A DNA stretch of 64,000 bases. Origin: Thermothelomyces thermophilus ATCC 42464. Taxonomy: Eukaryota > Ascomycota > Sordariomycetes > Sordariales > Chaetomiaceae. The first letter of the stretch is position 1, and each line of letters opens with the position of its first letter. This document shows positions 1 through 64,000 of this stretch, piece by piece. A program made the position numbers and the translations under genes. The notes beneath the pieces are model-generated. The model did not search any database. It saw nothing but the letters and a program-made list of their open reading frames with translations, and was not told the DNA's origin. The stretch lies in NCBI RefSeq assembly GCF_000226095.1, contig NC_016474.1, positions 4,588,001 through 4,652,000 of the forward strand. The letters run 5' to 3'.

Positions 1-1047
1 GTGTGTGTCTATGTGCTCCATCCACTCCACGCACTACTCTACAATGCCCGAGCAGGGCAGCTCTAGTGTCGCGGCAGGCGGGAAAAATGAAACGCTGACG
101 ATGCTAAAGAAGCTAGTGTGCCCTAGCAGGGCGGACAGTGCTGATGCAGAGCCGAACACGCACAAGGAGCCCGCACAACTTCACACCTTCCCGCCCGTTG
201 GACGCTCATCCAACGCGTTCAACCGGCAAACGTTCTATCTGCGACGCACCCCACCGGCTGCATGCTTGTCTGACCAAAGCACATACAACTACTTACATCG
301 TACTACACTACACTACAGAGCACACTGCACGCGACTGGAAGCATTGAGCAATACCTCCGTGATCTCAGTGTACACAAGTGGTCGGTACCGTATATGCGCA
401 GCACCGAAGATGATCGACGTGCTCGCTTCTCTGGGCCCACCCCTCCTAACGCCAGGGCGGGCTTCCTATCTGGCCCATAGCGCACAGCTAGCGGGTGATC
501 GACAGCCGGGGCCTGACTTGGCACAAAGCCTGATCCCTGCCATCCCAAAGAGGGAGTTTGCCTGTCCATTGCTGTGCGCCCTGCTGCTCCCCTCAGCCCA
601 ATTTCTGCCAGCGCCGACCCGCAAACGGATATCAAACGGATATCCTTTCCTCGTCTGGTTGCCCCATTCAGCCTGCAGCTGCGTCGGCACCAGTGGTTCC
701 CGCAGAGCATTTCCATAAGAGGCACGGACCACACTCTCGAGTACCGTTCCTCTGGCCCTGGGTCCGCCACAAAAACGCTCCGGCGGGCCATGGTAGGTAG
801 AACTGCCGGGGATGATTGGTCGATCTCGCCAAACGCAACGCTGCGCCAATCAAACCCCGTCCTCGCCCGGTCCCCGGTAGTCCCCGGTAGTCCCCTGTCG
901 TCCCCGATCGTCCGTTTCCAACTGCAGCGTACACTACACAGTTGCATGAACCACTGCTCTCGATCACAGTCATTGTCGCCGATCAACCTAAAGATCTTGG
1001 TGCTGGGCGAGAGATAGCTCAACGAAAGCCTCGTCACTTGTCGATAT

Positions 1048-1127
1048 CCACTCTCCACTCTCCACTCTCCACTCTCCACTCTCCCCCACTCTCCACTCTC
1101 CACTCTCCACCACTCTCCACCACTCTC
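1048..1127. repeat. CCACTCT heptamer minisatellite
   Basis: About eleven copies of the 7-bp unit CCACTCT stand in tandem. The first five are perfect and the later ones are broken by extra C or CCA insertions. It is not the fungal telomere unit (TTAGGG/CCCTAA). It lies in non-coding sequence. Confidence 0.85.
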
Positions 1128-1948
1128 GCACCTTGCTGGCCTGGAGCCTCAAACCACGCGCTCGGCACTGGGACTCGGATGGCTCGGACAGTCACGGGAA
1201 GCACGCCTTAGCTCCATGCCTCATGTCGGAGCAGACTGGTAGATCGGGGTCGCCAGGGAACGCCCAAGCCACGTAACGGAACATCCCACGCTCGCCTCTG
1301 CATCGTGCATTGGTCGGGCGTGATGACGGGCCCACGCGCCCGCTGCAGAATCGGTGCCAATCTTCGTCGACCGTGATGCGGCTAACACGAAGCTTGACGC
1401 CAGTCGCGTCTGTATCGCATTGACAGAACGGCCTCGAACCCTACAGGTATGTACCGGGCTGCGATATCTATCTCTCGCACACTCCACTAATTAGCCCTGC
1501 TGTAGTGTAATTTAGGGCACCCTCGCGCGTGTTTTCTGGGTAAAAAAGATGGCAGCCTGGCGCCTCTCCAAGGATGTGCCCACTAGCCAGATCTCAACCG
1601 GATCTGTGATGAAGAGCGTCGGTAAAAAAGACCCGACGCCACCTCTTCGAGTTATCCGAGTCATGGGGTGCTCGCCTCGGTGAAAACCCTCGATATTAAC
1701 ATTCAATTCACTCAATCTACGGCGGGGGGACGGGGAAGAGGAGAGGGGTGACCACATTCGTGTTTACTCTCCCTACCGTGGCTGCGGGCCCAGTTCATCA
1801 GCCGGCGTCAGGGCAGGGTGAGACAGCCGGACGTCCGAGGACTCTAGAAGCGCATTTATCCGTCCCTCGACGCACGGCAAGATTTGAACATTGCGTAGGC
1901 ACCCGAAGATCAGCGGCTACCGAGCCGAAACCGTGGCGAAACGTCAGG

Positions 1949-1981
1949 TACCTACCTACCTACCTACCTACCTACCTACCT
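1949..1981. repeat. CCTA tetranucleotide microsatellite
   Basis: About eight perfect tandem copies of CCTA/CTAC, in non-coding sequence. Confidence 0.9.
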
Positions 1982-2606
1982 GCGTATGCGGTATTACATG
2001 CCTGTTGTCTAGGGCTCTCCGTGCTTTGTTACCAGTGCTGGAACTTTGCACCGATGAACAGCTGATGCTTTGTTTCTACACTGATACTATGCAAGTAGGA
2101 TACGAGGCCATGTGCCCCCGGCGACTTTGTCCTAGCAACTGGAATCGGCCCGGCGTCCGACTAGCTAGTTAGCCATCGGCGGTGGCTTGGCTGGCTGGCT
2201 GGCTGGTATATAATAGTATTTGTATAATTAGCAAAGTCTTTGCGGGTTACTTACTTTCAGCTGGGCAGGGGAGCCGAGCGTTCTTGGCGCGAAACATCAC
2301 ACGATGCCCCCCCTTCGGGAAGAAGCAAGGACCACAGGAGCCGGACCCGAGTTTCTGGTTCGGGGGGGACACACGACTTGTTCGTGATGTTGTGGAACAG
2401 CTGGTATGTACAACGTGTGTACAAGTACGTCAAGTGTGTGATGGGATAAGAGGTCGGATCGGCGGCCATGGTACTCGGTACAACAGGAGCAGCCGTCTGA
2501 ACCCCCTGTTCTCTCCCCTCCGGGGGCAGACAAGAGAGAGGGAACTTCCCTCGTCCACTTGCCTTGCAGATATTTAGGAAATGCCGGTGGCTGTGTTGTC
2601 GTTGTC

Positions 2607-2607
<1 letters not shown>

Positions 2608-2642
<35 letters not shown>

Positions 2643-2643
2643 A
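2608..2643. repeat. TTG/CTG trinucleotide tract
   Basis: TTG triplets pass into eight or nine tandem CTG triplets, with more TTG copies just after at about 2647-2655. No surrounding frame looks like a real protein. Confidence 0.85.
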
Positions 2644-3855
2644 TTCTTGTTGTTGCATCCCCCCGCGCATCTGGAGAGCCCTAAACCTAGAAGCATGTCA
2701 GGCCCTGCAGGCAGGCAGGTAATCAGGTAGGTACATACTTGTGGTGTCAGGTCGTGCTTGCCGGCGGAGAACCACGCGGAGAAGCAGGAACTGGTACGTA
2801 ATCCTATCGTTTGCCTGCTTGTCGGGTGAATTGACAGTTGACTATCCAATTACGTCTTACCCTTCACTATCAGAATGTAGAATCAAAAAAAAAAAACGCA
2901 GCGGAAGAAGAATGATTGCAAGTTGACTTACGAGACGATCAACCTCCATTTTGTTCTCGAGGGACAGATCTCAGATGTCAATAAGAGGGTGTCAGTTACA
3001 CGAGCCGTTGCCCGACACCGAGTGTGTTCATTCATGCGGACCCTCCGGCCCTTCATGCGGCCAACCATGTGCTTTACATGAGGCAGGAAGGAAAAGAGCG
3101 AGGGGGGGATGGGCGCAGTCTCGCACAGTCGGATGGTAAGACATCGAGGACATGGTCCGCACACGGTGGACGGCCAACCAGGGAGGGAGGAATTGGGCTG
3201 GGGCCAGGAGACGGGTCTCAGGCATGTCTCAGTTCATACGTTGGGGGAAGGGAAAGAAGGGGGGGGGTGGAACGAAGATGCTTCCCATCACGTCCAGAGC
3301 CTGTGAGACAGGCAAGCCTTCCGCGTCATCTAGACGAGGCGATTCATGTGAATGGAGATCGAATAGGATCGAATAGGAAGGTCACCCGACAACATGCCAC
3401 CCTCTATTACACAGTGTCACTTCCACCGAGAATTTTTTTTTTTTTCACCTCTGTCATTCGTGTATCTCTGGAGAGCAGCCAAAGGATATCATGCGCATGT
3501 GCCACCAGATGATTGGGCAGAAGGGGGGAGTGTACGGGCAGGTGAGAAATCGATGTGTGTCTCCGTCACAAACCTCTGCAGCAGCTCGCGGCCGGCGAAC
3601 ATCGGTATGTAAGTTAGGTAGGTTGACAAGACGGGCATGGTGCAGGTGTGGTTGGTAGGGGAGATGTCTAGCCTGAAGCCATACGAAGAATGTATTGTCC
3701 ATGTGTATGTACAAGCGAAGCGAATGAAATGCCCAAACCGGGGGCAAAACACTGAACGATAGGTACAACATGAAAGAAACACCATGCATCGATGTGTGTG
3801 CTCGCAAGCATACCACTGGTCCTCCCGAGCCCCAAGAAGCGGTCCCGCAAAGCGA

Positions 3856-3876
3856 AGGAGGAGGAGGAGGAGGAAG

Positions 3877-3906
<30 letters not shown>
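3856..3906. repeat. GAG/GAA purine trinucleotide tract
   Basis: A run of GAG triplets changes into about eleven GAA triplets, giving a 50-base all-purine strand about 280 bp beyond the stop codon of the chitinase gene. The long plus-strand frame crossing it is an antisense shadow of the chitinase. Confidence 0.9.
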
Positions 3907-3907
<1 letters not shown>

Positions 3908-4106
3908 GAAAAGAGAAATGAGAAGAAGAAAAAAGGCCCAGGGCCAAACAATGAACAACAAGAGGAAAACAAAACAAAAAATATGTATAACGAATGGAGA
4001 GAAAAAAGAAAAGCGGCTAATAATAATGCAAACCATCCAAGAAGAGAAAACGAAGGTAAACATGTCCAGGCTTCAAAATGGTTTGCCGAATCAGTACGGC
4101 TTCAGG

Positions 4107-4109
<3 letters not shown>

Positions 4110-4141
<32 letters not shown>
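4110..4141. repeat. CT dinucleotide microsatellite
   Basis: A perfect run of about 15 CT units, only about 45 bp past the stop codon of the minus-strand chitinase gene and so probably in its 3' UTR. Confidence 0.9.
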
Positions 4142-4143
<2 letters not shown>

Positions 4144-4183
4144 GCTCCCCTCTCTCGACCAGGACTCGGGAGGTCATAGGGCC

Positions 4184-5716
<1,533 letters not shown>

Positions 5717-8700
5717 GGTGGAGAAGAAGTAGCAAAGCAGGGAATGATTGGGCTGTGCTTTCGTGCTCCTTCGCTCTTTGGCTCTTTTGCGACTGGATAT
5801 GGCAACCACCTGGTCTTGACCTGTCTGGTGATGTTGATGATAGATGCTCTAGAGGAGTACGCCGGCTTTGTGAACGATCACAGTGCTCTTATACCCGTGA
5901 ACTCGAGAGCATCTCTCTAGAGTCACCTCCCTTGTCTTTTCTTTGCCCACGAGCCACCATCATCTCATTTCCCTTGATGGCACGCTTGGTAGCCACTTTG
6001 GGCACCGAGTTGACCCTTCAGCGCCTGTAGCAAGCCAACCCTCCGCTCGCCGGCAGCATGGTCGTGGGTCTACAACAAACCCCCTGACCCTTCTACGGCA
6101 ACGTTGCTGCTGGAGGCATGGCGAGTGGGACTTGGTTTTGCGCAGGTCACCCTGAGACCTCATGCCCGCGTGTCTTCGTCCCGCACTTAGCATTTCTTGT
6201 TGCCCTTGACCCCACCGCTCACAAGCCGAAAGCATGGCCCGGTCGGCCCGTGATAGAACGAACGTTAGTTAGGGCTTTCCCCTCCCCCTCCCCCTCCCCG
6301 ACGTGCGGGAGCTGCCGGCAACAACCCTGGGGATCATCCTCCTGCCTGGGCACATGCAACGTCAGCCGACACCATTTTGGATCCTTATCGGACCTACCGA
6401 GATCTGGTTATCGGCCGGTTGTGATGGTTGCGACGGGGCCTTGGGTTGTTTTCGAAGGCCAATGAAACCTAGCATCTGAAAGGGTCAAGCTTTGACGGGG
6501 GCTCCGCGTGCCCGGCACTCGCCTGCGACCTGCGATCACCAGGCACCCGCCACGGGAGGACGTTGGCCAGCCCTGAGACAAACCAGGAAGGTCGAAACGC
6601 CGCGAGGTCTGGTTGTGATTGGTTGCTTGGCCGAGGTGGGTAGCTTCCAGACCTACCCTGGAGCCAAACCTTATGTAATTGAGGGATCCGGAGAACATGC
6701 TTGGCACGGTCTCGCGGAGACTTGCAACGAAAGGAGACAGGGTCGGATTTTACGGGCGGCCCAATCAACGTTGGCGCTACCTGATCGTCAACCAAAGAGG
6801 GAACTTTCACAGAGCCTGGCCCCGGCGAGCATCACTTATCATTCTTTACAATCATTGGGCGGGACGTGACAGCAGATGATCACTTAGTTCAAGACAGATG
6901 ATATGGAGCAGAAGAAAAAAAAAGACCCTATGAACAGAGAGCGACGTTGGGAGCATTCCGGTTTTCGCGTTGATGTCTCGCTCTCGGACACATACAAAAG
7001 GGACAGCGATGCAATCAAATCCACGCACATGGCATCCTATGTAATTGATCCCGACCTGGTAAAGGTACCCGCCATTCCGGCACGACCAAGGCTGAGCGAG
7101 GTCTGCCCCAGTCGCGTTCGCACCGCGTTGCAATCACGGATCTAGCCCCAGCTCGGGACTTCGGGGCGTGAGCGAGCCGCATCATTTCGGCATTTTCCAA
7201 AAGAGAAAGTGTCCAAAAGAAGAAAGTGGGTAGGGAAAACCGATTGCAAAAGCCCCGCACGATATCTAGATTGCAATCATGGACCAGCGAGGTAACCAAC
7301 AGCATTGTCGGTCTCGGCGGTAACATACTTGCTACTTAAGGGGGTTTCCGCGACGCACGGCTCAGGGGCACGCGGCACAGTGCTACCCAGAAAAACCGCC
7401 GTTTGGGCAACGCTGAGTACGCTAACAGTAGCTGGCGGCTACATATGATTGAAATGTCTCATTTTGCAACGTTGCAAAATACAAATCTATCAAAAAGAGG
7501 AACGAGACTAGGAGCCCATAGGTAAGGGACTGCAGATAATTACTCTACAAACACCAGACTGTGCTGCTAATTACGGCGTAACTTGGCAGTCCCCGAGGAA
7601 AAAAAAGTTCCCAGCAGGTCGCGGGCGGAGAAACTGCTAAAAGTCGAAGCAGTTCGATCGCTGCTGCCTAGAGAGCCGTTCCTGAAGGGCCGACTTGGTG
7701 ACAAGAAAGTTCCCCACTAGTAATTAGCGGCCGGGATGGCCTCAGATCTCCTCGGCCAGGTCGTGGAGGTATGACCTTTGACTTCGACGTGATTAGGGCC
7801 AGGTTTAGTGGCCAGATCATCACCGTTCTTCCCCCTTCCACCCCTCTTCCTTCCATCCCCCCTTCCCCCCCCCTTCTCTCCCTCTCTCTTGCTTTGCCTC
7901 CGCTCCTCCGTGCCCTCCGGTGATCAATGCCAAGGTGCGCGTGTAGTTGCTGAGTGGTTCGAACCAGACAGTCAGGTTGGCAACCAAAACTGCCTTCATC
8001 CCCCGAGGTTGGTACGAGAGGCACGAAAGGAAAGGAGCTGGCAAACCAGCTTAGTATCCGTTCCATCCCATCCCTCTGCCCTAGTCCTTGTGCATCGAAA
8101 ACTAAGTTCAACTGTCCAGTAATTAATTACCTCAAGGAGTTACCTCTGCCCCCCCCCCCTCCCCCTTTAAAAAACAACTCAAGAACGCGGCCTCCCAGGT
8201 CTAACCGCAGCAACGTCACCAACCCATCGCCCATGAATGAGCCGCACAACTAGTACGCCGTGCGGCGCATGTCTTCTTGGTACTCCCGCTCGGCCCGCCG
8301 TCGCCGTGAGCTGGAAGGGGAGAGCGGGCGAGGCTGCCCCCTAAGATTGCTGCGCCGCTCATGAGACCGGCCTAGAGGCGGCCGGACCGGTTTAGGGTGC
8401 GGCCGCCGAAGTTGAGACCGGTGGCGAGATGTTGGTGGCGGGGGCAAAGGATTCTGGGAATATTCCCAGGAAGTTGGGCAAGCTTCGTAAGTGCTAATTG
8501 GTCTTATGATAGAGAATCGCGAAGAAAGGATAAGAAAAGAAGAAGGAAAGAACACAATTGCAGTATGCTTGGTGCGTATCCAGGGGTTACGATCACCGAC
8601 CTGCCTGCTACGCTGTGGATCGACAATCATTCTCCGTCAGAAATCCCACTTCTCGATGGGCCTCTCAAAGGGACCTGATCAAGGGACCACCGAGATTGCC

Positions 8701-10316
8701 ACTGAGGAGCTACCTCGGAACGAACCTGCCCAAGGATCCCCTTAGGAACCTTGTGAGACAGCGGCCCTGGGGGCTCATGACTGACCAGACTAACATGCAC
8801 CTCAACGGCCACCCATGACGGCCACTTGGGAGGAGTTGTGGTAGACATCGAGCTTTTTGATTGGTCAAGTGAGTGCGGGATACCCGAGTCATAAGAACGG
8901 GCAGGATTATTCAAGACTCCTACACGCCGCTGTTCCTTCCTGCGGACAGAGTGACCAGACCGGAACCGCCAGATGAGACTTCCCTCAGTCCCTCAGCCGC
9001 ACGTTTGCCTGTGGAGTAGAGGTCAGTAGGATGCTGGGGTGCTCATTACTCTGTTCGAATCTGGGAGCGTCGGTAACCATACTCTGCCAGTCACGTCATG
9101 TGGATATTGGCGGAACACTGGCCGTCACTAACATAGTTTCCAGTAAGTAACGTTTCCTGTGGCCTGATGACTTGACATCGCTGTGTTGTAGGGCATCAGA
9201 CTGAACTTGATGGTGCGGTGCGTTCGCCGGTCATGGAGTCCCGCTTAACTCGGCAACATACATAAGAGGAATGTTAATTAACTGTAGCATTAGTCGTCAA
9301 GGTGCCTGTATCCTTGCCCCTCACCGTCCACATTAACTATAATACCTGCTTCTTCCCTCGCCTAGGCTCCGCTGATCCTTGCTTTCTCTCTCTCGCTGTT
9401 CTTGATAATGCTGTCACAAACTTGCTCTAATTGTGGCCAGTTTACCTTCTCTAGACTCAGAGTGGTCGGCGGCCATTGGTTGTTCCAAAGGGGGGGCTTC
9501 TTTGTATGTCGTTGAATAATGCGAGACGTATGGGGAGCCAGCCACAAGACAAAGCTGGGACAGCTGCTAATTAAGCGGGCTCTCCTTCGTGAATCCAGTA
9601 GAGCCACACCTTCTGTGTCAGGACAAGCCCAGCCGATGGTTCGGTGCCGTTTGATACACGAAAGATGCGGACTAAGCGGATATTTCTCTTGTGGGAGTGG
9701 CCAGCCCTGGCAAGGGAGTCATTTCCAAGCTCCTATAGATTGTGATAGGTCAGACTCAACAAGGTTAAACTGGAACGTATGGATGCTCTCACGGCTGGTT
9801 TGGTGCTGAATGTCTGACATGCACCAGATATATCGGCTTACACGACTGCCATGCGGGAGGGCTTTTCCATCGCTCTTCACCATCGTGGGCAGCTTCATCG
9901 GCACGAATTTGAGAGGAATTTAGCATTCAAGCTACAAAATCCTCATAACTGTAAGTGCCAACGGACCTTGAAGCTCCCACAGCGGGCGAGGGAAACAGAA
10001 TTTTCTGGATCCTGAGTTGCCACCCTGATTAAACTCGATACGACACTTATTATTACCACAGTCCGCGTAGGAGGCAGCAGCAACAGCCACGGTTTGCAAA
10101 TCTACGGTCGACGATCGCTTTTGAGGAGCAGGCAGCAGCAGAAATGAGCGTGAGTGAGAGCTTTGTTCATCAGACTTGTGATTGGCTGCATCCCACCAGC
10201 TTACCCCACATTTGGATCACCCTACCAACCAAATCCCTACATTCCCTCATTCACACTTCAACCCGCAAAGTAGAACAGCACTGAACGTGAGCGTCGACGC
10301 CTGGATCGACAATATC
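5717..10316. other. 4.6-kb stretch without a convincing gene
   Basis: The start includes the chitinase promoter. Beyond it I find no frame with a recognisable family, no splice-linked blocks and no tRNA. Local oddities are a CCCCT run near 6281-6300, a pyrimidine-rich block at about 7830-7900, a poly-C run near 8149-8158 and an AT-richer patch at 7430-7500. A long non-coding RNA or lineage-specific gene cannot be excluded. Confidence 0.45.
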
Positions 10317-11582
10317 ATGGATTCAAAACTCATCTTCAAATGTATTGGTGCTCTCAGCCACTTCTTCGATCGTGCCATCTGCTGGGCATGGCCCTCAACT
10401 GACTCGTGGACCATCGAGTTCCTGCCCAGGACCTACGACGAGAGAAGCGACAAGGACGCCGAGCCCCGGAAGCGCTGGCTCTACCTCTTGGTGCGATCTT
10501 CTGGGTCAAAGTGGCACCTCAGAGTTACCTTCTGTGGCGCCATTCGGGGCGACCAGAACGCGGCACCGAGGAGAAGACCACAGCGACGGAAAGACTTGGA
10601 GGACCTCTGCCGATGCATTGATTTTCAGCAGCTGCACCTGCTGGATGACACGGTAACCGAAGTTGTCATTTCGCGAGACTGTGACGCGCAGAGCACCAGG
10701 CTTCCCTGCAAGACGCAGCCGAACCCCGAGAGCGAATACTCGTCCGTCGTCGGTCACCTTTGGGCCCGCACGCAGGAAGACTCGCGCCGAGTGCGGTATC
10801 CCGCTTACGATTCTGCCAGCGGCATACCAACCAGGGACCGCTCTGAGATCGAAATCAAGAGTGAGCTCCATGGGGGCGTCTACATGGCGCGCCTCCTCGC
10901 TGACGATTCCCTGTACGTCTACAAGCAAGTGGAGCGCCCCTTTTATGTTGCTGGGGACAGCGACGTGCTGGAACAGGAGCTGCGCAACCTGGAGCTATTC
11001 CGCGGCAGCGACGTCGGCATCGTTCAGCTGGTTGCCGCTGTCACTTCAACCAATCCTTGCCAAACGGCTACGGGGTTCGGCTGGGGACGCTGTCGAGGTG
11101 GTTCCACCGTCCTTCGAGGCCTTCTCCTCGAGTATCACGAAAACGGGACATTGGAAATGGCACTGAAATCGCCAAGACCTAATATGGACGGTCTGTGGCG
11201 ACGCTGGGGCCTTCAGATCGTCAGAGCGCTTGCCTGCCTTCATGAGCGTGGAATTGCTCACCTGGACCTCAAGCCTTCCAATGTCGTCATCAGTACCGAC
11301 ATGAACGCGGTGCTCATCGATGTCAGCGGCATCGGCGGCGTCACACGCCAGTGGCTCTCCCCGGAGATGCTACAAGAGAAGGATCCAATGTCCCAGGACT
11401 TCGAGGCACGTAAGCAAAACGATATCTGGGCTCTTGGACAAATGCTGCTTGCTATGGCCGAGGCGTCTAGTGACAAAGACGAGGCGCAACTGCTAAGGAA
11501 CATTTCGCTATCTGCTACACGGACCCCTCCACGAATTCCCTTGAGCGAAGCCATCAGAAGCTTTTCGGAACGCCCTTCTTGA
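10317..11582 (+). CDS. divergent protein-kinase-like protein
   Basis: Single-exon frame of 421 residues from the ATG at 10317; the open frame extends upstream but only from a TTG. Residues from about 185 read as a compact kinase fold: a candidate beta3 lysine in YVYKQVE (Lys203), a candidate alphaC glutamate in LEQELRNLELF, a hinge-like LLLEYHENGTLE, and the catalytic loop HLDLKPSNV (His315, Asp317). The metal-binding motif is DVSG instead of DFG (Asp335). The activation segment is very short before LSPEM, and DIWALGQMLL follows as helix F. The first 180 residues show no known domain. Fungal genomes hold many orphan kinases with HLDLKPSN, so activity on proteins is uncertain. Just past the stop another frame reads LLEPFRNRPSQPRMA, which resembles a kinase C-lobe end, so the annotated C-terminus may have been altered by a small indel. 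Confidence 0.7.
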   Translation: MDSKLIFKCIGALSHFFDRAICWAWPSTDSWTIEFLPRTYDERSDKDAEPRKRWLYLLVRSSGSKWHLRVTFCGAIRGDQNAAPRRRPQRRKDLEDLCRCIDFQQLHLLDDTVTEVVISRDCDAQSTRLPCKTQPNPESEYSSVVGHLWARTQEDSRRVRYPAYDSASGIPTRDRSEIEIKSELHGGVYMARLLADDSLYVYKQVERPFYVAGDSDVLEQELRNLELFRGSDVGIVQLVAAVTSTNPCQTATGFGWGRCRGGSTVLRGLLLEYHENGTLEMALKSPRPNMDGLWRRWGLQIVRALACLHERGIAHLDLKPSNVVISTDMNAVLIDVSGIGGVTRQWLSPEMLQEKDPMSQDFEARKQNDIWALGQMLLAMAEASSDKDEAQLLRNISLSATRTPPRIPLSEAIRSFSERPS

Positions 11583-12717
11583 ACCCTTTAGAAATCGTCC
11601 CAGTCAACCTCGTATGGCTTGAATCCTCCGCCCGTTATACCCCCTGTGAGAGCAGTCAATCAGCAGCATCGTTCAAGAACAGGGTGCCGAGTTCGATTAC
11701 CTGGGCCTTCGCGGAAGCCTCTGGCCTGCTTGTCACACCCTTCCTCGTCACAGAACATGCCGGTCGTCGTGGAATCTTTGTTACCGTTTTCGCACACCTC
11801 TTTCTTTTCCTTGGCCTCGTCGCAGGGCCGCTTCAGACTTTTCCGATAATGCCCGCAGGTGAAGACACGAGGATACCGTCATAGAACATAGCCAGGATAA
11901 TAATTACCTAGCTGCCGCGTAAGCGCTATAGGATAAGCCCTGTAACCATTACAATAGGTAGAACGGCCTATAAGCAGCAGACTCGTCCAGACCGTGGCGA
12001 CTCTTCGAGAGAGGCTCGGAGATCGTCCCGGCGCCTAAGGCACTAGGGTAAGCGCGGCCCCGCCCGCCCGCCATCATCACGAGAGTCTACCTTAGAAACG
12101 GACTCTAAGATAGACAGAGCTACCGCTACGACGTTCGAGGAATAACCCTTTAGGAATATAGTCCTTATATATATTATAATAGACAGTTCGCTACCTACTT
12201 TTATAGTATAGTTTACCTAGGACCTATATATAAAATATAGAACAAGGTAGTATAGGACAAAGGGTCGAAGCTCCGATTCCTTAGCCAAGAGATACCGCCT
12301 AGCGAAACCAAGGAGTACGAGGTACGTAAAGGATAAAGACGCCCTAGCTAACTCCAGGCCAACTTTAACTTCATAGAGGGAGCTTCGACTCATAGCGATG
12401 GCCTGCCCCATCTCTCCCTAGCTGCGAATTCTACAGGGAACTCACTCTCCAGGGCACTTCCTTCGTGGCCATTCCCTTCGCCTACATTGACAGCCCTCTT
12501 CATTTACCATAACCAGACAAAAGCGAAGGGGGGCCGGAAGGCACGGGGGCCCAATCGCCGGTCAAACAATCCGATGCTCGCATGCGTCTCTCCTCGGAGA
12601 AAGGATTTTCCAGACGCCTAGGCAGATGACATCGCAGCAATATCGACCGATATGTGAGATGTCAATCTCTCGCGCTTCTTAGCCAGCTGGCGGGGTACGC
12701 AGCTTCACAGTCTCAAC
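11583..12717. other. intergenic region containing a RIP-like island
   Basis: No gene is seen between the kinase-like gene and the phosphotransferase gene. The first 300 bp are of ordinary composition. The next 530 bp form the TpA-rich block listed separately, and the last 300 bp are probably the promoter of the downstream gene. Confidence 0.6.
11885..12420. repeat. RIP-type degraded repeat relic
   Basis: Composition changes abruptly. TpA is extremely common (strings of CTA, TAG, TATA) while CpA is rare. In the 140 bases from 12101 I count roughly 30 TpA and only two or three CpA. That is the footprint of repeat-induced point mutation, which turns CpA into TpA in duplicated DNA. No frame survives and no terminal repeats are visible, so the original element cannot be named. 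Confidence 0.7.
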
Positions 12718-13560
12718 ATGCATGCGAAAGAGAAGGATCTTGAGGATGGATGCTTCGCGGTGACGTTTGAGAGAAAATACTACCGCCGGGGAGGGGTTTT
12801 CATCAAGAGGAATTTGCGACCCAAAGAATATCGCACCGGCTACCGAGGTCTCCATGTGCCCCGACTCGGAAAGGAACGCCTTATGAACGAAGCGGAAGCA
12901 CTACGGTACATCCGCCAGAAGACCGATATCCCGTATGTACTCAAGAAGCGTATTGTTTCCGTTTTATGTCTGGGGAGCCCAATGATGAGAAACGGCTCCT
13001 GAGAGGGCGTCTTCGCTCCCGAGTCCCTTCCAAAACTGCCCAAAGAGGGAAGAAAAGTGCTGACGTTAATGTTCAGAGTCCCAAGAGTGTACTGCGACTT
13101 CGAGGACGATGAAGCGTACTACCTGATTACCGAGTACGTCGATGGCGTAGACATGTCTTCATTGTCGGAGGAGCAGAGGGCCATTGTGTATGAGGAGCTT
13201 TCGATTCACCTGGCGAAGCTCAAGACCCTACGGTCCAACCGAATGGGTGGGCCGTCAGGCATCGTCATTCCCCCCTACCGTGTGATGCGACAGACAGAGA
13301 CAGACGACTGGCGTCTGCAAGTCTCTGATCGCGACGAGTACGTCTTCTGCCATAACGACCTGTCGCAACAGAACGTTATTGTCGACCCCGACACACTGAA
13401 AATCAAGGCGATCATCGACTGGGAATACTCTGGATTCTACCCACCCTACTTCGAAATGCTATTCTATACCAGGCTCGGCCCTTCGGTTGCCATCAAAGAC
13501 GAGATAGATGACTCAGCCGATTTGCTAGCTTTCCTTAAGTCCAGGGCCGAGGGCGCCTGA
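12718..13560 (+). CDS. small aminoglycoside-phosphotransferase (APH)-family protein
   Basis: Two exons, 12718-12932 and 13077-13560, joined in phase at TDIPVPRVYCDFED, a block typical of fungal members of the family. The product is about 232 residues, slightly shorter than usual. Visible motifs are YYLITEYVDGVDM (hinge), HNDLSQQNV (His164, Asn165, Asp166, the catalytic loop) and IIDWEYSGFYP (Asp186, metal-binding). The N-lobe retains VFIKRN, which probably holds the ATP-binding lysine, and NEAEALRYI, the alphaC helix. The family phosphorylates small-molecule hydroxyls; the substrate here is unknown, and fungal copies are rarely linked to antibiotic resistance. The chosen ATG at 12718 is the first in frame and the donor is GTATGT. 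Confidence 0.85.
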
Positions 13561-14080
13561 TGGTTGGTGGGGTAGATTGTTAAGGAACTTAGATGTCGAT
13601 TTGTCTCTCTCGTGAACCACATACAAGGTGCTATGTGTTCTACCGATGCCCCAGTCCATTGTCACATGTGCAACCCGTCCGCTACAACCTCGTCAGACAT
13701 GAAGAGCCCACCCTGCAACGACCATAACCATTGAAGACCACTTTCAATAGCTCTTTTGTAAGCCGGGTGAAAATGACCTAGACAGGAGATCAGGTCTCCA
13801 TCGTCGAAGCAGTAAGCAGGACGGAGTCCACTGTACCTCCTCCGTAGTGCGGGGCCTTTCCGCAGCTGGGACACTCGGACTGCGTGCTGGAAACACGCAG
13901 GGGGGTTGCAGATATCCAATGCTTAGGTGTGGTCAGTGCTGCAGATGCTTGCAAATGGTCCCCACCAAAAACGCCAAGCTTCTTGAACCCACCGCGGGGC
14001 CAAGCTCGAACCTCTAGCTTCTCCCATGGTCAGGATCATTTGATCGACAAACCGCCAAACCACACGAATGCTCACCCACG
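13561..14080. other. intergenic, promoter of the Rqt4-like gene
   Basis: Between the phosphotransferase stop and the next ATG. I see no gene; short minus-strand frames here lack motifs. Confidence 0.6.
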
Positions 14081-15736
14081 ATGTCTAAAGAGCAATTATT
14101 TCAGCTTCTTCCAATGCCCGACGATGGGCTGGAACAGGTGCTCGAGTATGCCGCCACGCTGTCCAAGGCCGAAGCCGCGGAGCATTTCACCAACATGCTC
14201 GGTGACTCACCACAGGTCATCGAATTCATTTCAACATTCAACGCCCGTCGTGCAGAACCAGAGTCCGCCCAAAAGTCCGCACCGACACCTGCGGCCACCG
14301 GGAATGGTTCAAGTCAAGCATCCGACGTCGACGCCGTACCGAAGTCTCGTCGCGGCCCCAAGAAGAAGAAGGCACCGATTCACACCCCTCCTCCCAGACA
14401 GGTCGCTTCGTTCGATCTCGCTCCGGGGAGAGTATACAACAAGAAGAATCAGGAAGAGGACTACATATCTGGGAACAAGTCAGGCACAGCAACACCAACC
14501 CACAACAACGCTCAACACAGCAGCACGGCACCCGCCAAAGCTGCAACTCCCCCGCCTCAACCATCCAAAGCCCCACCATCCGCTGCCGGGACTCTCGTAT
14601 CCGATCTTGGTCTCCCCAAGCCAAAAACGAAATCCAATCCCGTTTCCCGCACTTCCACGCCGGGCCCATCTTCGGCACGTAACCAAACCGCCACCACGAA
14701 GGTGTCCATCACGGGCGGCACCCCGATGCATGGGTCTTCGACCGCGTTAGCCGACCTCGACCAAGCCATCCGCTCGCTCGAGATCACGACCAATCCCTCC
14801 CACGCTTCCAACAGCCCCGCGAACCTGGCGGCACGCCGCTGCAACTGCGTCGCCACACGCCACCCGCTCCTCGAGGCCGCGCCCAACTGCCTCAACTGCG
14901 GCAAAGTCATCTGCATCAAGGAGGGCCTCGGGCCCTGCACCTTCTGCGGCGAGCCCCTGCTAAGCTCTGCCGAGGTGCAGACCATGATCAAGGAGCTCCG
15001 CGCGGAGCGCGGCCGCGAGAAGCAGGCGATGGACAGAGAGGCACACAAGAAGGCCCAGGCCGCCGGCGGCGCGCGCCGGCCGTTTACGCGGCCCGGCGTC
15101 GACAAGGAGGACCTGACGGTCGCCGAGGCGATGGCGCTGCAGCACCGGGATAAGCTTCTCGGGTTCCAGGCGCAGAACGCCAAGCGCACGACGGTCCGGG
15201 ACGAGGCCTCGGACTTCGACGCCACCTACACGGGCGGCATGTGGGCGAGTGCCGAGGAGAGGGCGATGGCGCTTAAGAGGCAGCAGAAGTTGATGCGGGA
15301 GATGGAGTGGAATGCGAAGCCAGAGTACGAGAAACGTCAGCAGGTAGTGAGTATCGACTTGTCGGGAAGGAAGGTGTTCAAGAAGACAGTCAAGCTGGAG
15401 CGGCCCCCGAGTCCGGAAGAGGAAGGGGGCGAAGAACCGCGGGAAGGGATGGGTGCAGGAGCCGCATCTGCAACACCGGAGTCTGGTGGTGGGAAAGGAA
15501 GCCACGGAGGAGCGTTTAGCAAGAATCCGCTTATGGGCGGCCTGATCAGGCCAGTTTACGACGTCAAGGGGAAAGGAACAGAGCTGGAAGGGAGGAAAGA
15601 CCGGGGTGCACGGTGGAGGAGGGTCCAAGATGACCGTGACGACAACGAGGCCATCATTCTCGACGGTGGTCTCTACGGGAGGACGGCCGAGGCCCATGAG
15701 GGAGGAGCCGCTGGTGATGAGCCTGCATGCGGGTGA
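14081..15736 (+). CDS. rqt4: Rqt4/TRIP4-type C2HC5 zinc-finger protein
   Basis: Probable fungal homologue of TRIP4/ASC-1 (yeast Rqt4), a subunit of the ribosome quality-control trigger complex, which splits collided ribosomes marked by ubiquitin. Single exon of 551 residues, close to the yeast protein (about 530). The N-terminal 55 residues (EQLFQLLPMPDDGLEQVLEY, HFTNMLGDSPQVIEFI) resemble a CUE-like helical bundle, consistent with ubiquitin binding. A Ser/Pro/Ala-rich linker follows. The C2HC5 finger lies at about 253-300, starting RRCNCVATRHPLLEAAPNC and continuing LNCGKVICIKEG and CTFCGEPLL. C-terminal blocks include a basic coiled region and VVSIDLSGRKVFK. There is no ASCH domain, as is usual in fungal members. 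The start is the first ATG of the frame. Confidence 0.88.
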   Translation: MSKEQLFQLLPMPDDGLEQVLEYAATLSKAEAAEHFTNMLGDSPQVIEFISTFNARRAEPESAQKSAPTPAATGNGSSQASDVDAVPKSRRGPKKKKAPIHTPPPRQVASFDLAPGRVYNKKNQEEDYISGNKSGTATPTHNNAQHSSTAPAKAATPPPQPSKAPPSAAGTLVSDLGLPKPKTKSNPVSRTSTPGPSSARNQTATTKVSITGGTPMHGSSTALADLDQAIRSLEITTNPSHASNSPANLAARRCNCVATRHPLLEAAPNCLNCGKVICIKEGLGPCTFCGEPLLSSAEVQTMIKELRAERGREKQAMDREAHKKAQAAGGARRPFTRPGVDKEDLTVAEAMALQHRDKLLGFQAQNAKRTTVRDEASDFDATYTGGMWASAEERAMALKRQQKLMREMEWNAKPEYEKRQQVVSIDLSGRKVFKKTVKLERPPSPEEEGGEEPREGMGAGAASATPESGGGKGSHGGAFSKNPLMGGLIRPVYDVKGKGTELEGRKDRGARWRRVQDDRDDNEAIILDGGLYGRTAEAHEGGAAGDEPACG

Positions 15737-16422
15737 CCGAGCACGGTTTTTGCGTACCTATCTATCATTGATCCGTGCGTTCATACTTGCTACGCTAGAA
15801 CCACCAAAAGGTCTTTGATGAGTTGATGCCCTCGGGACCCTTGTTCTCCCACCTTAGTCGTCTTCCAGAAGCCGGGCCAAACTGGATCATTGGCGGCCCC
15901 GGGTCTTGGCGAAGCAGCGGCCGCAAGGATGGTGGGTGGAGCTACCCTGCCGGCCCCCAGGCGCGCGTCGTCCCCACTATGAGCCGACCCGAGCATTCTG
16001 CAACATCGACATCAGCCGCCGGCCGTCTTGGTGCGGAGCAGCAACCAAAACAACGCTCCTTCACAACCTTCTGTACCGTATGGGTCCAATGCCCTGCTGC
16101 CGGCTTCGACAATTTGTCACGAGACCCGTTGCACGCGCAATCACCTAAACGCCCGCGACGAGATTGCCCGCCCCATCATTCGAGCATCTGAACGCGTCGC
16201 GCGACCGAGCTCGGTTCCGCAAACATCCCGCCCAAGCTCGGGACGCGATTGTCCGTGCAATACTGTTTCGACACGCGCATATCGACGAGGACAGCGCCTG
16301 TGGATAACAATGATTAACTAAATCCTCTTCCGATATCTTGTATACTTCTGCCTGTTGCCGTTGTCGTCCTTTTTTGAACGCCGCTCCAGTCCGATGCGGC
16401 GTCAATTGACAGGGCTATCGCG
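15737..16422. other. intergenic, promoter of the sirtuin gene
   Basis: No gene seen. Short frames on both strands lack motifs and are not splice-linked to the neighbours. Confidence 0.6.
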
Positions 16423-19400
16423 ATGCCGACAACCTACGTTGCTCCGGGTTGCGACCCATTGTTGCAAGATATTGCAAATACCTTGTGGAAGTCGCGGAAG
16501 GTCGTCGTCATTACTGGTGCCGGCATCAGCACCAACTCGGGCATCCCGGTATGATGTGTCCCGCCGCAATCGCCGCCGTCCCCATCTTCCTCGCTGACTC
16601 TGTTTTCTAGGACTTCCGCTCCGAAAATGGTCTGTACTCCCTGATTCAGGCCCAATTTGACGCCGCTCAGCAGCAAGCTACGGAAAACAACGGCGACGCT
16701 GGTGGACAGGACGCAGAGCAGAGACCAGCGAAGCGACAGCGGAAGACGTTAGACGACCCCGAGCTTGGGCGCCGCCGGGCGTCCCGAGATCATGGACTAC
16801 CATTCCCAGGGCTGCGCGGTGCCACAGAAAAGTCGAATGACACCAGAACGGATCAGAACACCGAAAACACCGAGTCCGAAGAAAAGCAGCACCCCGCCAG
16901 GCACGAGGATTCGCTCTCGGAGAGAGGGGCCGAACGAGCGCAGGCCCCTGATGAAAACAATTCCCTCCCACAATCCGTGCCTAGTTCTCCCGACTCGAAG
17001 GCGAACCGTCTGGCGGACGCTCAACATCCCAACCCGGAGAATGCACCCTGCCCATCGTCCCCTCCCAGCTTTGTCCTTGGCACCCCGCACCCGCGAAGAG
17101 CCCATCTCCTCGAAACGCTCCCCGGAAGCTCCTCGCCTCTCTCGTCTCCACCCCCTATCATGTACGATCCTTATCAGGAGACGACAAGCTGCTCGTCCGA
17201 CAGAGGCACCGAGTCGTCCCGGTCTCAGAGCGAGGAACCGTCTTCAGCAACTACCCCTCTCCTCTCGTCGCAAACGTCCATCACCTCTCGAACGTCGCTT
17301 CCTTCGATGAAAGGGCGCGACCTTTTCGATGCCCAAATCTGGTCGTGCCCCATCAAAACATCGGTCTTTTACACCTTTGTGTCCACGCTTCGCGAGAAAG
17401 TGCGAAATGCCGAACCCACGATTAGTCACCGGTTTGTCAGCGTCCTCCGAGACAGCAGAAAGCTGGTCAGATGCTACACCCAAAACATCGATCAGCTGGA
17501 GGAACGTGTCGGCCTTAGTACCTCGTTATCTCTGGGCGCCGGGAGCCGATACCGCTTCTCCACCAGAGCCGGGCGGAACAGCGGCGCGGCAAAAGGACAA
17601 GCGAGGGGCGCCGATGGGGCACCCGAGGCAAATCAGGCGGCATCCCAGAAGGACGAGGATCAGGAGCGATCACGGACGACGCAGCCGGACTCAACCAATG
17701 TGCAGGACGAGGGCTCTCCGCCGGCTTCACAGCAAACAGTTCCAGCGGCGCCCAACCGCGGAGTTGAGTGTGTGTTCCTGCACGGGTCCCTGGCTGAACT
17801 TCGCTGCTTCGTGTGCGCCCGCACCGCTTCATGGGAAGAAGACGACCGACTAGAGGACACCCTCGCCGGTCGGCAACCAACCTGTCCACATTGCGCCGGG
17901 GCGACTGCTGCCCGGGAAGAAAAGGGCAAGCGAGCCCTCGGAGTCGGCAAGCTCCGGCCAGACATCGTCCTCTACGGAGAAGAGCACCCACATGCCCACC
18001 TCATCAGCCCCCTGGTGCAGCACGACCTCTCGCTAGGCCCCGACATGCTCCTGATACTGGGGACTAGCATGCGTGTCCACGGACTCAAAGTTCTTGTGAA
18101 GGAGTTTGCCAAGGCGGTCCACGATCGGGGAGGGAAGGTAGTGTTTGTGAATTTCACCAAACCTCCCGAGAGCGTCTGGGCCGATATCATTGATTATTGG
18201 GTACAATGGGACTGCGATGCCTGGGTCACCGATCTCCGAGCCAGGAAGCCGGCATTGTGGCTTCCGCCTGGTGCCGCCCTTCCTGAGGAAGAGAAGCCCA
18301 AGACCGCCAGACTGTCGCGCAGGCAAAGTGGCGCCGAGTCTAGCAAACGGAAAGATAAAGCCGAGAAAATTACGAAGAAGAGGGAGAGCGATGACCTGGC
18401 GAACAACCGGAAAGAGGAAAGCGGAGAAGAACCAAAGCAAGATGCAGATGCACAGGCCCCCATAAATGGACATCAGGAGGATAAACCGCCAACCCCGCCG
18501 AAGGAAGTTTCTAAGAAAGCGGCCAAGATTCCGAGGGAACCGAAGCTCAACCCCGACGCGAAGCGCCCTGCGTCGGTTCGGGACCATAAGCTGAATGGGG
18601 CCTACCTTGTTGGCAAAATCATGGAAGACCTACGACGCATCACCGGGGATGGGCCGGTGAACTCCGTAGCTTCATCTTCGGACGCGGTCGCGGCCAATTC
18701 CAAACGAAAGAGGCCTCGAAAGTCGGCTCCTGCGGCGCTTAACGTTCAAGGGGTCCCGGCAGATCACGGTGTCATCCCGGAGCCATGTCCAACTGCTACG
18801 ACAGAGGCGCAAGCAGCAATCCCAGCATCGTCGCCCGTATCGAAGGCCCTGCCCTCGGATACTCTGAGCGGCAACAATGGTAACAGCTCCATCTCGGCGG
18901 CAGTCAAAAGTCGCAGACGGAAGCAGGCCGTTGCATGGCGCATAATAGGCGGTGTCGAGACTCGTGTCACACTCAACAACACAGCAGAACCCCAAATGCC
19001 AGTGGCATCATCTTTGCCTCGCTCCCAAGCCGTCCTTCGGCCCTCACCGGTGCCTCACCACCGCCGGCTACCGCCGCCGACACCAACGACACCTAAGCCA
19101 ACGCCCCCATACCAGCCTAACAATACCCAGAGCCATATTCCTCGTCCGCAACCCATCACCGCGGCCCCCCCGGCATCGGCAATTGATATGGCTATCAATG
19201 CTGGCTTCCGTGAGACGGACCGCCTCATCGCACAAGTTCACCACGAGACTCTACTCTCCCGCCCCGCGACGCCGTCGCAACTGCGTCTTCCGCCGTTATT
19301 AGCAGCAAATCTCCCCGACCAGAGGCATCGGCCGGGGCAATCAAACGACAACAATTACAACAGCCAACAACAGCATATTTGGGAGCAGCAACAACAGCAC

Positions 19401-19970
19401 AACGTTGAGCACTGGCAGAAAGGCGGACGAGGGGCCCAGCAGCCACAACAAACACACCATCTACCGCCCCACCAGCAGGACCAGTATCCCACAACGAAAC
19501 TTGTTCCCCTCGAACCGAAAGTGGATTCGCCCGGTCCGCGCCAGGCGATCTCCTCCAACGTGGGGAGTCCGGTCGCATGCGCATCCGCGGGGAGGAACCC
19601 GTTCTTCCTTTCCGACCCGTTGGCCGGATGGTTGGGATACCCGCCCGTCTGGCTGCACCATCACCCACCACATCATCTTCATCCTCATCATCCTCACCAG
19701 AAGTTTCGAACAGACATGCCGCCGCAGCAACAACGGAGGGATTACGGCGGGAACAACTATGACGGGAGCGACGGCCGCAGCGGCGCGACTGACGATCGGA
19801 AATGCAGCAGGGTTGCGGATACGGATTCGGGCACGGGGTCGGATGCAAAGAGGGAACAGCAGCGGGAGACGGAGGCGTCATCGCCATGGTGTCCAAACGA
19901 GCAGCTCAGGAAGGAGCAGGAGGCGGCTCTGATGCTCTCTGCCATGCGTGGAACGGGAGAATATCGTTGA
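16423..19970 (+). CDS. hst4: NAD-dependent histone deacetylase, sirtuin class I (Hst3/Hst4-like)
   Basis: Predicted nuclear sirtuin; Hst3/Hst4 proteins remove acetyl from histone H3 Lys56 after S phase. Two exons: 16423-16548 and 16611-19970 (intron GTATGA...TTTCTAG). The product is 1,161 residues. Exon 1 ends inside the NAD site: VVVITGAGISTNSGIP, then DFRSENGLYSL from exon 2. After a low-complexity insertion of about 200 residues the fold resumes at about 275: DLFDAQIWS, FYTFVSTLREKVRNAEPT, CYTQNIDQLEERVGL (Tyr331) and FLHGSLAEL with catalytic His433. Zinc ligands are Cys441/Cys444 and Cys467/Cys470. Next come LRPDIVLYGE, LILGTSMRVHGLK and FVNFTKPP. FYxF plus NAEPT marks the Hst3/4 branch. 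The last 550 residues are charged, then Pro/Gln/His/Asn-rich and unlike the yeast proteins, so the tail is probably disordered. Confidence 0.9.
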
Positions 19971-20910
19971 TGGGAAATTGGACCTTGTCTCCTGTTGCTA
20001 CTTATTATTATATGATCCGGTATCAAAGCAAACGTCATAAGGCGCGATGCCTCGACATGGCGCTATTCTCGTTGAAGTTCGAACAGAAGAATCAATCCTT
20101 GGATGGTTGGCGGGTACGGAATTTTGATTCGGTATGTATATAGTTTTCGTTGGTCTGGCGGCCAGTTGGCTTTCGGAGTTGCGGCTTCTTTCGAGCGACG
20201 AATGCGGAGAGCAATCGTGAGCGCGACGGGAATACGGAATGGTTATTGAACTGTCATGGCGAAACAGTGCCAGTTTTGTGCGGCAATTTTGCTGGTAGTT
20301 CGCTTTGCTGCCTACCTACATTGCTACTTGATACTGCGAGATGTACATACTCTTGTCCTTTTGTGCATCATGGCGTACTGTGAACCGGGCATGCGTCAAT
20401 GCTATACGGACGTACTTGTAAGCGGGCGGGTTCGTGCTTGTGCTTGTTATAGTTACCATATCCGACCATACGGAGTAATTATAATATCCGGATAAATGCC
20501 AGGCGGGGCTGTCTCGTCCGCTGTCCCAAGCCGGGTCGCGCGTGGTCGCAGGACACGCGGGCGTTGCAACTAAATTATTCTGGGAGCCAGTACTCCGCAG
20601 AGCACCCGGAAAGAGTTTCGAGGAAGATACCCAATCACGAATTACTCCACCAATCCCCGGCGTGATCCCTACCGCACGGGGCTAGGTAACACGTACGATG
20701 TCCGGATTGCATATCCACCAATGCGACGAATGTTTATATACTAATATTTTGCCGAGGTATATATGTAAGGTAGGTATAAAGGGCACCGACGACGGGATTC
20801 GGTTGCCTGAACGTTGCATTCGTGGGCTTCGTTTGGCTGGCTCTTGCGGGGATCTAATTACGCAACCTTTCCAGTTTCGCCTCTGGCCGCTGCTGAGCAA
20901 AGCATCAAAG
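19971..20910. other. intergenic, promoter of the GH43 gene
   Basis: 940 bp without a visible gene. AT-richer patches lie near 20000-20030 and 20740-20780. Short frames do not resemble proteins. Confidence 0.6.
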
Positions 20911-22615
20911 ATGCGCATTTCGTCGGCCACGCTCACCGCGGCGCTCTCCAGCGTTGCCTCGGCTTCGCTGCAGGTCGTGCCAGGAGGAACATGGACCACG
21001 GTGAGTTCTGCCCCCCTTAGAATGAGTCGAGGCGTGTCTCGGGATCGCTAACAAGACCACGTCACGCCTTCTCTTGTTCTTGTGAGCAGCCGGACGGCGA
21101 GCACTTGCAGGCCCATGGTGCAGGTTTCATTGAGGTCAACGGGACGTACTACATGATCGGCGAGGACAAGAGCGGCGGCCACTCGTTCACCAACGTCAAC
21201 TGCTACTCGTCGACGGATCTTGTCCAGTGGACCTATGTCGGCGCCCTCCTCTCCCAGACGAGCTCCGGTGATCTGGGGCCCAACCGCGTCGTGGAGCGGC
21301 CCAAGGTCATCTACAACGACAAGACGGGCAAGTACGTGCTCTGGATGCACATGGACAGCAGCAACTACGGCGAGGCGAGGGTTGCCGTCGCAACGGGCGA
21401 CTCGGTGTGCGGCAAGTACGAATACATCAGGAGCTTTCAACCGTGAGTGAACCATTTTGCTGAGAACGTCAACTTTGACCCCAGACACGCTCCGGATCGC
21501 GATTGACCCTAGAACGCCGCAGACTCGGGAGGGAGAGCCGGGATATGGGGCTTTTCAAGGACGACGACGGCAAGGCCTACTTGCTGACCGAAGATGTGCG
21601 TCACCCGAGAGGCTTTCATCAGGATGTTAGGATAGCCCAGCACTAAACAAGCACGCCAGAGAAACTACGGCCTCCGCATTGTCGCGCTTTCGGATGACTA
21701 TCTGACTCCCACGACTGACGTCTTCTCCTGGAGACTCGAGGGGGGGAACCGGGTCGAGGCCCCGGCCATGGTCAAGCTCGGCGACACGTACTTCTTGTTC
21801 GCCTCCATGATGACCGGATGGGACCCCAACGACAACCAGTACACGACATCCAAGAGCCTCGGATCCGGTTGGTCCGAGTGGAAGAAGTTTGCCGACCAGG
21901 GAACAAATGTCAGTTCGGCCCTCGGCTGCTCATGCTTCAAGTTTCTCGCATCATTCCGTTCTTGTCGTTTTCTCCCCCCTACCACGCGAAGCTTGGAGGC
22001 TGACGCACTAGGGACCTGATTTAGACGTACAACTCGCAAACGACTTACATCCTCAAGACGAGCGAGAGCAGCGCCATCTACATGGGCGACAGGTGGGTCA
22101 AGGACAATCTGATGGCGAGCACCTACGTGTGGCTGCCCCTGAGCATCAGCGGCACCAGCGTCAGCATGAAGAACTTTGTCAGCTGGGTGCCGACGTCCAA
22201 CTTCGCCTCGTGGCAGAACCCGCCGGCCGAGACGAGCTACGAGGCCGAGGCGGCCACGTACGGCGGCAAGGCGCGCAACATCGACTGCTCCGGCTGCTCC
22301 GGCAAGGTCGCCGCCGGCTACATCGGCGGCCCGGACAACGGCAGCGTCACCTTCACCGGCATCCGCAGCGACATCGACGGCCTGACCACCATCCGCATCA
22401 AGTTCCTCAACGGCGACAGCAGTCCGCGCTACGCCAACGTCCGCGTCAACGGCGACGCCGGCAGGAAGATCGCCTTCCTCACTGCCCGTGGCGATCCCGC
22501 CTCCAGCACCTTGCATGCCCAGCTCAAGAAGGGCTCCGACAACACCATAGTTATCGAGGGCATCAACGGCGGATGGGGCCCCGACGTCGACCGCCTGATG
22601 GTGCCGGTACAGTGA
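20911..22615 (+). CDS. secreted exo-beta-1,3-galactanase-like GH43 with CBM35
   Basis: Predicted to trim the beta-1,3-galactan backbone of arabinogalactan proteins, as do GH43 subfamily 24 enzymes such as Phanerochaete Pc1,3Gal43A. Five exons: 20911-21000, 21090-21442, 21523-21595, 21660-21908 and 22025-22615, giving 451 residues. Residues 1 to about 20 are a signal peptide (MRISSATLTAALSSVASASL). The five-bladed propeller follows: QAHGAGFIEVNGTYYMIGED, VVERPKVIYN (Glu99), EAPAMVKLGDTYFLFAS (Glu205), TYNSQTTYIL (Gln260) and YMGDRWVKD. Spacings between these residues (106 and 55) equal those I recall for Glu102, Glu208 and Gln263 in Pc1,3Gal43A, where Gln replaces the usual catalytic base. A CBM35 of about 130 residues closes the protein, from TSYEAEAATYGG to VDRLMVPVQ. 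The subfamily call is from memory of motifs. Confidence 0.9.
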
Positions 22616-23241
22616 TTTGTAGTCGCGTACTAATTAATTAGTTTCTGCATTGCTCAATAATAATAGCCGTTTGTGCGCGGTGACAAAAGAAATGAACAAT
22701 ATTATTTATGGAAACAAAAACAACACAAACATCCAATATTGACCATTGCGTAGGTAAAACAAATCAAGAGACAAGTGCTTAGTGTAGTTTTACAAATTAT
22801 AGGTACGTGTTGTACACTTCATCGATATTTATGGTTTGAAAGACCACAATGGGGGTTGGCTGCGCTACGCCGCCGAAGTAATTATCACTCAAATATTTAA
22901 TAAACTTAGCGTGAGAGGCAGGAATAGCACCTGGTTAGAGTCTGCTAACTTGGCACCGTTCCTGCCTCGTTCATATTAATCCCCCACTGGAAACAGAAAG
23001 AACCGTTCCTTCATTAGACCCCAAGCCTCGCGCTTTCCTCGAGGAACAATACTATCAGGTCTTGCCTATGGTTGGACCTCTCTCATCCACCTCCTCTCTC
23101 TCCGTCCCCCCTCTCGCGCTTTCTCTCTCCCCTTTCACCAACCATCATCATCATCGTCGTCATCATCATCATCATCACCGAGTCAGCAGCGAGACAACAG
23201 CGCTACCAGAAAGCATCCGATCATTCATAACCCTCGAACCA
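22616..23241. other. intergenic between GH43 and 2EXR genes
   Basis: AT-rich for its first 300 bp, with one conspicuous nested inverted repeat listed separately. A CAT-rich run lies near 23145-23178, probably in the 5' leader of the next gene. No other gene is seen. Confidence 0.5.
22915..22968. repeat. nested inverted repeat (possible structured RNA element)
   Basis: Perfect 10-bp arms GAGGCAGGAA (22915-22924) and TTCCTGCCTC (22959-22968) enclose a 34-base loop. The loop contains a second perfect 5-bp hairpin, GTTAG-6 nt-CTAAC. It could fold as a two-tier stem-loop in DNA or RNA. TAGCACCTGGTTAGAG slightly resembles a tRNA D-arm, but no T-arm is present. Confidence 0.6.
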
Positions 23242-24540
23242 ATGGGCGACGAGCGGGCACGTTTCCATTACTTTCCCCTGCTCCCTCCCGAGCTGCGGCT
23301 GATGGTGTGGGAGCTCGTGCCGCGCCCGACGCGTGTCATCGCCCAGGCGCCCTGTATAGAATGCCTCGACTCGAAGCACTGGAGCGGGCCGCCCGACCCC
23401 CCCATGCCGGACCACGCCCACTCCCACCACCGCGACTGGCGCTACCGCTACATTGTCGTGCTGCCCCGTGGCTCGGCCATCTTCGCGCCACTGCACGCCT
23501 GCTCCGAATCGCGCGCCGTCTGGATCGGGCGCTACGCCCGCATCCCTCGCTACATCAACGTCTGGCGGGAGCTCGGCCGGCCCTAGCTGAGCCGGGAAGG
23601 CATATCCGACTACGTGAGATCCTTCAACATCCGCTGCCATGTGCCCTTCGTCAGCTACGAGACGGACATCTTCGCCACATTCACCCCGTGGTCCGCCACC
23701 GACGGCCCCGACCAGACCCCGCGCCACCGCGAGATCCTGACCATGGCCGGCGACCCCTTCATCGGCTTCAACAAGGCCCTCATCCAGCACGTCGGCCTGC
23801 TCGTCTCCGACGCCACCGCCAACCCCAACAACGCCCCAGAGACCCTCGTATTCTCCTCGCTGCAAACCATGCCCTCGCTGCGCACCCTGTCATTCATCAC
23901 GCTCGGCCCGGACCCGGGCGCCGAACCCGGTGGTCCGCGGCCCGACTGGGCGCCGATGAGGCCCCCCGCCTTGCAGCGGGCCTGGGACTTTGAGCTGCGC
24001 GACATCTCGCTGACCCAACTCGAGCGCCACCCTTTTTTCAGGGAATGTATTTTCCACCAAAACAGCAGTGAATGGGTGCCCCCGCACCGTCGGGCGCCGT
24101 TCCGGGACCTCGTCCGGCAAGTCAGGGCCTGGCTGTTCCACGATGTCGTCGATGTCCCGTTCCTCGAGCGGTACCACATCGTCCGGTTCGTGGACATCTA
24201 TTACATGATGGACGACCCGGACCAGCCTGGCAAGCCGTGCCCCCTCAGCCGCTGTTATACCGGCCACACGCCGCAGGACATTCTGAACTGGGAGCCACGG
24301 TACGAGCTCAAGACCATATTGTTGTGCGAGAGGCGATGGGTGGGTGATCTGGAGGCCGTTGGTTTGTTTGACGACGCCAGGACCAGGGCTGAAGATTTTG
24401 ATGCCTTCTTGAAGCTTACACATGGCGAAACGAATTACTTGGCCCCGCATGACGCTAGAGGGAGTGCTGAGGATGCGGCTATTGAAGACGAAGGTTCAGG
24501 AAAGAAGGGGGGCGAGGGGAGCGGCGGCAGGAGGAGTTGA
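23242..24540 (+). pseudogene. 2EXR-domain protein, coding frame interrupted by TAG
   Basis: One frame runs from ATG 23242 (context ACCAATGG; an earlier in-frame ATG at 23068 would add a His-rich leader) to the stop at 24540. It is cut by a single TAG at 23584-23586. The N-terminal part has the fungal 2EXR hallmark FHYFPLLPPELRLMVWEL and APLHACSESRAVWI. After the TAG the same frame continues without a break as LSREGISDYVRSFNI and on to a C-terminus near FLKLTHGETNY. In relatives this position, GRP-x-LSREGI, is expected to be Trp. TGG to TAG equals CpA to TpA on the other strand, the RIP or deamination direction. No GT-AG intron of credible length removes the stop. Function of 2EXR proteins is unknown. 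It may be a young pseudogene, a strain polymorphism, a read-through codon or a sequence error. Confidence 0.75.
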
Positions 24541-24699
24541 GAGACAAGTTTGTAATAGAAATTTAGAAGCAGCATCAGTCGTCAACGGCGGTCACCCATG
24601 GCAGGACAAAATAATAATAGTTCACGACCTCCCTCCCTCCCTCCCTCTCTCTCTCTCTTCATCGCAGCGCTTTGCGGCCGTGAATTGTTTCATGGCTTG

Positions 24700-26643
24700 T
24701 TACAGCAAAACCTCCAAAAAGTCGTTAAAGTCATCGACCACTCCGAGTCCGGTGACCAAATCGTAACCCCTGACCGCGGACCATCCGACCGAGCTGACCC
24801 CGTCAGGGAACCTGCAGCCCATGCTCTCGCCTACTGTAACATCCCGGAGCACGTTCCTGACCTTTGCCGAGTACAGCAGCGGGTTCAGCCACCCGAGGCT
24901 TGGCTTGCCGGCGCGCATCCGGGCATCGTTGATCAGCGCCACCATGGCCGCCATCACGGGCGTGCTCGCGCTCGTGCCCAGCACCTGGGTGTTGTCGCCC
25001 CCGAGGACGATCTGGAACGCCGACCCGACGGCGCTGATGTCGGGCATGGCCCGGCCGCCGTGGTTGAACAGGCCGATCCTCGTGTCGTTGCTGCGGACCA
25101 GCGCGGCGAGGTACGGCTCGACCACCTCGTCCTGCCAGGCCGGCCGCCCGAAGAAGTCGCTGAACCCGCCGGAGCTGTACGCGGCCCCGGCCACCGGCGG
25201 CCCCACGTTGCTGACCGCCCCGACGGCCGTCACGTACGGGCAGCCGGCCGGGAAGGTGGCGACGAACCGGCGCGCCCCCGTCTCGCGGTCCACGCACCGC
25301 GTCCGGCCCGTGCCCGCCGCCCCGCCGTCGCCCGTGGCCGCCAGCACGGTGGTCCCGCGCGCGGCCAGCGCCGCGAACTGGTCGCACACCCGCCGCGCGT
25401 ACGCCCGCGGCACCCCGACCTCGTCGTCGGCGTAGCTGATGCTCAGCACGTGCGGCAGCTCCCCGTCCGGCTTGGCCAGCAGCGCCTGCAGGAGCTCGAG
25501 GAACGGCTCGTTGTCGCTCTGCGACACGGGAGGCAGCGCCACGCCCGTGCCCGTGCCCGCGTCCAGCATCGTGCCCCGCCCGCCCGTGCTGTAGAAGACC
25601 ACGTTGGCCGGGTACGCGAGCGCCATGGCGTACTCGACGTCGAGCGACGCCTCGAGCCCGGCGTTGCGCGGCGAGTCCTGCGGGTTGGTGCCGTTGTTGA
25701 CGAGCTCGACGGTGAAGTTGTAATAACTATTATTATTATTATTATTATTATTCATCCTCCGCGGCACCGTCGGCGCCAGCGTGTCGAGGAAGAGGTCCAC
25801 GTCCGAGTGGAGCACCCATTGCTCCAGGAACCCGGCCACCCCGAAGCGCACCGGGCTCGGACTCCCGGGCGGGGACGGAGAGTAGGTGATGTTGTAGAGC
25901 TTCTTGATGCAGTCCGGCACCGTCGCCGCTAGACAGGGCAGGTTGGGAAAAGGGTTGATCGTGTTGTCCGGGGTGTCGGGCGTGGGCTTGGGCGCCAGGG
26001 TGCTGCTGCTGCTCGAGATGGCGGATGTGGTGCTTCTGGTGGTGGTCGTCGTCGTCGACGTGATCGTCGAAAAGGGCTTCTTGGTTGGCTTCGGATGCGG
26101 ACGTGGGCGAGGCCGCGGGGGCATGAAGTTGGTGATGGGGTGGACAAAATCGATATAGTCGCACAGCCACGCCGGGATCGTGTAGGACTGCGCCCGCAGC
26201 ACCGGCGCCGCGTTGCTCTCCTCGTATGCGTAGTACCCTAGCTCGGCGTGGAACAGAGTCTTGACCGTTTGGGCCGATGCCTCGAAGCTGATGAGACTGC
26301 CCTGGTTGTGGATGTTCCGGATTCCTTCGGATCTCAGCCAGCCGAGGACCGCGCGACTCGACTGGTCCCCGGGCTGGCGATACTGGGCCACCTCGTCTCG
26401 GCTCAAATGCTGGCCAAATGACGGATGGTCCACGTCCCGGCGCTGGTTGAGCTTGGCCTTTAGTTCCTCGATTCCCGGCTCTTTCAGGGCCACGAAAAGC
26501 GTCATCCGGTCCGAGGCGCTAGCATTTCCCAGGAACACCCATCCGGGCGGTATTCCCTTCGTTTCCTCGAGAATGACTGCAGGGGCGGCGTGCACCAAGG
26601 GGATGACCAAGCCCAGCAGGGGTGCAGGCACAGAATACCGCAT
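24700..26643 (-). CDS. secreted sedolisin (S53 serine-carboxyl peptidase, tripeptidyl-peptidase-like)
   Basis: Acid-active secreted protease made as a proenzyme. Single exon of 647 residues; the ATG at 26643 is followed by a signal peptide (MRYSVPAPLLGLVIPLVHAA), and the open frame upstream begins only with GTG. The prodomain spans about 30-190 with the family blocks HPSFGQHLSRDEV and HAELGYYAY. A Pro/Thr/Ser-rich linker (about 190-240) precedes the catalytic domain. Catalytic residues of the Ser-Glu-Asp triad are seen in GLEASLDVEYA (Glu331, Asp335) and GTSASTPVMAA (Ser558); the oxyanion Asp is in LAATGDGGA. The C-terminal calcium site lies near YDLVTGLGV. An eight-residue poly-Asn run at about residue 300 comes from an ATT microsatellite. 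The C-terminus matches family length. Confidence 0.93.
   Translation of the reverse strand: MRYSVPAPLLGLVIPLVHAAPAVILEETKGIPPGWVFLGNASASDRMTLFVALKEPGIEELKAKLNQRRDVDHPSFGQHLSRDEVAQYRQPGDQSSRAVLGWLRSEGIRNIHNQGSLISFEASAQTVKTLFHAELGYYAYEESNAAPVLRAQSYTIPAWLCDYIDFVHPITNFMPPRPRPRPHPKPTKKPFSTITSTTTTTTRSTTSAISSSSSTLAPKPTPDTPDNTINPFPNLPCLAATVPDCIKKLYNITYSPSPPGSPSPVRFGVAGFLEQWVLHSDVDLFLDTLAPTVPRRMNNNNNNNNSYYNFTVELVNNGTNPQDSPRNAGLEASLDVEYAMALAYPANVVFYSTGGRGTMLDAGTGTGVALPPVSQSDNEPFLELLQALLAKPDGELPHVLSISYADDEVGVPRAYARRVCDQFAALAARGTTVLAATGDGGAAGTGRTRCVDRETGARRFVATFPAGCPYVTAVGAVSNVGPPVAGAAYSSGGFSDFFGRPAWQDEVVEPYLAALVRSNDTRIGLFNHGGRAMPDISAVGSAFQIVLGGDNTQVLGTSASTPVMAAMVALINDARMRAGKPSLGWLNPLLYSAKVRNVLRDVTVGESMGCRFPDGVSSVGWSAVRGYDLVTGLGVVDDFNDFLEVLL
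25730..25752. repeat. ATT microsatellite inside the sedolisin gene
   Basis: About seven ATT triplets, read on the minus strand as AAT, encode the poly-Asn run of the protease. The length is probably polymorphic and stays in frame when units are gained or lost. Confidence 0.85.
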
Positions 26644-27387
26644 GGTTGTCGACCGCTCAACGAATGAACAGACCGGCACTGGTCTCGTTGTCGGCTAGAT
26701 CTCCTGGCAAATCTTTGGTGGGGGGGGGGGGGGGGCAAGATGCGAGGTTGCGACCGCAGTTATACGCCGGTCGCAGCCTGTCCCTTCGTCGTTGAAGGTG
26801 ATCCTTGTGCATCGTTGCGGACTGGGTCCTTCACCAAGACGGGAGGACTTATGGCGTTCTTCTGGGCATTGTCATATCAAACTTGATATATTAGCTAGTG
26901 GGGCGAGCCGTGTGCTCATGACGGTGTGAAGCTCGGCGTAATATGTATTGGCCATCTGGGGAACGGAAGGACCGCGGTTGTGGGTGGGGGACGCTTACAC
27001 TCGGTGACCCCTGGACATGGGCGAAGTTGCCGTCCTTTGGTTTTCGGAGCGCTTTCCAGAACGATAATGCCAAATTCAGCCGCCAACCCCGAACCAGATC
27101 TCACCCTTTCTTGCACCTCCCCTCATTGGTCGACAATGGTAGCATTGTTCCCGTTTCGATATTGTGCTCAGCCACATAGCTCCCGTGTCGACTCGAGCGC
27201 CAACATCTTCCGTCCAAATTCTCCGGCTGCGTGTCCGTTACCAGCGTTGTGGCATGCCTCCCTTGGCATGTCGAGTCCCTTCCCGGTGGCAAGGCAGGTC
27301 TTGTGACAGTAGGAATCGGAGATGGCCGCGTGACTCGGCCTCCGATATCCCCGGAGATCGGCTGCCGGACCCAAGAACGAAGTGGCA
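26644..27387. other. intergenic, sedolisin promoter
   Basis: Upstream of the protease start and downstream of the antiporter stop. It holds a run of about 17 G at 26719-26735, within about 90 bp of the protease ATG. No gene is seen. Confidence 0.6.
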
Positions 27388-29117
27388 TCATGTCAAGGCT
27401 GCCCTCGTACTCATCCCGGTTGAGTCTCCCGTCGGTTCGGCCGCCGCATCGACCTCAATATCAGACCCGTGTTCTGCTTGGACGCCCCAACGAGGGTTTT
27501 CGGCGATGCTTGTGCCGACCCGCTTGAGCAAGATGCCCACCAGCACAGGGCCGATGATGGTATTGAGAACGATGGCCCAGACGCCAATGACGAAGGCCTT
27601 TTGAGTCAAAAATGGCGTTTCATTGAGGCCGATTTGGATGATCAGTAGACCAATTTCACCGCGTGCCACCATGGCAGCACCGAGCAGCGTGGCGGGCGCC
27701 CAGCTAGAGCCAACCCCAACACCATCGGGCCTCTTCTCCGACGATCTCTTCCTGATCCTGTGGAAGATGAAGTCCCAAATCGGCACCACTATGCCAACAA
27801 GAAGCTTCCCAAACACCATGAGTAAGGTGTAAACGACACCCTTCCAGATGATCTCGCCCGTCCACAACTCCACGAACGGGATGGCGAAACCGATCGAGGC
27901 GAAAAACAAGGGTTGGAAGACATATCTTTGCGGCGGCCCCAAGTAGTGTTCGAAGGAGTCTGCGAACCCACGAGGTTCGCCCGCTCCCTCTATCTGCTCA
28001 GCCCTCCCGCCCCCAGGCAGGCTACTCACGAAGGCGCCAGCCAGAAACGCGCCAAACAGCACTGACGCGCCCGCACAGGCGGCGATCGCAACAAATGCGC
28101 ACAAAACGACGGCCATGAGGAGGAAGTTGACCACCCGCGCGGCCCCGGCTCCGGCGGGGACACGAGGAGCGAAGAAGCGCCGGTACAGCGGGCCGGCGGC
28201 GAAGCGAGCCACGGCGGGCGTCAGGAGCGCCATCAGCGCGCTCGCGAGTACGGGGCGGCCGATGACCCAGCCCAGGCTGGTGGTGGTGGTCGCCGTCGTC
28301 GCTTCCGAGCCGCCACCGCCACCGCCACCGCCACCGCCGGCGGCGGCTATCCCGCGGAGGTTGTGAATGACGCTGACCAGCACCAGGCCGCACACGTCGT
28401 CGAGGACTGCGGCGCTGACGAGGACGGTGCCGACGCGGGTCTGAGAGAAGTCGACCGGCGCCGGGGCGGCGTGGTCGCCGCCTTGGTTGCTGCCCTTGCC
28501 CTTGGATTGGGTTCTGGAGGCGCTCGACAGGACGACAAAGGTGGTGCCGAGGGAGGTGGAGCAGAGGGATGTCCCGACTATGAAGGCCTCCAGAGCGGCT
28601 TGAAGAGCGGGATGGTTGTTTGTGTTAGCTTTGGAATTTGGAAACTGGTGGTTGGTCCGGTGGGTGCTGTATTACCGTGATGCAAGCCAGCGTAGAAGAA
28701 CGCAAACGACAAGGCGATGGGAGTGAGCACGCCGACCAGGGCTGCGACAAGGCTGAGAAGGAGGTTCTGGCGAAGCAGGTCGAGACGAATGGTGAGCCCC
28801 CCTGCTGACGATTAATTAGCAGCAGCGGGAGAAAGAAGAGGAGGTGGGCGGCTATGCGGCTATAAGGAGGCCAGGCGACCACGCAAGCGCATACGCATAC
28901 CTTCAAAGATGATCAGGATCAGGCCTAAGTAGCCCAATGCGAGAAAGGTCTCTTTCCATGGGAGGGCCAAGATGTTGGCGATGGGCACGCCGTAGATGAG
29001 GCCGACAATGATGTGCCCAATCAGCGAGGCGCGGACGACCTTATCGGCCAGCCATTCTGCAACGGCGAGGAACAGAAAGAAGGATATGAGGGTAAGAATT
29101 TCGATTACTATTGTCAT
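27388..29117 (-). CDS. CPA2-type monovalent cation/proton antiporter
   Basis: Multi-pass membrane protein of the Na+/H+ exchanger superfamily, expected to swap Na+ or K+ for protons at the plasma membrane or an organelle. Three exons: 28901-29117, 28676-28801 and 27388-28598. The product is 517 residues with about 12 hydrophobic segments. Exon 1 carries ASLIGHIIVGLIYGVPIANI, the first conserved inverted-repeat helix. Exon 3 has IVGTSLCSTSLGTTFVVL and VSAAVLDDVCGLVLVS; paired acidic residues are the ion-binding signature of electrogenic members. Further on are FGAFLAGAFVSSLP, FFASIGFAIPF and MVARGEIGLLIIQIGL. A loop after VLVSVIHNLRG has a ten-Gly run encoded by a CCGCCA/CCACCG tract. No cytosolic regulatory domain is present, unlike yeast Kha1. 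The closest named relatives are fungal sodium/hydrogen exchanger 3-type proteins. Confidence 0.9.
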
Positions 29118-29728
29118 ACACTTGATTAGAATAGAATTGATGAATTTCCGGGACTGAAGGGTTCTGCAAAATTAATACCGCTCGGCTCATGATAAGATAG
29201 GTACGCGCGCGATGTGCCGCTTCCGTCGGCGGCCATGGTGCGTACGGTGATGTTCCGCGGACTCCAGCTTGGTTGTCGTCGCACCTCTCTTCGGGTGCGC
29301 TAAGGATACACAATGTGTTAGGTCAGTTGTGTTGGATGTCGAATTGAGCTTGTTGCTGTTGTTGAAATTGCGATTCGACGACTCCGTAGTCCAAGGAAAA
29401 AAGACCAGTACCCACAGCAGTAGAACCCCAACCCTCTATTCGCCCCTGCATGGTGGTATATGACCGCCCAGACTAATTAAGGGGAAAGTGAAGAAGGCAA
29501 CTTTAATGTTGTAGCCATCTAAAGTCATTTTCCAAATAGATCTTGATGATAATTAATAATATCGGAATCACCGGTCGGCGTCCTCCTATGGCAGCAGAAC
29601 AATGAAACAAATAACCATCTTTAATAGGGTATCCGACAATTGCTATAAACTTGCATGAGAAAGCAAAGAAGAAAAACTCAAGAGACATCCCCGCCTTAAT
29701 CGATATTGAGTTTTGGTCGGCATACTTT
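29118..29728. other. intergenic, antiporter promoter
   Basis: Between the antiporter ATG and the end of the next minus-strand gene. AT-rich near 29520-29650. No gene is seen. Confidence 0.6.
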
Positions 29729-30857
29729 TCAAATCCAAAGAAGCTGCAGCAGAAGCACAACAAGACCCAGCGAGTTGACGACTAAGCGTCCAGATCCGGC
29801 GGTCACAATGAAACTGGTCGTTGTGGAATTGTAATAGATCTATCAGGTAGTCAGCACGATAGACTGATGGATGAGCCTTGCGATCAATGGGTATGTGCAA
29901 ACGTACGGGTGGCGTGTAAGCTGCTGAAGTTGGGAAGGGAGGGTCCGTCACCGTGCCTGGCCACGACGTGCTGCTCGGCGGGAAGCTGCTTGACAAGGAC
30001 GTTGAGGGAGCACATCCCGGGCCCGGCATTGTCACTGTCACTGTCACGGTGGGTGCGGGGACGCCGACGGTGGATATCACGGTTGTCGTCGCCCAGGAGG
30101 TCACCGTGGATGCGGGGCATTGTGACGCAGTCGTCGTGGAGAGTGTTTCCCCACCAGTAACTGTCTGACTGGATCCCGTGTGTGTGGCGGAGCCAGAGGA
30201 GGAGGAGCTTGATGTCGGGGATGACGTGCTGCTTGCGCGCGTCGGAGAGCTCGTCGCCGTGGTCGCGTGAGGGACGCCGCATTCCTCGAGACTTTGGCCC
30301 TACGCCATCATTAGCAGGAGGAATCATCGGGGATAAGGATGGGTATGTAATTATTATCTCGGCTTACATCCTCACAGCACCACACTCTGCCTTCAAATTG
30401 CTCCCAGGCGCAGTAGTAGCCACTGTCACAGGCGCCTGCGGGCTCAAGTCAGCTCCGAGACACAGCAACAGCCGTTGGTGGTGTTTCGGAACAACGCACG
30501 TCCAGACCCGTTCTCGCAACAAGTTTGGTTCAGGTCGACCCGGTTGTAGCAAAACAACGAGAGGCTCGTCGAAGCCTGGCAGGACTCCCAATTCGGACCG
30601 CAGGCGTCCTCGCAGGTCTGCCTAGGGTTAGCACAAAACTGAGTCGTTTCCTCGGACTCTTTCAGGCACCGTCAAATACTCACCCGTCCAGTTCCGCAAC
30701 TCCCAAACTCAGGGCTATAGCCGGGCGGCGATAACTGACGGCGGTAGATATTGTTGGCTGCTAGATTTGCGCCGGGTGTGTTCCATCTAAAGAACTCGTA
30801 GGTCTCGGCTGAGACGATACCAACGAGCCCTGCAATGACAGCTGCGTTCCACCACAT
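29729..30857 (-). CDS. Cys-rich, Ser/Thr-rich GPI-type surface protein
   Basis: Five exons: 30684-30857, 30500-30617, 30368-30435, 29907-30299 and 29729-29839. The four introns are 64-68 nt and every phase closes, giving 287 residues. The N-terminus is a signal peptide (MWWNAAVIAGLVGIVSA). Residues about 50-125 form a cysteine-dense module with blocks such as CEDACGPNWESC, NQTCCENGSGRACDSGYYC and WCCEDGQSLEEC, a pattern common in uncharacterised ascomycete secreted proteins. Residues about 130-250 are Ser/Thr-rich, like heavily O-glycosylated wall stalks. The protein ends in a hydrophobic tail (LGLVVLLLQLLWI) with small residues before it (TAGSG), which fits a GPI signal; a plain membrane anchor is the alternative. 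It probably sits at the cell surface. Function is unknown. Confidence 0.85.
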
Positions 30858-31838
30858 GTTCTTTCTCTTTTTCGTCTTTTTTTCTTTTTGTTGGTTTTCT
30901 TTTCTCCTTTGTTTCTCTCTTTCTCTTTTTTTTTTTTTTTTTTTTTTGCTTCGAGGTCGAGATGGTCACTGGGGCCTTGGAGAACGCAAGCGGAGAAGGT
31001 TGAGCTTGTAAGGTTACTTGGAGCTCCCGGTCGGTGGATCTCTTTGTGAGAACATGCAAGTGATCATGCCTTTGAGTCTCCCGTGGCGGTCTTTGATGGG
31101 CTGGCAGTAGTGTGCGTGGAAAGTGTGCCTGGCAGCAAGGGCCCAACCAACCCCGCTGGTCGGCTGCCAGCCCCATCAATCGTCAATTCTGAGTTGTCCA
31201 TCGGCGAGCGGTGAGTTGTCCGCCATGCTAAGACGACCTCGGATTCTGCATGATTGGGCACTTGGCCGATCGGGCAAGAGTCGCGCCAAGCCACGAACGA
31301 ATCTTTTGCGTGTAGGTGCCCAATCAGGGTTGTGAGGCATGCAAGCTGCATCACTCGATGCCTTCTTTCGGCTTCGCTATTGAGCATCTTCACCAGGGGT
31401 TTTGCGTTGGGTGTCGCATTGGGCTGCAGATGCCAGTCATGTCACACTGCAAAGCTGGCAAAAACCCTCAGTTGATCGTTCATGTGGTTGGAGGCTAGAA
31501 TGCAGGGTCCCCGCATGCCGGTAATTACTTCCATCGCAGCTTGGGGCAGAGTCGTCATGCATTTCTCAAATCATCGCCCTGGTCTCGCTTGTCGTGTGGT
31601 CTTTGCTGCTTCTCGTTCTTCATGTGCGAATAATCATTGAACAGACGAGAGCATGTATCCCTAAACCTGTTAAACCCGTCATTGCGGCTGTCCAGTCCTC
31701 GGTCTCTGCGCGTTTCGAATTCGAAGCGAACGAATTGCAACACCGTTACTATTTACTCGGTAATTTCACCGCAACCGAAGCCGTCGAGGAGGGTGAAGTT
31801 CTTTGACTAAGGATCGCGGAAGAAACCTTGGCGACGCG
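30858..31838. other. divergent intergenic region
   Basis: Lies between the start of the surface-protein gene (-) and that of the membrane-protein gene (+), so it probably holds both promoters. A T-rich tract at about 30884-30948, including about 22 T in a row, stands just upstream of the minus-strand ATG. No gene is seen. Confidence 0.55.
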
Positions 31839-33581
31839 ATGGGGTACTTCGTGGGTGTCACCAGCACCGGTTTCGTCGGTACCGGCGAGATGAGCGCGGT
31901 GACGTCGTACATGCCGTGCCACATCTTTGGCGACCAGATGCTCATCGGCGCCGGAATCCGAATCGGATTTTACCTCTTGTATGCCGCCGCCATCGTCGCC
32001 GTGCTGTTTGGCGTCGACAAGCAATTCCGCCTCTGGCACGGCGCGTGGGGCATCCTCGCGCTGTCCCTCTTCACCGCCATGTTCTTGAACGCTGTCGACT
32101 CCAACCTCATCATCATAGACTACGCCGTTCTGATCCACCTGGTGCTGTGGTACCCTGTTTACTTCGTCATCACTGTTCTGTTCCGGCAAGCTCTGGTCGT
32201 CGACAGCAAAGACCGCCCGAAATCAGACGCGGAGTACTTGGAACGACTGCAGCGATGCCGACGGGTCGCAGTGACGCGACTCGACGTGGAGCGAGCTCGT
32301 GCTTACGCCGACGTTCTCAAGGCATTTGCCCTCCACGCGGCCGAAGAGGAGGCGTTGGCGGAGCACGACAATGCCCAAGCGGCTCTCGGCCGCGCGATCC
32401 ACCACTTCGTCTCGCACTGGCACGAGCAGATCGAGGTCCGAGACGGCCGAAGCAGCGAGGATGTCCAGATCGACGGAGGAGCCGTGACCACGGTCTACAA
32501 CACGGAACTGATCCAGGAGATCGCGGCCGCCCCAACCCGCGCTGATATCGACAAGCTCCGGGACCTCTACGTCGCCGCCCTGGTCCACTCGCAGCAGTCC
32601 GTGGCCGAAGCCCGGGCGACGGAGCAGGAGGTTGCGCTCATCGCCTCCGAAGAGCTGCGCATCAGGCGGCGCGCGCGGGCGCCAAAACACTCGCTGCGGC
32701 ACTTCCTCCTGACGACGAGCTACAAGGACCAACTCACGGCGGCCCTCGGCCTCCTGATCTGGTCCGCCTTCATGTTCGGCACCGCCGCCCTCAACTGGCC
32801 CCTGTTGCACAACGGAAACAAGCCCGGCGGGACCTGCGACAACGTGCCGACCGTCTACTTTGTCCTGGCGCCCAAGAAGCCCTTTGCCGACCCCGGCTTC
32901 ACCACCTTCCTGCGCATCTGGACGGTCGGCGTGTGCCTCGTCGCGGTCGTCACCACGGCGCTGGGGCTGTTCATCCTGACCGTCAGCCTACTCGGCCCGA
33001 CCGCGGTCGGTCTGCGCCCCTGGTGGCGGCGGCGGAAGGGGGACAAGAAGAGGTCGGTCGAGGACGGCCCGCGCTCCGACGTCGCCGCCGCCGCCGCCGA
33101 CCCGCGCTCGGCGCGGGGGTACTCGCACAAGGCGCGCGGGCGCCACACGCAAGAGATCCTCGCTTGCCTGCACCACAGCGAGACGCGCTCGGTGGAGCAC
33201 CGGTACCGGAGCCGGACCACGGCGCCGGCGCGGTTCAGCCTGTGGACCGTCCCCTGGGCCGTCCTGCTGGCCGTCCTGCTCGTCGTCACGGTCGTCTGCG
33301 CCGAGCTGACCGTCACGCGGCAGGGCGAGAGGAACAACGTGCCGCTCGACTTTGCCCGGCCGCCGCTCCGCGAGACGTCCGAGATCTTGGCCTTCTTGAT
33401 CGGCCTGTACGCTCTCATCGTGACCTTGCTGAGCGTGGTTGGCGCGTTTGCCGCGGCGGTCCTGCGGAATCGCCGTCGCAAGAACAGCGTCCGAGGGGAG
33501 GAGGAGGGCCATCATCACGATCACGACGGGGAAAAGGGGCGGGGGGCGAAGGAATCGGTGCAGCCAGGTTTGGCATACTAG
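31839..33581 (+). CDS. multi-pass integral membrane protein of unknown function
   Basis: About 580 residues from the ATG at 31839; the open frame extends 12 codons upstream only from TTG, and an upstream exon cannot be excluded. The N-terminal block PCHIFGDQMLIGAGIRIGFY recalls a fungal membrane family whose members start with a (D/G)xxGxGIRxGxYLQ-like motif before the first helix. Seven or eight hydrophobic segments are visible: two or three near 45-120, one at about 310 (LTAALGLLIWSAFMFGTAAL), one or two at about 365-390, one at about 475 and one near 530. A long charged helical region (about 125-290) separates the halves and probably forms a cytoplasmic coiled coil. The C-terminus is His/Asp/Lys-rich. 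I cannot assign a transport or enzyme role. Confidence 0.8.
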   Translation: MGYFVGVTSTGFVGTGEMSAVTSYMPCHIFGDQMLIGAGIRIGFYLLYAAAIVAVLFGVDKQFRLWHGAWGILALSLFTAMFLNAVDSNLIIIDYAVLIHLVLWYPVYFVITVLFRQALVVDSKDRPKSDAEYLERLQRCRRVAVTRLDVERARAYADVLKAFALHAAEEEALAEHDNAQAALGRAIHHFVSHWHEQIEVRDGRSSEDVQIDGGAVTTVYNTELIQEIAAAPTRADIDKLRDLYVAALVHSQQSVAEARATEQEVALIASEELRIRRRARAPKHSLRHFLLTTSYKDQLTAALGLLIWSAFMFGTAALNWPLLHNGNKPGGTCDNVPTVYFVLAPKKPFADPGFTTFLRIWTVGVCLVAVVTTALGLFILTVSLLGPTAVGLRPWWRRRKGDKKRSVEDGPRSDVAAAAADPRSARGYSHKARGRHTQEILACLHHSETRSVEHRYRSRTTAPARFSLWTVPWAVLLAVLLVVTVVCAELTVTRQGERNNVPLDFARPPLRETSEILAFLIGLYALIVTLLSVVGAFAAAVLRNRRRKNSVRGEEEGHHHDHDGEKGRGAKESVQPGLAY

Positions 33582-33637
33582 ATTTTTTTTTTTTTTTGCC
33601 TTGTCCTTTGTTTTCCCTCTTTTGTTTTTGTCCAGGA

Positions 33638-34271
33638 GCAATTTCGACTGGGTCAGGAGCCTTGGCGCCGTCCAGGTCTTTGACTACAAGGATCCAGATG
33701 TTACCGAGAGAGTTGCCGCAGAGCTCGATAAGGGCGAATTTGCAGGTGTCTTCATGGCGGCAGCGTTGAAGGAGGGCAATGTCGCCGCGTGGAAGTTCGC
33801 CGCAGCCTCCAAGCAGACGGTAATTAGGCGATTCCCTGTTGTACCCTGTCTAAACACTGCTTAACTACAGTACGAGAGTTGCTGACAGTGTTGCTCCTAC
33901 ATGATAATAGTTCAAGTTCGCATCGTTCTGTTATATCGATGACTTGGGTGAGGTCCCGAAGGGCGTAGATGTTAAGCAGCTGCAGCCCGGGAGTTTCAAG
34001 GCGTTCCCCGACTGTTGGTTTTGAAACAACTGATGCCACCTTTGGGGGATACCTGCCCGAAGCTCTGGCCAAGGGAGCCTACAAGGTCCCCCCCCAACCC
34101 CTGGTGGTCAACAGGAAGGGCCTGGAAGGAATCCAGGAGACCGTCAACCTCCGGCGCCTCATCACCGAGAAGGGTCACGAAGGGGTCAAGGAGGCCATCA
34201 ACCGCGCGAGAGGAAACATGGAGGAAGACCGGGGGGAATCGTCGATCAAGCTCGTTGTCGAGCGACCGTAA
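33638..34271 (+). pseudogene. 3' remnant of a medium-chain zinc-type dehydrogenase
   Basis: Only the C-terminal third of a medium-chain dehydrogenase/reductase is present. It opens right after a pyrimidine-rich TTTGTCCAG, a good splice acceptor, with SNFDWVRSLGAVQVFDYKDP, a block that in the family follows the Rossmann NAD(P) motif. EFAGVFMAAALKEGNVAAW follows, then an intron (GTAATT at about 33820 to AATAG at 33910) and FKFASFCYIDDLGEVP. Near 34015-34025 the frame shifts, after which GGYLPEALAKGAY, PPQPLVVNRKGLEGIQETV and IKLVVERP complete the C-terminus. The catalytic and cofactor-binding first two-thirds are missing; the membrane-protein gene occupies that place. The upstream part was therefore probably lost through a rearrangement. 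Confidence 0.75.
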
Positions 34272-35802
34272 TAGCAGCTTGCGGGAGTGGGGAGGGGGAC
34301 CGTTAAAGGACTGTGGCTAGACATGTACATACGTGTCGAGTTTCAAGCCTACAATTGGTTAGTACCACAATACCTTACAAATGGGCCTTTATCTTGCGAC
34401 TTGCCAAGTTTAACGTTGTCCATGGTTGGCGTTTTATGTGCATGCATGAGATTAGGTACCCATAACAGCAAGACGTCGGCTAAGTATCATAGTCAACAGG
34501 TCTTTTTGGTATACCATGTACTCACCGAGTAGGTTCAGCATCTGGCTTCCGGCGTTTGACAATCGCATGGTCGATTTTTGAACTAATGCTCTCCAGTAAT
34601 CAGGCTTGCTATTCGAGGGCTTAAGTTGCAAGGGTCATGATTGTATGACTGAAGCAGAGCCTGATAAGTCGCTAATGGTTGGTTAAGTCGCTATTAATGG
34701 TTCCTGCCCTAATTACCATCTCAGTCGCTTGACCCCCAAAACTGGTGGGGGCAGTTCAGATTTCCCCCTGCCAGTCTTCCCGGGTCCTTCCAGGTTTCTC
34801 TCTGTCTGAACCTCTTCACCACTTGCCTCTAATACGCGATTCAAGTAGAGCAGGTGTTAACATCGTACCCACAAAGACCGTCGCGACACCGTTGACTGGC
34901 GCAACGGCAAAATTAACACCCTACGGGTTGACCGAAAGCTTTGTTGTATTACAATAGGGCCGCGCGATCCCTTGCCGACAGAAGAGTGACTCGTCAGTCT
35001 GTTGCTAACGACAGCGAGTCATTGGCAGGATGAAACAGGCCCAGGGCGACGACCATCCGGTCCTTGTCTGGGTTATAGTCCTGAACGGGGCCTCGGCCCA
35101 ACCGGGGTATAGTTCTCTCCGGCCCCAAAGGTTGGAGCTTGTTACCAACAAGCATTTGAGCTGCCGCGGCGTTACAGAATCATCTGGTATTTGGTTGGCC
35201 TTACTCCGTACCACTCCCTACCAACCCCCCTTAGGCGAGCATCACGTGAGGTAATCTGACCGGACCCAAAATTGCCCACAATATCAGTTTTTTGGCTGGT
35301 CAGGTCAACTCTACCAATGCTTAGGGCGTGGGGCCAAAAGCTGAGCCCCCAGACTTGGCCCATCGAGCCCAATATGAATGTGCACCCCCTCCAACACCTA
35401 AGCAGATGGGATTTGGCATCCTCCTTGAAGCAATCGTTAAAGGCTTTCCGGACAGCAGTCAGCCTGGGCGCTTGTGACAAAATTCGGGTCGGATGCCCCG
35501 AGAATGTAGCCCTCCGGTTTAGGACCGCAATCTGAAGCGGCCGCCGGTAAGGGGCCGCCGGTGAGGGGCCACCGCCCCGTGTCCCGGCCAGGCCATCGGG
35601 AGATATAATCTTGAGATCGACGGGATACAAAAAGATGATTAGAATCAGCCGATCCACTTCCCCAGATCTCGGCACATTTCGCACTCATTCTTCATCTGAA
35701 CCTTGCCTATCGTTCTTGTCTTCGGATTTACAAGACTTTGGCCTCATCACATTACACTTTCTCCTGACCCTTCCACGGACCATACCACCGATTGATCCAA
35801 AT
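34272..35802. other. 1.5-kb intergenic region
   Basis: No gene is recognised. Two imperfect copies of a roughly 20-bp unit (TAAGTCGCTAATGGTT-like) lie at 34664-34701. Three GC-rich copies of about 14 bp (GGGGCCGCCGGT-like) lie at 35536-35578. The last part is the promoter of the PLAC8 gene. Confidence 0.5.
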
Positions 35803-36402
35803 ATGTCGAACAAGCAGGGAATCAGACTCAAGCAGAACGACTGGCAGGATGACAATGGCCTCATGCACTGCTGCGGCGACTGTGGCACTTGCATGCTGGG
35901 CTGCTTCGTGCCTTGCGTGTGTGCGTTGGGTGTCCGCCCAAACTGATACGCCTCCTGCACTGAACTGACGTTATCTAGTGATCAATAAGACCCAAAATAT
36001 CCTCGAGGACCCCTCCGAACACCCCAGCGGTTGCGGCAGTTTTGGTGGCCTGTCTTGCTTTCTCAGCCTGTTTGGGCTGACTGGCGTGTAAGCCCCCCTT
36101 TTCCTCTTCTTCCTCTCCATTTCCCACACCAGAAGTCGACAGCTGACGGTACGTGTCTTTGCAGCACTCCGTGCATCCAGAGAAGGCAAATTCGTCTTAT
36201 GTACGGGATAGAGGGCAACTGCTGTTGCGACGCCCTCGTTACTGGGTGCTTGCCCTGCTGTGCTGTCATCCAGAATTACAAGGAAGTCGATTTTCGCCGT
36301 GACAACCAGAACGCGTGGGGCATCAAAGACGGTTACAAGCGCCAACTTCCCATGCAGCATCCAATGCAGTATCCCACGCGCCATGCCGGGCGCCAAATGT
36401 GA
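35803..36402 (+). CDS. PLAC8-family cysteine-rich protein
   Basis: Three exons: 35803-35920, 35979-36087 and 36165-36402, giving 154 residues. PLAC8 proteins are small membrane-associated Cys-rich proteins; fungal and plant members have been linked to cell size, cadmium resistance and calcium handling. Visible here are the opening block LMHCCGDCGTCMLGCFVPCV, interrupted by intron 1, and the second half IRLMYGIEGNCCCDALVTGC followed by LPCCAVIQNYKEV. The order CCGDC...GNCCCD...GCLPCCA...Q(N/E)YKEV is that of the family. The C-terminal tail (KRQLPMQHPMQYPTR) is basic and Met/Gln-rich. Splice phases close; the intron 2 donor is GTAAGC and the acceptor TTTGCAG. Confidence 0.9.
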
Positions 36403-36698
36403 GCAGTTGGTAGTACTTGGAAGCGGTGAAGTTCTCTGACGCGCGGGTGCGGGCAATGGTGGGGGGCATCTGGAGCTCCAGGAGAGGTTTGCTCTTCTTT
36501 CTAAAAGGGGATCAGCCGTCGTTTCCGCTTCATTAGCGTTCCTTGTTAGATCCCACAACAAGCCAACAATGCCGAGTCGTCATCACCTCTCCGAGCTGCC
36601 CAGTGTCGTAAAAGTCAAAAGTCACGCATGACATGTGATCGACTGCTTCGGTGAATAAGCATCATGAAGATAGGTAGGTAGTAGGTGCCACAACTAAT

Positions 36699-37290
36699 TA
36701 CAGTGTAAATCTGAATTCGTCGCCCCTGTCCAGGTACAGGACCTTGCCCGCTAACCCGGCGGCCTCTACCTCCTTCTTGAAGTCATCGAAGCGGACGGGT
36801 ATCGTGACGTCCGGGTCGACGAGCCTCATGAGCTGCACCCTGTGCTTGCCATCCATCGTGACCACGATCAGCGGCATCTCGGGCCCGGGGATCGTGGTGC
36901 CGCCGAGGTAGTCAAGCATGAGATCGATCTTGTCCCCTTGCAGCCCGCTTCGGGATCTCCTTCAGCTCGTCCGCCATGAGCGTGTCTCCCGAGATGTAGA
37001 TCCGGTACCCCGTCTCAAATCCTTCCTCCCCCTGTTTCGGCCTTCCTTCCACCGCCGCCGCCGCCGCCGTCGTCGTTGTCGTCCACCCCAACTCGACCAA
37101 CCACCCGTTCGTCGGCGGCACCGCCCCGAGCAGCTCGTTCATCCTGGCCGGCGTCCCGGGCGGGACATGCTTCCCGGGCCCGGGTGCACGTGGTCGCCAG
37201 CGGGCAGGAAGTTGGGGTCCGTCAGCAGGCGCGCCTCCGCGTAATTAACTGATCATCGTCGTCGCGGTCCCGATGAAGTACACGGACCCC
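36699..37290 (-). pseudogene. decayed metallo-beta-lactamase-fold hydrolase gene
   Basis: Pieces of one fungal MBL-fold family (UlaG-like metal-dependent hydrolases) lie in order on the minus strand but in different frames. They are SVYFIGTATTM near 37285-37255, ARLLTDPNFLPAGDHVHPG near 37235-37175, YRIYISGDTLMADELKEIP near 37005-36950, and GTTIPGPEMPLIVVTMDGKH and VLYLDRGDEFRF down to the stop at 36699. Typical members have about 250-350 residues; here the HxHxDH metal-binding block and other middle segments are missing and at least two or three frame changes are needed. It is therefore a pseudogene. The cognate upstream sequence (37300-37700) holds Gln- and Ser-rich frames that may or may not have belonged to it. 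Confidence 0.75.
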
Positions 37291-38611
37291 TCCACCGCTG
37301 CTGCTGCCGCCGCCGCCGGGTCTCTCCTCCCCCCTCCCTCGATGCCCGCGGCCGACTGCTTCTGCTGCTGCTGCTACTACTGTTGCTGCTGCTTGCTGTG
37401 GGCGACCGGCAAGACGGGTTCCGGGTCAGGGTGGTGGGTTGCCGCCCTCAGGATGGGGATGCGCTTGTTAGTGTTGGGGACCAGAGGCGGGCGAATCGTC
37501 TCGCGTATCGGTCTCAGGGTTTGAGTCGGTGATGCCATTCTGTTGCTTCTGGTGCCGCAGTCTTTCTTCTGGTGTCCCTGAAGGTGATTTTGACGATGAG
37601 GACTCAGATGGCACGAGTTGATCATCATGCTGTAGCTTTTCGTGCCGTTGCTGCTCGAGCCTGCGCTCGTGTTCCTCTTGAGACATGAAGTATTCCATCT
37701 TCGTTTATGGCTAAAACCGGGACTATGGATGGCTCATCTCAGCGTTTCCGTGGGTGATGTCGCCTTGAATTAGTTATCAGAGGGTAAGGTGACGCCCCGT
37801 TGTCGTCATCGATTTATACGCTAGGGGTCCACATGATGAAGCTACCTGCCAAGATCGAGGTTCAGCAGCACCAGGCAAGCGTTGTTGTATAGTGAGATAG
37901 AAACGGCAAATCGGCCGGTGTTGTGCAAATTCTTGCATCAATCCAAGGCTTCCGGCCGAAGGTCTGGCCTGATCGCGGCGCGTGGCTGGCCAACCCAACC
38001 CAGTGGTTCCGACCCAATCGGCTGGGAACCAACTTGCACCGTCACATTTGTGTTGATGTTAAAAGAAGCAGAAAATACAAATTGCCACTGTTGCATCTCC
38101 CCTCACTGAATGCCAATGACTGTGCCAAAGAAGCAGTAGCCAGGTAAGGACAAAAATTCGCAACGATTTGTGTTCAAAAATCCAAAGTGCAAACAAGTCA
38201 GCTTCCGCCTGGCCCGATGGTTATGGCTTCGGCCTTTCGGAACTGACACACGCCCACGAGATTCAACCGACACGGAGTCTGCGGTGCCGAGACAGGAGCT
38301 CTCGGGTTCACCCGGGGAAGTGGAGGCAGGACTAGGGATTGCGGGATCGGATGCCATCCAAAAAAAAAACGCGGGATTTCCCGAGTTCCGCTGCTGCCGA
38401 AGGAGGGCCGGAATCGCGCAAGAGAGGACGCTCGGGCCACCGCCGCCGCGCTTTACCAACTTAGGACCGAACTTTTTTTTTAACGCAACTGAGCGGCAGC
38501 TGCCACGCAGTTCCTTTTGCCCCGTTGCTCTCTGTCTTGTTTGTTTTCTTTCCACCAACCCTCCTTGCACCTCCAGTCGCCGTCGACTCCAACACGGTCA
38601 GAATATTCAAG
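37291..38611. other. intergenic, malate dehydrogenase promoter
   Basis: Starts with CTG/GCT triplets near 37360-37395 that border the decayed hydrolase. The right half is the promoter and 5' leader of malate dehydrogenase, with pyrimidine-rich stretches before the ATG. No gene is recognised. Confidence 0.5.
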
Positions 38612-39910
38612 ATGTTCCTGGGCAGCCGCATCCAGACCCGCGCCTTCTCGGCGTCGGCCCGAAACGTAAGCCCTGCAGCACCCGAGTAAAAACGCATTGG
38701 CTTGCTTGCACCTGTCAGACGGGGGCCGTCCTTCCCTCTCAGGTCGGAGGTGACTGGCATTGATCAAAGTCCCTGCTTCGATTGGTGCACCCTCCGCTGG
38801 TCTGCTGGCGATGCAATTGCTGCAATTGGAGCCTTTGACATTGCATCCGCTGACAACCTTCCTCCCTCGCAGCTCTCCAAGGTCGCCGTTCTCGGTGCCG
38901 CCGGTGGCATTGGCCAGCCGCTCTCCCTCCTCCTCAAGCTCAACCCCAGAGTCACCGAGCTCGCCCTCTACGATATCCGCGGCGCGCCTGGTGCGTCAAC
39001 TCCCGTCTCTCGAACCTGGCTTCCCCCGTTTTCTTCCTCCTCCTCCTCCTAACACACACACACCCCTTTAGGCGTTGCTGCCGATGTCTCGCACGTCAAC
39101 ACCAAGTCGACCGTCAAGGGCTACGCGCCGGGTGCCGCCAACCTGGCCGCCGCTCTCAAGGGTGCCGAGGTGGTCCTTATCCCCGCCGGTGTCCCCCGCA
39201 AGCCGGGCATGAGCCGTGACGACCTGTTTAACACCAACGCCTCCATCGTGCGTGACCTGGCCAAGGCGTGCGCCGAGTCGGCCCCCAACGCCAACATCCT
39301 GGTCATCAGCAACCCCGTCAACTCGACCGTGCCCATCTGCGCCGAGGTCTTCAAGGCCAAGGGCGTCTACAACCCCCGGCGCCTGTTCGGCGTCACCACC
39401 CTCGACGTCGTCCGCGCCTCCCGCTTCGTGAGCGAGATCAAGAACACCGACCCGGCCAACGAGAACATCACCGTCGTCGGCGGCCACAGCGGCGTCACCA
39501 TCGTCCCGCTCTTCAGCCAGAGCAACCACCCCGAGCTCTCGTCCAACGCCGAGCTCGTTCACCGCGTCCAGTTCGGCGGTGATGAGGTCGTCCACGCGAA
39601 GGAGGGCGCCGGCTCCGCCACCCTCTCCATGGCCATGGCCGGCGCCCGCATGGCCGAGTCGCTCCTCCGCGCCGCCCAGGGCGAGAAGGGCGTGATCGAG
39701 CCCACCTTTGTCGACAGCCCGCTCTACAAGGACCAGGGCATCGACTTCTTCAGCTCCAACGTCGAGCTCGGCCCCAACGGTGTCGAGAGGGTCCTGCCCG
39801 TCGGCAAGGTCGACGCCAACGAGGAGAAGCTGCTCGAGGCCTGCTTCGCCGACCTCAAGAAGAACATCGAGAAGGGCAAGAAGTTCGTTGCCGAGAACCC
39901 GGGCAACTAA
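38612..39910 (+). CDS. mdh1: mitochondrial malate dehydrogenase
   Basis: Interconverts malate and oxaloacetate with NAD+ in the TCA cycle. Three exons: 38612-38665, 38873-38990 and 39072-39910, giving 336 residues, the expected size. Exon 1 encodes exactly the 18-residue mitochondrial presequence ([18 protein letters not shown]), and a 207-nt intron separates it from the enzyme. Motifs are [19 protein letters not shown] (NAD site), [20 protein letters not shown] (substrate loop with catalytic Arg), [14 protein letters not shown] and [13 protein letters not shown] with catalytic His196. There is no peroxisomal C-terminal signal (it ends AENPGN), which supports the mitochondrial form. The high C/G third-position use points to strong expression. 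Confidence 0.97.
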
Positions 39911-40294
39911 AAAAAAAAAAAAAAGGCCTTTCAGCTAGACAAATAATTGACCCTTGCGGATGACCGGGGCTTGGAGGGAGACCACCACGTCTTATGCCTG
40001 TGTCCCTGTGTTCCTGTTCGCGTACAATGAAGCACAAAGCGATGCTCTCTGATACATGTATACTAGCAATACAATTTTTGGTATTGAGTCCGGCAGGGCG
40101 GCGTGCGCTAGAGATCGTGACCCATGTATTATTATTGATTATCAACTGCGGACGATGGTCCACCGTCGACCACCCACTCCATGTATTCCCAGGCCCTCTA
40201 TTCTCTACTACACCCATGCTGTTGTTATACACACCAAAGCCCGCAGAACAATTCGGTACACTTGTTGTCTCTTGACAGACTCGCTCGCTCTTAA
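39911..40294. other. convergent 3' region
   Basis: Shared downstream region between malate dehydrogenase (+) and the Spf1 ATPase gene (-). A run of about 15 A follows the malate dehydrogenase stop directly. No gene is seen. Confidence 0.6.
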
Positions 40295-43200
40295 TTAAGC
40301 CGCCGCTCTCTGTCCTCCAGTCCGAGCCCTGAGCGCTGCCTGCCTCTCGGCGAGCTTCCTCTCGAACTCGGCCACCTTCTCCATCCTCTTCCGCTCCTCC
40401 TCTTCCTCTCTCTTCTTCAGCTCCGCCGCCTTTCGCTCCCGCTCCCTCTCAAGCTGCTCCGGCCTGCGCTCCGCAATGTCCCGCGCCTTCAGGTCGCTAA
40501 ACAGGTACTTGAGCACCACCTCGATGACGTAGCACGCGACGAAGTCCAGGATCATGACCGCAGTGATGGTCGTCTTGAACTCGTCCTTGAACGGAACCAG
40601 CTTCATGGCCTCGTTGAGCTCGGGGATGAACTCGGTCGAGCAGGCAAAGGCGATGGCCGTGACGCCCACGATGCCGTAGAACATGCCCTTATTTTCCGAC
40701 AGCGACTCGCGGAACGGCCGGCCCTGGTAGTTGACGGCGAAGGTGGAGATCTGCTGGATGAGCTGGAGGAGGTAGACAGCCGAGTTGAGGAGCGAGGGAG
40801 AGAAGTCGGCCTCGAGATCGGGCGCTTCGGAGCGACTAGAAACGATTCGGGCTAGTTAGTGATACGCAGGCGGAGGGGGATATGGAAGGGGAAGACCTAC
40901 GGTTCCAAAACCTCGCAGTACTGCGCAATGTAGATGAGAGTCGCAACGTGCACCGAAAACTGGCCGAGGATTGACCCGATGATGTAGAAGTTGAAGATGT
41001 TGGGCTGAGGCCGCTCCTTGGAGAGGCCCTCGACCGACTTGGCACGGGAAATCGAGAGGAAGCAGACGCTCATGAGCATGCCGCTGATGGTGATCTGCCC
41101 GTCGCCAAACTTGATGCCCTCCAGGTACAGAACACTCAAGCTGTAGGCGCTGATGAGGCAGTTGAGCGCGAGAATCTTGTACATCTGGATCGTGGCCACC
41201 AGCGTGCACCGGCCCTGACGGATAATGTTGGGGATGGCGATGACGTTGCGGAGCTTGGAAGTGAACGGCGCGGCCACGGAGGCATCGCCCAGCTTCAGGG
41301 TAGGCGGCTCGTCGTCCATCTCGGCGTCCATCATGGATTGCGTGAGCTTGTCGGCCAATCCGGCAGCCTTCTTGGATGCCTCGGCCTGCTTGGCCTTGCG
41401 AGGGTCCGAGTCTATCAGCTGCCGGGCGGCCGGAGAAGTGACCGTCTCGATATTGGTGCCGTTTGCCTTAGCAAGCTGCTCAACCGTGACACCCTTCTTC
41501 TGGGCCTCGCGCTCCATCGCCTTCTGGTAATGCGGGTTGGACGGTCCGGGTGGGTAAAGATGGGCGATCATGACGGGAACCGGCGGAGGCGGCTGGCCCC
41601 AGCGCTTCATGAGGTCAACCTGCTTCTGGTAGAGGTCCTTCATCTTGGTATTGCGCGCGTGCTCGGCAATGCGAGTCAGGTCTTCCTGGGTGCCGTTGAG
41701 CAGAGCAACACCAATGTGAGCCTGCTTGAGGGCGCCGACATCGTTGGTGCCGTCGCCAGCCATGAGGGTGTAGTAGCCCATGTCCTTCAGGCCCAAGAGG
41801 ATATCCTCTTTCTGCTTTGGCGAAACGCGGGCGTACACCCATGTATACCGCAGAAGCGTTTTCCAACCGACCTGGCCCTTGAACTTGTTCAGCGCATATC
41901 CGGTCACGCAGAGGTCCTTCGTCTTGATGATCTCCGGGTCGATAGGCTTGGTCGGGTCGACGTCAATCCGGACCTTGTCGTCAACGCTGCGCCAGATCAA
42001 CGACTCCTCGCCGTGCACGCTGTGCTCCGGAGCGTCCAAGATGAGAACATCGCGGTCGACAATCTCGACTTCCCTAGCAACGTGAACAGCGGTGAGCGGG
42101 TTGTCACCGGTGATCATGACGACGCGGTGGCTGCTCTCGCTGAGCATTTGAACGGCCTGCTTGGCATCCTCCTTGAGCGGGCACTGAAGGACGAGGAAGC
42201 CGGCAAAGTGGAGATCTGCCTCGACATTCTCGCGCTTGAGATCGTTGATCTTGCTCGCGCCGAGCTCGCCTTCGGTCGTGAGATGCTTGTACGCCAACGC
42301 CAGGACCCTGGAACCCCGGCGAGTGAAGTACTTGAACGTTTCCTCATAGTCCTTGGGAACGGTAACCAGCATCTTCATGATCGTCTCGGGCGCGCCCTTG
42401 ACGGCAACGAAGGTACCTCTCAGCTTGCGGCCGGTGCTCGGGTCGGTGGCGTTGATGGAGGTAACGGAGCTCTGGCGCTTGAGAGCAGACGAGAATTGGA
42501 AGCGGCGCTTAACTTGGACGGTGCCCACGGTTCCGGGGGCCCCCGGCTTGCTTGTCAGGATGTCATTCTTCCCCAGGCTCCAACCAAGGGCGTTCAACGT
42601 GGCCTTCTCCATCGGATCACCAACGATGTCGCCTTCGTCAAGCTTCACCAGGGCATGAGCGGATGCGAGGACCAGAGTGGTCTCCATGCTGGTTGCATGG
42701 ACAGGGCTCATGCGGCTGTGGGCACCGTCAGACTCCCGAGGCGTGTTGGTACCGGAATGGCCGAGCCCGAGACCGGCAATACCCTCGACCACCAGGTCCT
42801 CGCCCGTCAGAGTGCCGGTCTTGTCGAAGCAGGCCACATCGATGCGACCAGCAAAGGGGAGTCTGAAGGGTTCAGTGCAGAAGATGGCATACTTGGCAAG
42901 CGCCGACAGGCTGGTGTTGACAGCCAGGCTGAGCTCCATGGGCAGCTCGGGCGGGACAACGCTCGTGACGATGAGGATGCAGTCGAGCAGCAGCTTGGAG
43001 CGCTTGCGATCCTTGCGCACACCTTCATCCCAAACGTACCACGAGGCAGCCAGGGCGAAGACGAGGAGGAACAGGATGAAGAGCAGCGCCTCGGCGTTGT
43101 TGGCAGACACGCGCTCGGTCGAGTAGATCATGGTCCTCACGAGGCTTCCCTGTGAGGTCTCGAAGCCTGTCTTGGTGACGATGGCCATGGCACCATTATC

Positions 43201-44405
43201 AGGAGGCGGAGGGACGCCCGAGGCGAGCTTTGGCCTCTCTTCATCAGCACTGCCATGGGTGATTTGCAGGACCTTGGTGCCGCCCCACAAGAGCGAGTTC
43301 TTGTCCAAGCCTTCGGGATCAATGGGAGCGTCGCCAGGACGGAGCTGGATCGAGTCCTTCAAGAGTGGGGTGCTTTCACCAGAGAGCATGGCCTCGTTCA
43401 CGATGGCGGTGCCCTCGACGAGGATCATGTCACAGGCCACGCCACTGTCCTCCTTGGTCCGGGTAACGGATACCAGGTCGCCCGGCAGCAGCTTGTCGCT
43501 CTGAATCTGGGTCCACTTTCCAAGACGGAAGACGTATATATCGTACGGCTTGATGCTCATGCTGCGGAACTCGGTCAAGGTGCGCTGGCGCTGCCACACG
43601 ACGGTGCTCTCGAACATGACGAGCATGAAGAGGGTGAAGAGCGAGTAGTACCAGTACTCGTCCAGCAGCCAGAGGCCGACACAGAAGACCTGGAAGACGA
43701 AGAATGGTGCTACGGCATGCTCCTTGAACAATTCGGTGAAGGTCGGAACGGGAATGTCGAACGTGTTGGTGCCATAATGCTGCTCGAGGCGCTCCAGGTC
43801 GACAGCACTCGTGATACCTCTTGACTTCTGAAACGTTTCGAGCTTCGGCTTCGGTTCTGTGTCGATGGCGTACACCAGAGTTCCAAACGATTTCGTCTCA
43901 GGGTTGTAGAGGAAGCGGCGTTTCTGGAAGAGGAACGAGGTGTTCGTCTTGTCACCGACCTAGGACGGATTGGGTCCGTCAGCGCCTGTCACCGTCCGGG
44001 GAGAAAAGGGGCTTTGGATTTGGCTTTGGCTTTGGCTCTCTGGCTTACTTTGGTGCGCTCGAGCTTGCAGATATCGGCAGAACCGGCATTCGCGGCGGGG
44101 ATGACCTTGATCAGCAGCGCGTCATCGACAGAGCGCGCCTTCTTGGCGGTAAATGCGGCGTTGAGGTTGACGCTCCAGTGAGTGCAGAGCCAGACCAGCG
44201 TCTGGCAGGTGATAATTGTGCCAACCCATACGAAAGTCCATTCGGGCGCTTGAATGTGCTTCTCGTACAGCTCGGGCGTCAAGTAGTAGCGCAGAAAGAC
44301 AGGCCAGATGATGGCGAAGGGCCAGACGTAGGCGTGCTGATACAGGGGTAGCGGCCGCAGCAGCTCGGCGCTCTGGATCTGCTCGTTGTCGACGAGCGGC
44401 GCCAT
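40295..44405 (-). CDS. spf1: P5A-type ATPase Spf1 (ER transmembrane-helix dislocase)
   Basis: ER-resident P-type ATPase that removes misinserted transmembrane helices and supports ER and manganese homeostasis. Three exons: 44049-44405, 40901-43959 and 40295-40835, giving 1,318 residues, close to fungal orthologues. The N-terminus (RPLPLYQHAYVWPFAIIWP) holds the extra P5A helices. In order follow the A-domain AMLSGESTPLLKDS, the P5A helix signature PPELPMELSLAVNTSL, the phosphorylation site FDKTGTLTGEDLVVEG (Asp498), MITGDNPLTAVHVAREVEI and the hinge MAGDGTNDVGALKQAHIGVA. The C-terminal helices end in a long charged coiled segment (about 1255-1318) that faces the cytosol. The start ATG lies in a GCCATGGC context. 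The large plus-strand frame inside this gene is an antisense shadow. Confidence 0.96.
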
Positions 44406-46327
44406 GGCTGATCGAGCGAGCGGGGGTTCACAATGGCCGTCTATGGTGTCCTCATTGAAGGAGTGGCCGGGCCGGAGCAGTGTGGGTGGGCGCTGATGGT
44501 GGGAAGAAGAAGAAACCTGGAGGAAAAATGTCCCGATGGAACGACGAGCGCGAGTTCGTGGAATGCGGACGTTTCTGCTTGGCCCACTCAACGTGGTGGC
44601 ATCTTTCTTGGCGCCGCCGCGAGCACGCGGCGGGCAGCTGCTGCCACGTGGAACATCTGGTAGCAATCCCCAAAGGCCCAAAGACTCATTACCTATCAGG
44701 AAGCCTCTGGAAGGGCAAGCAATTTTCAACGCTACTTATAGGGACCAGCCTATTTCACTCCTACATAATAATCTAAAAATGTGCCATTCAGTTTTGGAAA
44801 GCTGTCAGACTTTAAGACGTACACTTGTAGAAAGGAGTTTAGCTCTTTGAAGTCATCTGGAAATTCTAAACCCCGCCAAACCTTTAAAAGCAACTGGTTA
44901 ATTCCCAGAAACGGTATAATTAGCTAGCGGAATAATCCGTACAGACACCACGTCCACGCTCTGTAATCACGCTTCAGCCATTGCCTCAACCCTTAGTTGA
45001 TGATGCTGACACTTTGGTATTTCTAACTACCGATTTTCCGCAACCCGCCTTTCTTCGTGATGCGTAGTCTTCGGTAAGAAAAACACTGAATCCATCACCT
45101 CGGGCTGGTCACTGCAGAACATGCAATAATTAATTAATCGCTCGGATACCAAAGCAACGACTAATTAGATTTTGTGATACGGTAGGGTTGGCTCTAAGCA
45201 TGATCTACTTCGAGCTACTTCAGCTCCTTCTTGGACACTCTTCAACTCGCGGCAGCCGTGCGGACAACGCAGATTGGTCAGGTGTCGTATCGCCTCTGCT
45301 AAAACTATTAAACACCGTGAAGTCCAACGCATTAAAGGCCCGCCCACAAATACTTTAAGTTTTCCTTCATAATTATCTGTTGCCCCCTGTACATTACGTA
45401 CGGCCTTTGGTGGGATCTCAGGACGAGACCAACGGTGTTGAGGATTATGTTCATTTCTATGAGAAGAATAGCAGCGAGAGAGTGCTTCAGTTTCTCGTCG
45501 AAAGTTGTGTTGAGTGAATCTCTCGCAGCCACCGACCTCCTCGCTAATTCAGCGAAGACGCACGGCATGTTCTCATACAGCGAGACCATCATGGCGGCTA
45601 GGCGCTAGGTCCTAATTCTCTCTGTGAGGAACGTACGTCCGCTTGGAATACTGCACTGTTGTGGTTTTGCGGGCTCCCTGTAAATAATGTACCGTTTGCT
45701 TGGCCTTGTGTAAACGATAAGCGATCTATTGTTTACCACGGACTCTGCTTTCGGGGAAAATCAAGTGACCGTGTCCTACAACGAAGAAGATAAGTAATTA
45801 GCCACTCAACCTTCGTAGCTCGGGCCTTCGGACCCAACTTTGCCGCCTGCGCCTCTCCTGTTTTACTTCATATTGCTGAATGTAATCATCTGGTCAACGG
45901 GGGAGTCGTCACGGTTCTGTCAATCGGTCAAACGGGGCTCGTACGGCCCATACCTTCTTTTTTTGGGCGGGCTTGACGGATATAACGGGCGAAGTACTCC
46001 GATTGGTTCCAAGTTTGCGAGTTTGTGACGCGATCGAGTGTGCGGACAAAGAAGGCACCAAACGACCATCAACGGAGATAGAGCCGAATATGCCACACTG
46101 TCGAGTTGCACATCGGCACATCGGACTGCGGATATACCGGGTTCCAGGAACTTCCCGAAACCGAAAGATGTGAGTAGAGCGAAAGATTTAGATATCGGTC
46201 CTGGCGGGCAGTTGCCATTTGGCTTCTTCTGCATCTGCTAATTAAATAGCCAGGACCAACCACCGACAATATTCCTCCTCTCTACGTTCGTCTGCGAAGA
46301 AACCAGTCCTGCTTATCAGCAGCAAAA
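44406..46327. other. 1.9-kb divergent intergenic region
   Basis: Carries the promoters of spf1 (-) and the aldo-keto reductase gene (+). The middle (about 44760-45170) is AT-richer. A CGG-N6-CCG palindrome, a typical Zn2Cys6 factor site shape, lies at 44938-44949. A minus-strand frame of 86 codons at 45332-45592 shows no family and no support. Confidence 0.5.
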
Positions 46328-47484
46328 ATGAGTGCCGCGACAAAGATCATTACTCGGCCCTTGGGCAAAAATGGCCCTCTGGTGCCGCGCATCGGACTCG
46401 GCCTGATGGGCTTGAGCGGCGCCCACGGCGTGCCCAGACCTGACTCTGAGCGACTCGCATTCCTGGACAAGGCATATGAGATGGGAGAGACCTTTTGGGA
46501 TACGGGTATGTTTGGTTTTCCTTATTCCCCTCCCCCGCCCCCGCCCCCCGAGACAACCATCATCTTCTTGCCTGCTCTCTTTAAAATGGTGACATTGGAT
46601 CTAATTAATGCCCATGCCGCACAGCCGACATGTACAACGATTCCGAAGACCTGCTGGGCAAGTGGTTCGCCGCCAACCCGGAGAAGCGCGGATCCATCTT
46701 CCTGGCCACCAAGTTCGGTTACCGGCGCAACGAAAAGGGCGAGCATGGCATCGACACGTCTCCCGAGTACGCCCGCCAGGCGATCGAGAAGTCTCTCAAG
46801 CGGCTCGGGACCTCGTACGTGGACCTGTACTACCTGCACCGGCTCGACAAGGCGACGCCTGTCGAGAAGACAATTGCCGCGTTGGCCGAGCTCAAGCGGG
46901 AGGGCAAGATCCGGCACATTGGGCTGAGCGAGTGCAGCGCGTCGGCCTTGCGCCGTGCCCACTCCGTCGAGCCCATCTCGTGCGTGCAGATGGAGTACAG
47001 TGCCTTCAGCCTGGACATCGAGGCCCCCGAGCACGCGCTCCTGGCCACCGCTCGCGAGCTGGGCATCGCCGTCGTGGCCTACAGCCCGCTCGGCAAGGGC
47101 ATGCTGGGTGGCGGCATCCGGTCGGCCGAGGACGTGTCGAAGCCGGGCGACATGCGCGCCGCTTTTGCTCCCCGCTTTGCCAAGGAGAACCTGGACGCCA
47201 ACCTCGCCCTCGTCAACAAGCTGACCGAGATCGCCGCCAACAAGGGCATCACCACGGCACAGCTGGCCTTGGCCTGGCTGCTCGCCCAGGGTGACGACAT
47301 CTTCCCCATCCCAGGCACCAGAAATCCCGAGAGGCTAGCTGAGAACCTCGGCGCCCTGGAGGTGACGCTCACGGAAGACGAGGAGAAGGCCATCCGGCAG
47401 CTTGCCGACAAGGTGGCGGGATCGAGACTTGGCGCCATCTTGACCGATTACTACTTTGGTGACTCGCCGCCCTTGGAGGCTTAA
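46328..47484 (+). CDS. aldo-keto reductase (YakC-like)
   Basis: NADPH-dependent reductase of aldehydes and ketones in the (beta/alpha)8-barrel superfamily. Two exons: 46328-46505 and 46625-47484, 345 residues; the junction rebuilds FWDTADMYNDSEDLLGKW. The catalytic tetrad is visible: Asp and Tyr in DTADMYNDSE, Lys in LATKFGYR and His in YYLHRLDKATPVEKT. The family signature LKREGKIRHIGLSECSA and the cofactor-end motif FPIPGTRNPERLAENLGAL are intact. The length matches fission yeast YakC. It ends 488 bp from the 3' end of the polyketide synthase gene and faces it tail to tail; a role in that pathway is possible but rests only on position. Confidence 0.93.
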
Positions 47485-47972
47485 GGGTATTATTGTCCCT
47501 TGTATCGCTCAGTGCTTGTTTTCGCGTCGTGGTGGAGCGAGGAATTTAGCCTGTAATTATTGTAGCGTGATTGGTGTTCAAGCTAGGGTATGATTTACTG
47601 TTATCATTACCCCGGTGATATGCTCGTGATGGCCCTCTGAGAAGAAGGTGTTCCTGCTTCCTCTACCCAACATTCAACTTCCGCAATGACTGATGGCCTC
47701 TTGCCAGCTGAGCGTATTCATGCAGAGGTTTGGACTGGCAATTTCATTATGAAAGCTAATTATCGTTTAATACCTACGAGAAGTCGCCCTGCTAAGAACT
47801 GAACGGGCATGGAATCCATCACGGTAAGAAGAAATCAAGCCACCGAAACGCCGGCACACCGAAAAAGAGAATAAAAAAGAAAAGAGAACGAAAAAAGAGG
47901 AAAACAACAGTAACAGACTCAGCACCCTCCTGAAAGGCAAACACAATTTGGGGTTTCCGTATTTCGTCCACA
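47485..47972. other. convergent 3' region between aldo-keto reductase and PKS genes
   Basis: Contains the 3' flanks of both genes. An A-rich stretch, read on the minus strand as a T-rich tract past the PKS stop, lies at about 47860-47910. No gene is seen. Confidence 0.6.
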
Positions 47973-50900
47973 TTAGCCCCTTTTCTTCAGCAGAGCCGGG
48001 TACGAGGCCGACCCGGGCTCATCAAACGTCTCAATGAGTGCCGCCACGGCCGGATGCAGCCCCGCGGCAATAGCCCTGCGCATCCACTCGTCCATGGGTA
48101 AGACCTCATAGGGCTTCTCACAGCCCTTATGGCGCGCGATCTCGGCCATGCTATGCATCGGGATGACAATGTCACCGACATTGTTCACGTACTTGATATC
48201 CTTGCTCTCACCGCCACGCAAGAGGCCGCCCACAACATCGTCACACACGCTGCGCACATAGACCAGATCGAAGCTGCCCTTGTTGTGATCGACGCGGGGC
48301 ACAGCGGTGATGGCGTGCGCGTAGTGCAGCAGCGCGTTAACCCAGTCCATTCCGGCACGGTCGTTGGTGGCGTCGGCACCTTCGCGGATGATGGTGGACG
48401 GGCGTTGGATCCAGATGGGCAGGCCGGTCGCCTCATGGACCTGCTCCAGCATCCGCTCGCACACCCACTTACCGCACATGTAGCCATGCGCGCCGTCGGG
48501 GGGCGGCAGGGCGCCGGTCTTGGTGGCGGGGATCTCCGGGAAAGCGTCGAGCCCGGCGAACAGGGCCACGCCGGCGCTCGAGATGTAGTGCAGCGGGATC
48601 ATGCGGCGCACACACCGCTGTACAATCTCTCTCGTGGAACCAACATTGGTGTCGCGCACGGCCGAGTAGAACTTGAGGTGCGACGTGTCGGAGCCGTTGT
48701 GGATGACGGCGTCGGCCTCGTCAAAGATGGCTTTCTCTTCCTCCTCTGCGAGCCCGAGCCTTGGGGCGCCGAGATCCCCCTCGTAATAGACAACGCGATC
48801 GCTGGGAGGAGGCAGCTCGCCCTTGGCCAGCCGGTCAGCGAGCTGGCGCACGGCGACACAGATGATCTTCTCAATCGACGGCTCGGCCGCGAGCCTTTCG
48901 AGGAGGTGGTGGCCCAGAAGCCCCGTGGATCCCGTCAGGATCACCACTCTTGGGACCTTGCTCGGAGCCTTGGTGTCGGCAGACGGCAAGGTCAGCTCTG
49001 GCGGACAGGCCTCAGCTTCCCAGTCGATACCAGAGATCCTCTTGGGCGGAGTAGCACTGCCAGGCGACGTCGCTGCGGTGTCGGGCACCTGGCCGTTTGA
49101 TGTGCTGGCCGGAGTGTCGGCCGTGTTTGTTTCAGAGCTGCTGTCGTCTGCCTTGCCATCGGCCACAGCTCCTTGTCGGACCTCGGGGATCAGCTCGGCG
49201 GGAACGCCTTCGACAGCAGCCTCGACGAGGCTCGACATCTGGGCGTCGTTGGCCATGATCTTGAGCACCGGGATGCTGACCTGCAGATTCTTGAGGAACC
49301 ACGACCGGATGTCGACTGAGATGAGTGAGTCTAGACCCAGGTCGATGCTGCGCATGTTCATCATGTCGTCGTCGCCCGTCGAGATCTGAAGGATTCTCCG
49401 CAGCTGGGCGGCAAACGCGCTCTTGACAACCTGGAAGACCTCACCCTCGGAGCGGCACGCTTTGAGGCTATCCAGGACGGATGCAGTGTTGGTCTTCTCT
49501 TTGCCCTTACCACCATCGGTCGTCTTGTTCACGACAAGGCGCGCAAACTTTGGATCAGTGTACCATTTGGGCATGTTGGGCGTGTCGGGAGAGATCTCGA
49601 GCAAGCCGGTAGAGATCTCAGGCCCGTCAGGTGAGTCGAGGTATCCCGCCTCCATGACCTCCGCGAAGATCTGGTGGAAGTCCTCTTCGGACAGGTGGGT
49701 GAGGTGCGTGTTAGCCACTGTGAGATCGAGTTGGCGCGCAGATTGCGTGATGTAGCCGACGCCGATAATAGCACCCACGTTTGCCACGCTGGAGACCAGG
49801 CCGCGACGTCTCCGGGCAGCCGCCACACCGCACATGCCCATGTTTGCAGCGGCGTAGTTGGCCTGGCCGACGTTGCCGATGACGCAGTTGATAGACGACA
49901 GGAGGACAAAGAAGTCGAGGTCGACGTCGTGGAAGATGCGATCCAGGTGCAAGCTGCCAAGCACCTTGGGCCGGATGACATCAGTGACTTGCTCGAAGAC
50001 CATGTTGCGTACCATGCCATCTCGGAGGACCATGGCACCATTGAGGACGCCCACGATGGGCGGAAGCGTGTCGACAATGGTCTTGTGTACGGCTCGAAGG
50101 GCGGCCTCATCCGTCACATCACAGGAAAGTGTGCGGACGGTTACCCCATTGGCCGCATGGTTGTCAATCCATCCTTGGTCGACTTTCGGGTTGCGGCTGG
50201 TGAGGACTAGATACTTCACTCCCCGGTCGATCATCCAGTCGCACAGCGAGATTCCCAGCGCGCCCGACAGACCACACAGCCAATAGGTCTTGTCGCTCTT
50301 GAAGAGCGGGATGATGTCGAACCTAGTAACTCTGGCGGGGAGCACAGTTGCCGTGGTCCAGTCAACCACCGTCGAGGGATCGCTGGGACGCTCGTTTCCG
50401 GCGACGGCCTCAAGCGGGACCGTCGTCGTCTCGACGGCAGCACTACCGTCCTGGCCATATTGGGCAGCCGCCTTAAGTGTCGCTCCTATGAGCTCGTCGA
50501 TCGACGCGCCATGTTGAGTGGCCTGTGACGAGTAGATTGTGTCGGCGGTCTCCCTGCGGCTGAAAGGGGGCAGCACCGACAAAATTGTCTGCTCATTGTC
50601 TGATGCGTCCACAGAGAAGCCGACAAAGAGGGCGACATCTACTGGCAATACCCGGCTGACCTCGGCCTTCCCTGCATATTCAGGTAGTCGAACCCAGGAG
50701 TTTGGAAGTTTGTGGGCCTCCTCATCCGATCCGTCCACCGCGAAGATGACCTGGATTTGCTTCTGAGCCGCTTGAGCTTCGATTGCCCGAGCCACGTCTT
50801 CAGGGGCGTTGTGTACGACAATGGTCTGCCCGGGATACAGTGGCTTGAGTATGGCTGCGGCAATGAGATGAGTAGCTGTGACCTTGAGAATCGTAGTTTC

Positions 50901-53900
50901 GGAGGGGCTGGAAGCATTGAGGGGCACGGTATGCTCCACGGGAACTCTGAGCACGGAGACCGGGGATGATACGAGGGCCAAGTACCGAGCACCGTTGGAA
51001 TCCGCACCCACGGCGAGGAACCGATGGCCAATAGGGGTCTTGATAGCGGACAGAATGCTCTGTGTGGTACGCAGCTCGATGGTATTGGGCCTAGAGCGTC
51101 AATATGTCAGCATGGATAATTGCATGCTGAATACAAGATTGGGAAAGAGGGAGGAAGGGGCTAAGAGATGACAATAGGAAGCACATACTTCGTGATCTTA
51201 AATCTCTCGTCGTATCTTGACAGCTGCCTCACGAAGCAGTTCCCGCTGTCCTGGACAAATTCAACCTCGGCCTGGCGCAGGTCGACTTCGTGGCCAATAA
51301 GCCTCCGTGTGGAGTTTAGGCGGTTGTTTGCGGCCGGGATCATCGTCAGACGAGGCACCAGCTCGCGGCCCTGCTCGTCAATGATCATCTCAGGCTCCAC
51401 CGTGTACAAGATGTCCCGGCTCCGGAGCTGTTTCGAGTTGAACCTCACGAAGGCCTCAACGATAGTCTTGGCGTCAACCTGGTTGACGTCGGCTATGTCA
51501 AGATACTGAAGGTGAAGATCGTCTTCCTCGTGCACCGCCGACCGGCCGAAACCCACACTCATGTTATGGTACGGCTCGTCACGGAGTCGGCCCTTGGTGA
51601 GCCAAAGAACAGACTTCTGGCCTTCGAAGAAGCGGCGGAAACTGTACCATCTCTCCGGGGTGATGTCTTGGAACACCGGGTGGTCGAGGTCCGCCAGACT
51701 GATGATTTTAGCATCGGGGGTTGCGACCTTGTTGGCGTCCACCTCCTCGAGAGTGGGGTACGCGTGCACCTGAGAGCCGAGGCCAGACAGGATACTCTCG
51801 ATGCCGCGAGCGAGCTTAGCGACGGCAGGCGTTTGGCCACCGACGAGCACGACGTCTTTGACCGGAGGGCTGATGGGCGACGAGAGCGGGTTTCTGGCTA
51901 GCTCGATCCGGGTGTCGACGGCCTGCGAGACAAACAGGGTGATGCCAAAGGTGTCGAACAGTTTAGGGGGTGACATGGTGTCGATCCCAGAGAAACCGTT
52001 GCGCTTCAGAATGTCGTCCCATTGAGCAGCATTGACAAGCGGGGACAGCGTGCGGCCCTCGTCGATGCCCCGCCACCAACCGGGCAGGGTGCCGAAGATG
52101 AAGCCGGCTCCCACCTGCATCATACCGTCGCTGCTGCCCTCACCGATCAACAGGTACCCGCCCGGGCGGAGCAGCTTGCGCAGATTTCGCACGCTCTCTT
52201 CTAGCCTTGCGGTAGCATGCAGCACCATGTAAGCGACGACGACATCGTAGGCCCCCTGAGTGAAGCCTTGCTCCACGGGATCACGCTCGGCATCACACGT
52301 CTTGAAGACGATGCGATCCACCCATGGAGAGAGCGCCTCTGCCGCGTTCTCGAAGAAACTGGACGAGATATCGGTAAAAGTGTAACTGTCAAAGCTCCTC
52401 CCAATGGCATTGAGGATGTGTTTGGTAGCACCTCCGGTGCCAGCGCCTGAGAGAAACAGAATTAGCCCTGCGCAATCCCAAATAGTGGTGCGTCTTCGTA
52501 CCGATTTCTAGCAGGTTTAGATGGGGGTGACGGTCTGAGATCTGCTTGACGACGCTGCCTAGCCACTGGGCCGACTGCATGGTTCCGAACCCGTGAGCGT
52601 AGTATTCATCCAAGAGCCCAGACTCGCGGAAATGCTCCAGCATCGTAGTCTCGCCCTTGAAGACTCGCGGCATGACTTCGCCTACAAGCAACATGATTCT
52701 GACATCGGAATTGTTGCCAACTCTGTGGGAGGGGAATTGGTTAGTCAATTACTTATTTGGTACTTCTCTGGAAAACACAAAGGTTGAATCACTTACCCTT
52801 TGGCCTTGATTTCGTCCAGAATATCCTGCAGCATGTCATTCTTCCATTCCTCTTTGGCGAACTTGTTTTCGTCCCGGTCTAGAAGATCCGTGATGTAGCG
52901 GGCGTAGTTGAGATAGTGGCACAGCGGAGACTCAGACCTAGCGGGCGAGTCCTGGGGAACATCGCGATCAAACTGCCGCAAGTAGAAGTTGACGATGCGG
53001 CTCAGGATCCACATCATGTCCTTCTCGTATTGGGTTACGGGGATCCCGTCAGCAGCGGTGTAGCCATCGGGGTTGGCGGGCACTAGGTCCATCTTGCAGA
53101 AGATATTGTGGTCATCACTGGCCCCGGCACCAACGGGCTTGAAGAGGACATGGTCCACCTGCACTGCGGCGTGGTTTGAGCCGTGGAGATAGATGTTGAC
53201 GTTGCCCGAAAATCCGGACCCAGGGCTCGAGCGGTCCTCGGGATTACAGGTGGAATCAACCTCCATGAAGTCGACCTCGCTTACCCCTTCTGGCCTGGCC
53301 AACGCCGAGGGATTCACCCTAATTTTGGAGATGGTTGTGGGTAGGTGCAAGTTCCGCAGTTGCTCATCGCCCGGGTAGCTGTACGAGACCATGATGGACT
53401 GGAAGGCAGCATCCAGATCGACGGGGTGAATCAGCAGACCAACACAGTCGGGGGTCGATGCCCGCTTGGCCACGCACGCGGCGCGCCCAAGCTTGCGCTC
53501 GAGCGTCACGAGGGACCTGAAGGGGCCGCTGAAGTTGTACTCGAGGCTTTCCATGAAGCCATACAGACGTGGCTCCTCGACGGGGATCATGTGTGGGGGC
53601 TTCGGTTGCCGCTCAGGGAGGAGGTTGGGCGACGCATCCTCGCACAATGACAGCCGCAAGTCTGCGTCGACGGCAAGTGTGAGATCCGAGGCTGCATCAC
53701 CGCCTAATGCCGCAGAGTATGAGAATCGGGCCTCGATGTGTTCTGGGTGCTTCCGGTCACGCGTGATGTTGGTCAACTCGGCCAGTACCTCGATTCCAGT
53801 GTCGTTGTTGCCGCTGAAGGCAACAGCCTGATGGATCGTCAGGTCGGCTAATTCGATGAGGCGGATGTTCTTGCCCGCTGCGAGCACCCGGGCTGCCTCC

Positions 53901-56900
53901 AGCGCGGTGGCCACGTATCCAGCTGCAGGGAACACGACCTGTCCCTGCACCGTGTGGCCTTCGAGCCACTGCATCTCGCTGGGCTTCAGCACGTTCTTCC
54001 AGCGCAGTGCGTGGGCGCTGCTGTCGGGTGTGGGATCGCCCAAGAGCGGGTGGAAGGCCGGTTGGCGCAGACGCATTTGGCGCGACCTTCGGGATTCGCC
54101 CCAGTATTTGGTCTCGTGGTTCCACTGGTATGACGGGAGATCCTTGAGGACGCGGAAATGCTGCTTTTCGCCTGAGAGCGCCGCCTCAAAGCTACTCAGG
54201 TCAACCGACCCCTTATCCAGATGGCTCCACAAGAACCCAAGGGCGTTTGACAAGGCTTCGATGGCGTGAACGCCGCGGGAGAGCGATCCTTGATAGGGAA
54301 GCGGTTTCTGAAGCACCTCCTGGATCGTCTGGCCGGACGGACTCTTGAGCGCCGGATGGGGGCCAACCTCAATTGCGACGTCAAACGAGATGCCTGACGA
54401 TAGGGCTGCCTCAAGCGCCCGGGAGAAAAGGACCGGCTTGACCATGTTTTGCACCCAATATTCATCGCTGAGCTCCGGTGAGTACTCCATGGGTTTCCCG
54501 TCAAAGACACTGGAATACCAAGTGCAGGGACGGGGCAGCGAGAGCTTCCGAGCCTTGATGCCGGCACGCCTCATTCCCTGAAGGTAGGGGTCAGCCGCGG
54601 GGACCATGTGGAGCGAGTGGTAGGCATTGTCCACGCGCAGCCGGCGATGGAACTTCTTCTCCTCCCCCATGATGGCCTCGAGCTCCGCGATAGCATCCTC
54701 ATCGCCTGAGATTGTGACGCTAGATGATGAGTTCACAGCTGCCACGGAAATGCGGCCGGCAAAGTCAGGGTCACTGCAGATCTCCTCGGCGTCGGCGGGC
54801 GAGGTGCCCACTGCGAGCATGGCTCCGGCAATGTGACTGCCGTTGGGGCTGCCAGCATGTTTGCAGTTCAAGCCGCGGTAGTAGGCAACGCAGAGGGCGT
54901 CGCGCGCTGTCAGGAAGCCGGCGGCATACGCGGCGCCGACCTCGCCGCCCGAGTGGCCCACGACGGCATCAAAGTGGATGCCAGCCGCCCGAAGGAGATC
55001 CACGAGCATGATCTGCACTGCCGTGTTGAGCGGCTGCGAGATCGCACTCTCGCCCATCCGAGAGACGGAGGGTGCTGCCAGGATCTCGGCCTCGAGGGAC
55101 CATGATGGACGGTCAGGGACAGGGAGCTCACCAAGAGACACCTCCAAGTCGCGGATGATCTTGGCGGCGAACGGCGATTCCCTGATAAGTTCGGCCGCCA
55201 TGCGTGGATACTGGGCACCTTGACCCGTAAACACACCCAGGAGTTTGGGAGATTCGTCTCCGCGGCGTCTCAGCGTCCTGGTACTGATGTTAGAGTCCTG
55301 GCTCTCCAAGCGCGCCAAGATGTTGACTTTCAGAGCGTCGACGCTAGTGGCTGGGAAGGAGATGCGATGGGAAAAGACCGTTCGGCGATCTCGCAGCGTG
55401 TACGCCAAGTCGTGGGCATCGACGTCTGGATGTTCTCCCAAATGCGCGGCATAGGCCGAGAGCGTGGCCCGGAGGGAGTGCTCGGACGCTGCAGAGAAGA
55501 CGAACGGGCTAAACAGCGCTCTATCATTGCGTCCAGGTTCGACACCTCCACGGTCATCGTAGCTTTCTAGGATGGCATGGGCGTTGGTGCCTCCGAAGCC
55601 GAAGCTGTTGACGCTGGCCCGTCTTGTTTGGACAGCTGGCCAAGGCTTGGCGGCGCGGAGGATCTCCAGGTTCTTGTAGAACGGCTTGACAGAAGGGCTG
55701 AGGTTGTCGAAAAGGAGGTTCGGGGGAATCTGGCCGTGTTGAATAGCCAACTTGGCCTTGAGAAGTGCAGCAATACCGGCTGTACCCTCGGTGTGGCCAA
55801 GCACCGTCTTGATGGAACCAACGTACAGACGGCTGTCGTTACTTCCTGGCCGTACACCTTGCTGCCCGCCAAAGAATGCAGTACTGATGGCCTCAGCTTC
55901 AATGGGATCTGAAAAACATCAAAGCGTCAGTTCGTGGGCAACATTTCAGGATCCCTTCTGCCTCCAGGATATCAGGATTCTCACTTACCGCCAGCCGGCG
56001 TGCCGGTTCCATGCGCCTCGAAATATTGAGGGCGATCGGCTGGCGCGTTGATGTCGAGGCCAGCCCTGGCGTATGTGCTCTCGATCAGGGCCCGTTGAGC
56101 CGTCGCGCTCGGCATGGTGAGCCCCGTCGTCGTGCCGTCCTGGTTAAGTCCCGTCTCGCGGATGATGCACTCGATATGGTCGCCATCAGCGATGGCAGCA
56201 CTGAGGGTCTTCAGCAAGATAGCCGCCACGCCGTCTCCACGGGCGTAGCCATTGGCGTCCTTGTCCCACATTCGGCCGCGGCCATCGGGCGACAGCATCT
56301 TGAGCTTGCTCTCGATGATATATGTCTCAGGCCCCAGGATGACGTTGGCACCACACGCCACAGCCATGCGCGAGTCGCCTGCGCGCAGCGTCTGAATGGC
56401 CGAGTGTACGGCTACAAGACTTGATGAGCAGGCCGTGTCGATGGTCACGGCGGCGCCGTGCCAGTCGAAGAAGTATGAGATACGGTTCGACAGGATAGCC
56501 CGGGATGTGCCGACGGCGAAGTAGGTCGGAGCGGCATCCAAGTCACGCAACAGCATGGCTTCATAGTCGCCAATCATGACACCTGCATAGACTGCAGTAT
56601 CGCTTCCTTTCAGGCTGTCCAGTGTCATGCCGGCCGACTCGACCGCCTCATAGACGGTTTCTAGGAGAATCCGCTGCTGAGGGTCCATGGCGCGCGCCTC
56701 GATGGGGTTAATTCCGAAGAACTCGGCATCGAAGGCGGTTGGGTCGTCGTTCAGGAGGTAGGAGTGCCTCACGTTGGAACGACCGTGGTGCGCTCCATCC
56801 GGATGATAGAAGCCATTCGCGCTGAAGCGGCTCTCTGGGATCTCGGAGCGCACATCGCGAGGCTCGCGGAGGAGGTCCCAGAGCTTCGAGGGAGAGCTCG

Positions 56901-56970
56901 CATCGCCAGCGAAGCGGCAGGCGCTGCCCACGATGGCAATGGGTTCTTGTGATGCAACCTTGGATGGCAT
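47973..56970 (-). CDS. highly reducing polyketide synthase with terminal thioester reductase
   Basis: Iterative type I PKS, cytosolic. Five exons: 55989-56970, 52797-55908, 52502-52722, 51189-52446 and 47973-51090. All phases close, giving 2,896 residues. The ATG at 56970 starts [15 protein letters not shown]; the frame upstream opens only with [13 protein letters not shown] (Cys181), [41 protein letters not shown] (Ser647). [20 protein letters not shown] (His979). C-methyltransferase: [16 protein letters not shown] (about 1434-1449), rebuilt across intron 3. A pseudo-KR region follows, with no enoyl-reductase domain. [13 protein letters not shown], with Tyr2270 in [20 protein letters not shown] (Ser2446). 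[20 protein letters not shown] and YMCGK (Tyr2728, Lys2732). The R domain should release the chain as aldehyde or alcohol. The missing ER function is probably supplied by the stand-alone reductase gene upstream. Confidence 0.95.
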
Positions 56971-58085
56971 TATGACAAGAGTTTCTGAATAGGACACCTT
57001 CTTTCAGTACCAACGAAGTTGAGTCAGTTCGATACTGAGTAATTAGTGTCGCTGTGGCTGAGCAAACAGGCTTGGTTGAACAACATACTGGTGCCTGTCT
57101 GACCGACTAGCCGACTAGTTAAGTGTAGCTCACACATGGGGGGGAGTGTTTTTACTACCGGCAACGGACCTCCAATGATTGGTGTCGAACGGGAGTCGGC
57201 ACCCCGACGACAAGCTAGTTGCATCTACGCGGTCGGTTCCTGCATCTCAGAATGCCACACCGTGGTGTTCGTCCGACGCCGAACTGACCCGGCAGCGCGA
57301 CGGGCATCCGAGTCGGATTCGGAGCCTCGCTACTCCATGATCTACTGCGCAGATAGCAGACCGCAGGCGAATTAACCGGCTGATGTTTTGCGCGAAGGGT
57401 CTGGTTCCAACGCGGTGTCTCATGCCGAAAGAGGCAAACCGACGGCGGCCGACCTTCCATCGCCACCTGGATACCTTGATGGCTGCCGGCTTGGTTTTCG
57501 GATCCGAATTCGCATACGTCGTAGAGGTAGCCGTTGCCGGCTTTAGGAAACTGACAGTCCTGTCGTGCCAGACTGGAAAGATCTCTCCGCCGATGCTTGT
57601 AGGCGCTGGCCACATCCTCTTTCTTCCTTGTCGCAATTCCTTCACGAAGGTGCTGCTGATCAGCTACCGGAGCGTCGGGATGTATGAGATTGCGTTTGGC
57701 GACTGCTGTTGATGAAACATTGATTCACGTGTAGAATCGCAGCATTGTTGCTCCCTCTTTTGTTGTAAAACTCGTGCCCTTACAGTGGAGGCTAACTTGC
57801 TTGCTGAGGGTAACCATTTGCAGGTGTGATGCTCTCTCGGGGCAGGTGCGTGGTTGAATGGGTTGAGAAAAGAAGGAGCTATTAATTACAGCATCATTCG
57901 AGGTTTCCGCAATGCGGGGACCAACGATTTCGTTGCGATTTACTCGATTTCTTGGAGAAGCGTTTTGTAGCATTCTTCACTAATTATCATTCTCAAAACC
58001 GCGCTAATTAATAGAATACAAGCAGATTGCTCCATTCCCCGCGTCCCACTGGTTGTCCGATCCGCATGGCTGTTGCGCGTCGCGT
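56971..58085. other. intergenic, PKS promoter
   Basis: Lies between the PKS ATG and the end of the trans-enoyl reductase gene. A CCG-N3-CGG palindrome, a possible Zn2Cys6 site, is at 57308-57316, about 340 bp before the PKS start. A plus-strand frame of 109 codons (57383-57712) has no recognisable features. No transcription-factor gene is present here. Confidence 0.5.
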
Positions 58086-59249
58086 TCAGCTTCTCGAAAT
58101 GGTAACTACGAGCTTCTGCCCTTTCGACTCCCCGCGCTGTAGGATTTCGACTGCCTTGATGACGGCCTCGAATCCCTCGCCGCACTCGCGGACGGGCTGC
58201 GTCGTTATCAGGCCTTGGTCCAGCAGCGACTGCATCTCAGCTCGCCATTCCGATGCGAGGGCGTGTAGATCCATGTTCGCCTTGCGCGTGTAAACGGGGT
58301 GGCCGAGGTCAACGTCGACCCCTTGGGCTTCAAACCCCATCACCACCTTGACCTTGACCGACGGACGTGTGCGCCATCCTTGCGGACAGTCCTCGAGGCA
58401 AGCATAGCGCCCGCCCACCCGCGAAAGCGCCCCGAAGCACGTTGCGACCGATTCCGGATCCGTGATGCAGTCGAACGCATGCTTGATGGGCACCCCGCCG
58501 GTAAGCTTCTTGATGTCCTCCAGGCAGCTTTTCGACGTGTACGAAGCGGTTCCGATGGCGCCGTAACTAATCACCTGTGGCGCCGACTTGGGCGAGCAGA
58601 CGGCGATGGGCGCGTAGCCTGATCTGTTCGCGTGTTCCTCGTGTTAGCGAGACGCCACATCGCGCGACTCTGTGTCTTGCGGTAGTACTGACTGCTTCAG
58701 CATTTGGATGGTTATGATGCCCGTGGCGGTAGCTCCGCCGTACACCAACACCGGCAGCGGCTTCTCAGCCGGCTTCGACGGCCGTCCCGGCAGGCCCAAC
58801 GCATCCGCGGGAGATATGGCCAGACAGGCAGTGCCCCATCCGATAGCGCCAAGTGCGGCGGCCCGCGTGTCGCTCCAATCCTCAGGGACCGCGAGAGCCA
58901 GGCGCGAGTCACACACGGCATACTCAGAGAAGGCGCCGCTGTAAGGATTGTTCGGTCGGTAAGGGAAGTCGGCGCCGCAGATGCGCCTGCCAGGCTTGTA
59001 GAGCGCAGATGGCCCAGCGAACTCGACAACGCCGCAAAAGTCGCAGCCAATCGTGTTCCCTTCCATAAAAAAGTGGGTGATCATCTTGAAGTCGGTAGGG
59101 TTCAGCCCCACGGCACGGACGCGAACGAGGACATGGTAAGGGGTCGGCAGCTCCGGTACTGGCTGAGAGCGCGATACAGCGAGAGGGACCCGGGTCGAGG
59201 TGGAAGGCTGTTTGGACTGAACGACGGCCGTTTGGACCTTGAGCGCCAT
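58086..59249 (-). CDS. trans-acting enoyl reductase (LovC-type)
   Basis: Stand-alone medium-chain dehydrogenase that reduces the alpha,beta-enoyl group of the chain on the neighbouring PKS with NADPH, replacing its missing ER domain. Two exons: 58693-59249 and 58086-58623. They join at [15 protein letters not shown], and the product is 364 residues, almost exactly LovC length. Motifs are [32 protein letters not shown] (GCDxAG-like), [40 protein letters not shown] (the nucleotide-binding GGxTATG of trans-ERs) and [11 protein letters not shown]. The zinc ligands of alcohol dehydrogenases are absent, as expected. It diverges from the P450 gene and lies 1.1 kb upstream of the PKS on the same strand. 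Confidence 0.93.
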
Positions 59250-59882
59250 TGTTAATATCTCGGTAAGCAAGCAGGGAGAAGCCTGTACACTCGCAACATC
59301 CCAGGCGGCGACATTTGCGGCCTTGAATCTGATCCCATAGCTACTTGGGGGCAAGACAGGACGGGGGTCTGATGTACGACGAAGGCTGAACACGATCCGG
59401 CGGAGGAATCGAGGGCCGGCCTTGCGGTTGACAACGGGGATCCTGGGGAGAGAGTCGAAGAGAACGTCCCAAATAGGAAACCGATTCCGAATACCGAACT
59501 GTAGGACCGCTCGCTTCCGGCTTATCTGTCTGGACCTCAGCGAACATCAATTCTCGAGAAGCCAATGGCCAATCAATCGCATAATGGAGCTATGACTGTG
59601 AGTTCTTGGACGACCCGGGGGCGGACACACTCCGATCCATGGTTTGGGCATTCGAGGGCTTCAGGATTTCCCCTCCTGCGCACAGGGCCGATCAGAGTGC
59701 CGGACTGGCGCCAGCCTGCCAACTCAGCTAAGACGGGTATTACAGCTGAAGGTATGTGCCCAATGAAGGCATGTGCCCAACTACTGCTACTCTGACGCGA
59801 GCAGGTCATAACCCCTTCCATCCGCTTGCGTGAATGAAACAAAGCGGAAGTCGAAGAGGAAGAGAGGCGATTGAGAATCACC
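59250..59882. promoter_or_regulatory. divergent promoter of the trans-ER and P450 genes
   Basis: 633 bp between two head-to-head cluster genes. Two CCAAT boxes stand 7 bp apart at 59562-59566 and 59569-59573, almost exactly midway (about 315 bp) between the two ATGs. CCAAT is the site of the fungal HAP/CBC complex. A shared control region for both genes is inferred from the layout. Confidence 0.55.
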
Positions 59883-61761
59883 ATGCCGACCACCGCTTCC
59901 ATCCCAGGGGCAACTTTGGCGCCCATGTCGGGACTGTCGGCGGCGTCGTTGGCGCTGCTTCTGGTCGGGCTGGTGAGTGTGTCGCTGTGCCGCAATCCGA
60001 CAACCGATTTCAGACCAGACTATTAACAGACGAGGTTGAGACCGCCTCGTATTTTCTCCTCCTGAGGCCTCTCTACAACATCTACTTCCATCCGCTCCGC
60101 CGATACCCCGGACCTAAACTGTGGGCCGCGTCGTCGCTACCATGGGGCTTTTCGTTCTTGAGCGGGTACTGGCATCACCGCGCCCTGCAGCTGCATACCC
60201 AGTACGGTCACGTCGTGCGTATTGGCCCAAATGAGCTCTCGTTCGACGTTCCCGAGGCTTGGGAGGACGTGTACGGGCGGTCGAAGCACCGAAAGGAAAA
60301 CCCCAAGGCTCCGTGGTACCTCAACCCCAAGACCAAGGAGATTGTGAGCGCGCGGCTCGAAGAACACACGCGCATGCGCCGCCTGCTGGGCATCGGCTTC
60401 ACCAACACAGCCATGCTCGAGCAGGAGCCGCTGATTAAGAGCCACGTCGACCTGTTCATCCAGCGTTTGCACGAAATCAACAGCGGAGGCAAGGCCGCCG
60501 TCGACATGTTCGAGTGGTTCGCGTACTGCACCTTCGACATCATCGGCGACCTGTCCTTTGGCGAGCCGTTCGGGTGTCTGCGCGACTCGATGCTGCACCC
60601 ATGGATCGCCTGGGTGTTTGCGAACATCAAATTGGCCCACACCCTGGTCTTGTGCAACCGAATCCCCTTCTTCTTCCTCTTCCTACCCATCCGGCAAACC
60701 CTGGCGCTCGTCAAGGGCGCGGGGTACTTTGAGAAGACCATGAAGGCTGTCACTGACCGGCGTCTGGCCCGCGACGCCGAGCGGCCCGACTTCTTGCAGA
60801 TCATGAAGACGCCGCGAGGGAACTCGGTACGTTCTGGCCTCCCCCGAGAAAATAGTAGCCGTACCTGGGACTGAGATTGCTTGTTCCAGTTCATGACTCG
60901 AGAAGAAATTCACAGCAACGCGTCCTTTTTGACCATGGCAGGATCCGAGACAACGTCGAATTCGATGGTCGTGGCCGTGTACATGATATGCTTGTACCCA
61001 GAAACCAAAGCAAAGATCATCGACGAGCTGGCCGCAACCTTCAACACCGAGTCCGAGATCGACATGCGCAGCGCGGGCAAGCTGACGTATTTGATGGCCG
61101 TCATTCAGGAGAGCATGCGCTACCATCCGCCGGGACCCAACGCACTGTGGCGCATAACCCCTTCGGGGGGCAACGAGATTCTAGGCGACTGGCTGCCCGC
61201 AAAGGTGAGACCGTCTGCCGCCTTGATCCAGATTCTTTTTTTTCTCCTTTCTTTCTGTCTCGTTGTTATTGGAGATCAAGTTCGATGATTCCTCTGCTCC
61301 AGGGGGCAAACTTGGCTAACACGCGAGACTGCCTGCTTAGACTATACTTGGCATACCGCACCGCGTCATGTATCGCAGTGAGCACAATTTCAAGCACGCG
61401 AACGAATTCATACCGGAGCGTTGGTTGGATGTTGAGGGGGAGCAGTCCGAATTTGCCAATGATCGCAGAGACAGCTTCCATCCGTTCTCTTACGGACCAC
61501 GGACTTGTCTTGCCGTGAAGTGAGTCGCCCGCTTGTCTTCTTTCTCGGCATGTGTCTGCTTGGTCGGCCGGCCACTAACATGTGCAAACCAACAACAGTC
61601 TCGCCTACGCCGAGATGCGCTACATCCTTGCGCGCCTGATGTGGAATTTTGACTTTGAACTGGCCGAGCAGAGCCGGAACTGGGCCGATGGGCTCCGCGC
61701 TTGGTTGATCTGGGAGAAGCGACCACTCTATGTCCATCTGAAGCCGAGACGTTCGAAGTAA
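59883..61761 (+). CDS. cytochrome P450 monooxygenase of the polyketide cluster
   Basis: ER-anchored heme monooxygenase, expected to oxidise the polyketide released by the neighbouring PKS. Five exons: 59883-59972, about 60035-60826, 60890-61204, 61341-61519 and 61599-61761, giving about 512 residues. Exon 1 (LSAASLALLLVGL) encodes the membrane anchor. The first acceptor is uncertain: in-frame AG sites at 60013, 60034 and 60040 all work, and the earliest would leave an intron of only 41 nt. Motifs are YNIYFHPLRRYPGPKLWA, the I-helix AGSETTSN, the ExxR of QESMRYHPPGPN, NEFIPERW (PERF region) and the heme loop FSYGPRTCLAVNLAYAEMR with ligand Cys about 455. The residue two after the Cys is Ala where Gly is usual, a tolerated change. 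The class resembles the CYP families used for late tailoring of reduced polyketides. Confidence 0.92.
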
Positions 61762-64000
61762 CTAGTAGAAGAGCATCCTACCTTAAACTGTTGGCAGTTT
61801 TTGACCACAGACTACTGGGGAGAGAGCGGTTCTACAATCTGAGGTAGCGGAGATTTGCCTTCGGCAGTCCTCGAATCCGGGGATCGAGGCTGCGAGTTCT
61901 ACAGGAACGGATGTCAGAACTGAGTGAGTGGACTGTCGCCACCACGTCCATCTGTCTTGTATCCATCGCGTCCTGTGATGAGACAGAAAGCGTTGGATAA
62001 GCATATATCATTCACCCTGCATGCACTCGTTTACCGGAGGGTCGTGACTGTGTGAAAAAGAGACCAATTGCCCTTGATACGCCACCCCCAACCCCCGTGC
62101 AACACCAGGATCTCTACCTCTGTTATCTCTCCCAAAAGAAGACTCTACCCGCCAGTCTCGGTGTCCTCAAACGTCAAAGTTCAAGCAGCTCGTGTCAGAG
62201 CTCGTAGCAGGCTCGTACTCTACGGATCCCGGCCCCCAAAAGGGACCGGAGGTTGGCAGAAACCGGCCCGTATTGCCGGCGTCTCTCGGCTGGGACGGGC
62301 GGGCACGGGCAGGTGGCAGTGCCGGGGTGCTGTTAACCCGCCTGTGGGACGGAGGAAGGCCAGCGGTAACACCTGGATGTCGCATGATGCGGCCCCCGTG
62401 GAGGGTAGTATTGTTCTCCTGCTCACCAAGATAGCCCGCTAAATGGCATTCCATATTCTTCTGTGCGTGTATCCTTCATCCTCGCCTCTTACCCCCCCTT
62501 CCCTTTTCGTTTATTTCCCTCCCCCGTCGGGCTGGCTTGTAACGTCATCAAGGGCTCCTTACCTTTAATTATTACCCATGTTCCACTGGTTTGTCGGCCG
62601 GTAACCAGACTGACACAGTAAAAAGCCAAACGTGCTGTGTGGCTCCGTGCCTTCTCGGTGACTAATTACTGTAAAAAAAAAAAAAGGACGAGTCGAGTGT
62701 GGCTTACTCATGAGATCCTCCGCCTTATCCGTGCTCGGTATACATACGGTACCGTACATATTGGGTGGTTGAATACTGTCACGGCCAGGGTGGCGTTTAA
62801 TCGGCTCGACTACTAATTAGATACAGGAGAGGGGAAGGAGAGGGAGGGGGATAGATCTGCGCACACGTGGGGTCTGGCGTTTTGCGGTAACCACGTCAGT
62901 GGAAGCGGTCTAATAATAATATCTCGTTTGTGCGCACTCACGAGGGGTAAGCGCTACCCAAACGGTGTTACCCAGTTACCAGCTGCTTGGTTGTGCGGCA
63001 ACCGACAAGGCAAGCAACGCGGCTTGGCAGGATGAGAGTATTGCTTTGGGCCTGGTAGGCTGTATGCAGAGGGTGATCTTGATTACCTAGAATGGGCAAA
63101 AACAAAGTCACCATCCTTCGTGCCCTGGGTGCGTCGTATCCTTTAGATTCACGAACTTGAGGTACTGTAGGTGGGTAACCTAAGGCACTTGGGCGAGGTA
63201 ATTAAGGCGAGAAAGGTAGGAAAGTAACCCCCCTTCCCCCCCAACCTACTCGAGGCCTAGTGAAATAGCTAGCAGGCCTGCACTCTTTTTCCATGCATGC
63301 CTGTCTGCGTATACTAGGTGCCGAGACCTTAAGGAAGTCCGGGATTGCATGGCCTAGGGTACCTACGGGAGAAATGTAAGATAGGTACATTTTCTACCTC
63401 AGGTCACATGTACAACATACGCCCTACACTAAACCCCATCCACCCGTGGTCCAGACCAGACCTGAAAAGTGAGGCACAAAAATGTGCCTTGCTGGTTAGG
63501 CACGCTTTGGGGCCGCGTGGGAAAGTTCCGATGTTCCCAGGTGCTTTCTCCCCCCCAGGTGGAAGGTCCGTTGTGCACGGGCAAGGCTCTCCCGTTGTGC
63601 GCGTGCATACCTTTGCTCATAGTCACTGCGGCACAGTCGACCGCGGCTGCGTAATAATCCATCGACGACGGGCTTTCGGGAGTAATCTCGTCAGCCGGTG
63701 AGTCCGACGACATAGTTCGGCAGCGGACTTCTCGAATCCAATCCCAAGCTCGTACCAAACTTGCTGTCCTGCGCTTACTCCGGTGGCGTCGGCCACGGAG
63801 AATCATGGAGAGAAGCTCAGCCCGTCCTTATTGTGGTTTCAGCGGCCGAGAACGAGCTAGGTAGCCTAGCGTTCCGTCATTTTCTGCTCCTTCGGGAAGG
63901 GGAGTCCCTCCCAAGCCCGCTCGGGAACAGTCCATGTGGCTCGAAGGGCTGACCCGAAGAATTTGATGAGCAGGGACGGATCTCTGAGAGGTTTCGGATG
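61762..64000. other. 2.2-kb right end without a recognised gene
   Basis: Only short frames without motifs, poly-A/poly-T runs (about 62673-62686) and purine-rich blocks (about 62826-62850). No tRNA or repeat array is seen. A gene starting beyond the window may have its promoter here. Confidence 0.5.

What the first reader, a model, noticed from the sequence alone, without database searches (positions are those of the whole stretch)
47973..61761. Compact three-gene polyketide cluster: reductase-terminated HR-PKS, trans-ER and P450
Sequence shows a KS-AT-DH-MT-pseudoKR-KR-ACP-R synthase, a LovC-type reductase and a P450 side by side with nothing else between. The most similar logic known to me is the betaenone system (bet1 PKS with R domain, bet2 P450, bet3 trans-ER), whose product is a decalin aldehyde. 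Inference: this locus makes a methylated, reduced, possibly decalin-bearing polyketide released as aldehyde or alcohol. No betaenone-type SDR, transporter or transcription factor is seen, so the product is probably different or partly made by genes elsewhere.
Basis: partly seen in the sequence, partly recalled or inferred. Interest (0 to 1): 0.8.

Follow-up and report, generated by a model that had tools for sequence, protein, structure and literature searches.

The report
Betaenone-like polyketide gene cluster, cut short
A fungal chromosome carries an intact set of genes for building and releasing a ring-forming polyketide; it is a cousin of the known betaenone and stemphyloxin pathways rather than one of them, and the gene cluster may well continue past the edge of the stretch that was first read.

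Summary
The three genes are real and look intact. They are a 2,896-aa highly reducing PKS (KS-AT-DH-MT-psiKR/ER0-KR-ACP-R), a 364-aa LovC-type trans-enoyl reductase and a 510-aa P450. The genome appears to be Thermothelomyces (Myceliophthora) thermophilus. The named relatives are betaenone and stemphyloxin enzymes: PKS 59% to Bet1 and to SthA; ER 63% to Bet3 and 65% to SthE; P450 52% to SthF. Trees put all three genes outside the Bet/Sth clade, in a lineage with a Pseudocercospora fijiensis synthase that is probably PKS8-4, a cluster expressed in spermagonia. An AU test rejects grouping the window PKS with Bet1/SthA alone (p 3.6e-08). The claim of a three-gene cluster lacking SDR and regulator is doubtful: just beyond the window's right end lie a BBE-like flavoenzyme, a second P450, a CmcJ/NvfI-type oxidoreductase, a regulator and an SDR. 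Whether those genes belong, and what the product is, remain untested. Best reading: an orthodox decalin-aldehyde pathway of a little-studied sister lineage, most likely with its own tailoring. Moderate interest; a new member of a known kind.

The parts
47973..56970 (-). highly reducing PKS, KS-AT-DH-MT-psiKR/ER0-KR-ACP-R, 2896 aa; exons 56970-55989, 55908-52797, 52722-52502, 52446-51189, 51090-47973
   Evidence: splice model gives one open frame; introns checked; Pfam; 59% identity over 100% to Bet1 and SthA; motifs present
47973..48986 (-). C-terminal thioester reductase (R) domain of the PKS, about residues 2560-2896, for reductive release
   Evidence: Pfam NAD_binding_4 106 bits; TIGR01746 131.6 bits, below its cut-off of 213; Ser and Tyr-x-x-x-Lys present; PsoA R domain is the best solved relative
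58086..59249 (-). trans-acting enoyl reductase, LovC type, 364 aa; exons 59249-58693, 58623-58086
   Evidence: best solved relative LovC, E 6e-49; 63% Bet3, 65% SthE; tree
59250..59882 (.). 633-bp divergent intergenic region between the ER and P450 genes (possible shared promoter, inferred)
   Evidence: gene models; no word of 10 or more bases is shared by three or more of the five promoters compared
59883..61764 (+). cytochrome P450 of the SthF type, 510 aa; exons 59883-59972, 60041-60826, 60890-61204, 61341-61519, 61599-61764
   Evidence: Pfam p450 217 bits (on the earlier 512-aa model); 52% to SthF; haem motif FSYGPRTCLA with Ala where the usual motif has Gly, as in SthF; first intron acceptor chosen to agree with T. 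myriococcoides
46328..47484 (+). aldo-keto reductase, convergent with the PKS; possible but unproven aldehyde reductase of the pathway
   Evidence: Pfam Aldo_ket_red 233 bits on its second exon; sequence read; start
40897..44735 (-). P5A-type ATPase, an ordinary gene taken as the left border
   Evidence: Pfam E1-E2_ATPase, Hydrolase and 2TM_P5A-ATPase on two ORFs
61765..64000 (.). no gene recognised up to the window end; the next gene (BBE-like flavoenzyme) starts at window-equivalent 64205, outside the window
   Evidence: no ORF of 150 aa or more; sequence to 62600 read

Best explanation
This is the left part of a secondary-metabolite cluster in what appears to be Thermothelomyces thermophilus. 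SHOWN from sequence: an intact R-terminated highly reducing PKS without a recognisable ER domain of its own, a LovC-type partner ER, and an SthF-type P450, whose trees agree in placing them near betaenone/stemphyloxin enzymes, in a neighbouring lineage shared with a P. fijiensis cluster that is probably PKS8-4. INFERRED from the family: the PKS and ER together build a C-methylated, partly reduced chain; an intramolecular Diels-Alder reaction gives a decalin; the R domain releases it reductively as an aldehyde (betaenone logic, passages of PMC6274466 and PMC10063976); the P450 then oxidises the decalin in several steps (function of SthF recalled, not seen in a call). INFERRED from position and class only: the BBE-like flavoenzyme, second P450, CmcJ/NvfI oxidoreductase, regulator and SDR to the right (and perhaps the aldo-keto reductase to the left) tailor and control it, so the final product is probably a new relative and not betaenone itself.
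For: Complete frames and motifs. Domains, and solved relatives LovB, LovC and the PsoA R domain. 59% full-length identity to Bet1 and to SthA. By domain, identity to Bet1/SthA is DH 59/60%, MT 74/70%, KR 78/79%, ACP 68/68%, R 62/61%, against 47, 57, 66, 57, 56% to P. fijiensis P0049. PKS, ER and P450 trees agree in placing the window genes with Nemania and/or Monosporascus and P. fijiensis, outside the Bet/Sth clade. Genes travel together: of 119 PKS rows with a contig length, 44 share it with an ER row, 12 with one of the 60 P450 rows that I entered (of 120 listed), 6 with both. Right-flank enzyme genes. A BBE enzyme (SthB), and a 74% identical enzyme in P. betae, are reported for stemphyloxin/betaenone producers (PMC11375781 passages).
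Against: No metabolite, expression or mutant data. No product is known to me for the sister lineage; a pks8-4 disruptant of P. fijiensis showed no polyketide difference (abstract and passages). In three other parts of the PKS the window enzyme is slightly nearer P0049 than Bet1/SthA: KS 72 against 70/68%, AT 63 against 58/61%, psiKR/ER0 45 against 42/43%. The BBE is closest among solved proteins to MtVAO615, a secreted flavoprotein of M. thermophila without known function, and the genome has 8 BBE matches including this one, so it may be an unrelated neighbour. Gaps between the right-flank genes are about 0.3-2.5 kb. Promoters share no long word. Diels-Alder ring formation cannot be read from sequence.
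Confidence: 0.68

Rival explanations
1. The cluster is only the three genes. PKS, ER and P450 suffice to make a betaenone C-like decalin; the right-flank enzymes are unrelated neighbours.
For: The three genes abut, and relatives of all three share a contig length in 6 cases. In the recalled stemphyloxin scheme PKS, ER and SthF already give betaenone C without the SDR. The BBE resembles a secreted flavoprotein family with several members in this fungus.
Against: Five enzyme or regulator genes of cluster-typical classes follow within about 16 kb; a BBE belongs to the stemphyloxin pathway and has a 74% homologue in P. betae.
Confidence: 0.2
2. It makes a known betaenone or stemphyloxin.
For: 59% PKS identity over the full length and well conserved MT, KR and R domains.
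Against: The PKS, ER and P450 fall outside the Bet/Sth clade; for the PKS, grouping with it alone is rejected at p 3.6e-08. psiKR/ER0 is only 42-43% identical to Bet1/SthA.
Confidence: 0.08
3. A developmental, PKS8-4/PKS4-like function: a non-decalin reduced chain acting in sexual reproduction.
For: The clade-mate P0049 is probably P. fijiensis PKS8-4, whose promoter activity was seen only in spermagonia.
Against: DH, MT, KR, ACP and R domains of the window PKS are nearer Bet1 than P0049 (KS, AT and psiKR/ER0 are slightly the other way). PKS4 of Neurospora is reported to lack the R domain and a cluster (passages). A decalin product and a sexual role are compatible.
Confidence: 0.12
4. The locus is decayed and silent.
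For: No expression data; haem motif has Ala in place of the usual Gly.
Against: No stop or frame break in the 3 spliced genes; close copies in T. heterothallicus (PKS 97%, ER 98%, P450 90%); the Ala is shared by SthF.
Confidence: 0.03

Closest known systems
Betaenone cluster of Neocamarosporium (Phoma) betae (Bet1 and Bet3 were among the rows found; no row was named Bet2 or Bet4)
   Same: PKS architecture with R domain, 59% identity over the full length; trans-ER 63%
   Different: separate clade for PKS and ER; gene order, Bet2 and Bet4 could not be compared
Stemphyloxin II cluster of Parastagonospora nodorum (SthA, SthE and SthF among the rows found)
   Same: PKS 59%, ER 65%, P450 52% with Ala in the haem motif; a BBE enzyme in the published pathway and a BBE gene beside this locus
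   Different: separate clade for all three genes; CmcJ/NvfI oxidoreductase and zinc-cluster genes on the right whose membership is unproven; SthB, SthC and SthD orthology untested
P. fijiensis PKS8-4 cluster (rows P0049, P0171, P0275; assignment inferred)
   Different: only 53% PKS identity; long branches; its haem motif reads FSCGPRMCPA; plant-associated Dothideomycete; product unknown
Lovastatin LovB/LovC
   Same: iterative HR-PKS with a trans ER; best solved relatives
   Different: terminal R domain here, where LovB is released by a separate thioesterase (LovG; PMC6274466 passage)

Membership tests
Betaenone/stemphyloxin (Bet1/SthA) clade proper | KS-AT-DH-MT-KR-ACP-R synthase with catalytic motifs present | tested here: met
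Betaenone/stemphyloxin (Bet1/SthA) clade proper | LovC-type trans-ER and SthF-type P450 beside the PKS | tested here: met
Betaenone/stemphyloxin (Bet1/SthA) clade proper | PKS inside the Bet1/SthA clade | tested here: not met
   whole-PKS tree (38 hand-picked rows) and AU test p 3.6e-08 (23 rows); the group was named after the tree was seen
Betaenone/stemphyloxin (Bet1/SthA) clade proper | SthB-type BBE aldolase | tested here: inconclusive
   a BBE gene is 2.4 kb from the P450 but no SthB sequence was at hand
Betaenone/stemphyloxin (Bet1/SthA) clade proper | Bet4/SthC-type SDR | tested here: inconclusive
   an SDR lies about 15 kb to the right of the P450; no reference sequence was at hand
Betaenone/stemphyloxin (Bet1/SthA) clade proper | decalin product of the betaenone type | not testable with these tools
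   needs chemistry
PKS8-4-type sister lineage | PKS, ER and P450 each grouping with the P. fijiensis genes outside the Bet/Sth clade | tested here: met
   support 100 (PKS), 88 (ER), 99 (P450); that the P. fijiensis rows are PKS8-4 is inferred
PKS8-4-type sister lineage | expression in sexual structures | not testable with these tools
   no expression data held
Lovastatin/LovB type | LovB-like synthase without a terminal R domain (recalled) | tested here: not met
   NAD_binding_4 R domain at the C-terminus; LovB outside the set that holds the window PKS in the KS tree
PKS-NRPS hybrids | condensation and adenylation domains | tested here: not met
   none among the Pfam matches of the four PKS pieces; the protein ends with the R domain; the PKS-NRPS rows form separate branches
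Sordariales PKS4 | orthology with Neurospora/Sordaria PKS4, reported to lack the R domain | not tested
   no row so named; report seen in passages

The most novel reading that the evidence does not exclude
The right-flank enzymes belong to the cluster. The locus makes an unreported, more heavily tailored decalin (P450, BBE and CmcJ/NvfI chemistry) that represents the still product-less PKS8-4 lineage and serves sexual development. T. thermophilus would then be a tractable host in which that lineage's metabolite can first be found.
Probability: 0.15. Interest if true: 0.62.

Novelty: new member of a known kind. Interest (0 to 1): 0.36.

Why it matters
Two phytotoxin pathways (betaenone, stemphyloxin) are the characterised examples near this PKS, and the passages that I saw report no product for the sister lineage, which includes a synthase whose promoter is active only in spermagonia of a banana pathogen. 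A copy in an industrial thermophile that can be mutated with guide RNAs (PMC10071736, passages; non-pathogenic as far as I recall) would be a convenient place to learn the product and test the reproductive link. The case also shows how a cluster can look minimal because of where a window ends.

Tried and rejected
Membership in the PKS-NRPS or LovB group was considered and rejected. A decayed locus was rejected. A shared regulator site across promoters was sought: no word of 10 or more bases is shared by three or more of five promoters; CGG-CCG pairs occur in every promoter looked at, 2 each in the two control promoters and 1 to 13 in the others, which differ in length; no statistics were made. 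The first intron of the P450 was first modelled with acceptor 60034 and then changed to 60040 after comparison with T. myriococcoides; the homology search, Pfam scan, P450 tree and haem-motif alignment used the earlier 512-aa model. AU test C did not finish. Brute-force splicing of the CmcJ-type gene gave 28 models, so its exons are not settled; two models of the second P450 were printed, and the one with the haem motif is taken. Trees used rows picked by hand from the listed homologues: KS 51, whole PKS 37, R 30 and the AU set 22, of 120 PKS rows; ER 28 of 120; P450 27 of 120. Literature: ten searches. No title or abstract start listed there described this cluster in Thermothelomyces, but the library lacks most subscription journals, supplementary files could not be searched, and I read none of the papers in full: nine were seen as passages (one of them with its outline and abstract).
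Full report
WHERE IT IS. The window is G000:C3:4588001-4652000 of a 38,744,216-base genome in 7 contigs. The genome is most likely Thermothelomyces (Myceliophthora) thermophilus. The window PKS is 97% identical to that of T. heterothallicus. A piece of MtVAO615, a flavoprotein of M. thermophila C1 (PMC6017366, passages), matches the genome at C3:4931k (L016) in three stretches: 100% over 179 residues, 98.5% over 67 and 94% over 18. The species name is an inference; the tools give none.

THE THREE GENES. The PKS (56970-47973, minus) has four short introns with GT-AG ends. Splicing them gives one frame of 2,896 residues. Pfam recognises KS, AT, DH, MT, KR and a terminal NAD_binding_4 domain in the four exon pieces. 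The catalytic motifs examined are present. One deserves mention: AT reads GHSGG, where 107 of the 120 listed homologues have GHSSG and 5 of 120 share GHSGG. The ER (59249-58086, minus, 364 aa) has LovC as its best solved relative. The P450 (59883-61764, plus, 510 aa) has the I-helix AGSETT, the ESMR and a cysteine haem motif. ER and P450 diverge from a 633-bp spacer; the PKS follows the ER in the same direction.

RELATIVES. The best named relatives are Bet1 and SthA for the PKS (59% each over 100%), Bet3 (63%) and SthE (65%) for the ER, and SthF (52%) for the P450 (no row named Bet2 among the 120 shown). These listings stop at 120 rows, score only the candidates sharing most words, and carry names for only some rows. 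In the alignment of the window P450 with its 40 best relatives, 15 of 40, SthF among them, carry C-[IL]-A where the usual motif (recalled) has Gly; three rows have gaps there, the two Pseudocercospora rows read CPA, one row lacks the Cys, and the others read C-[IL]-G. This supports, without proving, a common origin of the window P450 and SthF.

PLACE IN THE FAMILY. In the KS tree (59 rows) the window PKS groups with T. heterothallicus and Chaetomium strumarium, inside a set of 29 rows (support 87) that also holds Bet1 and SthA. LovB lies outside, and so do six other synthase fragments of the same genome (two served as outgroup; three stand on long branches). The tree of the PKS without R (38 rows) is better resolved, though its outgroup did not form one side of a branch. 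The Chaetomiaceae genes join Monosporascus, Nemania, Zymoseptoria, Teratosphaeria and P. fijiensis (9 rows, support 100), and that group is sister (support 86 only) to the Bet1/SthA group (10 rows, support 100). Holding the window clade together with Bet/Sth alone costs 86 log-likelihood units (AU p 3.6e-08, 23 rows; the groups were named after seeing the tree). The R-domain tree (32 rows) agrees in outline with weaker support (82 for the 11 rows that hold the window gene). The ER tree (29 rows) puts the window ER with Nemania, Ramularia, Teratosphaeria and P. fijiensis (88); the P450 tree (28 rows) puts the window P450 with Monosporascus, Pseudomassariella and Pseudocercospora (99). So the three genes seem to share a history.

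THE PKS8-4 LINK. P0049 of P. fijiensis is probably PKS8-4, for three reasons. It has the R domain. Its contig length is shared by an ER row and a P450 row, whereas the P. musae PKS row shares only a P450 row. The paper reports the ER in M. fijiensis and not in M. musicola (passages), P. musae and M. musicola being one species (recalled). No accession in the text confirmed it. PKS8-4 promoter activity was seen only in spermagonia, and the disruptant showed no polyketide difference and no change in spermagonia (abstract and passages). A Zymoseptoria cluster in print is called 25% similar to the betaenone cluster (passages); whether it holds P0048 was not checked.

CO-OCCURRENCE. Using contig length as a stand-in for contig identity, 44 of the 119 PKS rows with a length share it with an ER row, 12 with one of the first 60 P450 rows and 6 with both. 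The lists are truncated, so misses mean little.

WHAT THE WINDOW EDGE HID. I fetched C3:4652001-4692000; window-equivalent positions follow. A BBE-like flavoenzyme lies at 64205-66357 (three exons, 581 aa; Pfam FAD_binding_4 and BBE on its last exon). It has a His and a Cys at places that, by eye, fit bicovalent FAD enzymes, and its closest solved relative is MtVAO615. A second P450 starts at 67174 (597 aa with a haem motif). A CmcJ/NvfI family oxidoreductase starts at 70244 (163 bits against a cut-off of 80, on a hand-joined protein). A minus-strand Fungal_trans regulator lies at about 71858-74250 (25.9 bits against 23; its zinc-cluster part read by eye). An SDR lies at 76647-77861 (all NCBIfam matches shown are below their cut-offs), and a Zn_clus protein ORF at 80310-82253. 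A small ORF near 75000-75480 resembles an ABM-type monooxygenase by eye only. Beyond follow Whi5-like, amino-acid permease, V-SNARE and thiamin pyrophosphokinase genes, i.e. ordinary genes. To the left are an aldo-keto reductase, a P5A ATPase, a lactate/malate-dehydrogenase-type gene and others without a cluster-like look among the ORFs scanned. Stemphyloxin biosynthesis includes the BBE enzyme SthB, an aldolase in function, and P. betae has a 74% identical protein (passages). The classes therefore match, but class is not orthology: I had no SthB, SthC or SthD sequence, and the genome has 8 BBE matches, this one among them.

HOW IT MOST LIKELY WORKS. Following published betaenone logic (trans-ER partner and reductive release, passages of PMC6274466; decalin by Diels-Alder and methionine-derived methyls, passage of PMC10063976), PKS and ER make a methylated chain that closes to a decalin and leaves as an aldehyde. 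DH (59%), MT (74%), KR (78%), ACP (68%) and R (62%) are closer to Bet1 than to P0049 (47, 57, 66, 57, 56%), which favours a betaenone-like backbone. KS (70 against 72%), AT (58 against 63%) and psiKR/ER0 (42 against 45%) lean slightly the other way. The P450 would oxidise the decalin as SthF does (recalled). The extra enzymes would act later if they belong. Only the enzyme classes and the kinship are shown; substrate, chain length, ring formation and product are inferred.

VERDICT. The betaenone comparison is right in kind and too narrow in kinship.

Noticed in passing
L011:2935-8784 and L012:100-1272 (C3:4570935-4579272), 9-17 kb left of the window start: Another, more distant PKS (26-64% identity in pieces) lies about 57 kb from the window PKS on the same chromosome.
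   Followed up: no
L003 (C2:5439537), L005 (C3:1193171), L007 (C5:803564): Three further synthases of the same genome match the window PKS at 51-57% over most of KS-AT; one may be the published myceliothermophin PKS-NRPS (recalled, not checked).
   Followed up: partly
P0264 (Pyricularia grisea, named Rab geranylgeranyltransferase by its source): A P450 near the SthF clade with Ser in place of the haem-ligand Cys (FSYGPRASIA): a wrong model, a decayed gene or a changed function. Its source name does not fit its p450 domain.
   Followed up: no
P0011 and P0125 (source names): Apparent name-transfer errors: a Bet1-like PKS of Hypoxylon texense is called 'protein transport protein bet1', and the T. 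heterothallicus trans-ER 'chaperonin 10-like protein'.
   Followed up: no
L016 (C3:4931385) and L018 (C3:4942642): Two BBE genes 11 kb apart; the first is MtVAO615, solved but without identified function.
   Followed up: partly
window PKS relatives: Among the 120 rows only Thermothelomyces and Chaetomium strumarium reach 84% or more; the next rows (60-65%) are Monosporascus, Colletotrichum, Hypoxylon, Nemania and Dothidotthia, and other Sordariales rows that I recognise are at 48-51%. Patchy descent or transfer was not tested.
   Followed up: no
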